Assembly: GCA_902601315.1 (NCBI GenBank)
Contig: CACKMS010000003.1
Location: forward strand, 62,001 to 126,000
Length of the DNA: 64,000 nt
Origin: an uncultured Pelagibacteraceae bacterium
GTDB taxonomy: Bacteria > Pseudomonadota > Alphaproteobacteria > Pelagibacterales > Pelagibacteraceae
Direction of reading: 5' to 3'
This document shows positions 1 through 64,000 of the stretch, piece by piece (the stretch's first letter is position 1; the number at the start of each line of letters is the position of its first letter). The notes beneath the pieces were generated by a model. That model was not told the DNA's origin, made no database searches, and saw only the letters and a program-made list of their open reading frames with translations. The position numbers were made by a program, and so were the translations under genes.

Positions 1-1
1 A

Positions 2-565
2 GTGATTGTATTTGCAGAGGATGTTGCGGCTTCTGGTGGCTATTTAATTGCTTGCTCTGGAGATGAAATATATGCAAATCCTAGTTCAATAATAGGATCT
101 ATTGGAGTTATTTATTCCTCATTCGGATTTAAAGATCTTATTCAAAAAATTGGTGTCCAAAGGAGAGTTTACACAGCTGGAAAAAATAAAAGTACACTCG
201 ATCCTTTTCTCGATGAAAAAGAGGAAGATATAAAAAGGTTAAAGAATATACAATTAGAACTTCATCAAGAATTTATTAATGTAGTTGAGGAAAGTAGAAA
301 GACAAAGTTGAAAAAAGATATTGGGGTTGAATTATTTTCAGGAGAATTTTGGTCAGGAAAAAAATCTAAGGATCTTGGTTTAGTTGATGGTTTAGGCAAT
401 TCAGAACAAATTCTAAGAGAAAAATTTGGTGAAGACGTTGAAGTGAAAATTTTTGAGAAAAGTAAAGGATGGCTTGCAAAAAAATTATCTTCTTCAGAAA
501 ATCAAGCAGATAAACTTTTGAATTTGATCGAAGAAAGATCTATTTGGCAAAAATATGGTTTCTAA
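2..565 (+). CDS. sppA: S49 family signal peptide peptidase SppA, 3' part (5' truncated by window)
   Basis: Protein motif [36 protein letters not shown] typical of S49 serine peptidases; ORF open at window edge. Confidence 0.88.
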
Positions 566-1439
566 AAGACCTAAATTGAAAAAAGAAAAAATTTTATCAT
601 TTCAAGATACAATATTTAGTTTACAAAAATTTTGGTCAAAACAAGGATGTATCATTTTACAACCCTATGATGTTGAGGTTGGAGCTGGAACATTTCATCC
701 AGCAACAACATTAAGATCTTTGGGAAAGAAGCCATGGAAAACAGCGTATGTTCAACCATCTAGAAGACCTACAGATGGAAGATATGGAAAAAATCCGAAC
801 AGACTCCAGCACTATTATCAATTTCAAGTTTTAATAAAACCTTCTCCAAAAAATATAAAAAAACTTTATCTTAATAGTATTGCATCAATTGGAATAAAAC
901 ACGAAGAGCACGATATAAGATTTGTAGAGGATGACTGGGAAAGCCCTACTTTAGGAGCGGCTGGGCTTGGATGGGAAGTTTGGTGTGATGGAATGGAAGT
1001 AACACAGTTTACTTACTTTCAACAAATGGCAGGAGTTGAATGCGATCCTATTTCTGTTGAAATCACATACGGATTAGAAAGATTATGTATGTTTATACAA
1101 AACAAACAAAATGTTTTTGATCTTGATTGGAATAATGATGGAATTTTTTACAAAGATGTCTTCCATCAGGCTGAAAAGGAATTTTCAGCATACAATTTTG
1201 AATACGCAAATACTGAAAAACTTTTTAAAATGTTTGATATGTTAGAAAATGAGGCAAGATCTATGATTGAAAACAAAATTTCTCTCCCTGCTTATGATCA
1301 ATGTTTAAAATCGAGTCATGTATTTAATATATTAGATGCCAGAGGTGTTATAAGTGTTGCGCAACGAGCAGAATATATTTCAAGAATTCGAGATTTAACC
1401 AAAGAGATTGGAAAAATTTGGATAGAAAGTCAGAGTTAA
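555..1439 (+). CDS. glyQ: Glycyl-tRNA synthetase alpha subunit
   Basis: [36 protein letters not shown]...[28 protein letters not shown] motif; followed by glyS. Confidence 0.97.
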
Positions 1440-1440
1440 A

Positions 1441-3504
1441 GTGTCTGGATTATTTATTGAACTGTTTAGCGAAGAAGTTCCAGCAAAATTACAAATCAAA
1501 GCAAGAGAACAATTAAAGGAAATTTTTTTAAATTTTTTTGAACAGCATGGTGTAAAATATAAAGGTGAAATTAGAATTTTTTCAACACCGAACAGGATTG
1601 CTATTAATATTGAAGGTCTTCCAAAAGAAGTTTTATTTAAATCTAAAGAAGTAAAAGGTCCAGGTATAAATGCACCAGATAAAGCATTAGAGGGCTTTTT
1701 AAATTCTAATCAAATAAAAAAAAATAAGATATATAAAAAAAAAACTGAAAAGGGGGAATTTTATTTTTATAGTAGGCCACAGAAGAAGATAAGTCTTTAT
1801 AACATGTTGAGAGAAAATCTTCCTGACATTCTGTTTAAAATTACATGGGAAAAATCAATGAAATGGGGAGAATATACCCTTATTTGGGGTAGGCCACTGA
1901 AATCTATTTTATCAATATTTGATGGTAAAAAACTTGAATTTGATTTTAAGCACCTGAAAAGTTCTAACCTTACTTTTATAGAAAAAGATTTAGAAGATAA
2001 AACTAAGTCATTTAATAACTTCGATCAATATTTAAAATTTTTTAAAACTAAAGGAGTGATTATCGACCACAAAAAAAGAAAGGATTTTATAAATTCTGAA
2101 TTATTAAAGTTATCAAATAACAAAAATATTTTAATTAATACAAGTGAAAATTTATTAAATGAAATCACAAATATAGTTGAAAAACCGAAAGTATTAATTT
2201 GTGAGTTTGATAAAAAATTTCTTAACATACCTAAAGAGATATTAATTATTACAATGCAATCACACCAAAAATATATACCGACTTTTGACAAAAAAGAAAA
2301 CTTAACTAACTTATTTTTTGTAATCTCAGATGCGAACGATAAAAAAGGACTTATCAAGTCAGGAAATGAAAGAGTTATTGACGCAAGATTGAGTGATGCA
2401 GAATTTTTTTGGAATAAAAACAAATCTCAAAATTTAGTTAAGCAGGTGACAAAATTAAAAAACGTCAATTATTTCAAAGGTCTAGGAACCTATTTTGATA
2501 AGGTTCAAAGACTGCGAAAACTCAGTGGATTAATATCTGATGAATTTATGATTAGTAAAGAAAAAATGGAAATCGCGTCAACAATTTGTAAAGTTGATTT
2601 AATGTCTGACTTAGTGGGTGAATTTCCTGAGCTTCAAGGTGTAATGGGAGGTTATTTTGCAGAAACACAAGGCTTTGAAAAAGATGTTAGTCTAGCTGTA
2701 GCAGAGCATTATTATCCTATTGGTATGGATAGTAAGTTACCAAAGAAAATTTATAGTATTGCTTTATCACTCAGTGATAAAATTGACTCTTTAGTTGGTT
2801 TTTTTGGAATTAATCTAAAGCCATCCAGCTCAAAAGATCCTTATGCCATAAGAAGAACAGCAATCAGCGTGGTAAGATTAATAATTGAAAATAATCTTAA
2901 AGTAAAACTTAGAGATTTAATTAATAATACTTGCATGTTTTACAAAGAGCAAGGCTTTGAATTTAATTTAAAGAAATTGAACTCAGAACTCGGGGATTTT
3001 CTATATGAAAGGGTAAAGAACTATCTTAAAGACAAACAAATTAGAAGTGATATTATAGAAAGTGCAAGCTATAATTTTTCAATTGATGAATTATTAAAAG
3101 TTTATAAAAAATCATACGTTTTAAATAAAAGCATAAATAAAGATTTAGGGAAAGATGTTGTTGCTATTTACAAAAGATCCACAAGTATTCTATTAAGTGA
3201 AACTAAAAATTTATCTAATTTTAGTGACAATGTTGATCCAGGTTTATTTAAAAATGATTATGAAAAAAATCTTTATAAAAAAATACACGAAATCAAAAAA
3301 TACTATTCAAGCGTAGGTAGAGATGAAAATTTTAAGGAAAGTTTAAAAAAACTTTCATTTTGTAAATCAGAAGTTTACGACTTTTTTGAAAACGTTATAG
3401 TAAACGATAATGACGAAACAATTAAAAATAACAGACTAAAACTTTTATCAATGTTATGTAAAAGTTTTGATAACTATTTTAATTTTTCAAAAATAGAAGG
3501 TTAA
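1441..3504 (+). CDS. glyS: Glycyl-tRNA synthetase beta subunit (GTG start)
   Basis: LFIELFSEEVPAKLQ start, HQKYIPTFD, RLSDAEFFW motifs; directly downstream of glyQ. Confidence 0.96.
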   Translation: MSGLFIELFSEEVPAKLQIKAREQLKEIFLNFFEQHGVKYKGEIRIFSTPNRIAINIEGLPKEVLFKSKEVKGPGINAPDKALEGFLNSNQIKKNKIYKKKTEKGEFYFYSRPQKKISLYNMLRENLPDILFKITWEKSMKWGEYTLIWGRPLKSILSIFDGKKLEFDFKHLKSSNLTFIEKDLEDKTKSFNNFDQYLKFFKTKGVIIDHKKRKDFINSELLKLSNNKNILINTSENLLNEITNIVEKPKVLICEFDKKFLNIPKEILIITMQSHQKYIPTFDKKENLTNLFFVISDANDKKGLIKSGNERVIDARLSDAEFFWNKNKSQNLVKQVTKLKNVNYFKGLGTYFDKVQRLRKLSGLISDEFMISKEKMEIASTICKVDLMSDLVGEFPELQGVMGGYFAETQGFEKDVSLAVAEHYYPIGMDSKLPKKIYSIALSLSDKIDSLVGFFGINLKPSSSKDPYAIRRTAISVVRLIIENNLKVKLRDLINNTCMFYKEQGFEFNLKKLNSELGDFLYERVKNYLKDKQIRSDIIESASYNFSIDELLKVYKKSYVLNKSINKDLGKDVVAIYKRSTSILLSETKNLSNFSDNVDPGLFKNDYEKNLYKKIHEIKKYYSSVGRDENFKESLKKLSFCKSEVYDFFENVIVNDNDETIKNNRLKLLSMLCKSFDNYFNFSKIEG

Positions 3505-6164
3505 TGAAAAAGTATATATTTAATTTTAAATCTAAAGTTTCCAATAAAATAAACTTCTCAAAAAATATTCTGGGCGGAAAAGGTGCAAATTTATCTGAAA
3601 TGGGCAGAATGGGCTTGCCGGTACCACCAGGTTTTACAATCTCCACAGAAGCTTGCGAGTTATTTTATAAAAATAAAAAGAGAATAAATCGTAAAATTTT
3701 AGGTGAGATTGATAAAGAGTTAAAAAACGTTGAGAAAGACACTGGAAAAAAGTTTGGAGATTTGAATAACCCATTATTAGTTTCAGTAAGGTCTGGAGCG
3801 AGAGTGTCAATGCCAGGTATGATGGATACTATTTTAAATCTAGGACTTAATGATAAAACAGTCCACGCTCTTGCAAATAGAACTTCAAATATTCGTTTCG
3901 CAAAAGATAGCTACAGACGTTTTATTCAAATGTATTCAAATGTTGTTTTGGGAGTTGAGAGTTATAATTTTGAGGAATTAATCGAAAACTATAAATTAAC
4001 AAAAGGCGTCTTGTTAGATACAGAATTAGATGAGAATGATTGGGATGGATTAATAAAAGATTTTAAAAATATTGTTAAGAAAAAAACAAATAAAGAATTT
4101 CCTCAAAATGTGAGAGAGCAATTGTTTGGGGCAATTAGTGCAGTTTTTTTGTCTTGGGAAAGTCATAGAGCTAAAGTTTACAGAAAATTAAACCAAATTC
4201 CATTAGATTGGGGCACTGCAGTCAATGTTCAGTCTATGGTTTTTGGAAACATGGGCAACGATTGCGCAACAGGAGTGGTGTTTACAAGGAATCCATCAAA
4301 TGGAAATCATCAGATATATGGGGAATATTTAATTAATGCACAGGGAGAAGATGTTGTTGCTGGAACAAGAACACCACAGCACATAACTAAAAAAGCAAGA
4401 ATAGCCTCAAAAGAAAGCCTACCGTCAATGGAAGAGTCTATGCCTATCGTTTATAAAGAATTAAAAAAAATATTACATAAATTAGAAAAACATTACAAAG
4501 ATATGCAGGATGTTGAATTTACAGTTGAAAATAAAAAACTTTGGATGCTTCAAACTAGATCAGGAAAAAGAACAGCTAAGTCAGCTGTGAAAATTGCTGT
4601 TGACATGGTTAAAGAAAAATTAATTTCAAAAAAAGAGGCAGTATTGAGAGTTGAACCAAATTCTTTAGATACTTTGCTTCATCCAACTTTAGACGAAAAA
4701 TCAAAGATAGAAATAATTGCAAAGGGATTACCAGCATCACCAGGTGCAGCGAGTGGCAAAGTAGTATTTACATCAGATGATGCTGAAAGGCTAAATGCAA
4801 CAATGCAAAATACTATATTAGTTCGAGTTGAAACTTCACCTGAAGATATTCATGGGATGCATGCAGCTAAGGGTGTATTAACTGCAAGAGGAGGTATGAC
4901 AAGTCATGCTGCTGTAGTTGCTAGAGGAATGGGAAGACCTTGTGTATCAGGCTCAAGTGAAATTGAAATTGATTATGAGAAAAAGTTATTTAAAGTTCAA
5001 AACAAAGAAATAAAAGAAGGAGATTTAATCACTATTGATGGATCTACCGGTAGAATAATTTTAGGTGAAGTTAAAACTGTTAAACCGGAAATTTCAGGAG
5101 AATTCTCTAAGTTATTGAGTTGGGCTGACAGTTTTAGAAAACTAAAGATACGAACAAATTCAGAGACACCTTTTGAAAGCAAAACAGCAAGAGATTTTGG
5201 AGCAGAAGGAATTGGGTTATGTAGAACTGAGCATATGTTTTTCGACGAAGAGAGAATATTATCAGTTAGAGAAATGATACTATCAAGAACTAAAGATGAT
5301 AGACTATTAGCACTTTCAAAATTATTACCACATCAGAAAAAAGATTTTATTGATATTTTCAAAATTATGAATGGTTTGCCAGTAACAGTTAGATTATTAG
5401 ACCCCCCATTACATGAATTTTTGCCAAGATCAGATAAGGAAATAGCTGAAGTTGCAAGCTCATTAAATATTTCAATTAAGGAATTAGAGGGAAGAATATC
5501 TGAACTTCATGAACAAAATCCAATGCTCGGGCACAGAGGTTGCAGGCTTGGAATATCTTTTCCTGAAATTTATGAAATGCAATGTAGAGCAATTTTTGAA
5601 GCTTTAGTTCAATGCAAAAAACAAAATGTTAAATCAATAATACCAGAAATAATGATACCTTTAGTTTCAACAGAAGCTGAAATAAAAATTATGAAAGATT
5701 TAGTGATAAGAATTGCGAAACAAGTTGAAAGTGAAAAAAAAATAAATTTAGATTTTTTGGTAGGTACAATGATTGAATTGCCTAGGGCCGCTATAAAAGC
5801 AAATGATATTGCTAAACATGCAGAATTTTTCAGTTTCGGCACTAATGACTTAACGCAAACTACATTTGGCATTAGCAGAGACGATAGTAGTAAATTTCTA
5901 AATGATTACATTGAAAATAAAATATTTGATATAGATCCTTTTGTATCAATTGACGATGGAGTAGGAGACTTAATTGAAATCGCTTCTAGAAAAGGGCGAG
6001 TGCAAAATAAAAAAATAAAGTTAGGTATATGTGGAGAGCATGGAGGAGACCCAAAAAGTATTGAACTATGTGCTAAAATAGGACTAAACTATGTTTCTTG
6101 TTCTCCTTACAGGGTTCCAGTAGCAAGATTAGCTGCAGCTCAAGCGCAATTAAAAAATAAATAA
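3504..6164 (+). CDS. ppdK: Pyruvate, phosphate dikinase
   Basis: GGKGANLSEMGRMGLPVPPGFTISTEAC, GGMTSHAAVVARGMGRPCVSG, GFGICGEHGGDP-like motifs; 886 aa. Confidence 0.97.
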   Translation: MKKYIFNFKSKVSNKINFSKNILGGKGANLSEMGRMGLPVPPGFTISTEACELFYKNKKRINRKILGEIDKELKNVEKDTGKKFGDLNNPLLVSVRSGARVSMPGMMDTILNLGLNDKTVHALANRTSNIRFAKDSYRRFIQMYSNVVLGVESYNFEELIENYKLTKGVLLDTELDENDWDGLIKDFKNIVKKKTNKEFPQNVREQLFGAISAVFLSWESHRAKVYRKLNQIPLDWGTAVNVQSMVFGNMGNDCATGVVFTRNPSNGNHQIYGEYLINAQGEDVVAGTRTPQHITKKARIASKESLPSMEESMPIVYKELKKILHKLEKHYKDMQDVEFTVENKKLWMLQTRSGKRTAKSAVKIAVDMVKEKLISKKEAVLRVEPNSLDTLLHPTLDEKSKIEIIAKGLPASPGAASGKVVFTSDDAERLNATMQNTILVRVETSPEDIHGMHAAKGVLTARGGMTSHAAVVARGMGRPCVSGSSEIEIDYEKKLFKVQNKEIKEGDLITIDGSTGRIILGEVKTVKPEISGEFSKLLSWADSFRKLKIRTNSETPFESKTARDFGAEGIGLCRTEHMFFDEERILSVREMILSRTKDDRLLALSKLLPHQKKDFIDIFKIMNGLPVTVRLLDPPLHEFLPRSDKEIAEVASSLNISIKELEGRISELHEQNPMLGHRGCRLGISFPEIYEMQCRAIFEALVQCKKQNVKSIIPEIMIPLVSTEAEIKIMKDLVIRIAKQVESEKKINLDFLVGTMIELPRAAIKANDIAKHAEFFSFGTNDLTQTTFGISRDDSSKFLNDYIENKIFDIDPFVSIDDGVGDLIEIASRKGRVQNKKIKLGICGEHGGDPKSIELCAKIGLNYVSCSPYRVPVARLAAAQAQLKNK

Positions 6165-6165
6165 T

Positions 6166-7002
6166 TTATATTTCTAATTTTATATCAATTGCAGAAACGC
6201 TTTGAGTTAACATTCCAATCGAAACTCTATCAACCCCAGTTGATACAATTTTTTTAATATTTTTCAAATTAATTCCACCTGAAGCTTCCGTTGTATACTT
6301 TTTTTTAACTAATCTAACAGCCTTTTTTAGGTTTTTAAAACTCATATTGTCTAGCAAAACTGTATCAAATTTCAGTCCGTATATTTTGTGTAATTGTTTT
6401 AAGTTATCAACTTCTACAGTAATTTTTCTTCTTTTTTTATTTTTAATCGCCCTTTTAATAATATTTTCAAAATTCTTTTCAGAACTTAGGTGGTTATCTT
6501 TTATTAAAAACTCATCACTTAAATTAAATCGATGATTTATCCCTCCACCTAATTTGACTGCATATTTTTGAAGTACTCTTAAATTTGGGATAGTTTTCCT
6601 AGTACAACATACCTTAGTTTTTTTTCCGACCAGTCTTACAAATTTGTTTGTATTTGATGCAATACCCGAGATATGGGAAACAAAGTTTAAAGCAACTCTT
6701 TCTCCTATTAGTATATTCTTTAGATTACCTTCAATTATTGCCACAACATAACCTTTTCGTATATATGAGCCTTCTTTTTTTTTTATTATAAATTTTATTT
6801 TTTTGTCAATTAATTTAAATGTTTCTTTTGCAAAAGCTAAACCACCAATAATTCCACTTTGATTACTTATCATTTTAACTTTTTTATTGATGTTATTATT
6901 TATAAGATCTGAAGTTATATCACCTGAAGGATAAAGATCTTCATTCAAAGCTAGTTTACATGTAGATTTTATAAATTGATTGCTTAGTAAAATATTTGAC
7001 AC
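6166..7002 (-). CDS. nadC: Nicotinate-nucleotide pyrophosphorylase (carboxylating)
   Basis: TRKTIPNLRVLQKYAVKLGGGINHRFNLSDEFLIKDNH and EASGGINLKNIKKIVSTGVDRVSIG motifs; adjacent to nadA. Confidence 0.95.
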   Translation of the reverse strand: MSNILLSNQFIKSTCKLALNEDLYPSGDITSDLINNNINKKVKMISNQSGIIGGLAFAKETFKLIDKKIKFIIKKKEGSYIRKGYVVAIIEGNLKNILIGERVALNFVSHISGIASNTNKFVRLVGKKTKVCCTRKTIPNLRVLQKYAVKLGGGINHRFNLSDEFLIKDNHLSSEKNFENIIKRAIKNKKRRKITVEVDNLKQLHKIYGLKFDTVLLDNMSFKNLKKAVRLVKKKYTTEASGGINLKNIKKIVSTGVDRVSIGMLTQSVSAIDIKLEI

Positions 7003-7007
7003 AGATT

Positions 7008-7997
7008 TTATCTGCCTATTTCTGCCATTCTTTCTACAGACTTTCTTGCTTTTGCAATAGTTTGATCATCCATTACAAGTTCATTTGATTCATTTTCCAA
7101 ACAATTTAATATTTTAGGCAAAGTAATTCTTTTCATATGAGGACATAGATTGCATGGTCTAATAAATTCAACATTTGGATTATCTATTTGAACATTGTCA
7201 CTCATTGAACATTCAGTAACCATCATAACCTTTTCTGGTTGATTATCTCTAACATACTTTATCATGCCGCTAGTTGACCCTGCAAAATCAGATGCTTGAA
7301 TAACATCAGGAGGACACTCAGGATGTGCAATTATTTTAATCCCAGGATTAGCTTTTCTGATTTCATTTATTTCCTCATCTTTAAATTGTTCATGAACTTC
7401 ACAAGTTCCTTTCCATGATATAATTTCAGTACTTGTTTGTGAAGCAACATATTTAGCCAGAAAGTCATCAGGTAAAAATATAACTTTTTTAACATTAAGA
7501 GATTCTACAATCTTAACTGCATTTGCTGAAGTACAACATACGTCTGTTTCAGCTTTTACTTCAGCAGAAGTATTTACATAGGAAACTACTGGAACACCCG
7601 GATATTGTTTTTTTAATTTTCTCACATCGTCTCCTGTAATAGAAGAAGATAAAGAACATCCCGCTTGCATATCAGGTAATAATACTTTTTTTTCAGGGCT
7701 CATTAATTTTGCCGTTTCAGCCATAAAATGAACACCGCACATAACAATTATATCTGCTTTTGTTTTTGCAGCTTCAACAGCTAAAGCCAGAGAGTCCGCA
7801 GAAAAATCTGAAATACCATGGTAAATTTCTGGTGTTTGATAATTATGCGCTAAAATTACAGCATTTTTTTCTTTTTTAAGCTTATTGATTTTATAAATAT
7901 ATGGTGCGTGTGTAGCCCATTCAATTTCTGGAATTTTTTTTTGTACTTTTTGGTAAATTGAATTGGTTGCTTTTTTTATTTCAGCGGTAAATTCCAT
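7008..7997 (-). CDS. nadA: Quinolinate synthase
   Basis: KNAVILAHNYQTPEI, MCGVHFMAETAKLMSPEKKVLLPD, CNLCPHMKRITL motifs. Confidence 0.97.
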   Translation of the reverse strand: MEFTAEIKKATNSIYQKVQKKIPEIEWATHAPYIYKINKLKKEKNAVILAHNYQTPEIYHGISDFSADSLALAVEAAKTKADIIVMCGVHFMAETAKLMSPEKKVLLPDMQAGCSLSSSITGDDVRKLKKQYPGVPVVSYVNTSAEVKAETDVCCTSANAVKIVESLNVKKVIFLPDDFLAKYVASQTSTEIISWKGTCEVHEQFKDEEINEIRKANPGIKIIAHPECPPDVIQASDFAGSTSGMIKYVRDNQPEKVMMVTECSMSDNVQIDNPNVEFIRPCNLCPHMKRITLPKILNCLENESNELVMDDQTIAKARKSVERMAEIGR

Positions 7998-8055
7998 ATT
8001 AAAAACTTATCAACTTGAATTAGAATTGTCATTCAATTAATCTGAGACATAATTT

Positions 8056-8141
8056 GCGGCCATGCTGAAATTGGTAGACAGGCACGGTTGAGGGCCGTGT
8101 GGGCCTAGCCTATGAGAGTTCGAGTCTCTCTGGCCGCACCA
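8056..8141 (+). tRNA. tRNA-Leu (anticodon GAG), CCA encoded
   Basis: Acceptor gcggcca/tggccgc, anticodon stem cacgg/ccgtg with loop ttGAGgg, T-arm gagagTTCGAGTctctc, terminal ACCA, long variable arm as in class II tRNAs. Confidence 0.95.
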
Positions 8142-8166
8142 TAGATTAGAAAATGAAATTTTAAAA

Positions 8167-8193
8167 TAGGGGCGTTCTGTTGCCAGGTGCCCC
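8167..8193. repeat. 27-bp perfect direct repeat copy 1 (taggggcgttctgttgccaggtgcccc), capable of a GGGGC/GCCCC hairpin
   Basis: Identical to 8921-8947, the terminal hairpin region of ssrA. Confidence 0.95.
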
Positions 8194-8330
8194 GAACTAT
8201 GTAGCGTTATTCCTTAATAATTAGAGCATAAGTTGTTAGTTTAAGCTTTCAACTGCGCCCAGATTGCGGCCAAAATTTTAGTGCGGCCAGGTATTTTGAG
8301 AGAAGCTCTACACCCTATATAATTAAAATA
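8167..8330 (-). other. Candidate degenerate ssrA (tmRNA coding-piece) copy or ssrA-derived 3'UTR RNA
   Basis: Minus strand ends with the same hairpin GGGGCACCTGGCAACAGAACGCCCC as ssrA; upstream there is a tag-like stretch ACT TAT GCT CTA ATT ATT AAG GAA TAA (TYALIIKE*), reminiscent of SYALAA*; acceptor-stem 5' sequence not recognisable. Confidence 0.35.
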
Positions 8331-8331
8331 A

Positions 8332-8796
8332 CTAGGTCCCAAAGTTCGTTTCAATTTTTTTTAACAAATCATTTGCTAATGGAATGCTCTCTAGTCCACA
8401 ATTTTGTTTACCAATTAAATTAACAGCACACCATTGATATGTTGATCTAACTGTTGTTTTGTCTCGTATTTCGTTTGTTCTAAACGATATTGTTAAAAAT
8501 GGACCGTCCCAACCCGAATTTCCAACTGCCAATAAAATTCCAGCACATTTAATGAAACCTACTGTTTTTACATCAGCACATTCAGCCTCAAATGATATTG
8601 ATCTGTCATTTGCAGTTATAAGCTTAAATTTATCTGAATATTTTCCAATAATTTCAGATTTATTTAATTCTATAAAATTTTGCACTTCAATCGCAGTACC
8701 ATTAAGTTCAATCATATTAGCTGTCGGTGCTGCTGTTTTTGTTGTCTCGCAAGCTGAAAAAAAAATGAATGTTAATAACAACAAGATTTTTTTCAT
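8332..8796 (-). CDS. Hypothetical lipoprotein (lipobox FFSAC)
   Basis: MKKILLLLTFIFFSACETTK signal peptide with lipobox; no recognised family. Confidence 0.7.
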   Translation of the reverse strand: MKKILLLLTFIFFSACETTKTAAPTANMIELNGTAIEVQNFIELNKSEIIGKYSDKFKLITANDRSISFEAECADVKTVGFIKCAGILLAVGNSGWDGPFLTISFRTNEIRDKTTVRSTYQWCAVNLIGKQNCGLESIPLANDLLKKIETNFGT

Positions 8797-8920
8797 TTTT
8801 TTAATATATCACATACATGAAAAAAGTCAGCGATGAACTTTCCCACCTGCGGTCGAAGTGCGGTCAAACCACAACTAACTTTCTAATATCGTTGCTATGC
8901 TTAATGATTCGGGAAATGAG

Positions 8921-8947
8921 TAGGGGCGTTCTGTTGCCAGGTGCCCC
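8921..8947. repeat. 27-bp perfect direct repeat copy 2, 3' hairpin of ssrA coding piece
   Basis: Identical to 8167-8193. Confidence 0.95.
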
Positions 8948-8975
8948 AAACCCCGTAACTTAATTAATAAATTAA

Positions 8976-9005
8976 TTAAGCTGCAAGTGCGTAACTTTCG
9001 TTAGC
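8976..9005 (-). other. tmRNA proteolysis tag reading frame, ANESYALAA*
   Basis: Frame ends in conserved YALAA-stop within the ssrA coding piece. Confidence 0.9.
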
Positions 9006-9223
9006 ATTTATAAATTAGCCCATTACGGCGGAACAATACCGAACGAAAGAATAACTTTTAGACACCCGTCGATCCTAATTCACCCCCATAAGTTGAAAAT
9101 GGTGGAGGTGGTGGGTACTGCCCCCACGTCCGTAATGGTTATTACGAAATTCGTTTATCGTCATAGTTGGAAAACCAACCTGATTAATATAAAACCTAAT
9201 TAAAGAGATTCAATAATTTATTC

Positions 9224-10171
9224 ATGAAATTAACCAGTGAACAGGCACAAGAAATAAAAGATCAACAATCACAGGAATATAAGACTAAAAGAGTAACAGC
9301 ACCAGAATTAGAGAAAATTCTTTATGAAGCTATTCCAATATTAGATCACGGATTTATTAGGGTAGTTGACTATATGGGTGAAGATACTTCAATAGTTCAA
9401 TCAGCTAGAGTTTCATATGGTAAAGGGACAAAGAAAGTCTCAACAGATGAAGGATTAATTAAGTATTTAATGAGACACTGGCATAGCACTCCATTTGAAA
9501 TGTGTGAAATTAAATATCACGTTAAACTTCCAATATTCATTGCAAGACAATGGATCAGGCATAGAACTGCAAATGTAAATGAATACTCTGCAAGATATTC
9601 TATCCTTGATAAAGAGTTTTATTTACCTGCACCTGAGCATCTAGCAGCACAGTCGCAAAGTAACAGACAAGGAAGAGGTGATGTTCTTGAAGGTGAAAAA
9701 GCTAAAGAAGTTTTAGAACTTTTAAAAGGGGATGCTGAGCAGACATATAATAATTATCAAACAATGCTCAATGAAAGATATGATGGATCTGTAATTGATG
9801 AAAATGTAGTGGGACTTGCAAGAGAACTTGCACGGATGAATTTAACTTTAAATACCTATACGCAATGGTACTGGAAAACAGATTTATTAAACCTAATGAA
9901 TTTTTTAAGACTAAGAGCAGATCACCACGCACAATATGAAATACGAGCTTATGCTGACGTAATGTTGGATACAGTTAAAAAATGGGTACCTATAACTTAT
10001 GAGGCATTTATGGATTACAGAGTGGGGGGAACAGAAGTTTCTGCAAAAGGAAAAGAAGTACTTAAAAAATTAATCAAAGGTGATAAAGTTGACATGGATC
10101 AATCAGGACTTTCAAAAAGAGAATGGAATGAACTTATGGAAGCTTTTGATCTTAAAGATAAATTGATTTAA
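9224..10171 (+). CDS. thyX: FAD-dependent thymidylate synthase ThyX
   Basis: ThyX motif [19 protein letters not shown]. Confidence 0.96.
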
Positions 10172-10976
10172 TCTTATTAGCAAATTCTAAATAAATTTTA
10201 GAAATATCATGATCAGGTTTGCTTTCAACTATTGGAGATCCTAAATCACCTTGCTTTCCAACTTCTGAATTAATTGGTATTTCGCCTAAAAATTCTTTTT
10301 GAAATTCTTCTGCAGTCCTCTTAACACCACCTTCTCCAAAGATTGCATATTTTTTTCCATCGTCACCAATAAAATGGCTCATGTTATCTATTAACCCAAT
10401 TATTTTGACTTTTAATTTATCAAACATTCTAATTCCCCGTTTAACATCTTGAAGGGCAATTTCTTGAGGAGTGGAAACAATAATTGCTCCATCCATATTT
10501 ATTTCTTGAGCAAATGTTAATTGTGTATCTCCAGTTCCTGGAGGCATATCAACAATGATAAAATCTAAATCTTTCCAAGCAACTTTTTGAGTAAATGTTT
10601 TGATTGCACTTGTTACCATTGGTCCACGCCAAATCATTGGTGTCTGTTCATCAGTTAAAAAACCAATAGACATGCACTGAATATCATACTTAATAATTGG
10701 TTTTAAAGTTTGACCATCGCTTTCTGGCTTTTCATTAATTGAAAATAATTTTGGAAGAGATGGGCCGTAAATATCAGCATCTAACAACCCAACTTTGCAC
10801 CCAACTTTTTTAAGAGCTAAAGCAAGATTCGTTGCAAAAGTAGATTTACCAACTCCGCCTTTTGCACTTGAGATTGCAATTGTAAATTTGGTGCCTGGTA
10901 TAGGGTTTTTTTGAAAGCTTTTTGGCTCAGTTTTAGCCTTCATTGTGTCACTAAGGCCTACTTTTTTGTCATTCAT
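10152..10976 (-). CDS. mrp: Mrp/ApbC/NBP35-family Fe-S cluster carrier ATPase
   Basis: [42 protein letters not shown] and [17 protein letters not shown] motifs. Confidence 0.94.
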
Positions 10977-11028
10977 TAAAATACCATTACCTTGTTTTTA
11001 GCAATAAAGACACTATATAGAGTGTCTT

Positions 11029-12120
11029 ATGAATGATTTCAGAAATCAAAGCCCATGGGGCAGCTCTCCAGGAGGTGGTGGAGGAAATGGTGGATTTAGA
11101 AGAGGTCCAACTCCACCTAATATTGATGAAGTCATTAAAAAAATTCAAAGTTTATTAAATAGATTTTTAGGCGGCGGCAAAGGTGGAGCTAAACCAATAA
11201 TTGTTGGTTTACTTATTATAATCACTCTTTGGGGACTTAGTGGACTTTACAGAGTACTTCCAGATGAACAAGGTGTTGTTTTAAGATTTGGAAAATTTGT
11301 AAATACTACACAGCCTGGTCTTAATTATCATTTTCCATATCCAATTGAGAGTGTGATTACTCCAAAGGTTACAAAAGTAAACAGAATGGATATTGGTTTT
11401 AGATCTGAAAGAGATAGTGGGTTTTCATCTGGGGGTGTTGCTGATGTACCAGAAGAAAGCCTAATGTTAACTGGTGATGAAAATATTGTTAACATCGACT
11501 TTTCGGTATTTTGGGTGATAAAAGATGCAGGAAATTTCTTATTTAAAATACAGGATCCTGAGGGCACTGTAAAAGCTGCAGCAGAAACTGCTATGAGAGA
11601 AGTGATCGCAAGATCAAATATTCAACCAATATTAACAGAGGGTAGATCAGTAATTGAAACAGAAACTCAAGAAATTATTCAAAAAATTTTAGATGAATAT
11701 ACATCTGGTATTCAAATTACTCAAGTTCAAACACAAAAAGCAGACCCACCAGATCAAGTAATAGACGCATTTAGAGATGTTCAGGCAGCAAGAGCTGATA
11801 TGGAAAGATCTAAAAACGAGGCTGAAGCATATGCAAATGATGTGATCCCAAGAGCACGGGGAGAAGCGCAAAAAATTCTACAAGCTGCGGAAGCTTATAA
11901 AAAAGAAGTTGTTGCAAAAGCAGAGGGTGAAGCAAGTAGGTTTTTAGCAATTTATAATGAGTATGCAAAAGCTAAACAAGTTACACAAGAAAGAATGTTT
12001 TTAGAGACTATGGAAACAGTTTTAGGAGACATTAATAAAATCATAATTGATAAAAATTCTGGTTCAGGAGTGGTTCCTTATTTACCACTTCCTGAACTAA
12101 AAAAAGCGGAGAATAATTAA
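11029..12120 (+). CDS. hflK: Membrane protease modulator HflK
   Basis: Gly-rich N-terminus, SPFH/band 7 domain, LYRVLPDEQGVVLRFGKFVNTTQPGLNYHFPYPIE; upstream of hflC. Confidence 0.95.
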   Translation: MNDFRNQSPWGSSPGGGGGNGGFRRGPTPPNIDEVIKKIQSLLNRFLGGGKGGAKPIIVGLLIIITLWGLSGLYRVLPDEQGVVLRFGKFVNTTQPGLNYHFPYPIESVITPKVTKVNRMDIGFRSERDSGFSSGGVADVPEESLMLTGDENIVNIDFSVFWVIKDAGNFLFKIQDPEGTVKAAAETAMREVIARSNIQPILTEGRSVIETETQEIIQKILDEYTSGIQITQVQTQKADPPDQVIDAFRDVQAARADMERSKNEAEAYANDVIPRARGEAQKILQAAEAYKKEVVAKAEGEASRFLAIYNEYAKAKQVTQERMFLETMETVLGDINKIIIDKNSGSGVVPYLPLPELKKAENN

Positions 12121-12990
12121 ATGAAAGCTGGAAAAATTTTAATCCCAATTATAATAGTAATTGCTGCAACAATATTCTTTTCTATTTTTATAGTAAAAGA
12201 GGTTAATCAAGCAATCGTTCTTCAATTCGGTGATCCTAAAAGAATTTTATTAAAGCCAGGTTTAAACTTTAAAATACCGTTTATTCAAAATGTAGTATTT
12301 TTAGATAAAAGAATATTAAATTTAGATACTCCACCAGAAGAAGTAATTGCATCAGACCAAAAACGATTAATTGTTGATGCATTTGCAAGATTTCAAATTA
12401 TAGACCCATTAAAATTTTATATTTCAGTTGGAAATGAGAGAGTTGCAAGATCAAGACTTTCAACAATTATAAATTCAAGAATAAGAAACGTTCTTGGTCA
12501 ACAACAACTTCAAACCTTGTTATCTCAAGATAGAACAAAACAAATGGCCTTAATCCAAGAGGGTGTAAATAATGAAGCTGAAAATTTTGGTATTAAAATT
12601 GTTGATGTAAGAATTAAAAGAGCTGATCTTCCACAAGCAAATAGTGATGCAATCTTTAGAAGAATGCAGACTGAGAGGGAGAGAGAAGCGAAAGAATTTA
12701 GAGCAAAAGGTGCAGAGATGGCTGTAACTATTACTTCAACTGCGGATAAGGAAGTAACAGTAATTTTAGCTGAAGCACAAAAACAATCAGAGATCATGAA
12801 AGGTGAAGGGGATGGGCAGAGAAATAATATTTTCGCAGATGCCTTTGGTCAAGATCCAGAGTTCTTTGCATTTTATAGATCTATGCAAGCATACGGAAAA
12901 GCATTTAATGCAGGAGAAACATCTATGATCTTATCTCCTGATAGTGAATTTTTTAAATTTTTTGGAAATATAAAACCTAAATCAGAATAA
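12121..12990 (+). CDS. hflC: Membrane protease modulator HflC
   Basis: Band 7 protein, VKEVNQAIVLQFGDPKRILLKPGLNFKIPFIQNVVFLDKRIL; paired with hflK. Confidence 0.95.
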   Translation: MKAGKILIPIIIVIAATIFFSIFIVKEVNQAIVLQFGDPKRILLKPGLNFKIPFIQNVVFLDKRILNLDTPPEEVIASDQKRLIVDAFARFQIIDPLKFYISVGNERVARSRLSTIINSRIRNVLGQQQLQTLLSQDRTKQMALIQEGVNNEAENFGIKIVDVRIKRADLPQANSDAIFRRMQTEREREAKEFRAKGAEMAVTITSTADKEVTVILAEAQKQSEIMKGEGDGQRNNIFADAFGQDPEFFAFYRSMQAYGKAFNAGETSMILSPDSEFFKFFGNIKPKSE

Positions 12991-12999
12991 CTTAATCCT

Positions 13000-13185
13000 A
13001 TGAAGGAATTGATCATTGCATTTGGTCTGTTCTTGTTCATTGAGGGAATTTTATATGCCTTATTTCCATCAAAAATGAAAAATATGCTATCAAAATTAAA
13101 TGAGCTAAATGACAGTCAGCTTCGGAAAGGTGGATTGGTATTTGCAGTTATAGGGTTTTTAATAATTTGGTACTTAAAGTCATGA
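13000..13185 (+). CDS. DUF2065 family small membrane protein
   Basis: 61 aa, two TM, EGILYALFPSKMKNMLSKL; typical position between hflC and degP. Confidence 0.8.
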   Translation: MKELIIAFGLFLFIEGILYALFPSKMKNMLSKLNELNDSQLRKGGLVFAVIGFLIIWYLKS

Positions 13186-14588
13186 AAAAATATTTAAAGT
13201 CATTAATTATTCTCATTTTTTCTTTAAATTTTTCAATTGTATCGAATGCAAAGGATATCCCTGCCTCATTTGCTGATTTAGCTGAAAGATTAATGCCATC
13301 GGTTGTAAATATCTCAACAACAACAACAATTACAACAAGATCAAACCCTTTCCCGTTCCAATTTCCCCCTGGATCGCCATTTGAGGATATGTTCAAAGAT
13401 TTTGGTACTCCTCAAGAGAGAAAAACAAGTGCATTAGGTTCAGGATTTATAATTAGTGATGATGGAATAGTGATCACCAATAACCACGTTATTCAAGGCG
13501 CAGAGGATGTTTTTGTAAGAGTAAAAGGAGACCAAGAGTTTAAAGCAAAAATTTTAGGTGCTGATCCTGGGATGGACATAGCAGTTTTAAAAATAGAAAG
13601 TGATGAAAAATTTTTACCAGTTAAATTTGGGGATTCTGACAAATCAAGAATTGGAGATTGGGTAATTGCAATTGGAAATCCATTTGGATTAGGAGGGACT
13701 GTTACAGCAGGAATTATTTCAGCAAGAAATAGATCAATTGGATTATCAAGATACGAAGATTTTATTCAAACAGATGCATCTATTAATCAGGGAAATTCTG
13801 GAGGACCCTTATTTAATATGTACGGAGATGTAATTGGGATTAATACTGCAATCTTAGGTCAATCTGGATCAATTGGAATTGGATTTGCAATTCCCTCAAA
13901 TAGTGCAGATAGAGTAATTAAACAGTTAATAGAATTTGGCGAAACAAAAAGAGGTTGGTTAGGTGTTAGAATTCAAACTGTTACAAAAGAAATTGCTGAC
14001 GTTGAAAAATTAGATAAACCAAGAGGTGCTTTGGTTGCAAGTGTTGCAGATGGAAGCCCATCTGACAAAGGTGGTATTAAAGCCGGAGATATTATTTTAG
14101 AGTTTGATGGCAAACCCATCAAAGAAATGGTTGAACTTCCAAAAATAGTTGCTCAAACAGATGTTGGAAAAAAAGTAGTTGTTAAAGTTTGGAGAAATAA
14201 AAGAGAAATCACTAAAAATATAATTTTAGGTAGACTTGAGACATCGGAAGATTTTAAAGAAAAAACTATAATTACTGAAAAACCAAAGGAAGTTGAAATT
14301 GATGGACTAAAAATTACTGTAAGATTACTAGATAGAAAAGACATTGAAGATAGAAAATTATCAAAAGATGTTAAAGGAGTTGTTATAACTAAAATTGCTC
14401 AAGACAGCCCTATAAACTATCTTGAAACTGGCAACATCATTGTCGAAGCTCAAAAGAAAAAAATAAATACAATAGGTGACTTAGAAAATATTGTAAAAAT
14501 GGCTACAAGAAGTTCAGAAAAAACTTTGTTAATTGCAATTTATAACAACCAAAATCAAAGAAGATATATTGGTGTTAAACTAGATTAA
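13182..14588 (+). CDS. DegP/HtrA-family periplasmic serine protease (Do)
   Basis: Signal peptide from ATG 13182; ITNNHVI, GMDIAVLKI, NQGNSGGPL triad plus two PDZ domains. Confidence 0.95.
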   Translation: MKKYLKSLIILIFSLNFSIVSNAKDIPASFADLAERLMPSVVNISTTTTITTRSNPFPFQFPPGSPFEDMFKDFGTPQERKTSALGSGFIISDDGIVITNNHVIQGAEDVFVRVKGDQEFKAKILGADPGMDIAVLKIESDEKFLPVKFGDSDKSRIGDWVIAIGNPFGLGGTVTAGIISARNRSIGLSRYEDFIQTDASINQGNSGGPLFNMYGDVIGINTAILGQSGSIGIGFAIPSNSADRVIKQLIEFGETKRGWLGVRIQTVTKEIADVEKLDKPRGALVASVADGSPSDKGGIKAGDIILEFDGKPIKEMVELPKIVAQTDVGKKVVVKVWRNKREITKNIILGRLETSEDFKEKTIITEKPKEVEIDGLKITVRLLDRKDIEDRKLSKDVKGVVITKIAQDSPINYLETGNIIVEAQKKKINTIGDLENIVKMATRSSEKTLLIAIYNNQNQRRYIGVKLD

Positions 14589-15496
14589 TGGACCTTAAGT
14601 CCAAAATTATTTTAATCTCAGGACCCACTGCATCAGGCAAATCAAATTTTGCTATAAGACTTGCTAAGAAAATTAATGGAGAAATTATTAATGCTGATAG
14701 TATGCAGATATATAAAGAATTTCGAATTTTAACTGCAAGACCTAAACAAAAAGATTATCAAAAAATTAGACATCACTTATATGGTTTTTTAAATGTTACA
14801 AAAAAATTTTCAACAGGTGAGTGGCTAAATCATTGTCACAAAAAAATAAAAGAAATTCAATCAAGAAATAAAATTCCAATACTTGTTGGTGGAACAGGAC
14901 TTTATTTTAAAGCACTTACTGATGGATTGGTCAAAATTCCAATTATTCCTCTTAAAATTAGAAATAAGATAAGAAACTTACAAAAAAAAATTGGGCAAAA
15001 AAAATTTTATTCAAAACTTTTAAAACTAGATCCTAATATTAAAGATAAAATTATTGAAACTGATGTTCAAAGATCAATGAGAGCATACGAAGTAAAGTAT
15101 CATACAAAAAAATCTTTATATGATTGGTTTAAAAATACAAAATCAAAGTTTCAAGATCAGGTATTTTTTAAAATTTATATCGATTATCCAAGAAATGAAT
15201 TGATTAAGAGAATAGCTTCTAGATCAGAACGAATGTTAAAAGATGGAGCAATTAATGAGGTTAAAAGATTTTTAAAACTTAAAATTAAGAAAGATAATAG
15301 CTCTAATAAGGTAATTGGTATTGCTGAGATTAAAGAATATTTAGAAAAAAAATTAGATCTCAAAGATGTTATTGAGAAAATTACTATAAAAACTAGACAA
15401 TACGCTAAAAGACAAAGCACATGGGCCAGAGGTCAGATGTCGAACTGGAATAAAATTAGTTCCAAGGACTTAAAAAAATTTATGAAAAAAATCTAA
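14588..15496 (+). CDS. miaA: tRNA dimethylallyltransferase
   Basis: ISGPTASGKSNFAIRLAKKINGEIINADSMQIYKEF and VGGTGLYFKALTDGL motifs. Confidence 0.96.
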   Translation: MDLKSKIILISGPTASGKSNFAIRLAKKINGEIINADSMQIYKEFRILTARPKQKDYQKIRHHLYGFLNVTKKFSTGEWLNHCHKKIKEIQSRNKIPILVGGTGLYFKALTDGLVKIPIIPLKIRNKIRNLQKKIGQKKFYSKLLKLDPNIKDKIIETDVQRSMRAYEVKYHTKKSLYDWFKNTKSKFQDQVFFKIYIDYPRNELIKRIASRSERMLKDGAINEVKRFLKLKIKKDNSSNKVIGIAEIKEYLEKKLDLKDVIEKITIKTRQYAKRQSTWARGQMSNWNKISSKDLKKFMKKI

Positions 15497-15549
15497 TTTT
15501 AACACTGTTAAACTTGACCTTTAAGCACAACTTCAGCTAGATTGGCTGA

Positions 15550-17316
15550 ATGCCAAAATTATTTTCTGGAGCTGAGATTGTATTTAAATGCCTTGAAGAC
15601 CAAGATGTATCTCATATCTTTGGTTATCCAGGTGGTGCGGTACTTCCGATATATGATGAATTAAAAAATCATAATTCAGTAAAACATATTTTAGTAAGAC
15701 ACGAACAAGGAGCAGGTCATGCTGCAGAGGGTTATGCAAGATCTACCGGAAAACCAGGTGTCGTTCTTGTAACATCAGGACCAGGTGCAACAAATGTAGT
15801 TACAGCATTAACAGATGCATATATGGATAGTGTACCTTTAGTTTGCATCTCAGGACAAGTTCCAACACACTTAATTGGAACAGATGCATTTCAAGAATGT
15901 GATACTACAGGTATTACAAGACCATGCACAAAACATAATTGGCTAGTAAAAGATATAAACGATTTAGCAGAAGTTATGCATAAAGCTTTTGAAGTTGCTA
16001 CAACAGGAAGACCAGGTCCAGTGCTGGTTGATATTCCAAAAGATATTCAATTTCAAAAAACACTTTACAAAAAATTTAAAAGAAAAAGTAAATCAAATGG
16101 CGCAAGTCATAATAATTTTAGTCAAGATAATATTGATGAATTAGTTCATCTAATGAGCAAGGCTACAAAACCTATTTTCTATACAGGTGGTGGTGTTATT
16201 AATTCAGGTCCCAAGGCTAGTGAATTACTTAGAGAATTAGTTTATACAACTGGTTTTCCAATAACTACAACACTACAAGGATTAGGATCTTTTCCAGGTG
16301 ATGATAATCAATTCTTAGGAATGCTAGGAATGCATGGAACGTATGAAGCCAATAATGCAATGTATGAATGTGATTTGATGATCAATATTGGTGCAAGATT
16401 TGATGATAGGATTACAGGGAAAATAGATGAGTTTTCTCCTAAATCTAAAAAAGTTCATATCGACATAGATCCATCATCGATTAATAAAAATGTTAAAGTA
16501 GATCTTGCCATTGTTGGAGATGTTAAATCAGTAATTACATCTACTTTGAAAACTTTAAAGAAATCAAAAGCAAATTTTATAAAATCTAATAAACAAAAAA
16601 CATCTAAGTGGTGGGAAAAAATTCAAAAATGGAGATCAAAAAGATCTTTAGATTATATTGGTAGCGAGGAAACAATTAAACCTCAGTATGCAATTGAAAG
16701 ATTGTATGAACTTACAAAAGATAAAGATACTTTTATAACTACTGAAGTTGGACAACATCAAATGTGGGCTGCGCAACACTATAAATTTAATAAACCAAAT
16801 AGATGGATGACATCTGGAGGATTGGGTACAATGGGATATGGTCTTCCCGCAGCTGTTGGAGTTCAAATTGCACATCCACAAAAGCTAGTGATTGATATTG
16901 CAGGAGAAGCATCTGTATTAATGACGATGCAGGAAATGTCTACTGCTGTACAATATAGTTTGCCAATAAAAATATTTATTTTAAATAATGAATACATGGG
17001 AATGGTTCGACAATGGCAAGAATTGCTTCATGACAAAAATTATTCTGAAAGTTATACAGCTGCGCTTCCAGACTTTGTTCAAATGGCAGAGGCATATGGA
17101 TGTGTTGGTATTAGAGCTAAAACACCTGAAGAATTAGACGATAAGATCATAGAAATGCTAAATACAGACAGGCCTGTTATTTTTGATTGTTTAGTTGATA
17201 AACAGGAAAATTGCTTTCCAATGATACCTTCTGGCAAACCTCATAATCAAATGATTTTGGGTCCAAAAGATAAGAAAGAGAATAAAATTACAGGCAAAGG
17301 AAGAACGCTCGTTTAA
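15550..17316 (+). CDS. ilvB: Acetolactate synthase large subunit
   Basis: TPP enzyme: FGYPGGAVLPIYDEL, RHEQGAGHAAEGYARSTGKPGV; followed by ilvH, ilvC. Confidence 0.97.
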   Translation: MPKLFSGAEIVFKCLEDQDVSHIFGYPGGAVLPIYDELKNHNSVKHILVRHEQGAGHAAEGYARSTGKPGVVLVTSGPGATNVVTALTDAYMDSVPLVCISGQVPTHLIGTDAFQECDTTGITRPCTKHNWLVKDINDLAEVMHKAFEVATTGRPGPVLVDIPKDIQFQKTLYKKFKRKSKSNGASHNNFSQDNIDELVHLMSKATKPIFYTGGGVINSGPKASELLRELVYTTGFPITTTLQGLGSFPGDDNQFLGMLGMHGTYEANNAMYECDLMINIGARFDDRITGKIDEFSPKSKKVHIDIDPSSINKNVKVDLAIVGDVKSVITSTLKTLKKSKANFIKSNKQKTSKWWEKIQKWRSKRSLDYIGSEETIKPQYAIERLYELTKDKDTFITTEVGQHQMWAAQHYKFNKPNRWMTSGGLGTMGYGLPAAVGVQIAHPQKLVIDIAGEASVLMTMQEMSTAVQYSLPIKIFILNNEYMGMVRQWQELLHDKNYSESYTAALPDFVQMAEAYGCVGIRAKTPEELDDKIIEMLNTDRPVIFDCLVDKQENCFPMIPSGKPHNQMILGPKDKKENKITGKGRTLV

Positions 17317-17864
17317 TGCCAAAACCAAAATCTGCATACAGCGTTGCTGGAAGAAAAGAAAAATTAGATACTCATATTATTGTGGTATGGGTTGATAATG
17401 AGGCTGGTGTTTTAGCAAGAGTTGTAGGTTTATTTTCTGGAAGAGGTTATAATATTGAATCTTTGGCAGTTGCTGAAATTGATCAAAAATTAAACATTTC
17501 AAGAATAACAATTGTTACAACAGGAACACCACAAGTAGTTGATCAAATTAAACTACAGCTTAAAAAGCTAGTCCCAGTCCATAAAGTAGCTGACTTTAAA
17601 CGTGAAGATAAAAATGTGATATTTAAGGAAATGGCCCTTTTTAAATTTGTTGGAACTAATGGAAAAATTGATAAAGCCATTAATGCTTGTAAAAAGTATA
17701 ATGCTGTAATATTGGATACCACGAATAGATCTAAAGTTGTCCAAATAACAGCGCTTAGAAGAGAAATAGATAAAATGGCAAATAACTTAAAAAAATATGG
17801 TCTAATAAGTATATCTAGAACTGGAGCGGTCGCTATGACTAGAGGTGAAAAAGTATTTAAATAA
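17316..17864 (+). CDS. ilvH: Acetolactate synthase small subunit
   Basis: ACT domain VDNEAGVLARVVGLFSGRGYNIESLAVAE. Confidence 0.96.
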   Translation: MPKPKSAYSVAGRKEKLDTHIIVVWVDNEAGVLARVVGLFSGRGYNIESLAVAEIDQKLNISRITIVTTGTPQVVDQIKLQLKKLVPVHKVADFKREDKNVIFKEMALFKFVGTNGKIDKAINACKKYNAVILDTTNRSKVVQITALRREIDKMANNLKKYGLISISRTGAVAMTRGEKVFK

Positions 17865-18902
<1,038 letters not shown>

Positions 18903-18995
18903 ATTCATTTAATTAATTTGGGTATTTAGCCCCAATTTATTTTGCAATCTGAACGAGAGCATGTATGATGCATGCCGATAATAAGTTTACATTTT

Positions 18996-21606
<2,611 letters not shown>

Positions 21607-21612
21607 AATACT

Positions 21613-22449
21613 ATGGCAGCAGATTCGGGTAGAGATGATTTTATAATTGCTATTCGATCAGCCTTTTTAAAAAAAGGTACACGTCAAAACTTTTCTTTAT
21701 TTACACTTTTAATAATATCAATTTTAGTTTTATCTTTAGAGTATTTTAAATCAGGTCCTATAAATAAATTTAGATCTATTACTAAAGATTTAATATTTAA
21801 AGGATCATTTTTAGTTTCAGCGCCGTTTGTGTACGTGAAAGATCAATACTATTTACTTCAAGATCATCTAAATATGTATGAGGAATTTAAAATTTTAAGA
21901 GTAAAAAATTTTGAAGTTGAAAAAATAAAAAATGAAATAGAGTTTTATAAATCTGAAAATATTAGACTAAAAAAACTTATTGATGAAAGAAATATATATT
22001 CTGAGGATTATTTGTTGGCAAAAGTTCTACTTGATCAGCAAAGCCCTTTTTTAAAATCTATGATAATTAACAAAGGTTACAAGCATGGAATTAAATTAGG
22101 TGTTGCTGTGAAAGATCAATCTTATTATGTAGGAAAAATAATAAATGTAAATTTGTTAACATCTAGAATTCTACTTGCATCAGATTTGAACAGTAAGATA
22201 CCTGTGGTAATAGAACCTGGTGGAATTAATGCAATTTTATCTGGCAATGGAAATAATTCTTTCGCTGATTTGGAGTTTTTGCCAAAGATGAATGAAATTA
22301 AAGAGGGTTCAATAGTTTATACTTCAGGCGTTGATGGAATAATTTCTCCAGCAATACCAGTAGGAAAAGTCAAAATTGATAATGATAAAAGATATGTTGA
22401 TTTTTTTGTGAATTATAATCAATTGAAATTTATACGAGTTAACAACTAA
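21613..22449 (+). CDS. mreC: Rod shape-determining protein MreC
   Basis: Position and topology; VSGVDGIISPAIPVGKV-type C-terminal motif. Confidence 0.93.
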   Translation: MAADSGRDDFIIAIRSAFLKKGTRQNFSLFTLLIISILVLSLEYFKSGPINKFRSITKDLIFKGSFLVSAPFVYVKDQYYLLQDHLNMYEEFKILRVKNFEVEKIKNEIEFYKSENIRLKKLIDERNIYSEDYLLAKVLLDQQSPFLKSMIINKGYKHGIKLGVAVKDQSYYVGKIINVNLLTSRILLASDLNSKIPVVIEPGGINAILSGNGNNSFADLEFLPKMNEIKEGSIVYTSGVDGIISPAIPVGKVKIDNDKRYVDFFVNYNQLKFIRVNN

Positions 22450-22451
22450 TC

Positions 22452-22976
22452 ATGGCATTATCTTTTCCAAAAAAAGCCTATAAAAACCTAATTCACAGTT
22501 TCCCTATTCTGCTGTTATTTTTTATAGCTTTTACTGGTTTTGATTTGTCCTTTTTTTTATTTAATACAAGTTTTTCGTTTAACTTTATTTATATTTTGAT
22601 TTTCTTTTGGATTTTGAAAAAACCCGAGAGACTAGGATATGGCCTAGTGTTTTGTGCAGGTATTATAAATGATGTTGTGCAAAATTTTCCAATTGGTATC
22701 TCCTCAATAAATTATATGTTACTTTGCACTTTTGCATTGTTCATAAGAGCCAGAACTCTCCTTCCTAACTTATTATATGATTGGGGATTTTTTATTGTAG
22801 CAATTTTAATAATAAGTTCATTACACTATACTATTTTGACAATTGTTTTTGATATGCCAATTCAATATGGTACTTTAATGTTTTCTTCTATATTAACTTT
22901 TTTGGTGTATCCTTTATTCTCAAAGATTTTTAATCAAATTTATTTAATAGACCTAAGGCAAGAAAATGCAAAATAG
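22452..22976 (+). CDS. mreD: Rod shape-determining protein MreD-like
   Basis: Multi-TM 174 aa between mreC and mrdA. Confidence 0.8.
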   Translation: MALSFPKKAYKNLIHSFPILLLFFIAFTGFDLSFFLFNTSFSFNFIYILIFFWILKKPERLGYGLVFCAGIINDVVQNFPIGISSINYMLLCTFALFIRARTLLPNLLYDWGFFIVAILIISSLHYTILTIVFDMPIQYGTLMFSSILTFLVYPLFSKIFNQIYLIDLRQENAK

Positions 22977-24927
22977 AGCAAGTAGCATTGAAAAAAGCAG
23001 ATTGATTACCAGAAGAGTTTTTATGTTAGCTGCAGCAAAATTATTGTTAATAGGAGGCATTACATCAAGATTGTACAGTCTACAAATTTCCGATAGAGAA
23101 AAATATGAACTTCTTTCAGATAAAAATAGAATTAGAGAGTGGAAAACTCCTCCACAAAGAGGATTTATAGTAGATCATTTTAACAATATTCTTGCAGATA
23201 ATGATAGAGTATTTCAAGTCCATTTAGATTTAGACCAGATCAAAAATTTTAATAATGTTATTTTTAAACTCAAAAATATTTTAGAATTATCAAACAATGA
23301 ATTGAAAAAAATTTACAGAGAAAAGGAAAGGCTTAAACCTTGGGATACTCTAGTAGCATCCGACAATTTAAATTGGATACAATTTTCTAAACTGAATTTA
23401 TATCTTCATGAGTTAGAGGGAGTAAAACCAGTTGTTTCTTCCTCAAGATTTTATCCGTACAAAGATTCATTGGTCCATGTAGTAGGATATGTTGGAGCAG
23501 CAAGTCAAAAAGATATTGAGAGAAAAGATGTAATAAAAGAAAATTTAGTTCCAGGATTAAAAGTTGGAAAATCTGGTATTGAATATGCAAAAGAAACACA
23601 ACTAATTGGAAGATATGGAATTAAAAGATATGAGGTTAATTCCTCAGGAAAAAGAATCAGTCAGATTGACTATATAAAAGAAACACAAGGTGAGAAAATT
23701 AAGCTTACTATTGATCTTGAAGTACAACAATTAGCTCAAGAACTTTTAAAAGGAAAAGCGGGATCAATTTCTGCTATGGATATATATACAGGAGAAATAA
23801 TTGCAATGGCATCTTCTCCTACTTATGATCCAAACAAATTTACACATGGTATTGGTCACAAAGATTGGGGAGAGATTAGAGATGATCCTTTAAAACCGTT
23901 GGTTAACAAATCAATTGCCGGATTATATTCCCCTGGCTCGACTTTTAAACCTTTAGTTGCTCTTGCAGCATTAGAATTTGGAACCATCGATCCGGAGAGA
24001 CCCATTTTATGTAAAGGCCATAAGCATCCTTACGAATTATATGGTGTTAAATATCACTGCTGGAAAAAACAGGGACACGGTTACATGAGACTAAGAAATG
24101 CAATTAAGCAATCCTGTGATATTTATTTTTATGAAATGGCTAGATTGTTGGGGGTTGATAGACTTGCAATCATTGCAAAGCGTTATGGTCTTGGGTCAAA
24201 TATTTTAAAAGACCTCTATATTGATGAAAAAAAAGGGGTAGTTCCAAATACATTATGGAAGAAAAATGCAATTGGCAAATCATGGTATTTGGGTGAAACA
24301 GTTATAAATGGAATAGGTCAGGGGTATATTCAAACGACACCGTTACAATTATGCTTAATGACAGCTCAAATTGCAAATGGAGGATACAAAATAAAACCCC
24401 ATATTATTCAAGATGAAAGCATTAATTATGAAAGTGCGAGATTTAAAATTGCGAAACAATTCGTAAACGAAACTGCAGATTTTTCAAATGATGAAAAATT
24501 TTTAGTTGATAGAGATTATAAATTGTATGAGCGATTATATAGAAATCCTGAAAATATAAAATTTATAAAAGATGCGATGTTTGGATCAACTAATGAGCAA
24601 TATGGAACTTCTTATAAATCAAGATACGATGATTTAAAATATCAATATGCTGGAAAAACTGGAACATCGCAGGTTAAAAGAATTACTGAAGAAGAAAGAA
24701 AGCTTGATTTAGATCAATCCCAAATAGAGTATAAAAATCGAGATCATGCATTATTTATAGCGTTCGCTCCATATAAAAATCCAAGATATTCAATTAGTGT
24801 TTTAGTAGAGCATGGAGGATCTGGTAGTAGTGGAGCAGCTCCACTTGCAAGTAAATTAATTAAAAAGATTATTGATCGTCATTCTTTAAGAGAACAAATT
24901 GAAAATGGAAGTACAAGTTTAGCATAA
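22966..24927 (+). CDS. mrdA: Penicillin-binding protein 2
   Basis: PQRGFIVDHFNNILADN, SPGSTFKPLVALAAL, AGKTGTSQV motifs. Confidence 0.96.
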   Translation: MQNRASSIEKSRLITRRVFMLAAAKLLLIGGITSRLYSLQISDREKYELLSDKNRIREWKTPPQRGFIVDHFNNILADNDRVFQVHLDLDQIKNFNNVIFKLKNILELSNNELKKIYREKERLKPWDTLVASDNLNWIQFSKLNLYLHELEGVKPVVSSSRFYPYKDSLVHVVGYVGAASQKDIERKDVIKENLVPGLKVGKSGIEYAKETQLIGRYGIKRYEVNSSGKRISQIDYIKETQGEKIKLTIDLEVQQLAQELLKGKAGSISAMDIYTGEIIAMASSPTYDPNKFTHGIGHKDWGEIRDDPLKPLVNKSIAGLYSPGSTFKPLVALAALEFGTIDPERPILCKGHKHPYELYGVKYHCWKKQGHGYMRLRNAIKQSCDIYFYEMARLLGVDRLAIIAKRYGLGSNILKDLYIDEKKGVVPNTLWKKNAIGKSWYLGETVINGIGQGYIQTTPLQLCLMTAQIANGGYKIKPHIIQDESINYESARFKIAKQFVNETADFSNDEKFLVDRDYKLYERLYRNPENIKFIKDAMFGSTNEQYGTSYKSRYDDLKYQYAGKTGTSQVKRITEEERKLDLDQSQIEYKNRDHALFIAFAPYKNPRYSISVLVEHGGSGSSGAAPLASKLIKKIIDRHSLREQIENGSTSLA

Positions 24928-26057
24928 TGTTAACTGAAAGATTAAATACACGAAATTATTCATTATTTGAAAAGTTAAAATCTGTGGATTATTTTTTAAT
25001 ATTAATAATTATACTAATTGGTGCGATAAGTGTTTTTGCAATTTATTCGACTGAAAGAGGGGAGTTTTCTTTTTACACAAAAAATCATTTGCTTAGACTG
25101 TTGGTATTTTTTGGAATGTTTTTAGTTTTATCATTTGTTAGAATTACATTTTGGTATAAAAATGCATATTTTTTTTATGCAGTATGTGTATCTCTTTTAT
25201 TTATAACTTTATTTTTTGGTCTTATGGCATCCGGTTCAAGACGATGGTTGGATCTTTATTTTTTAAATCTTCAACCTTCTGAAATAATGAAAATTGCCAT
25301 AATAGTTTGTTTTGCAAGATATTATCATCGAATTCAAACTGCTGAAATTCAAAATTACAAATTTATTTTAGTACCATTAATTTTACTACTCATCCCTTGT
25401 TATTTGGTATTACAACAACCTGATCTTGGAACATCTATTTTAATAGCTGGAACTGGAGTAATAATAATTTGGTTAGCAGGATTAAATATTAAATATTTTG
25501 TCTACTCCGCGTTATTATTAATTGTTTCTCTACCCTTCGCAGTTTCTCTGTTGAAACCTTATCAAAAATCTAGAATTTTGACTTTTTTCAATCCAGACAG
25601 AGATCCCCTTGGTGCAGGATACCAAATTATACAGTCAAAAATTGCTATAGGTTCAGGCGGCTTTTTTGGTAAAGGTTTTTTAAAAGGGACGCAAAGTTAT
25701 TTGGAATTTTTGCCAGAAAAACATACAGACTTTATATTTACACTTTTTTCAGAGGAGTTTGGCTTTATCGGATCTATGATGCTTCTATTATTATACATAT
25801 TATTAATTTATAGAATTATAAGTATTGGTTTTTATGCAAAAAGCTTCTTTTCAAAGCTTTTCTGTTTTGGGTTTGCCTCTGCAATTTTTCTATATATTTT
25901 CGTAAATATATCAATGGTTTTAGGATTGCTGCCAATTGTTGGGGCCCCTCTACCAATCATGTCTTATGGTGGTTCTTCTATGTTATCAATAATGCTAGGC
26001 CTAAGTATTGTAATGAGCTGTAAAATTTATAGCCAGGACCAAATTTCAAATTACTAG
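24927..26057 (+). CDS. rodA: Rod shape-determining protein RodA
   Basis: SEDS family; SGSRRWLDLYFLNLQPSEIMKIAIIV, LQQPDLGTSILI, PLPIMSYGGSSML. Confidence 0.96.
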   Translation: MLTERLNTRNYSLFEKLKSVDYFLILIIILIGAISVFAIYSTERGEFSFYTKNHLLRLLVFFGMFLVLSFVRITFWYKNAYFFYAVCVSLLFITLFFGLMASGSRRWLDLYFLNLQPSEIMKIAIIVCFARYYHRIQTAEIQNYKFILVPLILLLIPCYLVLQQPDLGTSILIAGTGVIIIWLAGLNIKYFVYSALLLIVSLPFAVSLLKPYQKSRILTFFNPDRDPLGAGYQIIQSKIAIGSGGFFGKGFLKGTQSYLEFLPEKHTDFIFTLFSEEFGFIGSMMLLLLYILLIYRIISIGFYAKSFFSKLFCFGFASAIFLYIFVNISMVLGLLPIVGAPLPIMSYGGSSMLSIMLGLSIVMSCKIYSQDQISNY

Positions 26058-26096
26058 CTTTTATAAATCATCTTCATTATAAGTTTTTGAGTTTCT

Positions 26097-26966
26097 ATGG
26101 AATTCGTAAAATTAGCAGGACCAGCAGGCATGTTTTTTATTATGTTTTCACTAGCACTTTCAATCAAGACATCTGCATTCAAAGCAATCGCCTCAAATCC
26201 ATTAAGCTTTTATTTGGGTTTGGTTACACAACTTATTGGTATGCCCTTAATTGGTTTCATCATAGCATTGACAATACCTTTTCCAGTTGAAGCTAAAGTA
26301 GGAATAGTTTTAATAACTTGTTTACCTAGTGCTGTAACTTCCAATTTTTTAACCAAAAAAATGGGTGGCAATGTAGCATTGTCTATATCTCTAACAGCAG
26401 TAACATCCTTAATTGCATTTTTAACTATACCAATTATAATTAAAATTTACTTTCTGGTAGTGATCCAGGATACAAGTATTATAATTTTCAATACAAGTCT
26501 TATAGGCGCTTCTTTAAAGTTATTTGCAATTGTAACTATTCCCGTGTTTCTTGGAATTATTTTTAATACTATATTTTATAATTTTTCAAAAAAAATTGAT
26601 CCGATTTTTGACAAAATTTCAGCTATTGTATTTTTATCGATTATCGGGATAGCAGTTTATCAAGATCTATACTTAATTCCAGAGTATATAAAATATGCTG
26701 GAATTAAAACAGTATTGTTATTTTTTTTTGCATTTTATATGAGTATTTTTTTGACAAAATTGTTTAAATTAAATCACAAAGATAAAATAACAGTCGTAGT
26801 TGAAACTGTAATGCAAAATGGTGGTATTGGGATAGTTATAGGGGCCCTAATATTTGATAATACTAAATTTCTTTTCCCTGTGGCTGCATACGCACTTTTA
26901 CAATACTTATTTGTGTTTATTTATTTCACATACATAAAAATTCAAAAAAAAACAACTTATGAATAA
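26097..26966 (+). CDS. Bile acid:sodium symporter (BASS) family transporter
   Basis: Multi-TM, GIVLITCLPSAVTSNFLTKKMGGNVALSISLTAVTS motif. Confidence 0.82.
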   Translation: MEFVKLAGPAGMFFIMFSLALSIKTSAFKAIASNPLSFYLGLVTQLIGMPLIGFIIALTIPFPVEAKVGIVLITCLPSAVTSNFLTKKMGGNVALSISLTAVTSLIAFLTIPIIIKIYFLVVIQDTSIIIFNTSLIGASLKLFAIVTIPVFLGIIFNTIFYNFSKKIDPIFDKISAIVFLSIIGIAVYQDLYLIPEYIKYAGIKTVLLFFFAFYMSIFLTKLFKLNHKDKITVVVETVMQNGGIGIVIGALIFDNTKFLFPVAAYALLQYLFVFIYFTYIKIQKKTTYE

Positions 26967-27951
26967 TTTAAAACCAAATATTTCTAATATTATTTCAATT
27001 GAAAGTGTTAATGAGGCTTGTGATAAAAATTATGAGGATATGATGTTAAAATACTATCAATTACAATTTGGTTGGTTTCATAATGCTTACAATGCTTTTA
27101 AGGATATAGATAAATATGTAATCTTAGCACATTTGGTAAATAAAACACTTTCATTTTATAATAAGCATTTTTTTAATATAAGTTTTGATGAATTTTATTC
27201 AAACAAATCCCTTGAGATAGAGAAAATAAGTATAAGTGAAATTGTCAGAGAGCTAAAACTATCAAAAGAAACCGCAAGGAGAAAATTGAATGAACTTACA
27301 AGAGATGGAATTATTGTCAGAGATAAAAAAAAAATTACTATTCAAAGTAATGCTTTTACATATCAAAAGCCAATAGTTAGTATACAAAATTTTTCAAACC
27401 TTTTATCAACTTCATCTAAATATCTTAAAATAAACAGTAATTTTAAATCACAAAATAGTGAATATTTTGAAAAAGAAATTAAAAAAAATTATACACACTA
27501 TTGGAACGATTTCTTAAATTTTCAAATAGAATTAATTCTTAGGTTTAAAGATATATTTTTAAACTATGAAAATGTAATGGTTTTTTGCATATGTTTGCTC
27601 AATCAAGCTTACAACATGAAGAATTCGGATCAAAAAATTGAGGCTGAAAACACAAATCTAATGCATGATATGTATACAAATACTATCACTAGGTATACGC
27701 TTGAAAATTCTAAAGGTTTAAATCCAACAACAATTGCAGAATTAACAGGAATACCAAGAGCAAGTGTGATTAGAAAATTGAATGAATTAATGAAGCTAAA
27801 CTACATTATTTTAAATAGTGATAAATTATATACAACTTGTAGTGCAAAAAAAGGTTCAAATGGATTTAAAAAATTAACCAAGTTTTTTGTAAGCAACCAA
27901 CCTTACATAAGGGGAATAATAAAAGACTTTTTTAATTACACTATTATTTAA
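26959..27951 (+). CDS. Predicted DNA-binding protein with two winged-helix-like HTH segments
   Basis: ISISEIVRELKLSKETARRKLNELTRDGIIVRDKKKITI and LNPTTIAELTGIPRASVIRKLNELMKLNYIIL. Confidence 0.65.
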   Translation: MNNLKPNISNIISIESVNEACDKNYEDMMLKYYQLQFGWFHNAYNAFKDIDKYVILAHLVNKTLSFYNKHFFNISFDEFYSNKSLEIEKISISEIVRELKLSKETARRKLNELTRDGIIVRDKKKITIQSNAFTYQKPIVSIQNFSNLLSTSSKYLKINSNFKSQNSEYFEKEIKKNYTHYWNDFLNFQIELILRFKDIFLNYENVMVFCICLLNQAYNMKNSDQKIEAENTNLMHDMYTNTITRYTLENSKGLNPTTIAELTGIPRASVIRKLNELMKLNYIILNSDKLYTTCSAKKGSNGFKKLTKFFVSNQPYIRGIIKDFFNYTII

Positions 27952-29243
27952 TTTTTACTATCAATAACAACAATTGTTAAATCATCTTTTTGCGTATGCC
28001 CACTGTTTAAAATTTCATCTATAATAACTTCAAGTCTCTCATTATTTGGTTTTTCCTTATATTTTTTTATATAATTTTGAAATCCTTCTGAACCAAGCAT
28101 TTCACCTTTATTGTTTTTTATTTCTGTAATACCATCTGTAAAAATATACATAGAACTTTTTTTAAATGGAATTGAATGTTCGGTGTATTTTGTATTTGGC
28201 ATAATCCCCAATGGAGGACCCGACTCGGTATAATTAGTAAATTTTTCATCTTGATCAAAAATTATTGGAGGTTCGTGCCCAGCACTTGACAAGAGTAATT
28301 CATTTTTATTACTATCATATATACCAATAAGCATAGTCACAAACATACCTCTGGAAATTGTTTCACAGATTTCATTATTTAATTGAGTGAGTAATTCAGC
28401 AGCAGAAAAATTTGTCTTACTTAAACAACTGTATAAACTTGATGCTTTGGACATAAGTAATGATGATTTTATTCCTTTACCTGAAACATCTGCAACCCCA
28501 AAACCATATTTTCCTTCACCTAAATCAGAAAAATTATAGAAATCTCCAGAAACTACTTTTGCTGGTATATTGATACCTGAAATTGGAAATTTGCTATTTT
28601 TATTTTTGGATAAAAGTGATTTTTGAATATCACCAACAATTTCTACTTCTTTTTGAATTTTATTTTTTTCAATCATTTCTTTTGCCATCTTTGCATTTCT
28701 GATTGCAAATGCAGCTGGAGCTGATAATGTTTCTAGTAACTGCCTATCTTCTTCCTGAAAGAGCTTATTAGTAGTTTTTTTATTGAGACAGTGAATTACA
28801 CCAATACAATTATTTGCAGCAATTAAAGGAGAACATAAAACTGAAAAAGTTGTAAAATTTGTTTTATTATCAAGATCGAAATAAAATTCTGCAATTTCCC
28901 TAACATCTTTTCTTACATCTCCAACTCGAATACATTTTTTTTGATTGATAGCTTTACCCATCACACCATCTTTTAAATCCAATTGATATTCATCTAAATA
29001 ATCTTGATTTAAAGAAGCTATGCACTCAAACTTATTTATTTTTTCATTAATCAAGAAAATATTTGCAGCTTGGGCGTTAATTCTCTCAATAATAACTTTT
29101 AAAGCAGTATTCAAAGTGTCATCTAAATCTAATGAAGATGCGAATTCTTGATTCATCTTCGTGATTATCTCAAGATCAATATCTGCCTTAGACTCAACCT
29201 GAGCTTTAGGCTCCATTACTTTTTTTGGTTTAAATAGAAACAT
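27948..29243 (-). CDS. GAF-domain SpoIIE/RsbU-type PP2C phosphatase
   Basis: GAF region (INAQAANIFLINEKINKFECIASLN...) plus KVVSGDFYNFSDLGEGKYGFGVADVSGKGIKSSLLMSKASSLY, FTDGITE, KDDLTIVVI. Confidence 0.92.
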   Translation of the reverse strand: MFLFKPKKVMEPKAQVESKADIDLEIITKMNQEFASSLDLDDTLNTALKVIIERINAQAANIFLINEKINKFECIASLNQDYLDEYQLDLKDGVMGKAINQKKCIRVGDVRKDVREIAEFYFDLDNKTNFTTFSVLCSPLIAANNCIGVIHCLNKKTTNKLFQEEDRQLLETLSAPAAFAIRNAKMAKEMIEKNKIQKEVEIVGDIQKSLLSKNKNSKFPISGINIPAKVVSGDFYNFSDLGEGKYGFGVADVSGKGIKSSLLMSKASSLYSCLSKTNFSAAELLTQLNNEICETISRGMFVTMLIGIYDSNKNELLLSSAGHEPPIIFDQDEKFTNYTESGPPLGIMPNTKYTEHSIPFKKSSMYIFTDGITEIKNNKGEMLGSEGFQNYIKKYKEKPNNERLEVIIDEILNSGHTQKDDLTIVVIDSKN

Positions 29244-29416
29244 TTATTTAGTTGGCATTTTAAGCTCATTTTGATAAATTTTACAACTATGGAGTTAATT
29301 ATAAATAGTCCTAATCTTTACATACATCTTCACGATGCTGTTTTAATAGTTCAGTTCTTGATTGATGGCATTGTTAATGTAACTTCAAACATCAAATTTT
29401 AATTTTAAATTCATAA

Positions 29417-30178
29417 GTGGATTTTATTTTCGTATTATTATTAGGGTTGCTTTGGGGTAGTTTTGCCAATGTTTGCATAGTTAGATTACCAAAAGATAAA
29501 GGAGTGATCTCAGGTCGCTCTAGTTGCCCAAAATGCAAAAAAAAAATAAGTTGGTATGACAACATACCACTCATTTCATATATTTTTTTAGGTGGCAAAT
29601 GTAGAAAATGTAAAAAAAAAATATCCATTCAATATTTAATTGTTGAATTATTAACTGCCCTATTTTTTTTTATAGAATATTTTTATTATGGATTAACTTT
29701 GACAACAGTACTTTTATTTATTCTAACCTTAGGTTTAATCATAATTTTTTTTATAGATTTAAAACATTTTATAATTCCCGATGTAATTACTTTTCCTTTA
29801 ATGATAATAGGATTTTTAAAATCGTTCGATCCTAATTTAAATGAAATTTTTCCTAATTATATTAATTCTTTAATTGGCGGATGCTTTGGTTATGGAATCA
29901 TTTGGGGAATTATTTTCTTTTATAAAAAATTTAAAAATAAAGAAGGCATGGGTCTAGGCGATGCTAAACTACTAGCAGTAGTTGGATTTTGGTTTGGATT
30001 AGATTCCATCCCATTTGTAATATTTTTATCCTCAGTAATTGCATTACTAGTAGTTATACCTGATTTAATTCGAAAAACAAAAAAAATGTCTACACAAATT
30101 CCCTTTGGACCGTATATAATAATTGGAAATTTAATTTATTTGTTGTTTGAAGATAAACTAAAATTTTTCGTAATTTAG
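29417..30178 (+). CDS. pilD: Type IV prepilin peptidase / N-methyltransferase (GTG start)
   Basis: GLLWGSFANVCIVRLP, CPKC...CRKC, IDLKHFIIPDVITFP, GMGLGDAKLLAVVGFW. Confidence 0.95.
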   Translation: MDFIFVLLLGLLWGSFANVCIVRLPKDKGVISGRSSCPKCKKKISWYDNIPLISYIFLGGKCRKCKKKISIQYLIVELLTALFFFIEYFYYGLTLTTVLLFILTLGLIIIFFIDLKHFIIPDVITFPLMIIGFLKSFDPNLNEIFPNYINSLIGGCFGYGIIWGIIFFYKKFKNKEGMGLGDAKLLAVVGFWFGLDSIPFVIFLSSVIALLVVIPDLIRKTKKMSTQIPFGPYIIIGNLIYLLFEDKLKFFVI

Positions 30179-30183
30179 TCAAA

Positions 30184-31065
30184 ATGTTTAATAATATTAT
30201 TAAAAATATTTCAAAATCAATTGTAGGTAATGAGGATAGAATTAAACTCACACTTGCAGCAATTATATCTGAAGGAAGCATACTTATTGAAGATAATCCA
30301 GGTTCTGGTAAAACTACATTTGCAAAATCAATTACACTGAATTTAGGATTAAGTTTTAAAAGAGTACAGTTTACATCTGATTTACTACCAAGTGATATTT
30401 TAGGTTTTAATATTTATAAAAATGAGAAATTAGAATTTCAAAAGGGTCCAATTTTTACAAATATAGTTTTAGCAGATGAACTAAATAGAGGAAGTCCGAA
30501 ATCTCAAAGTGCTTTCCTGGAGGCAATGGAGGAAAAAAGCGTATCTATAGACGGTGAGACTTATAGATTACCTGAACCTTTTTTTGTTATTGCTACTCAA
30601 AATCCAATGGACTCCTCTGGTACTAGCAGTCTACCAGATTCACAATTAGATAGATTTATGATTTCATATTCATTGTCTGATTTAAATGAAATTGAAAAAA
30701 TTAACATGCTTAAAAATGGATATGATTTACTATCTATTAAATCAGAACCAATAAATTGGGAAGATTTACAAATTAAAAAAAAAAAGGTTAAAGTTAGTGA
30801 CGAAATTTATAAATATGTAATTGAAATAGAGGAAACTATTAAAACTTTAGACCAGAATATTCATGTGTCCGCAAGATGTTTGAAACAGATAATTGATCTT
30901 GCAAAAGGTTGGGCTGTTGTTCATGGTAAGGATTATGTAACACACCAAGAAATTAAAGACATTATTCCATATATATTTAGACATAGAATAAAATTTCTGA
31001 ACCAAGAAGATAAATTAAACTACATAAATGAGGAAATTTTATCAAAGATTAGTATTCAAAAATGA
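30184..31065 (+). CDS. MoxR-family AAA+ ATPase
   Basis: LIEDNPGSGKTTFAKSI, LADELNRGSPKSQSAFLEAMEEKSVSIDG. Confidence 0.95.
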   Translation: MFNNIIKNISKSIVGNEDRIKLTLAAIISEGSILIEDNPGSGKTTFAKSITLNLGLSFKRVQFTSDLLPSDILGFNIYKNEKLEFQKGPIFTNIVLADELNRGSPKSQSAFLEAMEEKSVSIDGETYRLPEPFFVIATQNPMDSSGTSSLPDSQLDRFMISYSLSDLNEIEKINMLKNGYDLLSIKSEPINWEDLQIKKKKVKVSDEIYKYVIEIEETIKTLDQNIHVSARCLKQIIDLAKGWAVVHGKDYVTHQEIKDIIPYIFRHRIKFLNQEDKLNYINEEILSKISIQK

Positions 31066-31985
31066 TAGCAAGGACTATTCAGGGGATAGCTAAAAGCTCT
31101 ATTATTCGGTCACTTAAAGATAAAAATAGAAGTAAAATTATAATTTATCCAAACTGGAACGGGGTTGGTCTTGGCTTTTTTATATTTTTCTGTTTTTTAA
31201 TTTCTGTTTTTTATGAGAATAATTTTGGTTTACTCATATCCATAATTATTTTTTTTATTTTTTTTATTTCAATCTTTGTCTCAAATCAAAACTTAAATCA
31301 TTTATCGATGAGTGTATTGGATTATTATTATATCGAATCAACTAAAGATGAAAGATTAGATATTCAAATAATAAATCATATTAATGAAAAGAAATTAAAC
31401 ATTGATTTAAATTATAAAAAACTAAATTTGAAAGGTTTAAATTTCACAAAAAAACTTAATCCAATTCGGCTAAGTGATCAATATTTTCAAAGAGGAACAA
31501 TTTCAATTCCAAATATAGTTCTAACATCAACTTATCCTTTTGGGATAATTAGAACAAAAAGATACTTTCACATTAAATCTAAAATAATTGTATTTCCAAA
31601 AAAAATTCAACCAAATATTAATTTACTTAATGAGTTTAACATTAATTTAAAAGGTCAAGCTTACGATGAATTTGAGGGTATAGAAGATTATAAAAAGGGT
31701 GACAGCTATTCAAAAATTGCTTGGAAGAAATCAATCATTAAAAATAAAAAATATATTAAGAAATTTGAGGAACCAAAAAAAGAGAATAACTTAATTTTAA
31801 ATTTTGATAATTACAAAGAAATACCTTTTGAAGATCTACTAGGCTATGTTTCGTATATTATCGATTATTATTATAAAAATAAACTAGAACTTATAATTAA
31901 ACATAGACATAATACATTTTACCTCAATCATACACAAAATTCATTTTACCAAATTTTAAAATACCTAGCGAATGTCAAAAATTAA
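31062..31985 (+). CDS. DUF58 domain protein
   Basis: YDEFEGIEDYKKGDSYSKIAWKKS motif; operon with MoxR and TgpA. Confidence 0.88.
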   Translation: MIARTIQGIAKSSIIRSLKDKNRSKIIIYPNWNGVGLGFFIFFCFLISVFYENNFGLLISIIIFFIFFISIFVSNQNLNHLSMSVLDYYYIESTKDERLDIQIINHINEKKLNIDLNYKKLNLKGLNFTKKLNPIRLSDQYFQRGTISIPNIVLTSTYPFGIIRTKRYFHIKSKIIVFPKKIQPNINLLNEFNINLKGQAYDEFEGIEDYKKGDSYSKIAWKKSIIKNKKYIKKFEEPKKENNLILNFDNYKEIPFEDLLGYVSYIIDYYYKNKLELIIKHRHNTFYLNHTQNSFYQILKYLANVKN

Positions 31986-33879
31986 TTTTAACGATACTAA
32001 ATTTTTATCTCTCATATTATTAGGAATTTGTTTATTGTCTATTTCAGAAAATGTATCACTTGTTAATAAGATATTTTGGGGAATAACATCGATTATAAGT
32101 ATTTTAATTAATAGGATAGATTTTAAGTTTAAAAGTTTTTTACTATCAATTTATGCAATTGGATTACTTTATATCCAATTTATATTTAACCAATATATAT
32201 TTTCTGAGGAATTTTTCATAAATTGTATAGGAGTTTTATTAATTGTTAAATATGCAGAATTAAATAATAAAAATAATCTTTTATCTTATAATTTAATTTG
32301 CATGGTGCTTAGTGTAGTAAGTTTGATCAGCGGCCAAGACATTTTGAGTTCATTAATTTCATTATCAATTATCGTTTTATTAGTGATCAATATGTATTTA
32401 ATTCAACAAAAAGAAGTAATGGATTTTAATTTTAAAAATATATTAAAATATTTAGGCTTTGGTCTAAGTATTTTTCCATTTATTATTATTTTTTATTTAA
32501 TTTTTCCAAGAGCCGAAATAAATTTTAGATTGTTTGATCCATCTAAAAGTTCACTTGGAATTCCTGACTCTATTAATCTTGGATCTTTTGAAAATTTTGC
32601 AAATTCAGATGAAAAAGTTTTCACATTAGTGAACAAAAATTTTAAAAAGCAGGATCTTTATTTTAGGGTAAAAATATTTGATTATATGGAAGAGGATAAA
32701 TCTTGGCGAACATCATCACCCCTGTATCTTTATAATAATTACAAAAACTCATATAAAATAACCAATGCAAAGGCCATAGATATAAAATATCAGGTAATAC
32801 TAAATCCTCATAAAAAAAAATGGATACCAGCCTTAAACAATTCAAGATTAGCAAAACAAAATGTTAGGATTGGGGAGGATCCTTTTAATCAAACATATAA
32901 AAGTTTAGATCCAATTGATCGAAAGATACAAATAGAATTTCAAAAGTATGATGCTGATTATAGAATTGGTGAAGAACTTTTAGAATATTATACTTTATTG
33001 CCAAAATCGGTTTCAAAAGAATTAATAGATTGGGTGAAAAATAATAAACAATCTAAATCTAATATAGAATATCTAAATCATATTTTAAATACTTTTTCAG
33101 ATGGTTCTTATTATTACAATTTAAGTCCTGTAAATAATTCACAAAATAGTTATGCAGATTTTTTCTTAAGAGGCAAAGAGGGATACTGTGAATATTTTGC
33201 TGGAACATTAGTTTTGCTTTCAAGATTAGCTAACATACCTAGTAGAATTGTATCTGGGTATTATGGTGGTGAATTAAATACAGTTGGCGATTTTTATGTT
33301 TTTAGGCAACAAGATGCTCATGCATGGGTAGAAGTTTGGATAAATGGGAAAGGGTGGACTCAAATAGACCCAACCTCAGTTATACCAGGTTCAAATATAA
33401 GAAATAGCTATAATAATTTATTTAATAATACAGAGGAGAACACAACTTCACTATTTACACTAAAAGCTTTTCAAAACTTAAAATATTTTTTCAACTATGC
33501 AGACTTTGTGTGGACCAAACATTTATTATCCTATGACAACAATAAAAGAAAATCATTTATAAAAGAAATTACGAATTTAAGATTTTCAAATATTTTTTAT
33601 TTGATTTTTGCACCTTTCATAATTTATATGGTATTAAGATTATATTTCAAAATCAACAAAGCAAATATTTTAAAATGGATGTTAAATTATATTATTTTGA
33701 TAAGTAAAAAACAAAAAAAAATTTTGAATTCAGACACACATCAAGAAATATATAATAAACTTAAACAAGATTATCAGGAAAAATATGAATCATTTTTTAA
33801 CCTTTATGAAAGCTTTAGATATCAAAATAAAAAAATTGAATTGATAAAGATATTTAGAACTTTCATTTCAGCAAAATAA
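31972..33879 (+). CDS. TgpA-like membrane transglutaminase (DUF3488/transglutaminase)
   Basis: GKEGYCEYFAGTLVLLSRLANIPSRIVSGYYGGE and QDAHAWVEVWINGKGWTQIDPTSV catalytic motifs. Confidence 0.93.
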   Translation: MSKINFNDTKFLSLILLGICLLSISENVSLVNKIFWGITSIISILINRIDFKFKSFLLSIYAIGLLYIQFIFNQYIFSEEFFINCIGVLLIVKYAELNNKNNLLSYNLICMVLSVVSLISGQDILSSLISLSIIVLLVINMYLIQQKEVMDFNFKNILKYLGFGLSIFPFIIIFYLIFPRAEINFRLFDPSKSSLGIPDSINLGSFENFANSDEKVFTLVNKNFKKQDLYFRVKIFDYMEEDKSWRTSSPLYLYNNYKNSYKITNAKAIDIKYQVILNPHKKKWIPALNNSRLAKQNVRIGEDPFNQTYKSLDPIDRKIQIEFQKYDADYRIGEELLEYYTLLPKSVSKELIDWVKNNKQSKSNIEYLNHILNTFSDGSYYYNLSPVNNSQNSYADFFLRGKEGYCEYFAGTLVLLSRLANIPSRIVSGYYGGELNTVGDFYVFRQQDAHAWVEVWINGKGWTQIDPTSVIPGSNIRNSYNNLFNNTEENTTSLFTLKAFQNLKYFFNYADFVWTKHLLSYDNNKRKSFIKEITNLRFSNIFYLIFAPFIIYMVLRLYFKINKANILKWMLNYIILISKKQKKILNSDTHQEIYNKLKQDYQEKYESFFNLYESFRYQNKKIELIKIFRTFISAK

Positions 33880-33884
33880 TTTAA

Positions 33885-34637
33885 ATGAAAAAACTTATTT
33901 CAGTATTAATTATTATTTTTTTAATAATTTATGTTCTAGTTGAATTTATAGGCGATAGTATAATAAAAAGTTCTTTAGAAAGTAATTTATCTAATTCTTT
34001 AAAAAGAGAGACTAAAATTGATGACCTAAGCATTGGGTATCTAAGCGGTAAAGCTGAAATTAAAAATTTAAAAATAAGTAACAAAGACCTTCCTGGTATT
34101 CTATTAGAAATAAAAAATGCATCTGCAAAATTAAGCACAACATCAATTTTTAGTAATAGAATTGAAATTGATGAAATTATTTTAGATGGAATTGATTTAA
34201 ATTATTATTTCAATCTAAATAAAAACTTAAAAGTTGAAGATAATGTAAAATCAATAAAAGAAAACCTGAACAAGAGTGACAAAAAGGCTTCAAGCTCGAA
34301 GGAATTTATTGTTAAAAAATTAGACTTAAAAAATTTTAAAATTTCAGCAAACTCTGAGAATTTAAATTTTAACCAGCAAATAAGTCTTAAAGATATGAGC
34401 TTTAATAATGTAGGAAACACTGAAGACAGTAAAAATTACAAGACTGTTTTAAAAGACCTCTTTGATAAGGCTTTAAAATCAGTCAAAAATAAAGCGTTAT
34501 CCAGCGATGTTAGCAATTCTTTAGATAAAATAAAGAATATTGATGAACAAAAAATTAAAGAAAAAATAAAAAAGGAGATAGATGCTAATAAAGATAAAGT
34601 AAAAAATAAGCTAAAAAAGTTATTTAATAATGATTAA
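33885..34637 (+). CDS. Hypothetical membrane-anchored protein, AsmA-like N-terminus
   Basis: One N-terminal TM; IDDLSIGYLSGKAEIKNLKISN...IDEIILDGIDLNYYFN resembles AsmA-type repeats. Confidence 0.55.
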   Translation: MKKLISVLIIIFLIIYVLVEFIGDSIIKSSLESNLSNSLKRETKIDDLSIGYLSGKAEIKNLKISNKDLPGILLEIKNASAKLSTTSIFSNRIEIDEIILDGIDLNYYFNLNKNLKVEDNVKSIKENLNKSDKKASSSKEFIVKKLDLKNFKISANSENLNFNQQISLKDMSFNNVGNTEDSKNYKTVLKDLFDKALKSVKNKALSSDVSNSLDKIKNIDEQKIKEKIKKEIDANKDKVKNKLKKLFNND

Positions 34638-37600
34638 AAGTTTACATCTCTCCAAGAATTTCTAAAGCTATCTATATCAGATTCTCCTGTATCTATAACT
34701 ACAAGATCCGTTTTTTCTTGTTCAGATTTACCAGCTATATTTGCAAACAATTTATTTGCAAATACCACGAGTCTTGAAAGCACACCTTTACCTACTGCTT
34801 TACAGGTTTTTCCAGTGAAGACCTCTCCATCAACTGTTTGGCTTTTAAGAGATTTATTTTCATTTAATTGTTTTGAAACGTTAGTTCCACACTCATCATC
34901 AACTGCACATATCAGTGCAAGACCCAAACTACATCTATTTTTCGATACAGATGGTTCAAAAATAGGGAAGTATACCAATCCGTTTGACAATGTTGGCTCA
35001 GCAGTTATTTTTTGACTAGAAGGTAATTTTATAAACCAGCCATGGTCTTTCGTTGCTCTTGCTTTCCTGCTTACCGCTTTAGTTGTAAGTGGACATTTAA
35101 CACCGGTGGTATCATCTGTAGTATCCATGCATTTTTCAAGTCCATGAAGTATAGTTGTGGATCTTTGAGGTGAATGAAATTTTGGATAAAACTTATCTCT
35201 AAACCCAAACATAATATTATCAAGTTTTGTATCTTTAAACGTTAATCTTTCATAATCGCCAGTACCCGAAAAAAGCCACAAATTTTTAGATGTTTTTCCA
35301 ATTCCTGCATCCATAGAGTGATATTGGTACCGTCCATTTTCTTTGCTAGCCTCTATCGACAGAATAGTTGATTGATCATAAAGTTTAATGGCACTCCCTG
35401 CTGCATCCACTTTCATATTAGTCAAATTAAATTTGGTAATCTTTCCTTCAAAATCATTTGTGTAGACAAGTGCTCCTGTAAACTTTATTCCTCTTGCAGT
35501 ATCTGAAGTAATGACAACAGGACTTCCAGGTATCGAATTTACAATATCAATATTTTTATCATCTAACACTTCAATTACCTTCTCTACTTTGCCTGGAGTT
35601 ATTGTATCTTCTAGATTAATAACAAATAAAGCTGATCCTACTCCATCATTTCTACCACCATACCCACCTCCCATAACGGCGACATAAATATCATCAAGAA
35701 TATTTGTGTCTCCTGCACCTGTATTGGGTAATCTAAATATTCTAGGAGCTGACCAAGTTTCTCCCAATTCTCTATAATTATACTCTGCTGGAAGATTTTG
35801 ACTTAAGCTTTGAGTTGCAGCTCTTGTCAATTTAATAATAAGAGTATCTTGAGATTGAGCTTTATCACCATTTGCTTGAAAAAATAATTGGTCTGGTAAA
35901 GTTATTTCAGTTTTACCTGAAGATGCGATATTAACAGTAAAGTTTTTTTCAATTTTATTATTTATCGAAATAATTAAATCAGATTTTTGAACACCTACAA
36001 CTGGAAAAGTCCACGTTTTACTTTCATAACATGATGTGGTTGTATCTGCCTTACACTCATCATCAATACTGTTGTTATTATTATAATTATCTTGAACTGT
36101 AATACTTTCTTCCATATCAATTATTGAATAAGTATCATCAATGTACTCGTATTCTGAATGAGTGCCTAAATGGTTCATTACATGAACTGTATTTTTAATA
36201 TGGTCATTATAAACACTGTATAAATGAAGCGGTTTATCAGGTTTTGTTATATCAAGAACAGAAAAACCATTTCCACCTCTGCCATAAGGCACCATTAATA
36301 TAGTGTGCCATTGTTTTCCAGATCCAAGAGGACTTTTAAAAAACATGTCGTGTACTACTGGAGATCCGTCCACTCCATAAATTGCATTAGTTCCCCCTTT
36401 TTGTTTTGCAAGTTCATTGTTCAAATTTTCGTTCACCATAAGGGGTATTTTTGGCATTATAAATGGAGGTATGAATGCCCATTTTTCAATACCTGTTTTA
36501 CTATCAATTGAATGTAACATGCCATCATTACCTCCAACATAAATTCTCTCTTCTCTTGTTCTTAAAGATTTGGCCCAAGCATCATAATTATTAATAGATC
36601 TCCAATAAGCTTCTTGGTTACTCGATGAAAACGATGTTTCAGCAGAAGGTGCTCCTACGATTACCATTTCAGAATGAAATATATCTCCTAAATAACGTTT
36701 TCTTCCTTTTGTAATTATTTTTCCATTTTTATCGACAGTTGGTGGTCCTGTTCTTATTTCGTTTAATAAACAATCTCCGTCGTAATCAAAATAATCTTGT
36801 CCTCTAGAAAAACTTATTAAACCTTTAACATCATCATCATTTCCATCTGCAATAGTTGCAACACTATCTCCTTTTGCGCTACAACGTGTATTACCTGTTA
36901 CACCTGCAACTCTTGGTGTATCCCTATGATAATCACCAACTTCATTACCAAATAATCCAAGTTGAGATTGAATTAATAATGAATTAGCTTCAGTATAATT
37001 GTTATAATCAGTTTTGTAATCAGTACCTGGAATTTCACCCCATATTTTTCTTGAACCAGGAGATGGTATCACATCTGAAGCATTCCAGTTAGATGGATCT
37101 TTTTCATCAACAACACCTTCTTTAGATATTGCAGTTCTTGTTAGTGAACCTTGCCATTCCTCATTTTGCTTATATTTAAATTGTGCTTGGAATAATGATC
37201 CACCTTCTTCAATTGTTGCGGTAATTGCTGGAGCAGTAAAGGCTAATTTGTCAGCAATTACAGATCTAATTGCAGCACCCAATTGTGCTTTTAATTGATC
37301 TGTTGTGTCTGCTTTTATTACTCTGTCTGTTCCACCTGCTTTTGCAATTGCATTAAATGCTCTTATTCCACCTGGGCTAATTCCACCTCCATAAGCTACA
37401 GTAAAAGTTTTGATTTTCTTTTTTAGAAGATTTTTTGTTTTTGTTATTGCAGCTGCTTGATTGTACCAGTCTCCATCACCAATTACGATTACATAAGATC
37501 CTTGACACGGGCTGTTTTTATCTATGGGGCTTTCTGATTTATGATTGTAGTATTGTTCTGCAATTGTTGCCCAGGTATTTGCATCAGTACCACCACCTGG

Positions 37601-39073
37601 TCTGACACTTTTAATATAATTGTTAATTTTATTAGCACCGTTTCTATCCACTTTAACTTTTAAACAATTTTGACCGTCACAAGGATCTGCTTGATCTTTC
37701 GCTGTATCCCATTTTGTATAACCTAAGCCACCCGTAGAAGGTTTCCAGCACCAATAATTATATCTTGCTAACCAGTGACTTGCTGTCAACCAACTTGGGT
37801 TTCCAATATAAGATCTGCATCTTTTATAATTATTATTACGTTTATAGTAACTGTACCATATTGTGTTACTTGCATCATGAGACCAGTATCCAAATCCAAA
37901 ATTAACTGAAGAGACTAAACTACTGTCTGTTACTAAAGATTGAATGGCTTGATGAGCACCTGACATTCTTGATTGTGCTGCTCTATACCCTGAACGCCCA
38001 TGATAATTCAAATTAAGGTCAAATGTTTGTATTGAGAAATTATTAGTTTCTGCAACAAATATTCTGTTTAAAGAAGGATCAATTGTAATATCTCTTGGGA
38101 AGTTGAAGCGGATAGCTGATTTTGAAGTTGGATTATAATTGCCACCAAGTCGTCCATATCTACCCACTCTTTCCTGTGTAAAACTAACATTAGTACCACT
38201 ACTTGAGTTTAAAGTAACTTTATGAAGTGCGTGGTTTGAGTATGAAGTGAAATAAATTATATTTTCGTTTGTAGGATGGCTTGCTATTGCAGTCGAAGTT
38301 CTTATATCATAGAAATATGCACTTTGAAAAAATTTGCTATTATTTGGACAATTCATTCCACTTCTAGAGAATTTCTTTACATAATAAGATCTTGCAAAAA
38401 CTAAATTACCAGATGCATCAACCGTAAATCTTACACCGTTACCATATCCAGAGTTATGAATATCATTTCGTAGTTCACCGCTAGTTGAACATTCTTTTTT
38501 AGCACCAGTAGCAGAGTCGTATAAAAAAATTTCTCTTGAATACTTGTCAATAACAATTATCACATCGTTGTGTTTTTTTATTGTTAATCTAGAGTTTCTA
38601 TGAAAACCACCTTTAATTTGAGTAAGTACACCTGATGAAGTATTTACTCTACAAAGAGTACCATTACTTCTATAAGTTCGTTTTCCTGAAAAATATATAT
38701 GACCGTCATGATGAAGGATACTGGTATTTCCATAATTTGTAGAACAATTATTATTTCTTACACTATAAGTTACTCTTTTTTGAACGATGGCAGTTCTAGC
38801 GTTACTTCCGTGATCAACTCCCACTAATTGATTATTATTATTTGAAATATAGTTTCCAGTATTTTCGATCAACGCAATTGACTGAGGTCTTCCTATATTT
38901 GCACCGCTATAAGATGAAACACTCATACTACCAGACTTGTCTAATAAAATTAAAACATTAGCAGGAACATCTGCTACTCCTGAACCAGGTGGTAAAGCTT
39001 TTGAATAAGAATTAGAAATTACAAAAGGAAAAATTAAAAAAATAGAGACTAATAATATTGAAATTTTTTTCAT
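34634..39073 (-). CDS. PilY1-like T4P tip-associated protein (VWA + C-terminal beta-propeller)
   Basis: Signal peptide; MIDAS LILLDKSGSMSVSS; YVGGNDGMLHSIDSKTGIEKWAFIPP; IYVAVMGGGYGGRN propeller motifs; minor pilin genes upstream. Confidence 0.92.
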   Translation of the reverse strand: MKKISILLVSIFLIFPFVISNSYSKALPPGSGVADVPANVLILLDKSGSMSVSSYSGANIGRPQSIALIENTGNYISNNNNQLVGVDHGSNARTAIVQKRVTYSVRNNNCSTNYGNTSILHHDGHIYFSGKRTYRSNGTLCRVNTSSGVLTQIKGGFHRNSRLTIKKHNDVIIVIDKYSREIFLYDSATGAKKECSTSGELRNDIHNSGYGNGVRFTVDASGNLVFARSYYVKKFSRSGMNCPNNSKFFQSAYFYDIRTSTAIASHPTNENIIYFTSYSNHALHKVTLNSSSGTNVSFTQERVGRYGRLGGNYNPTSKSAIRFNFPRDITIDPSLNRIFVAETNNFSIQTFDLNLNYHGRSGYRAAQSRMSGAHQAIQSLVTDSSLVSSVNFGFGYWSHDASNTIWYSYYKRNNNYKRCRSYIGNPSWLTASHWLARYNYWCWKPSTGGLGYTKWDTAKDQADPCDGQNCLKVKVDRNGANKINNYIKSVRPGGGTDANTWATIAEQYYNHKSESPIDKNSPCQGSYVIVIGDGDWYNQAAAITKTKNLLKKKIKTFTVAYGGGISPGGIRAFNAIAKAGGTDRVIKADTTDQLKAQLGAAIRSVIADKLAFTAPAITATIEEGGSLFQAQFKYKQNEEWQGSLTRTAISKEGVVDEKDPSNWNASDVIPSPGSRKIWGEIPGTDYKTDYNNYTEANSLLIQSQLGLFGNEVGDYHRDTPRVAGVTGNTRCSAKGDSVATIADGNDDDVKGLISFSRGQDYFDYDGDCLLNEIRTGPPTVDKNGKIITKGRKRYLGDIFHSEMVIVGAPSAETSFSSSNQEAYWRSINNYDAWAKSLRTREERIYVGGNDGMLHSIDSKTGIEKWAFIPPFIMPKIPLMVNENLNNELAKQKGGTNAIYGVDGSPVVHDMFFKSPLGSGKQWHTILMVPYGRGGNGFSVLDITKPDKPLHLYSVYNDHIKNTVHVMNHLGTHSEYEYIDDTYSIIDMEESITVQDNYNNNNSIDDECKADTTTSCYESKTWTFPVVGVQKSDLIISINNKIEKNFTVNIASSGKTEITLPDQLFFQANGDKAQSQDTLIIKLTRAATQSLSQNLPAEYNYRELGETWSAPRIFRLPNTGAGDTNILDDIYVAVMGGGYGGRNDGVGSALFVINLEDTITPGKVEKVIEVLDDKNIDIVNSIPGSPVVITSDTARGIKFTGALVYTNDFEGKITKFNLTNMKVDAAGSAIKLYDQSTILSIEASKENGRYQYHSMDAGIGKTSKNLWLFSGTGDYERLTFKDTKLDNIMFGFRDKFYPKFHSPQRSTTILHGLEKCMDTTDDTTGVKCPLTTKAVSRKARATKDHGWFIKLPSSQKITAEPTLSNGLVYFPIFEPSVSKNRCSLGLALICAVDDECGTNVSKQLNENKSLKSQTVDGEVFTGKTCKAVGKGVLSRLVVFANKLFANIAGKSEQEKTDLVVIDTGESDIDSFRNSWRDVNF

Positions 39074-39619
39074 CTAACTTTCATCTGGGTCTTCGCCCAT
39101 CTCCATCAAACTTTTATGTCGACTAAGCTGATCCCAGTACTTATCATTTGAAATATAGATTTCCTCTTCCCAAACATCTTTGTTAAGAGCTCTTTGGTAT
39201 ACAATATATTTATTTGCTCTTTCCCATATAATAAAATTATTAAAATTTTGGGGATTGCTACCAGTATCAAAATCACCATAAATTCTTTTTGCATAATTCA
39301 TTAATTTTAAACTATCAGTTGCTGAATTATCTATTGTGTTATCGACATAAAATCTGATTGCCATCAATTTTTTTTCTAAAAAAATATGCTTAATTATGAA
39401 TTGATCGTTAAAGTTATCACTTGAACATATATCTGGTGCAAAAATATCAACTTCAGCATATCCTGTTTCATTTTCTGGAAATTCACCAAATTCTTTTTCG
39501 TCAGATTTTTTATATTCTTCACCAAGATCCATAATAAATTTACACTTGGCTTCTACGTAAGAAAAATTTAATAAGATTAACAGTATTGGTAAAATGAACT
39601 TTAAGAGTAATTTATTCAT
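39074..39619 (-). CDS. Hypothetical secreted protein upstream of PilY1
   Basis: Signal peptide; stop codon abuts PilY1 start; no recognised family. Confidence 0.6.
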   Translation of the reverse strand: MNKLLLKFILPILLILLNFSYVEAKCKFIMDLGEEYKKSDEKEFGEFPENETGYAEVDIFAPDICSSDNFNDQFIIKHIFLEKKLMAIRFYVDNTIDNSATDSLKLMNYAKRIYGDFDTGSNPQNFNNFIIWERANKYIVYQRALNKDVWEEEIYISNDKYWDQLSRHKSLMEMGEDPDES

Positions 39620-39717
39620 TATAATTATTTTAAATCAATCATATTAAATTAAAAAGCGTCATTATAGTCTGGAGGTCACCATTTTGACCCAATTTAACAT
39701 ATTTCGCAAAATACTAA

Positions 39718-40404
39718 TTATTTAGGTAGAACAATCGTACTTTCTAAAGCAACTATTATCTTACCACTATCGAAGTTACCACAACCATAAACTCTATAAG
39801 CCATCCCATCTGAACTTGCATCTGTTGCATCTTTTTTGATACTTGTCCCTGAGCCTTTAAATGGAGCCGATCCAACTCTGGTCATAAAATATTCATATTT
39901 GAATTTTTGCATCCTTTTCTTTTCACGATTACTATCACCACTTTGAACAATTCCTGAGGTAAGAAAATCATAATAACTTTTACTTTCGTGTACATCAACA
40001 TTTGCAGTGCTAGTTGGAGTATCTGGATCTGGACCCCTTAAAACTTTAAAAGTTGATCTGTCAATATCTACATAACTATTAAAACATGATCTGATTGCAC
40101 TCGGGGCTACTGGTGGAGTTCCTGTTGCAAATAAACTTGTTGAATTTCCTACCAATTGTCTTTTAGAGGTATCTCTATCACCGTTTGCTTTGTAGGGTCC
40201 CAGGTATTGATTAATAATATATTTTTCTCCCTCCAACAAAGCGGTTTCTGCAACATAAAAAGTCTGCTGATACTCATCACTTAAATTATTACTTTGGTGG
40301 TCACTTGCAGAAATTACAATTAAAGCTCCACCCATTAAAGACATTGCCATTAATAAAACCAATGAAAGAACTAACGCAAAACCTTTTTCTTTTTTATTTG
40401 TCAT
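39718..40404 (-). CDS. PilX-like minor pilin assembly protein
   Basis: KKEKGFALVLSLVLLMAMSLMGGALIVISASDHQSNNLSDEYQQTFYVAETALLEGEKYI. Confidence 0.85.
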   Translation of the reverse strand: MTNKKEKGFALVLSLVLLMAMSLMGGALIVISASDHQSNNLSDEYQQTFYVAETALLEGEKYIINQYLGPYKANGDRDTSKRQLVGNSTSLFATGTPPVAPSAIRSCFNSYVDIDRSTFKVLRGPDPDTPTSTANVDVHESKSYYDFLTSGIVQSGDSNREKKRMQKFKYEYFMTRVGSAPFKGSGTSIKKDATDASSDGMAYRVYGCGNFDSGKIIVALESTIVLPK

Positions 40405-41279
40405 TGTTCAATTCCAACATTTCTTGCGTTAGCGGTTACTGTAATTATGTCTCTTAAATATCTATCCTCTTCTGATATGTCTCGCCCAGATGTTAAGGAG
40501 ATAATCTTTCGAATAGCTCCTGACCTTTTATCATCTCTATAAAAAGGTCTAGTTGATCTAACAATTAATCCAATATCAACTGTTCTAACATCGTATTCCT
40601 TACCAGAACTTGGTACAACTTGTGCATTTGTATACTTACCACTGCTATCTGCATCAATTCTTTTTCCATTTTCATCTAAAGGAACAAAAACCATATCTTG
40701 GACAAAATCTAAAACTTCCTCTCTGTCAAAAAGAGTGTCATCTGTTGAAAGTGCACTAAATTTGGAACCATCCCATTTTTCTCTAGCTTTCAAAACTTTA
40801 AAACCTTTTATTTCTTTATCTGTAAATGGATCAATTTTTGCAGATGCCTCACACCAATATTTAATTTTATATCTTGTATAAGTATATCTTTTGTCCTCAT
40901 CAGCAGTACTTTTATAATCAACACTTCCGTAAACAATTTCTAAAGTATCACATCCGACCTCTTCAAATTCTTTTGGAACTTTTGTTCCCGCATCACCAAA
41001 ACCCTTTCGTTTAGTAATCTTAATTGGTATATGAGAATCGTGAGCAGCAATATTGTCATTGAAATACTTATACCCAGCCATTCTTACTTCTCTTAAAATT
41101 TGACCAACAAGATCTCGACCTGCTTGTGAAATTTTTGCTCTATCAGTTACTTGTCTATAAGTACTATTCACAACTGAATAAGATGTAAACATAGCAGCCA
41201 TCATCAAGCTAGATATTACAATTGCAATTAAAATTTCTATTAAAGTAAGACCAGAAATTTTACTAAATTTCTTTTTCAT
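40401..41279 (-). CDS. PilW-like minor pilin
   Basis: SGLTLIEILIAIVISSLMMAAMFTSYSVV, prepilin N-terminus; 4-bp overlap with pilX-like gene. Confidence 0.85.
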   Translation of the reverse strand: MKKKFSKISGLTLIEILIAIVISSLMMAAMFTSYSVVNSTYRQVTDRAKISQAGRDLVGQILREVRMAGYKYFNDNIAAHDSHIPIKITKRKGFGDAGTKVPKEFEEVGCDTLEIVYGSVDYKSTADEDKRYTYTRYKIKYWCEASAKIDPFTDKEIKGFKVLKAREKWDGSKFSALSTDDTLFDREEVLDFVQDMVFVPLDENGKRIDADSSGKYTNAQVVPSSGKEYDVRTVDIGLIVRSTRPFYRDDKRSGAIRKIISLTSGRDISEEDRYLRDIITVTANARNVGIEQ

Positions 41280-41821
41280 TATTTTACTTGGAAATATAAA
41301 TATTTTGTCTTATTGCCACTATTCATATTAATTTCCATTCTTCCCACATAAACTTTGTCGTATGCTGTAGAATTACTTACTGGGCAACCCGTTTTGCACA
41401 TTAGATGCATGGTTAAAACTTTTTTATCTTTTGTTCCGTCAACGCATTTCAAAACGCCTTTTGATACTTTTGCATTCCATTTATTCCTTATATTATCTTC
41501 TGCAATGTTTGCAGATGGATTTGAATTAGATCCATCTGTACAAGTTTCAACTTTCCATTGATTGTCTTTTAATGCGTCCATGAAGGTTTTTGAGGCCTTT
41601 TCCTGTTTTTTATAAGCAAAAATATCCTCAGCAATTGTTCCTACAATATAGTTTGCCTTTGTTCTTTCACCAGAAACATCAATAGATCTTACTGAGTACT
41701 GTACCATTTGAAATACAGCCACAAAACCAATACCAATTATCGCTGTTGCAACAATAGCCTCCAACAAAGTTATACCCTTTTCTGAGTCTCTGTTTCTGTA
41801 TTTATTGGTTAATATAGTCAT
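41279..41821 (-). CDS. PilV-like minor pilin
   Basis: EKGITLLEAIVATAIIGIGFVAVFQMVQYS prepilin N-terminus. Confidence 0.85.
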   Translation of the reverse strand: MTILTNKYRNRDSEKGITLLEAIVATAIIGIGFVAVFQMVQYSVRSIDVSGERTKANYIVGTIAEDIFAYKKQEKASKTFMDALKDNQWKVETCTDGSNSNPSANIAEDNIRNKWNAKVSKGVLKCVDGTKDKKVLTMHLMCKTGCPVSNSTAYDKVYVGRMEINMNSGNKTKYLYFQVK

Positions 41822-42476
41822 TTTTTTCGTAAGAATATTTGTATTTATTTATTATACCAAATCTTGAATATTTTACTAAATATACAGGATAGTCTCCATC
41901 CTTACCTTTGATGGCTCTTGGTAAGAATTTTTTCGATACAGGATTACATGTTGTTACTCTTTTATAGCAAATTACAATTAAATTATTTGTTAATGATACT
42001 TTGTCTAAAGTACTATTATATTGACTCTCTGCGCTTCCAAATTGTTTAAAGTACTTACCACCTTTTGAAAAACAAATCGCTGCATTTTTTACTAAATGAT
42101 AGACATACACATCTTCATCCAATGATAATGATGTTATGGTATCAGAGCCATCCATGTCTGTACTGACACAAGTTGGTTTTTTGTTAGCATTGAGTTTATT
42201 AGAAAGAGTAGTAGCGTCGATACCTTTCACGGTGATCAACTTATCTGTTTCAAACTCTACTCTAACATATGGATATGATCCTCTTTCAACTTGAGTACTT
42301 GCTACACTTAAGATTGAGGCAACTTTTTCTGCTTGAGTTCTAACTAGTCTTTCTATACTCCATTTTTCAAATTGTGGTAAACCCATTCCTGCAACTACTC
42401 CTATAATTGCAATTATCACTAATAATTCTAAGAGAGTAAAACCTTTAATGTTCTGCTTTTGCTGCACTAGTGTCAA
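41802..42476 (-). CDS. FimT/GspH-like minor pseudopilin
   Basis: IKGFTLLELLVIIAIIGVVAGMGLPQFEKWSIERLVRTQAEKVASIL. Confidence 0.85.
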   Translation of the reverse strand: MTLVQQKQNIKGFTLLELLVIIAIIGVVAGMGLPQFEKWSIERLVRTQAEKVASILSVASTQVERGSYPYVRVEFETDKLITVKGIDATTLSNKLNANKKPTCVSTDMDGSDTITSLSLDEDVYVYHLVKNAAICFSKGGKYFKQFGSAESQYNSTLDKVSLTNNLIVICYKRVTTCNPVSKKFLPRAIKGKDGDYPVYLVKYSRFGIINKYKYSYEKNDYINQ

Positions 42477-43461
42477 TTTTTCCTGATGTTACAAGATCCT
42501 GAATAGATTTCTCCATGGTAATCATTCCATCTCTAACCGCTGTTTGCATCACACTTGGAATTTGATGTATCTTTGCCTCACGAATTAAATTTTGAACTGG
42601 AGGAGTGCACTTCATAATTTCAAAAGCGCCACATCTACCTTGTCCATCTTTTGTTTTAAATAATCTTTGTGTAACTACCATTTTAAGTGAAGTAGAAATT
42701 TGGGCTCTAATTTGTGCTTGCTGTTCAGGAGGAAATACGTCGATAATTCTATTTATGGTGCTTGGTGCTCCACTTGTATGTAAAGTTCCAAATACTAAGT
42801 GACCCGTTTCAGCTGCGGTTAATGCTAGACTTACAGTCTCGAGATCTCTCATCTCTCCCACTAAAATTACATCAGGGTCTTCTCTAAGAGCTGCTTTTAA
42901 AGCTGCAGCAAACGATTGAGTTTGTTTTCCAACCTCTCTATGTGAAACAATACTTTTTTGGTCTTTATGAATAAATTCAACCGGATCTTCAACTGTAATT
43001 ATATTCGCTGTCCTTTGTTTATTTATCTCATTTACTATAGCAGCTAGAGTTGTTGACTTACCAGATCCAGTCGGGCCAGTTACCAAAACTAATCCTTTGT
43101 GATAGTCAATAACATCATAAAGTGCTGGTGGTAAACTGAATTGATCCATGTCTGGAATTTTACTCTCAACTCTCCTACAAACACATGCAGGACCATTAAT
43201 CGTTTTATAAAAGTTTGCCCTAAACCTTAAACCACCTAATGTGATAGCAGTATCAAGCTCATGCGTTGTTTCAAATTTTTCTAATTCGCCTTCATTACAA
43301 TTCATTGATAATAGATCTTTTAGATCTTGAGGAGTAACTGGCGTTTCTTGCACCATAATAATTTCACCAGTTTGTCTGTAAGCTAAAGGTGATCCTGCTC
43401 TGATATGAAAATCTGATATTTTTTTATTATTTTTGGCAAGGTCTTCTAATTTATCAAACAT
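42445..43461 (-). CDS. pilT: Type IV pilus retraction ATPase PilT/PilU
   Basis: KGLVLVTGPTGSGKSTTLAAIVNEIN, ALREDPDVILVGEMRDLETVSLALTAAETGHLVFGTLHT. Confidence 0.95.
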   Translation of the reverse strand: MFDKLEDLAKNNKKISDFHIRAGSPLAYRQTGEIIMVQETPVTPQDLKDLLSMNCNEGELEKFETTHELDTAITLGGLRFRANFYKTINGPACVCRRVESKIPDMDQFSLPPALYDVIDYHKGLVLVTGPTGSGKSTTLAAIVNEINKQRTANIITVEDPVEFIHKDQKSIVSHREVGKQTQSFAAALKAALREDPDVILVGEMRDLETVSLALTAAETGHLVFGTLHTSGAPSTINRIIDVFPPEQQAQIRAQISTSLKMVVTQRLFKTKDGQGRCGAFEIMKCTPPVQNLIREAKIHQIPSVMQTAVRDGMITMEKSIQDLVTSGKIDTSAAKAEH

Positions 43462-43618
43462 AGATAATTGATACTATAAAATCTATCAATCTTACATAAA
43501 ATTTACAAATTTGACCCAATTTAGTCATTTATTTTTCCTTAAACAGCTCAACTTTTAATTTAATAGTTACTTAAACTGTAGGTTTATATATAAGTAATCT
43601 TATTTGATTTATTAAATA

Positions 43619-45325
43619 ATGAAAAACCCATTTGCAAATTTATTTAAAAAAAAAGATGCAGCTCCCACAGTTAAGCCAGAAGCATCATCTCCAAAAAAAG
43701 AAAATTTTTTTAGTAAATTAATAAAAAATAAAATTGGCAAGAGTTCCGTTAAAGGGGAGGAAATTGTTGGTGTAGATTTATCTACAAATGAAATTAGATT
43801 AGCTCAAATTTCAACTAATAAATCTAATCAGTGGATTTTAGAAAAATTTTACTCACATAAAATTGAAGGTTTGCCAGAAAACTCGTCAGTTTTAGAACAC
43901 CCAGATAAGGTTGCCGAAGAGTTAAAAATTGCAATTCAAAAGTCAAAAATTTCAACATCTAATGCTGCAATAGCGATACCAGTAACCAGTGCAATTATAA
44001 GAGTTGTTACAAGCCCATTGATGACAGATGAAGAGCTTCATAACGCTGTAAAAACAGATTCACTATGGGAGAATTTAGTTCAGCTTACTGATAACCTGGA
44101 TGATTATTCTATTTTTCACCAGGTGATAAATAGAGATCAAACTGGCAATACAATGGATATATTATTTGTTGCATCAAAGTTAGCAGACATAAATAGTTAT
44201 ACTGAAATAATTAAGAAAGGAGGAATGAACGCTGTTATTATTGATGTAAAATGTTTTGCATTAAAATCTGCTGTAGACCAAATAAATCAAATTTCAGGGA
44301 CTATTGAAGATTCCAATTTGACTGCTGTTTTAGAATTTGGATTAGATGAAAATTATGTAATGATTTTATACGAAAACAATCCCATTATTACTGATATATT
44401 TATAAGAGGCCAAGATAGAACCACTCTAATTGAAAGTAACAATCAAGAGGAGATGGAGGCGTTAGTAAGAAGATACATTACTCAAGTAAAACAAGCAGTA
44501 CAGGATTTTGAAACAAAATATGAAAAAAGAATTAGAAATTTAAAAGTTACTTCTAATTTAGCCAATGTTGAAACTTATCTTGCAAGTTTTAGAAAAAATT
44601 TAGTTAATACAGGTTTTAATTTATTTGATCCACTCGATGGAATAAAAATTCCTGCTCAAATTGAAGAAAGTGTTAAATTAGAAAATCGATCTTATCTATC
44701 TACAGTGATGGGTCTTGCATTTAGAAAGCTTGATGTATTTGGATATTTCAAATTTGTAACAGCTGTTAAAAATATAAATCTACTTCCAAACAGAGACGCA
44801 ATGATAAAACAAAAAAAGGCAAAAGCATTTTCAAATTTTGCATTTAAAGGAATATTAGGGACAGTGTCAGTAGTTTATATTATTCTTTTTGCTTTATCAT
44901 TCTGGCAAATAAATTCATTAAATAGTAAAATTACCAATTACTCTCAGATAGTTCAAACTCATCAAGAAAGAAGTGATCAGTTAGCGAAGATAAGTAAAGA
45001 ACTCAGTAAATTAAATAAATCATTGGAGTTAAGTAAATCCATTAAGTCAAACAAAAAAATAAGTTTTAGAGTATTGGCTCAGGTTGCATCAGCAGTTCCA
45101 AAAAGAGTAAGATTTACAAAAATTGATTTTAATGGAACTAACCAAATTCTTATTCAAGGGCTTGCTGCGAGTGACCAGGATATTTTAAAATTAATTAGTA
45201 ATTTAAATAATAAAAAATTAATTTCACAGGCATCTCTTGCAAGCATGGATTTATCAACAGCCTCTGGTAACACAAATAATGCAATGAAAGGCTTTTTAAT
45301 TAATTGTATATTGGAGAAAGTCTAA
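43619..45325 (+). CDS. PilM-PilN fusion (actin-like PilM followed by PilN)
   Basis: N-terminal VGVDLSTNEIRLAQIS (PilM); C-terminal NINLLPNRDAMIKQKK + TM + VPKRVRFTKIDFNGTNQILIQGLAASDQDILKLISNL (PilN). Confidence 0.88.
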   Translation: MKNPFANLFKKKDAAPTVKPEASSPKKENFFSKLIKNKIGKSSVKGEEIVGVDLSTNEIRLAQISTNKSNQWILEKFYSHKIEGLPENSSVLEHPDKVAEELKIAIQKSKISTSNAAIAIPVTSAIIRVVTSPLMTDEELHNAVKTDSLWENLVQLTDNLDDYSIFHQVINRDQTGNTMDILFVASKLADINSYTEIIKKGGMNAVIIDVKCFALKSAVDQINQISGTIEDSNLTAVLEFGLDENYVMILYENNPIITDIFIRGQDRTTLIESNNQEEMEALVRRYITQVKQAVQDFETKYEKRIRNLKVTSNLANVETYLASFRKNLVNTGFNLFDPLDGIKIPAQIEESVKLENRSYLSTVMGLAFRKLDVFGYFKFVTAVKNINLLPNRDAMIKQKKAKAFSNFAFKGILGTVSVVYIILFALSFWQINSLNSKITNYSQIVQTHQERSDQLAKISKELSKLNKSLELSKSIKSNKKISFRVLAQVASAVPKRVRFTKIDFNGTNQILIQGLAASDQDILKLISNLNNKKLISQASLASMDLSTASGNTNNAMKGFLINCILEKV

Positions 45326-45963
45326 TGGATTTGAAAAATATAACTGTTGAAGATTTAAAAGAAAAGTTTGCAGCTTTTGATAAGAAAACTTTAATTAAAT
45401 TTGGAATTGGAATTGGAGCTATCATTCTTTTCCTAATAATTTATTTTGCAATTTTAAGGCCAATGGTAAATGAAAAAAAAGCAACTTTGGATGATCAAAT
45501 AAATAAGCAAATGGAAATTCAGCAATTTGAAAATGACATTATAACAATAAAAAATAGAATAAAAAAAATGGAACCTATTGTTGAAAAAAATTCAACACTA
45601 TTTCACTCTAAAGCTGAAGTGGAGGGTTTATACGACAGTTTAAGTAGGTACGCTGGAGCTTATGGATTAGTAATTTCAAAAATACAAAAGCAAAAACCAC
45701 AACCAGTATTAAAATCAGGGGTAGCTGCCCAGGCTCAGGAACTACTTGATCAAAGCATGGTGTCTTATTACAAAATACCTGTAGATTATGAGATTAAGGG
45801 TAACTTTTTAAACTATATTAAATTTAAAAGAGCAGTATCTAGGTCAAAAAAAATGCTAAACTTTGACAAAGAGCTCATAAATGTTGTACAAAACGATCCT
45901 AACGGAGCAGTCGTTGCAAGTGGAGAACTAACAATTGTAGGTTTGCCAAATGAATTTTTTTAA
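45325..45963 (+). CDS. pilO: PilO
   Basis: Single TM, coiled coil, GLVISKIQKQKPQP...YYKIPVDYEIKGNFLNYIKFKRAVS; order M-N-O-P-Q. Confidence 0.9.
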   Translation: MDLKNITVEDLKEKFAAFDKKTLIKFGIGIGAIILFLIIYFAILRPMVNEKKATLDDQINKQMEIQQFENDIITIKNRIKKMEPIVEKNSTLFHSKAEVEGLYDSLSRYAGAYGLVISKIQKQKPQPVLKSGVAAQAQELLDQSMVSYYKIPVDYEIKGNFLNYIKFKRAVSRSKKMLNFDKELINVVQNDPNGAVVASGELTIVGLPNEFF

Positions 45964-46378
45964 ACTTTTTCTGATTTTATTATTTTTTATTTTTTCATCA
46001 AATAGTTTTGCAGATAACCACGGCCAAAATGAAATTGCGCAAGAAATATCTGAAGATGAGGAAGTTCCTTTGAATGATCCTTTTGCGGGTAACGAAGGTA
46101 CTGGTGGTGCTTTAAATTCTCAAATGCCATCTGAAGAAGAAGAGGACGAAATGAGTTTGTATAATTTTAAACTTGTTGGACTGATATCAGGTAAGGATAA
46201 TAGTTACATTTCATTAGCAAATTCTGGTGGTGAAGTAATGACAATTACCCTTGGACAATTTTTAGGAAAAATAAAACTTATAGATCTTAGATTAAACGAA
46301 GCAATATTTGAAAAAGAAGACAAGAAATTTGTGATCATTGATTTTAACAATGTTATTAGGGAGGCAGATGAATATTAG
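45950..46378 (+). CDS. pilP: PilP-like inner-membrane-associated pilotin/lipoprotein-like protein
   Basis: LYNFKLVGLISGKDNSYISLANSGGEVMTITLGQFLGK; position between pilO and pilQ. Confidence 0.82.
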   Translation: MNFFKLFLILLFFIFSSNSFADNHGQNEIAQEISEDEEVPLNDPFAGNEGTGGALNSQMPSEEEEDEMSLYNFKLVGLISGKDNSYISLANSGGEVMTITLGQFLGKIKLIDLRLNEAIFEKEDKKFVIIDFNNVIREADEY

Positions 46379-47918
46379 GAAATTTAATAGACTAATATTA
46401 TTATTTCTCTTTTCAGTTGTATTAGTAGGCTGTCAACAAATGAAAAGTGCAAATAAGCCCTTCAAACATAACACTCCATTAATTAAAGAGAATATAAAAA
46501 AAGATGGTGCAGCGGAAATACAAAAAACTTTAGAGCTTGGACCAAAACCATCATCAGGAGATAAAGTTTACGGCAAAAGAAAAAAAATTTCATCTGAGGC
46601 TCAAAGAAACTATCTTTTGATACCAGATACATATCCACTTCTTAAACAAAGAATTACTTTTAAATTTAAAAATCTTGATTTTAAAGAAACCATGTATTTG
46701 ATGGGTAAAATTGGAGAAATTAATGTACTAGTTGGAGATGAAGTTGCTGGTGCAATCTCAGCAGAATTAATTGATGTTCCTTGGGACAAAGCTTTTCAAG
46801 CATTATTAGACATGAAAAATTATGCATCAGACATTGATGTAAGTTCAAACTTAATAAGAATTCATTCACCTGAGGTGTTAACATCACAAGAAAATTATAA
46901 ATCTGACAGAGCGTCTGCAGTAAAAAGAAAAGTTGAGTTGGAGGATAGTGTCGAGCCAATTATATCTGAAATATTTAGACTTTATTATATTACACCAGAC
47001 CAAGCTAAAGCTACATTGGAGGAGTTATTTACACAACGTTCAGGAGAGTCTGCATTTGTACCAATTCAAGTTACTGAGGAAGTCACAACAAGATCAATAA
47101 TTGTAAGAGGTAAAGAGAAGGATCTTGATGTGGTGGACAAACTAATTAAAGAAATCGATGTTAGAACTAAACAAGTTTTAATTGAAGCCTTTATTGTTGA
47201 AGCTAACTCAGATTTTGAAAGGGCTTTAGGGACAAGATTAGGTGGTTACTATTTAAGAGGAGGAAAAAATGTTGGAGGTATAGCTGGTCCGAGTTCAGGA
47301 AGTGCTGATGGGACTGATTTAAGTGCAGATGGAGTTGCAGAACTAGGCTCAGCGACAGATAGTATAACAAACTTTGCAGCCACTGGCGCATCAAGCGGTA
47401 TAGGAATTTTAAGAAGAACAGGAACAGGAGTTCTAAAAGCAGAAATAACTGCACTTGAAAGTTTAGGATTAGGAAAGACAATATCAAATCCAAAAGTTTT
47501 CACATTGGATAATCAGTCAGCAACTGTAACTCAAGGTGAAGAAATTCCATACCAGACAACAGCTGATGGCACTACAACTACATCATTTAAAGAAGCAGCA
47601 TTAAAACTTGAGGTTACTCCAAGCATAATTGGAGACGGAAATGTACTACTGAATATAAAAGTCAACAATGATACCCCGAATAGATCTGCAGAGTCTGATG
47701 AACCACCAATCAATAAAATGGAGATAGTAACCAAATTATTAGTCGCAGATGGTGATATAGTAGTTATTGGAGGAATTAAAAAGAACGTAATTGTTAATCA
47801 AAAAAGTCAAACCCCAGGTCTTGGGAATGTTCCTGTGATAGGTAATCTCTTTAAAGGTAAATCAAATTCTGATAACTTAGATGAATTATTAGTGTTTATT
47901 GCACCAAGAGTATTATGA
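46371..47918 (+). CDS. pilQ: Secretin PilQ
   Basis: Lipobox VGCQQ from ATG 46371; FKNLDFKETMYLMGKIGEINVLVGDEV; secretin domain VLIEAFIVEANSDFERALG...KTISNPKVFTLDNQSATVTQGEEIPYQT. Confidence 0.93.
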   Translation, partial: NIRKFNRLILLFLFSVVLVGCQQMKSANKPFKHNTPLIKENIKKDGAAEIQKTLELGPKPSSGDKVYGKRKKISSEAQRNYLLIPDTYPLLKQRITFKFKNLDFKETMYLMGKIGEINVLVGDEVAGAISAELIDVPWDKAFQALLDMKNYASDIDVSSNLIRIHSPEVLTSQENYKSDRASAVKRKVELEDSVEPIISEIFRLYYITPDQAKATLEELFTQRSGESAFVPIQVTEEVTTRSIIVRGKEKDLDVVDKLIKEIDVRTKQVLIEAFIVEANSDFERALGTRLGGYYLRGGKNVGGIAGPSSGSADGTDLSADGVAELGSATDSITNFAATGASSGIGILRRTGTGVLKAEITALESLGLGKTISNPKVFTLDNQSATVTQGEEIPYQTTADGTTTTSFKEAALKLEVTPSIIGDGNVLLNIKVNNDTPNRSAESDEPPINKMEIVTKLLVADGDIVVIGGIKKNVIVNQKSQTPGLGNVPVIGNLFKGKSNSDNLDELLVFIAPRVL

Positions 47919-49663
47919 TTGATATAAGTAGAGAGTCCGAAATTAATTTAATCAATATTTTAATTGATCAAGATATTATTTCCGGCAAAGATTTAATTGA
48001 TATTAAAAAAGCTTCTTCCGAAGGTGAAAAATCTCAACTAGATGCTGTATTTGAGTTGAAATTAACAGATGAAGATAAAATATTAGATTTATTAGTTAAA
48101 GAGCAGTCCCTACAAGTTGTAGATCTAACAACAATGCCTATTGCTGATGATATTAAATCAGTACTACCATCAAATTATGTGAGAATGAATTTTATTGCTC
48201 CTTTTAAAATCGAAGGAAAAACTCTTCATATTGCAATTTCTGATAGTTCAAAATTAAGTTTAATGAGAAATTTAAAAACAATAACAAAAAAAGATATTGA
48301 ACTACATGCAGCTAAAGTAACTCAAATTTCAGATTATATTCAAAAACTTCTTAAAGAGGGAGAGACAACAATTGAGTCTATTCAAAAAGCTAACAAAGAA
48401 AAAATACAAACATTTGACTATGATGTAGATGAAAATGCAGAAGTATTAGACGAAAAACCTGAAGAAGATATTGAGGCTTTAGAAAACGAGTCTGAAGTAA
48501 TAAAATTTTCAACAGCAGTTGTTGCAGAGGCAATTAAATCTGGTGTATCGGATATACACATTGAACCTTATCGTTTCAGTGCAAGAGTAAGATACAGACT
48601 AGATGGTATGCTTCAAGAACAAGAGCATTTTTCAAAATTCTTGCACTCAAATTACGGAGCTGTTGTAACCAGATTTAAGATAATGGGTAAATTAGATATT
48701 GCAGAAAGAAGATTGCCACAAGATGGGGCCATTCCATTTAAGATAGATGGAAAAGTAGTAGACCTTCGTCTATCAATATTGCCGACGGCAACAAATGAGA
48801 GAATTGTAATGAGGATTCTAAACAAAGATGCTGGTGACATAAGTTTAGAACAATTAAATTTTGAAGAAAACGATTTAAAAAATTTAAGAAAAGCAATTCA
48901 TGGTACTCAAGGATTAATTTTAGTTACTGGTCCAACAGGTTCAGGAAAAACTACAACTCTTTATAGTATTTTAAAAGAGGTATCCAAACCTCACTTAAAT
49001 ATTTTAACAGCAGAAGATCCAGTTGAATATGAATTAGATGGTGTGGGACAAGTTCAAATTAAAGATGACATTGGTTATGACTTTAATAGAGCGCTTAGAT
49101 CTTTTTTAAGACAAGACCCAGAGATAATTCTAGTTGGAGAGATGCGGGATAAAGAAACAGTAGATATTGGATTGAAAGCTGCACTAACGGGTCACTTAGT
49201 ATTTAGCACACTGCACACAAATGATGCACCTAGTTCTATTACCAGATTACAAAATATGGGAACGCCTGATTATTTAATTTCAGCTGCTTGTTCATTAGTT
49301 CTTGCACAAAGATTGGCTCGAAAAACTTGTACTGAGTGTAGAGAACCAGATCCAGATGTAACACCGAAAGTTTTAGAGGAAATAGGATTTACAGCAGAGC
49401 AAGCATCGAGAGCAAAAGCATTTAGAGGAAAAGGATGTCCTAAATGTAAAGATACTGGTTACAAAGGTAGAATGGGTATTTACGAAGTATTGAATGTTAC
49501 AAAACCAGTTAAAGAAGCAATATTAAGAAAAGCAACTACTCCAGAGTTAAAAGAAATTGCCAAAAAAGAAGGATTTAGAACCATGTCTGACATGGGTAGA
49601 GAAATGATTATAAGTGGGGACCTAAACTTCAGAGAGTTTGATAGAGTTCTCAGCATGGATTAA
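47915..49663 (+). CDS. pilB: Type IV pilus assembly ATPase PilB
   Basis: GLILVTGPTGSGKTTTLYSILKEV; IILVGEMRDKETVDIGLKAALTGHLVFSTLHTNDAPSSITRL; CTECREP...CPKCKDTGYKGR. Confidence 0.96.
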   Translation: MIDISRESEINLINILIDQDIISGKDLIDIKKASSEGEKSQLDAVFELKLTDEDKILDLLVKEQSLQVVDLTTMPIADDIKSVLPSNYVRMNFIAPFKIEGKTLHIAISDSSKLSLMRNLKTITKKDIELHAAKVTQISDYIQKLLKEGETTIESIQKANKEKIQTFDYDVDENAEVLDEKPEEDIEALENESEVIKFSTAVVAEAIKSGVSDIHIEPYRFSARVRYRLDGMLQEQEHFSKFLHSNYGAVVTRFKIMGKLDIAERRLPQDGAIPFKIDGKVVDLRLSILPTATNERIVMRILNKDAGDISLEQLNFEENDLKNLRKAIHGTQGLILVTGPTGSGKTTTLYSILKEVSKPHLNILTAEDPVEYELDGVGQVQIKDDIGYDFNRALRSFLRQDPEIILVGEMRDKETVDIGLKAALTGHLVFSTLHTNDAPSSITRLQNMGTPDYLISAACSLVLAQRLARKTCTECREPDPDVTPKVLEEIGFTAEQASRAKAFRGKGCPKCKDTGYKGRMGIYEVLNVTKPVKEAILRKATTPELKEIAKKEGFRTMSDMGREMIISGDLNFREFDRVLSMD

Positions 49664-49667
49664 TTAA

Positions 49668-50909
49668 ATGTCAGCTGAAACTTATACTTATAAAGGTATA
49701 TCTGCTGGAAAATATGTCGAAGGTACAGTTGAGGCTTTAAGTCAAGAAGAGGCATCTTTTAAGCTAAAAGAGCAGAAAATAATAATCACAAATTTAGTAA
49801 AAACTAAAAAAAAAGCTGCAGAAAAGAAAAAAAGTAGTGGTGGTGGAATAAGTTTATTTAAAAAGAAGATTAAACCTGAAGATGTTGTAATTTTTTCAAA
49901 ACAGTTTGCCACAATGGTTAAAGCCGGTCTTCCTATTCTGAACGTTTTAACAATGTTAAGGGATCAATTAGAGCACCCCGAATTAAAAATAATTATCGAA
50001 GATATCAGAAAAAATCTTGAAGGAGGTCTTACTCTATCCAAATGTTTTGAAAAATATCCAAAAATTTTCGACAACATTTATATAAACTTAATTAAGGCTG
50101 GCGAAGCTAGTGGTAAACTAGATGTTTTTTTATTAAAGCTTGTCGATAGTTTAGAAAAAAGAGAAAAAGTTAAGAAAAAAATTAAGAGTGCATTAACTTA
50201 CCCTGTTGTTATGTTTGTAGTAGCAATCACAGTAATGGTTTTTATGTTAATAAAAGTTGTTCCAATATTTGCAGAAATGTATGAAGGTATGGGAGTTGCA
50301 TTACCAACCCCAACTGCAGTTATAATGAATGCAAGCAATTTCATGAGGGGATCTGGTGGCTTAACATTAGCAATAGTATTAATTATTGCTTTTATTGCCT
50401 TTAAATATTTAACCACAAAAATTCCTGCAATTAGATACAAGTGGCATCAACGTGTTTTAAAAATGCCAGTATTTGGGGACATGATCTTAAAATCTTTAAT
50501 TGCTAGAATTTCATTAATAATGGGTAATTTAAGTGCTGCAGGAGTTAATTTACTTGAGAGCATAGAAATTGCTAAACAAGTAAGTAACAATGATGTTGTA
50601 ACGTTGGCTCTCGAAAATGTTAAAAAGGGAGTTTTCTCAGGTGATACACTAACTAAATTATTTTTAAAAGAACCAACATTTCCACCAACATTTAGTCAGC
50701 TAATTTCGGTTGGTGAACAAACTGGAAATTTAGATGAAATGTTTACTTCAGTCTCTAATTATTATGAAGAAGAATTTGATACGGCAGTAGATAACATGTC
50801 AAGTTTAATTGAACCAATCATGATCGTTTTTATGGGAACAATGATTGGTGGATTAATGATTGCGATGTACTCACCAATATTTAATGTTGGTTCAATTATC
50901 GGTCAGTAA
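49668..50909 (+). CDS. pilC: Type IV pilus inner-membrane platform protein PilC
   Basis: VVIFSKQFATMVKAGLPILNVLTML; SQLISVGEQTGNLDEMFTSVSNYYEEE. Confidence 0.95.
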   Translation: MSAETYTYKGISAGKYVEGTVEALSQEEASFKLKEQKIIITNLVKTKKKAAEKKKSSGGGISLFKKKIKPEDVVIFSKQFATMVKAGLPILNVLTMLRDQLEHPELKIIIEDIRKNLEGGLTLSKCFEKYPKIFDNIYINLIKAGEASGKLDVFLLKLVDSLEKREKVKKKIKSALTYPVVMFVVAITVMVFMLIKVVPIFAEMYEGMGVALPTPTAVIMNASNFMRGSGGLTLAIVLIIAFIAFKYLTTKIPAIRYKWHQRVLKMPVFGDMILKSLIARISLIMGNLSAAGVNLLESIEIAKQVSNNDVVTLALENVKKGVFSGDTLTKLFLKEPTFPPTFSQLISVGEQTGNLDEMFTSVSNYYEEEFDTAVDNMSSLIEPIMIVFMGTMIGGLMIAMYSPIFNVGSIIGQ

Positions 50910-50913
50910 TAAA

Positions 50914-51324
50914 TTAATAATTTTTTGTTAGAATTAAGTGATTAACCCAATCATTTCTTGACGTTTTAAAAATTACTTCATCCATAATTTGACCAATAAA
51001 AAAAGTTCCAAGTCCACCTGGTTTAATATCGTCTATTTTTCTAGGTTTGATATTTTCAGGTATCACAGGTTTTCCTTTATCATAAATTTCAATTATTAAT
51101 TGGTTATCTTTAAAACTTATTTCTACACGCATAGTATCTCCTGTTGGCTTACCATTATATGCATGCTTAACGACATTTTGTGCAGCCTCTGCTAATGCTA
51201 ATACAACATCGTCTTTTGTTGCATCGAACATATTATCTTTCGCTAAAACTTCTCTTGCAAAATTTCTTATTTGTTTAAGACTGGATGACTCAACTGGAAA
51301 TTCTTTATGTTCTTCAAATGTCAT
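50914..51324 (-). CDS. RsbW-like anti-sigma/switch serine kinase (HATPase_c_2)
   Basis: VVLALAEAAQNVVKHAY N-box and KPGGLGTFFIGQIMDEV G-box; overlaps STAS gene. Confidence 0.92.
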   Translation of the reverse strand: MTFEEHKEFPVESSSLKQIRNFAREVLAKDNMFDATKDDVVLALAEAAQNVVKHAYNGKPTGDTMRVEISFKDNQLIIEIYDKGKPVIPENIKPRKIDDIKPGGLGTFFIGQIMDEVIFKTSRNDWVNHLILTKNY

Positions 51325-51623
51325 TACTCAATAATTAATATTTGCTCTAATTTTGCCATCATGATTACTTTAAGAACTGACTTACTAATTTCTTTAAGTA
51401 TAACCTTATTTCCAAGTTCAGCGGCTTTCTGATGACTTTCAATGAGAACAGATATCCCAGAAGAGTCCATGTATTGAACATCTTTAAGATTTAAGTGAAC
51501 CTCTTTGCCAGCTTCTATTAACGGCATTATTTGCTCTTTGGCTTTTTCGGTTACATCCATGTCAATTTCACCGTCTAGGTGAACTGTAGCTACATTTCCT
51601 TCTTCTGTTATTTTATAAGACAT
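51324..51623 (-). CDS. STAS-domain anti-anti-sigma factor-like protein
   Basis: HLNLKDVQYMDSSGISVLIESHQKA with phosphorylatable serine. Confidence 0.93.
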   Translation of the reverse strand: MSYKITEEGNVATVHLDGEIDMDVTEKAKEQIMPLIEAGKEVHLNLKDVQYMDSSGISVLIESHQKAAELGNKVILKEISKSVLKVIMMAKLEQILIIE

Positions 51624-51776
51624 GAAAAGCTTATATCACGAATATTTATTAATTTTATGTTAAAATCAACCATTTCCTCACAAAATTGACCCATAATTAA
51701 CACTTGAAAGTTTGAGAGAAATCTAAAATTATGCACTAATAAAAATTATTAATTAATAAAAAAAGGGAATCCTAAA

Positions 51777-52286
51777 ATGAAGAAAAAACAAAAAGGTTTC
51801 ACACTTATTGAGCTATTAGTCGTTGTAGCTATTATCGGTATTCTTGCCGCTGTAGGTGTAGTTGCTTATTCTGGATATACATCTGGTGCAAAAAAGTCTG
51901 CTGCTAAATCTAATCATGCTGCAGCCTTGAAATTTGCCGCCGCAGAGATGAAAAAGTGTAACATCAATGGTGGTGAAGGAAGTGCAATGAAAAATTCTGC
52001 TGGTTCAGAACAATTAAGTTGCGGTGATGTTGGCACAGCCAATGAAGTTGCTAAGGCTTTAGTTAAGGCGTTAGATGATTTTAAAAATCCGTACGGAAAA
52101 GTTCCAAATACTGACGCGGGAGATACTAAGGCTATTCAAATAGGTGCATCAAAAGCAGCTACAGCATGTAGTAAAGATACAAAAGGCCATACTTATGTTT
52201 TTGACGATGCAACCACTTTGTATGTTCAAACTTGTTTTTCAGACGCTACTGCTGACACCATGAGCAGCCAAACAATGGTTGAGTAA
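51777..52286 (+). CDS. pilA: Type IV major pilin (PilA-like)
   Basis: QKGFTLIELLVVVAIIGILAAVGVVAYSGYTSGAKKSAAKSNH. Confidence 0.94.
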   Translation: MKKKQKGFTLIELLVVVAIIGILAAVGVVAYSGYTSGAKKSAAKSNHAAALKFAAAEMKKCNINGGEGSAMKNSAGSEQLSCGDVGTANEVAKALVKALDDFKNPYGKVPNTDAGDTKAIQIGASKAATACSKDTKGHTYVFDDATTLYVQTCFSDATADTMSSQTMVE

Positions 52287-52296
52287 AAAAAAATTT

Positions 52297-52716
52297 ATGA
52301 CTACTAGGAGTAGAGGATTTTCTCTAATCGAGCTCCTAGTAGTTGTAGCTATACTCGGTATTGTATCAGCCATAGGAATAATTGGATACTCTGGCTACGT
52401 AAGTTCTTCAAAAAAAAAAGCAGTTGAAAATGGACTAATGCAATTATCACTTGGTCAAACGGAATACTATTCAGACAATTCAGCTTATTACGGATCCGCA
52501 GCAGGAACAACTTGCACTCCTTCATCTGCAACAACTACAACTGTGCAAACCAAACTTGTTGGAGGTACAGAACTATTTTCGTCTGATCTTGGATACTCTG
52601 TCTGTGCAGTAACAAATGCTGGAGCATTTTATTTTTTAGTGGCAAAGGAAAATGGCGGAAACTGTGAAATAAAATTAACTGGTAATACTCAAAGTATAAC
52701 AAGAACTAACTGTTAA
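52297..52716 (+). CDS. Second type IV pilin
   Basis: SRGFSLIELLVVVAILGIVSAIGIIGYSGYVSSSKKKAVENGL; ATG 52297 preferred over TTG 52279. Confidence 0.92.
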   Translation: MTTRSRGFSLIELLVVVAILGIVSAIGIIGYSGYVSSSKKKAVENGLMQLSLGQTEYYSDNSAYYGSAAGTTCTPSSATTTTVQTKLVGGTELFSSDLGYSVCAVTNAGAFYFLVAKENGGNCEIKLTGNTQSITRTNC

Positions 52717-52727
52717 TTTACTTTTAA

Positions 52728-52970
52728 ATGTATCAAGATATTAAAAGCTTCATCATAAAAATATTTAGTGGGAGCTTAACTCAAAATCAAAAAATTTTTA
52801 CAACTTTAAGTTTAGCTTGGATAATCTTAATTGGATATCTAACGTGGTGGAATGGTCTAAAAGGCTTTGCAGTTGATAAAAGCTTTAAGTGGGATGAGTG
52901 GTTTTGGTTTGGAATTGTTCCTGCAGTTGTTCCTTATTTTTTTTTCTATATTTGGAAAAAAAGAGATTAA
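52728..52970 (+). CDS. Small hypothetical membrane protein (two predicted TM)
   Basis: 80 aa, TM segments FTTLSLAWIILIGYLTWW and WFWFGIVPAVVPYFFFYIW; tightly packed upstream of Amt-PP2C gene. Confidence 0.6.
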   Translation: MYQDIKSFIIKIFSGSLTQNQKIFTTLSLAWIILIGYLTWWNGLKGFAVDKSFKWDEWFWFGIVPAVVPYFFFYIWKKRD

Positions 52971-52979
52971 ACTACATTA

Positions 52980-55088
52980 ATGGAAATAAATGTGGGTGAT
53001 GTAAAATCCTTCGTTGATACTCTTTGGGTAATTAATAGCGCAATTCTCGTTTTCATTATGCAAGCAGGCTTTATGTGTGTTGAAAGCGGTTTATCAAGAC
53101 ACAAGAATAGCATCAACGTTGCCTTAAAAAATGCTGCAGATTTTGGAGTGTCAGTTGTAGTTTTTTGGCTATTTGGCTTTGGTTTAATGTTCGGCAAAAG
53201 CTTTAACGGTTTCTTCGGAACTGATTTATTCTTTTTTGCAACTGACATTGCAGAGTTCCAAACTTATTTTGTATTCCAAGCAATGTTTGTTGCAACAGCT
53301 GCAACTATAATTTCAGGAGCTGTAGCAGAAAGACTTAAATTCGTTGGATATTTGGTAATGACTGTTTTTGCTACAGGAATAATTTATCCAATCGTTGGTC
53401 ATTGGGCCTGGTCTTCAAGTTTTTTAGGAGAGTTAACGAATGAAGGATGGCTTGCAGCATTGGGATTTGTAGATTTTGCGGGTAGCACAATTGTCCATTC
53501 AGTAGGGGGTTGGATTGCTTTATCAGGTATTTTAATTTTAGGGCCAAGAATTGGGAAATATTCTGAAGCAAACAAAGGAAAGTTTACGGGCTCAAGTTTT
53601 CCACTCGCTGTCCTTGGGACATTAATATTATGGTTTGGTTGGTTTGGATTTAATGGAGGAAGCAATGGCGCAATGGATGAGGCGGTTCCACTTATATTGA
53701 TTAATACATTTCTTGCAGCATCATTTGGCTTAATAACAAGTCTGATAGTTTCATTTGCAATTTTTAAAAAGCCAGATCCTTTCTATGTCATACTTGGGCC
53801 TCTAGCAGGATTAGTATCAATCACTGCAGCTTGTAATTCTGTCAATTCACTTGTTGCAATTTTAATAGGTGTAATTGGAACAATAATTGCAATCATTGTT
53901 CATGAATTATTAAATAAAAAAGAAATAGATGATGTTGTTGGAGCTGTACCAGTTCATCTTGCGGCTGGTGTTTGGGGAACATTAGCAGTTGGAATATTTT
54001 CAAACCCTGAAATTTTAGGGACAGGCTTATCAAGAATTGATCAAATTAAAGCGCAGTTAATAGGAATAAGCACAATAGGTTTTTTTTCATTTGTTTCATC
54101 ATTTATATTTTTTAAGATTGTAAATTACTTTTATCCTTTAAGAGTAAGCCCGTTACATGAAGAGTTAGGATTAAATATTGCAGAGCATGGCGCTGTGTCC
54201 GTCGAACATGACTTAATTGCAATTTTAGACAAACAATCAAAATCTGGAGATTTAAAAATAAGAGGTCCTCAAGATCCATTTACTGCAGGCGGTGTGATTG
54301 GATTATATTACAATAAACTTATGAGCAAGTTAGAGTCTAGCGAAACTGAAAAAAATAAATGGCGAGAGAGAATTTCCAAAGAAGTAAATCTAGCAGTCAA
54401 AGTTCAAGAAAACTTTTTACCAAAAAGAAATTTAAGTAACTTTCCTGTGAGTGGAATAAATATTCCTGCGCGAGAAGTTTCAGGAGATTTCTTTAGTTTT
54501 TACCCCCATAACGAAAGTATTTATTTTATTATTGCAGATGTCGCTGGAAAAGGAATACACGCAGGTATGGTAATGGCCAAAGCTTCAACATTATTTGAAA
54601 TAATGTCTAAGGATAAAGTCGATCCAGATGAAATGATGTTTCATATGAATAATGATTTATACCAGACTAAAACGGCTGGAATGTTTGTGACTTGCATTTT
54701 AGGTGAATATGATTTGGTAAGTGAAGAAATAAGATGGGTGAATGCAGGACACCAACCAGCATTAATTAGAACACAAGATGGAAAATATTCTGAGTATATT
54801 TCAAGTTCAACGCCTTTGGGAGTAATAAAACATAAGGATAAAAGTGTTTATAAATTAGAAAAAAATAAATTAAGCTCTTCGAGATTTTATGTATTTACAG
54901 ATGGATTATCAGAAAGTTTGGATAAAAATGGTGATGAAATAGGTGTCGAGGGCTCCATTAAAATTATAGAGAATAATTTTAATACTGATTTAAAAAAACA
55001 ACTCAAGGATGTAACGTCTGAGGTAGTTAAAGTCGCGGGTGACAAAAACCTTAGTGATGACTTAACTTTAGTAGGGTTAGGAAATTAA
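52980..55088 (+). CDS. Ammonium transporter (Amt) domain fused to SpoIIE/PP2C phosphatase domain, copy 1
   Basis: Amt signatures FQAMFVATAATIISGAVAERLKF, VDFAGSTIVHSVGG, GWFGFNGGSNGA, AVPVHLAAGVWGTLAVGIF; PP2C signatures EVSGDFFSFYPHNESIYFIIADVAGKGIHAGMVMAKAS, VNAGHQPALI, FTDGLSES, SDDLTLVGL. Confidence 0.95.
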   Translation: MEINVGDVKSFVDTLWVINSAILVFIMQAGFMCVESGLSRHKNSINVALKNAADFGVSVVVFWLFGFGLMFGKSFNGFFGTDLFFFATDIAEFQTYFVFQAMFVATAATIISGAVAERLKFVGYLVMTVFATGIIYPIVGHWAWSSSFLGELTNEGWLAALGFVDFAGSTIVHSVGGWIALSGILILGPRIGKYSEANKGKFTGSSFPLAVLGTLILWFGWFGFNGGSNGAMDEAVPLILINTFLAASFGLITSLIVSFAIFKKPDPFYVILGPLAGLVSITAACNSVNSLVAILIGVIGTIIAIIVHELLNKKEIDDVVGAVPVHLAAGVWGTLAVGIFSNPEILGTGLSRIDQIKAQLIGISTIGFFSFVSSFIFFKIVNYFYPLRVSPLHEELGLNIAEHGAVSVEHDLIAILDKQSKSGDLKIRGPQDPFTAGGVIGLYYNKLMSKLESSETEKNKWRERISKEVNLAVKVQENFLPKRNLSNFPVSGINIPAREVSGDFFSFYPHNESIYFIIADVAGKGIHAGMVMAKASTLFEIMSKDKVDPDEMMFHMNNDLYQTKTAGMFVTCILGEYDLVSEEIRWVNAGHQPALIRTQDGKYSEYISSSTPLGVIKHKDKSVYKLEKNKLSSSRFYVFTDGLSESLDKNGDEIGVEGSIKIIENNFNTDLKKQLKDVTSEVVKVAGDKNLSDDLTLVGLGN

Positions 55089-55169
55089 AAAATTAATCAA
55101 GATATATAAATTTATTTTGATTTAAAATTTAATAAATATAGATTTCAGCAGTTTTAAAATAAGGAGAAT

Positions 55170-55496
55170 ATGAAAAAAATAATCTTAAGCCTATTTTTAA
55201 CATTAATAAGCACAAATTTATTTGCAGCACAAACTCAAATTGCCCAAGTAAATGGTATGATCTGTATTAAATGTCAAAAAATGGTAACCGAAGCATTACA
55301 AAAAGCAAGTCCAGATGCAGATATTAAAGTATCTTGGCCTGAAGGTGTTGCTGTATCTGCTTTTCAGGATAAATCAAACTTATCTGATGAGCAATACAAA
55401 GAAGCAATAGCAGGAACTGGTTTTGAAGTAATTAAAGTTGTCAGCGTTGACAAAATAGTTACTGATGCAAGTGAAGCTGTTAAAATATTAGACTAA
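55170..55496 (+). CDS. Secreted heavy-metal-associated (HMA)-like domain protein
   Basis: Signal peptide MKKIILSLFLTLISTNLFAA; CIKC metal-binding-like motif in NGMICIKCQKMVTEALQKASPDADIKVSW. Confidence 0.75.
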   Translation: MKKIILSLFLTLISTNLFAAQTQIAQVNGMICIKCQKMVTEALQKASPDADIKVSWPEGVAVSAFQDKSNLSDEQYKEAIAGTGFEVIKVVSVDKIVTDASEAVKILD

Positions 55497-55505
55497 TAAA
55501 TTTTT

Positions 55506-57734
55506 ATGACTGTAGCTGAATTACAGGCCCTGGTCTTTAAGTTACAGTCTCAATTAAATCAATTAGAATTAACTAACAAAGGTGCAAACAAAGCGCTAGA
55601 GTTCAGACTTGAGGCAGTTCTTCAAGCTAACCTAGATACATTTTGGCTTCTCATTTGTGCTATTTTAGTTTTTTTGATGCAGGCTGGCTTTATGTGTTTA
55701 GAGTCAGGTTTATCAAGGGCTAAAAGCAGTATTAACGTTGCGCTTAAAAATGTTACAGATTTTGGAATATCAGTAGCAACTTTTTGGGCATTTGGTTTTG
55801 CTTTGATGTATGGAACTAGTGTGTCGGGTTTATTTGGCTCAAAGTTTTTCTTCTTTACTACAAAAGTTGCAGGATATCAGTCATTCTTTGTATTTCAGGC
55901 TATGTTTGTTGCAACTGCTGCAACAATCGTTTCTGGTGCAGTCGCTGAAAGATTAAAATTTTTTTCATACGTAATTATTACATTTGTCACCTCAGGTATT
56001 ATTTACCCAATTGTTGGGCACTGGGTTTGGTCATTAAACTTTTCAAATCCAGACGTTAAAACAGGTTGGTTAGGAAAATTAGGTTTTATTGATTTTGCAG
56101 GGTCGAGTGTAGTGCATTCTGTTGGAGGATGGGTTGCACTTGCGGTGCTATTGATTATCGGTAATAGAACTGGAAGATTTCAAGACGGTAGGAAAAGAAC
56201 ATTTCAAGGAAGTAACACACCTCTAGCTGCACTTGGAGCTTTAATTTTATGGTTTGGTTGGTTTGGATTTAATGGCGGAGCCAATGGTGCAATGGATCTT
56301 AGAATTCCACTTATATTAATTAATACATTTCTTGCTGCCTCTGCAGGTTTAATTTTGTCTAGTGTTATGGGTATTTATGTAATGAAAAAACCTGAGCCGA
56401 TGTTCATGATTACAGGCCCAATTGCTGGTTTAGTTTCAATCACAGCATCTTGTGCTTATGTTGATCCAACTGAAGCAATTATAATTGGCGCAATAGGTGG
56501 AATAGTATCTGGATCTGGAATTTTATTGTTAGAAAAAATAAAAGTTGATGATGTAGTTAGCGCTGTTCCCGTTCATTTATTTGCAGGAACTTGGGCAACA
56601 ATAGCTGTTGCACTATTTGGTGATTTTGAGGCAATGGGAATAGAAAGATCTGTGATCGATCAATTGTATATTCAGCTTATTGGTATTGTAAGCGTTGGGG
56701 GTTTTTGTTTTATCTCAGCATTTACAATTTTTTTTATGATCAATTTATTGTTTAGGTTAAGAGTAAATAAAATTGAGGAAGATATGGGACTTAATATCTC
56801 TGAACACAACGCATCCACTGCTACTCATGACTTATTAAAAGTGTTAAACAAACAACAAGAAACTGATGATTTTAGCTTAAGAGCACCGCAAGATCCTTTT
56901 ACGGAGGCAGGGGTAGTTGCAAGTCAATACAATAATATAATGGACAAACTTGAGCAATCTGAAAGACAAAAAAATATTTGGAAAAGCAGAGTTTCTAAAG
57001 AAATTAAATTAGCAATTGACGTTCAAAAAAGATTAATGCCAAGAAGAACTATAAATCATTTTCCAATTGAGGGAATTAATATCCCAGCAAGAGAAATATC
57101 AGGTGATTTTTATGATTTTTATCCACATAATGATTTAATTTATTTCACGTTGTGTGATGTTTCTGGAAAAGGTGTAAATGCTGGAATGGTGATGGCAAGA
57201 GCTATAACTTTATTTAAAATTTATTCTAAAAATAAGTTTAAACCCAATGAAATACTTTATGAAATGAATAATGATCTTCAACAAACCAATCCAAAAGGTG
57301 TTTATGTTACAAGTATTGTAGGATCTTATAATTCCAAAACAGATATTATTGAATTATCAAACGCAGGACACCTACCAGCATTATTTAAAAAAGGCAGAGA
57401 ATTTATAGAGTACGATTCCTCATCGATGCCTCTAGGTGTAAAAAAAGCAGATAACAATAAAGAGTATAAACTTGAAACTATCAAACTAGAAGATGGAAGG
57501 TTGTATTGTTTTACAGACGGTTTTTCAGAGTGTAGAAATAAAAATGGAGATGAGATTGGAATTGATGGAGTTAAAAACCTAATTATTAATTATCAAAACA
57601 CTTCTTTAAAAAAAGAACTTTCAAAAATAATTAAAGATGTAGAATCTAAAAGCACTAAAGATAAAAATTTTGATAATGTTAATACTGATAATATTTTAGA
57701 GGACGATCTAACTATTATTGGTCTTGGCAAATAG
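55506..57734 (+). CDS. Amt ammonium transporter domain fused to SpoIIE/PP2C phosphatase domain, copy 2
   Basis: FQAMFVATAATIVSGAVAERLKF, IDFAGSSVVHSVGGW, GWFGFNGGANGAMD, AVPVHLFAGTWATIAVALF; EISGDFYDFYPHNDLIYFTLCDVSGKGVNAGMVMARA, SNAGHLPALF, FTDGFSEC, EDDLTIIGL; extra N-terminal amphipathic/coiled segment. Confidence 0.95.
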   Translation: MTVAELQALVFKLQSQLNQLELTNKGANKALEFRLEAVLQANLDTFWLLICAILVFLMQAGFMCLESGLSRAKSSINVALKNVTDFGISVATFWAFGFALMYGTSVSGLFGSKFFFFTTKVAGYQSFFVFQAMFVATAATIVSGAVAERLKFFSYVIITFVTSGIIYPIVGHWVWSLNFSNPDVKTGWLGKLGFIDFAGSSVVHSVGGWVALAVLLIIGNRTGRFQDGRKRTFQGSNTPLAALGALILWFGWFGFNGGANGAMDLRIPLILINTFLAASAGLILSSVMGIYVMKKPEPMFMITGPIAGLVSITASCAYVDPTEAIIIGAIGGIVSGSGILLLEKIKVDDVVSAVPVHLFAGTWATIAVALFGDFEAMGIERSVIDQLYIQLIGIVSVGGFCFISAFTIFFMINLLFRLRVNKIEEDMGLNISEHNASTATHDLLKVLNKQQETDDFSLRAPQDPFTEAGVVASQYNNIMDKLEQSERQKNIWKSRVSKEIKLAIDVQKRLMPRRTINHFPIEGINIPAREISGDFYDFYPHNDLIYFTLCDVSGKGVNAGMVMARAITLFKIYSKNKFKPNEILYEMNNDLQQTNPKGVYVTSIVGSYNSKTDIIELSNAGHLPALFKKGREFIEYDSSSMPLGVKKADNNKEYKLETIKLEDGRLYCFTDGFSECRNKNGDEIGIDGVKNLIINYQNTSLKKELSKIIKDVESKSTKDKNFDNVNTDNILEDDLTIIGLGK

Positions 57735-57842
57735 ACACATAGTATTTTTTTACTGAATTTAAGTAAATTCCTAGGTTGTATTTACTCAATTTGAACACTA
57801 TGTCCGGTACAATTTTAATTAAAATTTCGTAATTTTCCATTT

Positions 57843-58169
57843 GTGAAAAAATTGTATTTAGCTTTTATTTGTCTTTTTATACTTCAAGGATGTGGACCAA
57901 CAGCTTCAATAGTTGGTTCAACTATTACATTAGCACAAACTGGAAGTACATCTAGAGCAATCGTTACTTCTGGCTCTAGCTTATTTATTAAAGAGCAGAC
58001 TGGAAAACAACCTTTAGAGCACGTTGCAGATAATACAATAAATGCAGAGGTAAGAAAATGTGAAGTTTCTCATTCTGCAGAAATAAATCAAATATTCTTT
58101 ACCACTTTAGATGAATTTGATTGTGAAAAGAACTATTTAAATCAAGACAACCTCTATTATCTTAGATGA
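57843..58169 (+). CDS. Hypothetical lipoprotein (GTG start)
   Basis: LAFICLFILQGCGPTASIVGSTI lipobox LQGC. Confidence 0.6.
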   Translation: MKKLYLAFICLFILQGCGPTASIVGSTITLAQTGSTSRAIVTSGSSLFIKEQTGKQPLEHVADNTINAEVRKCEVSHSAEINQIFFTTLDEFDCEKNYLNQDNLYYLR

Positions 58170-58510
58170 TTACTGAAATAATATTTTTTGAATTTCTTTT
58201 GATCTGGTCCTATTTTTTTGTTGTTATTAAAAAAATATTTTCTTTTAACAAAAATCTTTTATTTAGTATTTTTGTCTCAAACATATCTCTACTTACATTT
58301 ATAGGAACAATTATTATGGGTTTGTTTAAGTTTGATATTATATTTGTAATTTTTTCAGTATCTTTTGTAATGATTGGCATACACTTTTTGTATGACACGA
58401 TAAGAAGAAGATACGATATTATAAGTAAAAAAAATGAAAACTTTAATAAAATTAAACCTGTATTAGACTATTCAGTGATGGCTTTAATTTTATATAAGAT
58501 TATTAATTAG
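58166..58510 (+). CDS. Hypothetical membrane protein
   Basis: Three or so hydrophobic segments; overlaps the upstream lipoprotein gene. Confidence 0.5.
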   Translation: MITEIIFFEFLLIWSYFFVVIKKIFSFNKNLLFSIFVSNISLLTFIGTIIMGLFKFDIIFVIFSVSFVMIGIHFLYDTIRRRYDIISKKNENFNKIKPVLDYSVMALILYKIIN

Positions 58511-58574
58511 ATACATTAATAACCCGCGTCAAATAATTACTATAATAATAACGTAGTAGTTTTATATTTTTATT

Positions 58575-59816
58575 GTGTCAGAAAAAACTTTAAAAATAGG
58601 TATTGTAGGGGCAGGCATTCAAGGTATATGTAATGCACTATTTTTACAAAAAAAAGGTTTTCAAGTTACACTTTTTGATAGAGATGAACCAGGTAACGCA
58701 GCCTCATATGGAAATGCGGGACATTTTTCACCTTATGCATCTGTATCATTAAATAGATCCGACATATTAGCAGATGTACCTCAAATGCTTATAAGCTCAA
58801 GAGGACCCTTAGCTTTGAAATGGAACTATGTTCCAAAAATGATGCCTTGGTTTTTAAGATTTTTAATTAATTGTAGACAAGAAAAAATGATGCATACAGC
58901 AAAATTTATGCATCAAATATTAGACCTATCTTTGCCAGCATATGATGAATTATTTGATGAAATTAATTTAGAGGGTTTAGTTGAAAGCAAAGGTATTTTG
59001 TATGTTTGGACTAATAAAAGTTTGAAAAGTAGAGAACTTGAAATTCAAATAAGAGATGAGTTAGGAGTAAAACAACAATTAGTTAATCCTAAAGAAATTC
59101 ATGACTTAGAGCCAAATTTAAAACCATTTTATGATGGTGGTGTTTTCTATGATTATGCAAGACATGCAAGAAATCCTAGAAAAATTTTACTTAAACTGTT
59201 TGAAAATTTTATTGAAAAAGGTGGAAAGTTTTTAAAATTAAATATTCAAAATATAGATTTTGATGATGAACAACCAGTCATCAGAACTGAAGCACAAAGA
59301 TTTATTTTTGATAAATTAGTGATAGCTTGTGGTGCTTTTTCAAAAAGACTTACTGATAAGCTGCATGAAAATATTCCTTTAGATACTGAGCGTGGTTATC
59401 ATGTACATTTTAAAGGTTGCGATCATTTAATTTCAAGACCTATTGTTTATGCAGATAGAGGTTTTGGTATGACACCAATGGAGCAAGGTTTAAGAGTTGT
59501 TGGAACGGTAGAATTTGGTGGATTAAAAAATCCACCTTCGAAATCTAGAATTAAAAATCTCATTTTAAATGCAAAGGACATGATTGATGGATTACCCGAA
59601 CATAAAGACGAATGGCTAGGATTTAGACCTTCATTGCCTGACTTTTTACCAGTTTTAGGGCCTTCCAAGAACTATAAAAATGTATTCTATTCTTTTGGAC
59701 ACCATCATCTTGGTTGGACGCTTGGAGCTATATCTGGCAAAATTATTTCTAAAATGATTGCAAACGAAAACACTAATCTAGATTTAAATCCCTATAAGTC
59801 AGTAAGATTTTCATAA
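58575..59816 (+). CDS. FAD-dependent D-amino-acid dehydrogenase (DadA-like)
   Basis: KIGIVGAGIQGICNALFLQKKGFQVTLFDRDEPGNAASYGNAGHFSPYA; GFRPSLPDFLPVLGPS; GHHHLGWTLGAISGKII. Confidence 0.88.
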   Translation: MSEKTLKIGIVGAGIQGICNALFLQKKGFQVTLFDRDEPGNAASYGNAGHFSPYASVSLNRSDILADVPQMLISSRGPLALKWNYVPKMMPWFLRFLINCRQEKMMHTAKFMHQILDLSLPAYDELFDEINLEGLVESKGILYVWTNKSLKSRELEIQIRDELGVKQQLVNPKEIHDLEPNLKPFYDGGVFYDYARHARNPRKILLKLFENFIEKGGKFLKLNIQNIDFDDEQPVIRTEAQRFIFDKLVIACGAFSKRLTDKLHENIPLDTERGYHVHFKGCDHLISRPIVYADRGFGMTPMEQGLRVVGTVEFGGLKNPPSKSRIKNLILNAKDMIDGLPEHKDEWLGFRPSLPDFLPVLGPSKNYKNVFYSFGHHHLGWTLGAISGKIISKMIANENTNLDLNPYKSVRFS

Positions 59817-59891
59817 AAAAAATAATCATTTTGAGTTTTTTTCTATGAAATCTATTTAATGTAATGAATATTTGATATATTTTTACTGTAA

Positions 59892-62800
59892 ATGTTTAAA
59901 GTAATTTATTTTATAGTCCTCTCAATTTTTTTTACAAATTCAACATTTGCGAAACCTTTACCTCCAGGGACTGGAAGCACACTTCCTGCAAATATTTTAT
60001 TTATGGTTGATGGATCTCAAAGTATGAGTAATGCAGCAAATGGAAACAAAACGACTGAAATGAGACCACCAACTGAAGTGGTACATATTTTCCCATCAAA
60101 AAAGATAACAAATATAACCAAGTCAAATCCTGCTGTAGTTACGGCATCATCACATGGTTATTCAAATGGTGATGAAGTATGGATTAGTCATGTTGTTGGA
60201 AATACAGATCCTCCTAATAATAATTTAATTTCTTTAGAAACTCTTGTAAATAATAAAAAATTTACAATAGCAAACGTAACTACAAATACTTTTGAATTAC
60301 AAAGCGTAGATAGTAGTGCATATGCTGAATACGATTCTGGTGGTGCTGTAGCAACGGCAAGTGTCGGAAATCATATAGTTTCTTCAATTGATGTTGGTGG
60401 ATATTATCATTGGGATGCTGATAACAGCACCAGGATTTCTATCCCAACTGTATTTGCAGGGCAATCGGGGAGAATTCATGCGAGGAAAGAATTGGCTTAC
60501 CCAGTAAACATGGAATATCATGCAGCCTCTAAAAGAATTTATACATTATCAGACCACAGAGGTCGCAAAAATTTTGGTAAACAGAGCGGTATAGATTGTA
60601 GGGCAGGAGGTTTTACTATTGCCGCTATAGATACTACCATAAATGATGGTGAGCACAAGAATGATAGAGGACAAAGTAACAAAAAAAACCATAAATCTTT
60701 TACTTATCTTAATGTATTTCATGCAGGAGGAGGTGGAAAAGTTAAAGGATTTTTTGATTGCGCGTCAGGATGGCAAGATTATTGGAAACCAGGAACTGGA
60801 AATAATGCACCAGGAAATGAAGGAATGGTTATGCTAGGTTCAACAGCCATATCCATTCATAATAACAAACTATATATAATTACTGGAGAAATACCTGGTT
60901 TAAATCAAGACATAGGTGGCATGTATGTTGTTGATTTAGCAAATGCTGATCAATATGGATTTAGTTCAGAACAACGAGTTTGCACTAATAGTTTACCTCA
61001 TTACAAATATTATAATGAGGCTATTGATGTAGTTACAGAAAATATAGGAGGTACTAATAAAACATTTATTTATAGTAAAGATAATACAAAGCATTTAACA
61101 ACTAATGATGCAGGTTTACCAAAAATTTGGAAAGCTGAAATTGGTAGTAACGGATGTATTGTTGATGGCACATCAAAAAAAATAGTTACCACTGACCGAT
61201 GCGGTCTTGGCCAAGGAAATAGCATAGTTGCAAAAGATAAAAAAATATACACAACTGGATTTTATAATCATCAAGTTTGTATGTATCAGTCTAATTATAG
61301 CTCTACAGGAGCTACCACAGCAGCTACCCATCTAAAAACTGTAGGCGAAAATGATGCTCTTACAGCCAATAGTTCATCAGATCCAAATCTTTATTTACAT
61401 CATCCAATGGGAATAGATTTTGGTGCTCCAGGCACAGCTGATAAAGATACTTTGTTTGTAGTAAGCAAAAGTAGATTAGAAATTGCAATGCTCAATGATG
61501 ATCTTTCCTATAAAAGTCATTTTGGTGACTCTGGAGTTTCTTTATTAACAGGCGCGCAAGAGGCTATTAAAAATGTATTAAGCGATTCTGCTACCTTGCA
61601 ACAAGCTAATTTCGGAGTAATGTTTTGGAATACTAATGACGGAAATTACAATGGTTTTGCAAGAGGATCAGATGGAAATTTTGATCATTCAAAATCGTAT
61701 GTTTCTGGAACTAAACTTTGTGCTGACCATCAAGTTTGCATGAATGTAGGTATTAACCCTAAAGGAGCAGAGCAGATAAAGAACTATTTTAATGAAGATA
61801 GATTAGAATTACAATTTCAAACAAAAACTACAGGTTTAAGAAAAGTATTAAGTAGATACTTTAATACAAGCTTAACCGTCGGTCAGATACCACAAAGCGC
61901 ATATAATGAAACATTTAAAAATTGTCAAACTACTGCATTAATTTTAATAGGTGATGGAGAATTTAAAGATAACCCTGGTCAATTTAGGGATACAAAAGCT
62001 TTAATTAAACAATTGTATGATGATAAGGGCATTATTACATATAGTGTTGGTTATGGAGCTGAAATTGCGGGTAAACCACAAACTCATGAACATGTTAAAC
62101 AATTTATTGAATTTGCTGAAGCTGGCGGAACACATGATGATGCAGCAGGTAAAGTTGGATATTATGCAGCTTTAAGACCTGCGGATTTAAAAACTGTTAC
62201 AGATCAAATTGTTCAAAGTATAATTTCAAAAAAAGTAGTATTTTCTGCTCCAAATATTTCAAGTGAGATAGAAGAGGCTGGTGAACTTTATCAAGCAAAA
62301 TTTCAAAACCGTACTGGTCAAGAGTGGTTTGGCACAATAATAAAAACTAAGTTAGTCAATGGTGAAGCGAGCACTACCAATCAAGTATGGGATGCAAATG
62401 AAGAAATGAAAAATCCTAACAGAAGAAATATATGGACAGCTTTACCAGTAGCAGGACAACAAGATATAAATAATTTTCGGGCAGATGATGCAACCAACTT
62501 AAATTTAATAAAAAATCTTTTTAACACTGGAAGCTATCCAATTGTTGATTATCATCGTCAAACACAAAGTACATCCTCTTTCCCTGGTAGTACAAGATGC
62601 AGTATTACTGAACATGGAAGTGATAAGGGCACATTAGATGGATATGTTGGAGATGAGGATAAAGGTTTAATTAATTTTATTAGAGGTGAAGATTATTTTG
62701 ATTACGATGGCGATTGTAATTTAACTGAAAATAGACAACGACCTGTGTACAAAGAGGATGGAACAATTGATCAGTCAGCAGGTCAAATTGATTCTTATTT

Positions 62801-64000
62801 AGCAGATATATATAATTCCGCACTTGTAGTTGTTGGTCCACCGAACGCATCTATATCAACGCAAAGCAAATTGACCGAATCATACTTCAGAGCTCGAAAT
62901 AATTATGAGCAATTTACAAATACAAATAAAAATAGGACAGAAGTTGTTTATGGTGCTGCAAACAATGGAATACTGCATGCATTTAAAAGTAGTGATGGTT
63001 CAGAATTGTGGGGCTTTATACCTCCACCAATTGTATCAAAACTTCCCTCGATAATAGATCCAAGTTTAAACATAGCAGGTCAAGGGGGTACCATTCCAAG
63101 GTTTTTGTTAGATGGTTCTCCTGTTGTTCATGACACTTATTTCAATCATCCAACAAAATCTACTGGGTGGTATACTTTATTAATGATACCTTATGGTAGA
63201 GGGGGTGCTGGATTTTCTATGATTGATATAACAAATGTAAATCAACCTAATCATATATATTCAATTTTAAATGATCATGATGGTCAGCAAATTCTTAGAG
63301 TTGATCACACTGGAACAGTATTCAAATATTCTTATCGATCATCAAGATTTAATCAAAGAGATTTTGTAGAGGCTCAAGCTGCTGACCAAACTTTAAATAT
63401 AATAACAAACAAAGTTTGGAATATATCAGGGCGTGTTATCAATTCGGCAGATGTAATTGTTACAATAAATGGACGAGATAAAACAACTTCAACTAGCTTT
63501 GCAGATAATGGTTCTGGAGGAACAAGAGTTACATTTGCTAATAATATTACTTATAACCCAACTACAGCTGGCGCTAGCTCAGATATAGTTTCAATAGTAG
63601 AAATAGATGCTCTTACAACCGGTCTAGAGTATGATTATAGATTTCTAGGAGAGACATGGGCATCTCCTAGAGTTTTTAGGATGCCATCTGGACCTGGTGA
63701 TAACAATGTTATAGATGATACATATGCAGCTGTTTTACCAGGCGGTTATGGTAACCAAGAAGCAGGTATAGGATCCAATGTATACATTATAGAATGGACA
63801 ACTGGAAAAATTTTAAAGGAAATAAAAATTGCTGATAAAGATAATAATATCGTAAACTCTATACCAGCCACTCCAGTTGTAATAACATCGGATGCAGTAC
63901 AAGGAGACTTCAGCGGTGCATTAGTTTACGTGAATGATTTAGAGGGCAAGATTACAAAAATAAATTTAACAAACTTAAGTGGAAGTTTTGCTTTAAATAC
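59892..64000 (+). CDS. Second PilY1-like protein (VWA + beta-propeller), 3' end beyond the window
   Basis: Own reading from ATG 59892: MFKVIYFIVLSIFFTNSTFAKPLPPGTGSTLPANILFMVDGSQSMSN; later LILIGDGEFKDNPGQ, VVYGAANNGILHAFKSSDGSELWGFIPPPIVSK, LPGGYGNQEAGIGSN. Absent from the ORF track because it has no stop in the window. Confidence 0.88.
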   Translation, partial: MFKVIYFIVLSIFFTNSTFAKPLPPGTGSTLPANILFMVDGSQSMSNAANGNKTTEMRPPTEVVHIFPSKKITNITKSNPAVVTASSHGYSNGDEVWISHVVGNTDPPNNNLISLETLVNNKKFTIANVTTNTFELQSVDSSAYAEYDSGGAVATASVGNHIVSSIDVGGYYHWDADNSTRISIPTVFAGQSGRIHARKELAYPVNMEYHAASKRIYTLSDHRGRKNFGKQSGIDCRAGGFTIAAIDTTINDGEHKNDRGQSNKKNHKSFTYLNVFHAGGGGKVKGFFDCASGWQDYWKPGTGNNAPGNEGMVMLGSTAISIHNNKLYIITGEIPGLNQDIGGMYVVDLANADQYGFSSEQRVCTNSLPHYKYYNEAIDVVTENIGGTNKTFIYSKDNTKHLTTNDAGLPKIWKAEIGSNGCIVDGTSKKIVTTDRCGLGQGNSIVAKDKKIYTTGFYNHQVCMYQSNYSSTGATTAATHLKTVGENDALTANSSSDPNLYLHHPMGIDFGAPGTADKDTLFVVSKSRLEIAMLNDDLSYKSHFGDSGVSLLTGAQEAIKNVLSDSATLQQANFGVMFWNTNDGNYNGFARGSDGNFDHSKSYVSGTKLCADHQVCMNVGINPKGAEQIKNYFNEDRLELQFQTKTTGLRKVLSRYFNTSLTVGQIPQSAYNETFKNCQTTALILIGDGEFKDNPGQFRDTKALIKQLYDDKGIITYSVGYGAEIAGKPQTHEHVKQFIEFAEAGGTHDDAAGKVGYYAALRPADLKTVTDQIVQSIISKKVVFSAPNISSEIEEAGELYQAKFQNRTGQEWFGTIIKTKLVNGEASTTNQVWDANEEMKNPNRRNIWTALPVAGQQDINNFRADDATNLNLIKNLFNTGSYPIVDYHRQTQSTSSFPGSTRCSITEHGSDKGTLDGYVGDEDKGLINFIRGEDYFDYDGDCNLTENRQRPVYKEDGTIDQSAGQIDSYLADIYNSALVVVGPPNASISTQSKLTESYFRARNNYEQFTNTNKNRTEVVYGAANNGILHAFKSSDGSELWGFIPPPIVSKLPSIIDPSLNIAGQGGTIPRFLLDGSPVVHDTYFNHPTKSTGWYTLLMIPYGRGGAGFSMIDITNVNQPNHIYSILNDHDGQQILRVDHTGTVFKYSYRSSRFNQRDFVEAQAADQTLNIITNKVWNISGRVINSADVIVTINGRDKTTSTSFADNGSGGTRVTFANNITYNPTTAGASSDIVSIVEIDALTTGLEYDYRFLGETWASPRVFRMPSGPGDNNVIDDTYAAVLPGGYGNQEAGIGSNVYIIEWTTGKILKEIKIADKDNNIVNSIPATPVVITSDAVQGDFSGALVYVNDLEGKITKINLTNLSGSFALN

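Follow-up and report, generated by a model that had tools for sequence, protein, structure and literature searches.

Two tandem Amt-SpoIIE fusion proteins of SAR11 as candidate ammonium-receptor phosphatases beside an RsbW/STAS pair and type IV pilus genes

The closest solved relative of the Amt-SpoIIE proteins described here is Sd-Amt1 of Shewanella denitrificans (8qj3/8qj4/8qpf; 48% identity and a TM of 0.95 on the Amt part), which shares their ammonium-site residues and HAMP-like relay region but differs in its output domain, reportedly a diguanylate cyclase (the work is said to be that of Pflueger et al. in Sci. Adv. in 2024). Their closest characterised relative is Ks-Amt5, a sensor histidine kinase of Kuenenia stuttgartiensis that binds ammonium but barely transports it, and whose kinase activity is ammonium-dependent (PMC5764959); its in-membrane ammonium site consists of Q24, E31, N47, D50, T51, T109 and T112. 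Ks-Amt5 and Amt-SpoIIE have in common their clade, a C-terminal transducer and the Q/E/N/D/T of the ammonium site, whereas the output is a histidine kinase in the former and a PP2C phosphatase in the latter. On the phosphatase side, RsbU, SpoIIE and RsbP of Bacillus likewise pair a SpoIIE-type PP2C domain retaining all metal-binding Asp residues with a helical linker from an N-terminal sensor, and likewise have STAS and RsbW genes nearby; Amt-SpoIIE differs in that its sensor is a predicted membrane ammonium receptor and that a matching alternative sigma factor is not known. RsbU-type phosphatases are switched via paired coiled-coil linkers (PMC12143880). AmtB-GlnK also ties an Amt domain to nitrogen signaling, but Amt-SpoIIE genomes lack PII and the signaling domain is fused within the same chain.

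In the window (the whole 64,000-nucleotide stretch of Pelagibacteraceae DNA that was analysed), two open reading frames encode such fusions: paralogue 1 (52980..55088, + strand, 702 aa), an orthologue of SAR11_0049 in which a putative receptor-type Amt domain is followed by a HAMP-like relay and a PP2C domain, and paralogue 2 (55506..57734, + strand, 742 aa), an orthologue of SAR11_0050 of strain HTCC1062. As the original prediction had proposed, both carry full domains, with matches far above the Pfam curated cut-offs (PF00909, Amt, 6.9e-113 and 7.2e-110; PF07228, SpoIIE, 3.6e-37 and 2.5e-31, for paralogues 1 and 2, respectively). The range 52980-57734 holds both fusions and also a third, small gene (55170..55496, + strand) for a secreted MerP/CopZ-like metal-binding protein with a GM-x-C-x-x-C motif, which adjoins paralogue 2 in the loci examined. 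Against the closest orthologues (genome G015), dN/dS was ~0.03-0.07 in the Amt and PP2C domains and ~0.01 in the linker. Both fusions are genuine genes that evolve under purifying selection; we dropped the reading of degenerate or pseudogene fusions because dN/dS is low and key residues are conserved. A promoter scan showed no excess over chance (24 found vs. 30.8 expected).

Residue mapping placed the twin-His pore positions, which had been judged by eye, at H173/H326 in paralogue 1 and H204/H357 in paralogue 2, and both proteins keep the Phe gate and Trp. Paralogue 1 (Amt domain aa 16-406, 53025..54197, + strand; Pfam, residue mapping and Foldseek) retains every pore residue, including the selectivity-filter Ser (S228), which is Ala259 in paralogue 2. 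Its ammonium-site residues are Q28, E35, N51, D54, T109 and S112, and the Q/E/N/D of the two-ammonium site, together with T109, were found in 50/50 Amt-SpoIIE homologues; T51 of Ks-Amt5 is replaced by Phe and T112 by Ser in all 50, both as in Sd-Amt1, while the pore-blocking Y30 and F34 are replaced by Val/Met/Leu and Leu, respectively. This residue set is absent from E. coli AmtB and Af-Amt1, and an ordinary Amt of the same genome has A/E/N/L at the Q/E/N/D positions. Q/E/N/D also occurs in more than half of the standalone Amts sampled (a sample picked partly by the pattern MQAGF), and we therefore regard it as necessary, not diagnostic, and rejected it as a marker of receptors. Clade and relay are better evidence. 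In a quick tree, the Amt domains grouped with Ks-Amt5 and Sd-Amt1 in a receptor-type clade (SH-aLRT 95), whose members elsewhere carry kinase, cyclase or chemoreceptor outputs, and Amt-SpoIIE formed one lineage (support 100). The best Foldseek matches of the Amt part were Sd-Amt1 in its ON and OFF states (8qj4/8qj3) and Ks-Amt5 (6eu6), and Pfam, AlphaFold, Foldseek and residue evidence together describe a single-chain Amt fold with a twin-His pore and a cytoplasmic transducer. These comparisons support a receptor-type assignment, predicted from sequence, for both Amt domains.

The shared helical linker of the original prediction is real, and 'divergent HAMP-like relay' describes it better. In paralogue 1, this relay and its coiled-coil helix (aa 408-479, 54201..54416, + strand; AlphaFold model and family profile) are modelled as helices at aa 408-422 and 436-479, the latter forming a coiled-coil linker between sensor and phosphatase as in SpoIIE/RsbU. 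The evidence for HAMP comes from the family profile and from relatives: the linker family profile matches HAMP and 13/21 members match PF00672, while Pfam HAMP gave no match to the two window linkers on their own. Amt-SpoIIE has this HAMP-like relay in common with Amt-kinases and Amt-cyclases.

The PP2C/SpoIIE domain of paralogue 1 (54447..55085, + strand) has its catalytic residues at D503, D520, D641 and D694, and that of paralogue 2 (57096..57731, + strand) keeps the Asp residues of ISGD, CDVSGKG, FTDG and DDLT. The best Foldseek matches to the C-terminal part were the PP2C domains of RssB (a response-regulator phosphatase) and SiaA (a biofilm phosphatase) of Pseudomonas aeruginosa, and weak NCBIfam matches name the same two proteins; the sensor domains of SiaA and RssB differ from Amt. 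All four metal-binding Asp residues, together with the neighbouring Gly that is a hallmark of SpoIIE/RsbU (counterparts in SpoIIE: D628/D746/D795 and G629; PMC8080068), were present in 50/50 homologues, so that the acidic motifs claimed originally hold up and the loss of catalytic Asp on alignment, named then as what would count against the claim, was not seen.

Upstream of the fusions by 1.4-2 kb lie genes for an RsbW-like serine kinase/anti-sigma-type protein (50914..51324, - strand; PF13581, N-box EAAQN, orthologue of SAR11_0057) and an RsbV/SpoIIAA-like STAS anti-sigma antagonist (51324..51623, - strand; PF01740, candidate phospho-Ser55 in MDSSG; judged by gene order, SAR11_0055/0056 in HTCC1062), each the sole match to its Pfam family in the genome. 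The pair has the sequence features of RsbV-RsbW, namely a phosphorylatable Ser and an N-box; MDSSG occurred in 27/27 STAS and EAAQN in 20/20 RsbW sequences, both sets having themselves been gathered by those motifs. RsbW was found in 88/297 genomes of the order Pelagibacterales and in none of the 88 without a SpoIIE phosphatase, and 56/59 Amt-SpoIIE genomes carry RsbW (counts that ignore kinship between genomes). The STAS protein is the presumed substrate. Two additional SpoIIE proteins, GAF-SpoIIE (27948..29243, - strand), the presumed second input, and CHASE2-SpoIIE, would presumably relay other signals to this one RsbW/STAS pair. The original prediction had mentioned neither these two phosphatases nor the HAMP-like linker, the HTCC1062 pair, the pilus-gene setting and the SAR11 origin of the DNA.

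That setting comprises PilT (- strand), PilMN, PilO, PilP, PilQ, PilB and PilC (42445..50909; PilM/PilN by Pfam, the rest by sequence) and a pair of type IV pilins lying between paralogue 1 and the STAS gene (51777..52716, + strand; ORF calls and locus comparison). The order of pilus genes beside the RsbW/STAS pair is conserved, and across 20 chosen RsbW loci, which include lineages without Amt-SpoIIE and lineages whose pilus locus is arranged in another order, pilus genes were the constant neighbours of RsbW (20/20), often with CHASE2-SpoIIE downstream of the pilins. Because the RsbW/STAS pair sits inside a type IV pilus locus, the pilus is most likely the output of the switch.

We reasoned that these proteins may be receptor phosphatases that are gated by ammonium and act on an RsbW/STAS partner switch linked to the pilus locus, a reading to which we assign a probability of roughly 70%. 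Ammonium would reach the Amt domain and bind an in-membrane site resembling the one in Ks-Amt5, the resulting change would travel via the HAMP-like relay and coiled coil, and the PP2C domains would pair and switch, stripping the genome's one STAS protein of its phosphate at Ser55; dephosphorylated STAS would then bind the single RsbW kinase and free its other partner. We infer that ammonium exerts control, and in which direction, that STAS is the substrate, that the pilus is the output, and what RsbW targets. Amts are trimers and PP2C activation needs dimers, a stoichiometry that counts against an ammonium-receptor phosphatase; the low confidence of the relay helix (pLDDT 56-76 around aa 450-490 of paralogue 1) and the distance of paralogue 1 from RsbW in some genomes also weigh against the mechanism. 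The earlier proposal of an ammonium 'transceptor' acting on STAS stands insofar as a putative receptor-type Amt, an intact PP2C and a linked, co-occurring STAS/RsbW pair are consistent with it; its wording, which implies transport, does not, and 'receptor' is safer because Ks-Amt5 barely transports ammonium (PMC5764959).

The receptor branch may be right and the pilus wrong as its output, with RsbW freeing a sigma factor or other regulator and the linkage reflecting a shared genomic island. Classical RsbW proteins do control sigma factors, and the HTCC1062 region falls in a hypervariable region (PMC2217521), but the pilus association of RsbW persists even where the pilus locus is differently ordered, and HTCC1062 is known to have only sigma-70 and sigma-32, so that its RsbW is without an obvious sigma partner (PMC13198564); we consider this reading possible, though doubtful.

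Full-length Amt-SpoIIE turned up in 59 of the 297 sampled genomes of the order, all Pelagibacteraceae (SAR11), and in none of the sampled genomes outside Pelagibacterales (outside Pseudomonadota, by a scan of genome contigs, best 80 loci). PII/GlnK (PF00543) was found neither in the genome itself nor in any of 45/45 Amt-SpoIIE genomes, so the genome-encoded PII partner of AmtB-GlnK is missing. In such a PII-less cell, the fusions could be functional importers, with phosphorylation gating their transport and the PP2C domain, together with RsbW, replacing GlnK as uptake control, as the intact pore of paralogue 1 would allow. We find this unlikely: the genome encodes two ordinary Amts besides the fusions, the Amt domains cluster with receptors and not importers, paralogue 2 has lost the selectivity-filter Ser, and the PP2C points to the linked, co-inherited STAS/RsbW. 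Same-genus genomes without the fusion also lack PII, and we therefore dropped a one-to-one replacement of PII.

HTCC1062, which carries both fusions, shows wide Ser/Thr/Tyr phosphorylation in its 2025 phosphoproteome, with RsbW as the only known Ser/Thr kinase and a protein phosphatase not recognised (PMC13198564). This pattern would suit general Ser/Thr phosphatases acting on many phosphoproteins of the cytoplasm (e.g. RNA polymerase subunits, NtrX) with STAS as a minor substrate, but PPM enzymes of the SpoIIE type show high specificity towards the STAS protein they partner with (PMC8080068) and the gene neighbourhood indicates STAS/RsbW, making such breadth improbable.

SAR11 are among the most abundant ocean cells and are often nitrogen-limited, Pelagibacter is without PII, and Amt-SpoIIE could be how these PII-less cells convert outside ammonium into a protein-phosphorylation signal. 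Tentatively, and at somewhat less than even odds, we propose that SAR11 receptor phosphatases read outside ammonium independently of PII, set the RsbW/STAS switch on type IV pili and supply the unrecognised Ser/Thr phosphatase of HTCC1062. For that gap, the HTCC1062 genome offers four SpoIIE-type candidates, two of them with a putative ammonium receptor-type Amt and long filed as transporters, and this cultured strain is one in which the ammonium-receptor phosphatase reading could be tested. If it is true, receptor Amts with histidine kinase, diguanylate cyclase or chemoreceptor outputs would be joined by a fourth kind, with a phosphatase output, and control of type IV pili by ammonium, if true, would perhaps affect DNA uptake or contact with surfaces. 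Counts of transporters and studies of transcripts that take SAR11_0049 and SAR11_0050, published as "ammonium transporters", to be ammonium uptake genes would then need rereading.

We found that the two tandem ORFs originally predicted to be Amt-SpoIIE fusions (paralogue 1, 52980-55088, +; paralogue 2, 55506-57734, +) each carry a full PF00909 Amt domain and a full PF07228 SpoIIE/PP2C domain, all with very strong scores. Both exceed the TIGR00836 cut-off and would be named only 'ammonium transporter' under NCBI models, which may be why the phosphatase half was overlooked. Comparison with the closest relative (G015) gave dN/dS values of about 0.03-0.04 in both domains and 0.01 in the linker of paralogue 1, and of 0.03 (Amt) and 0.07 (phosphatase) in paralogue 2; judged from sequence, these are working fusions. 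Between them lies the gene for a secreted MerP/CopZ-like protein (55170-55496, +; GMxCxxC motif), which accompanies paralogue 2 and adjoins it in nearly all paralogue-2 loci, including one from another genus (L115).

Paralogue 1 keeps all pore residues, and the positions of the two-ammonium site of Ks-Amt5 (PMC5764959) are occupied in it by Q28, E35, N51, D54, F55, T109 and S112, identical to those of Sd-Amt1 and invariant among 50 distinct homologues. Most of these residues are missing from E. coli AmtB and Af-Amt1, and A/E/N/L stand at the first four positions in the ordinary Amt of the same genome. However, many other standalone Amts also carry these residues, which are therefore necessary but not sufficient. 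The tree is the stronger evidence for a receptor-type Amt: the Amt-SpoIIE proteins form a single lineage (support 100), nested in a clade (SH-aLRT 95) that includes Ks-Amt5 and Sd-Amt1 along with almost every Amt that has a kinase, cyclase or chemoreceptor domain attached, while the ordinary SAR11 Amt falls outside. Two Amt-chemoreceptor fusions group with standalone Amts instead, so fusion of this kind has occurred more than once; candidate ammonium chemoreceptors joining Amt to chemoreceptor signalling domains occur at four loci (L038 921-3171, L052, L023 and L166), with at least two origins in the tree. The selectivity-filter Ser is replaced by Ala in 11/11 paralogue 2 sequences, and the two paralogues therefore probably differ in affinity or selectivity.

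In the phosphatase half, the predicted metal-binding motifs are indeed intact, with Asp 503, 520, 641 and 694 and their Gly neighbours invariant in 50/50 homologues. The shared linker also proved real, and is a divergent HAMP-like unit common to Amt-kinases and Amt-cyclases. A profile built from 21 such linkers matched 9trk (a histidine-kinase construct with HAMP-like repeats) and Sd-Amt1 in a PDB search, and searched individually, 13 of these linkers hit PF00672 (HAMP; best 2.2e-5); the window's own two linkers, searched alone, gave no match to PF00672. The AlphaFold model (pLDDT 87.5) has helices at 408-422 and 436-479 followed by a PP2C fold, with Sd-Amt1 (ON/OFF) and Ks-Amt5 as top Foldseek matches; those of the phosphatase part are RssB and SiaA.

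The whole genome (1.2 Mb, 86% complete) has one RsbW (50914-51324, -) and one STAS protein (51324-51623, -), both just upstream of the fusions, and four SpoIIE proteins: the two fusions, a GAF-SpoIIE within the window (27948-29243) and a CHASE2-SpoIIE elsewhere. The neighbours of the GAF-SpoIIE (26097-27951, +) are a transporter of the bile-acid-symporter family and a regulator containing two winged-helix regions. Across 297 genomes of the order, by raw counts that ignore kinship, SpoIIE occurs in 97 and RsbW in 88, all 88 of which also encode SpoIIE (0 with RsbW but no SpoIIE); Amt-SpoIIE occurs in 59, 56 of them with RsbW. The RsbW/STAS pair lies within the same stretch in 21/31 Amt-SpoIIE loci, and type IV pilus genes adjoin RsbW in 20/20 further loci, including lineages without Amt-SpoIIE, so the switch is part of the pilus locus. 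At these loci a CHASE2-SpoIIE is often found downstream of the pilins, and the sensor phosphatases look interchangeable as inputs to the switch.

PilM and PilN are fused into one ORF in the window (43619-45325, +). STAS is tandemly duplicated in several Pelagibacter genomes including HTCC1062 (L010, L013, L014, L110, L128, L196, L201), and the copies share about 60% and 80% identity with the STAS of the window. At two loci (L111 and L112, in genomes G013 and G017), paralogue 1 stands alone amid unrelated genes and RsbW/STAS remain in the pilus locus. Among Pelagibacter genomes without Amt-SpoIIE, a divergent RsbW lies beside PilT and an ABC transporter (L191 7588-9613, in the 1,343,202 bp genome G026), with no STAS recognised nearby by similarity.

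Apart from those of this genome, no full-length Amt-SpoIIE came up when 385 genomes were sampled from the class and 399 from the phylum. Among the best 80 loci of the genome collection none lay outside Pelagibacteraceae; Amt fusions are common there, but their partners are kinases, GGDEF/EAL or chemoreceptor domains. The closest named relatives with the fusion are Pelagibacteraceae single-cell genomes. PII was absent from 45/45 Amt-SpoIIE genomes and from 25/25 sampled genomes of the same genus; in the order's second family it is present in 15/16.

One genome with the fusions, G011, we infer to be 'Candidatus Pelagibacter ubique' HTCC1062, because the hupA-amtB intergenic interval 791867-792012 (PMC2704228) recurs in it to the base and its RsbW gene position matches SAR11_0057 (PMC13198564). 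By gene order its fusions are SAR11_0049 and SAR11_0050, entered as 'ammonium transporter' in PMC2217521; beside them (L110 6001-7846, SAR11_0047/0048) lie a bile-acid-symporter-family transporter and a regulator 34% identical to that of the window. As far as our literature searches reached, no Amt-SpoIIE protein has been described. The 2025 HTCC1062 phosphoproteome concluded that none of the annotated phosphatases targets proteins and that there must be one not yet described (PMC13198564); the four SpoIIE-like matches in this genome are direct candidates. SAR11_1218 is already 'phosphatase, sigB regulator' in an older table (PMC2217521).

The original prediction of ammonium-sensing phosphatases acting on STAS is thus supported in part, by architecture, residues, clade, relay, linkage, co-inheritance and selection as read from the sequences, and is enlarged. 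Ammonium binding would switch PP2C pairing via the relay, turning the phosphatase either on or off; coiled-coil linkers switch phosphatase pairing in RsbU (PMC12143880), and kinase phosphorylation in Ks-Amt5 rises at low ammonium (PMC5764959). As in Ks-Amt5, a trimeric Amt would drive a dimeric output, a structural puzzle common to both. By analogy with other SpoIIE enzymes (PMC8080068), the substrate would be STAS-P, and RsbW would then swap partner, with the pilus as its most likely target. Amt-SpoIIE is a new output on already known receptor Amts, and in SAR11 it could answer two open questions about that organism.
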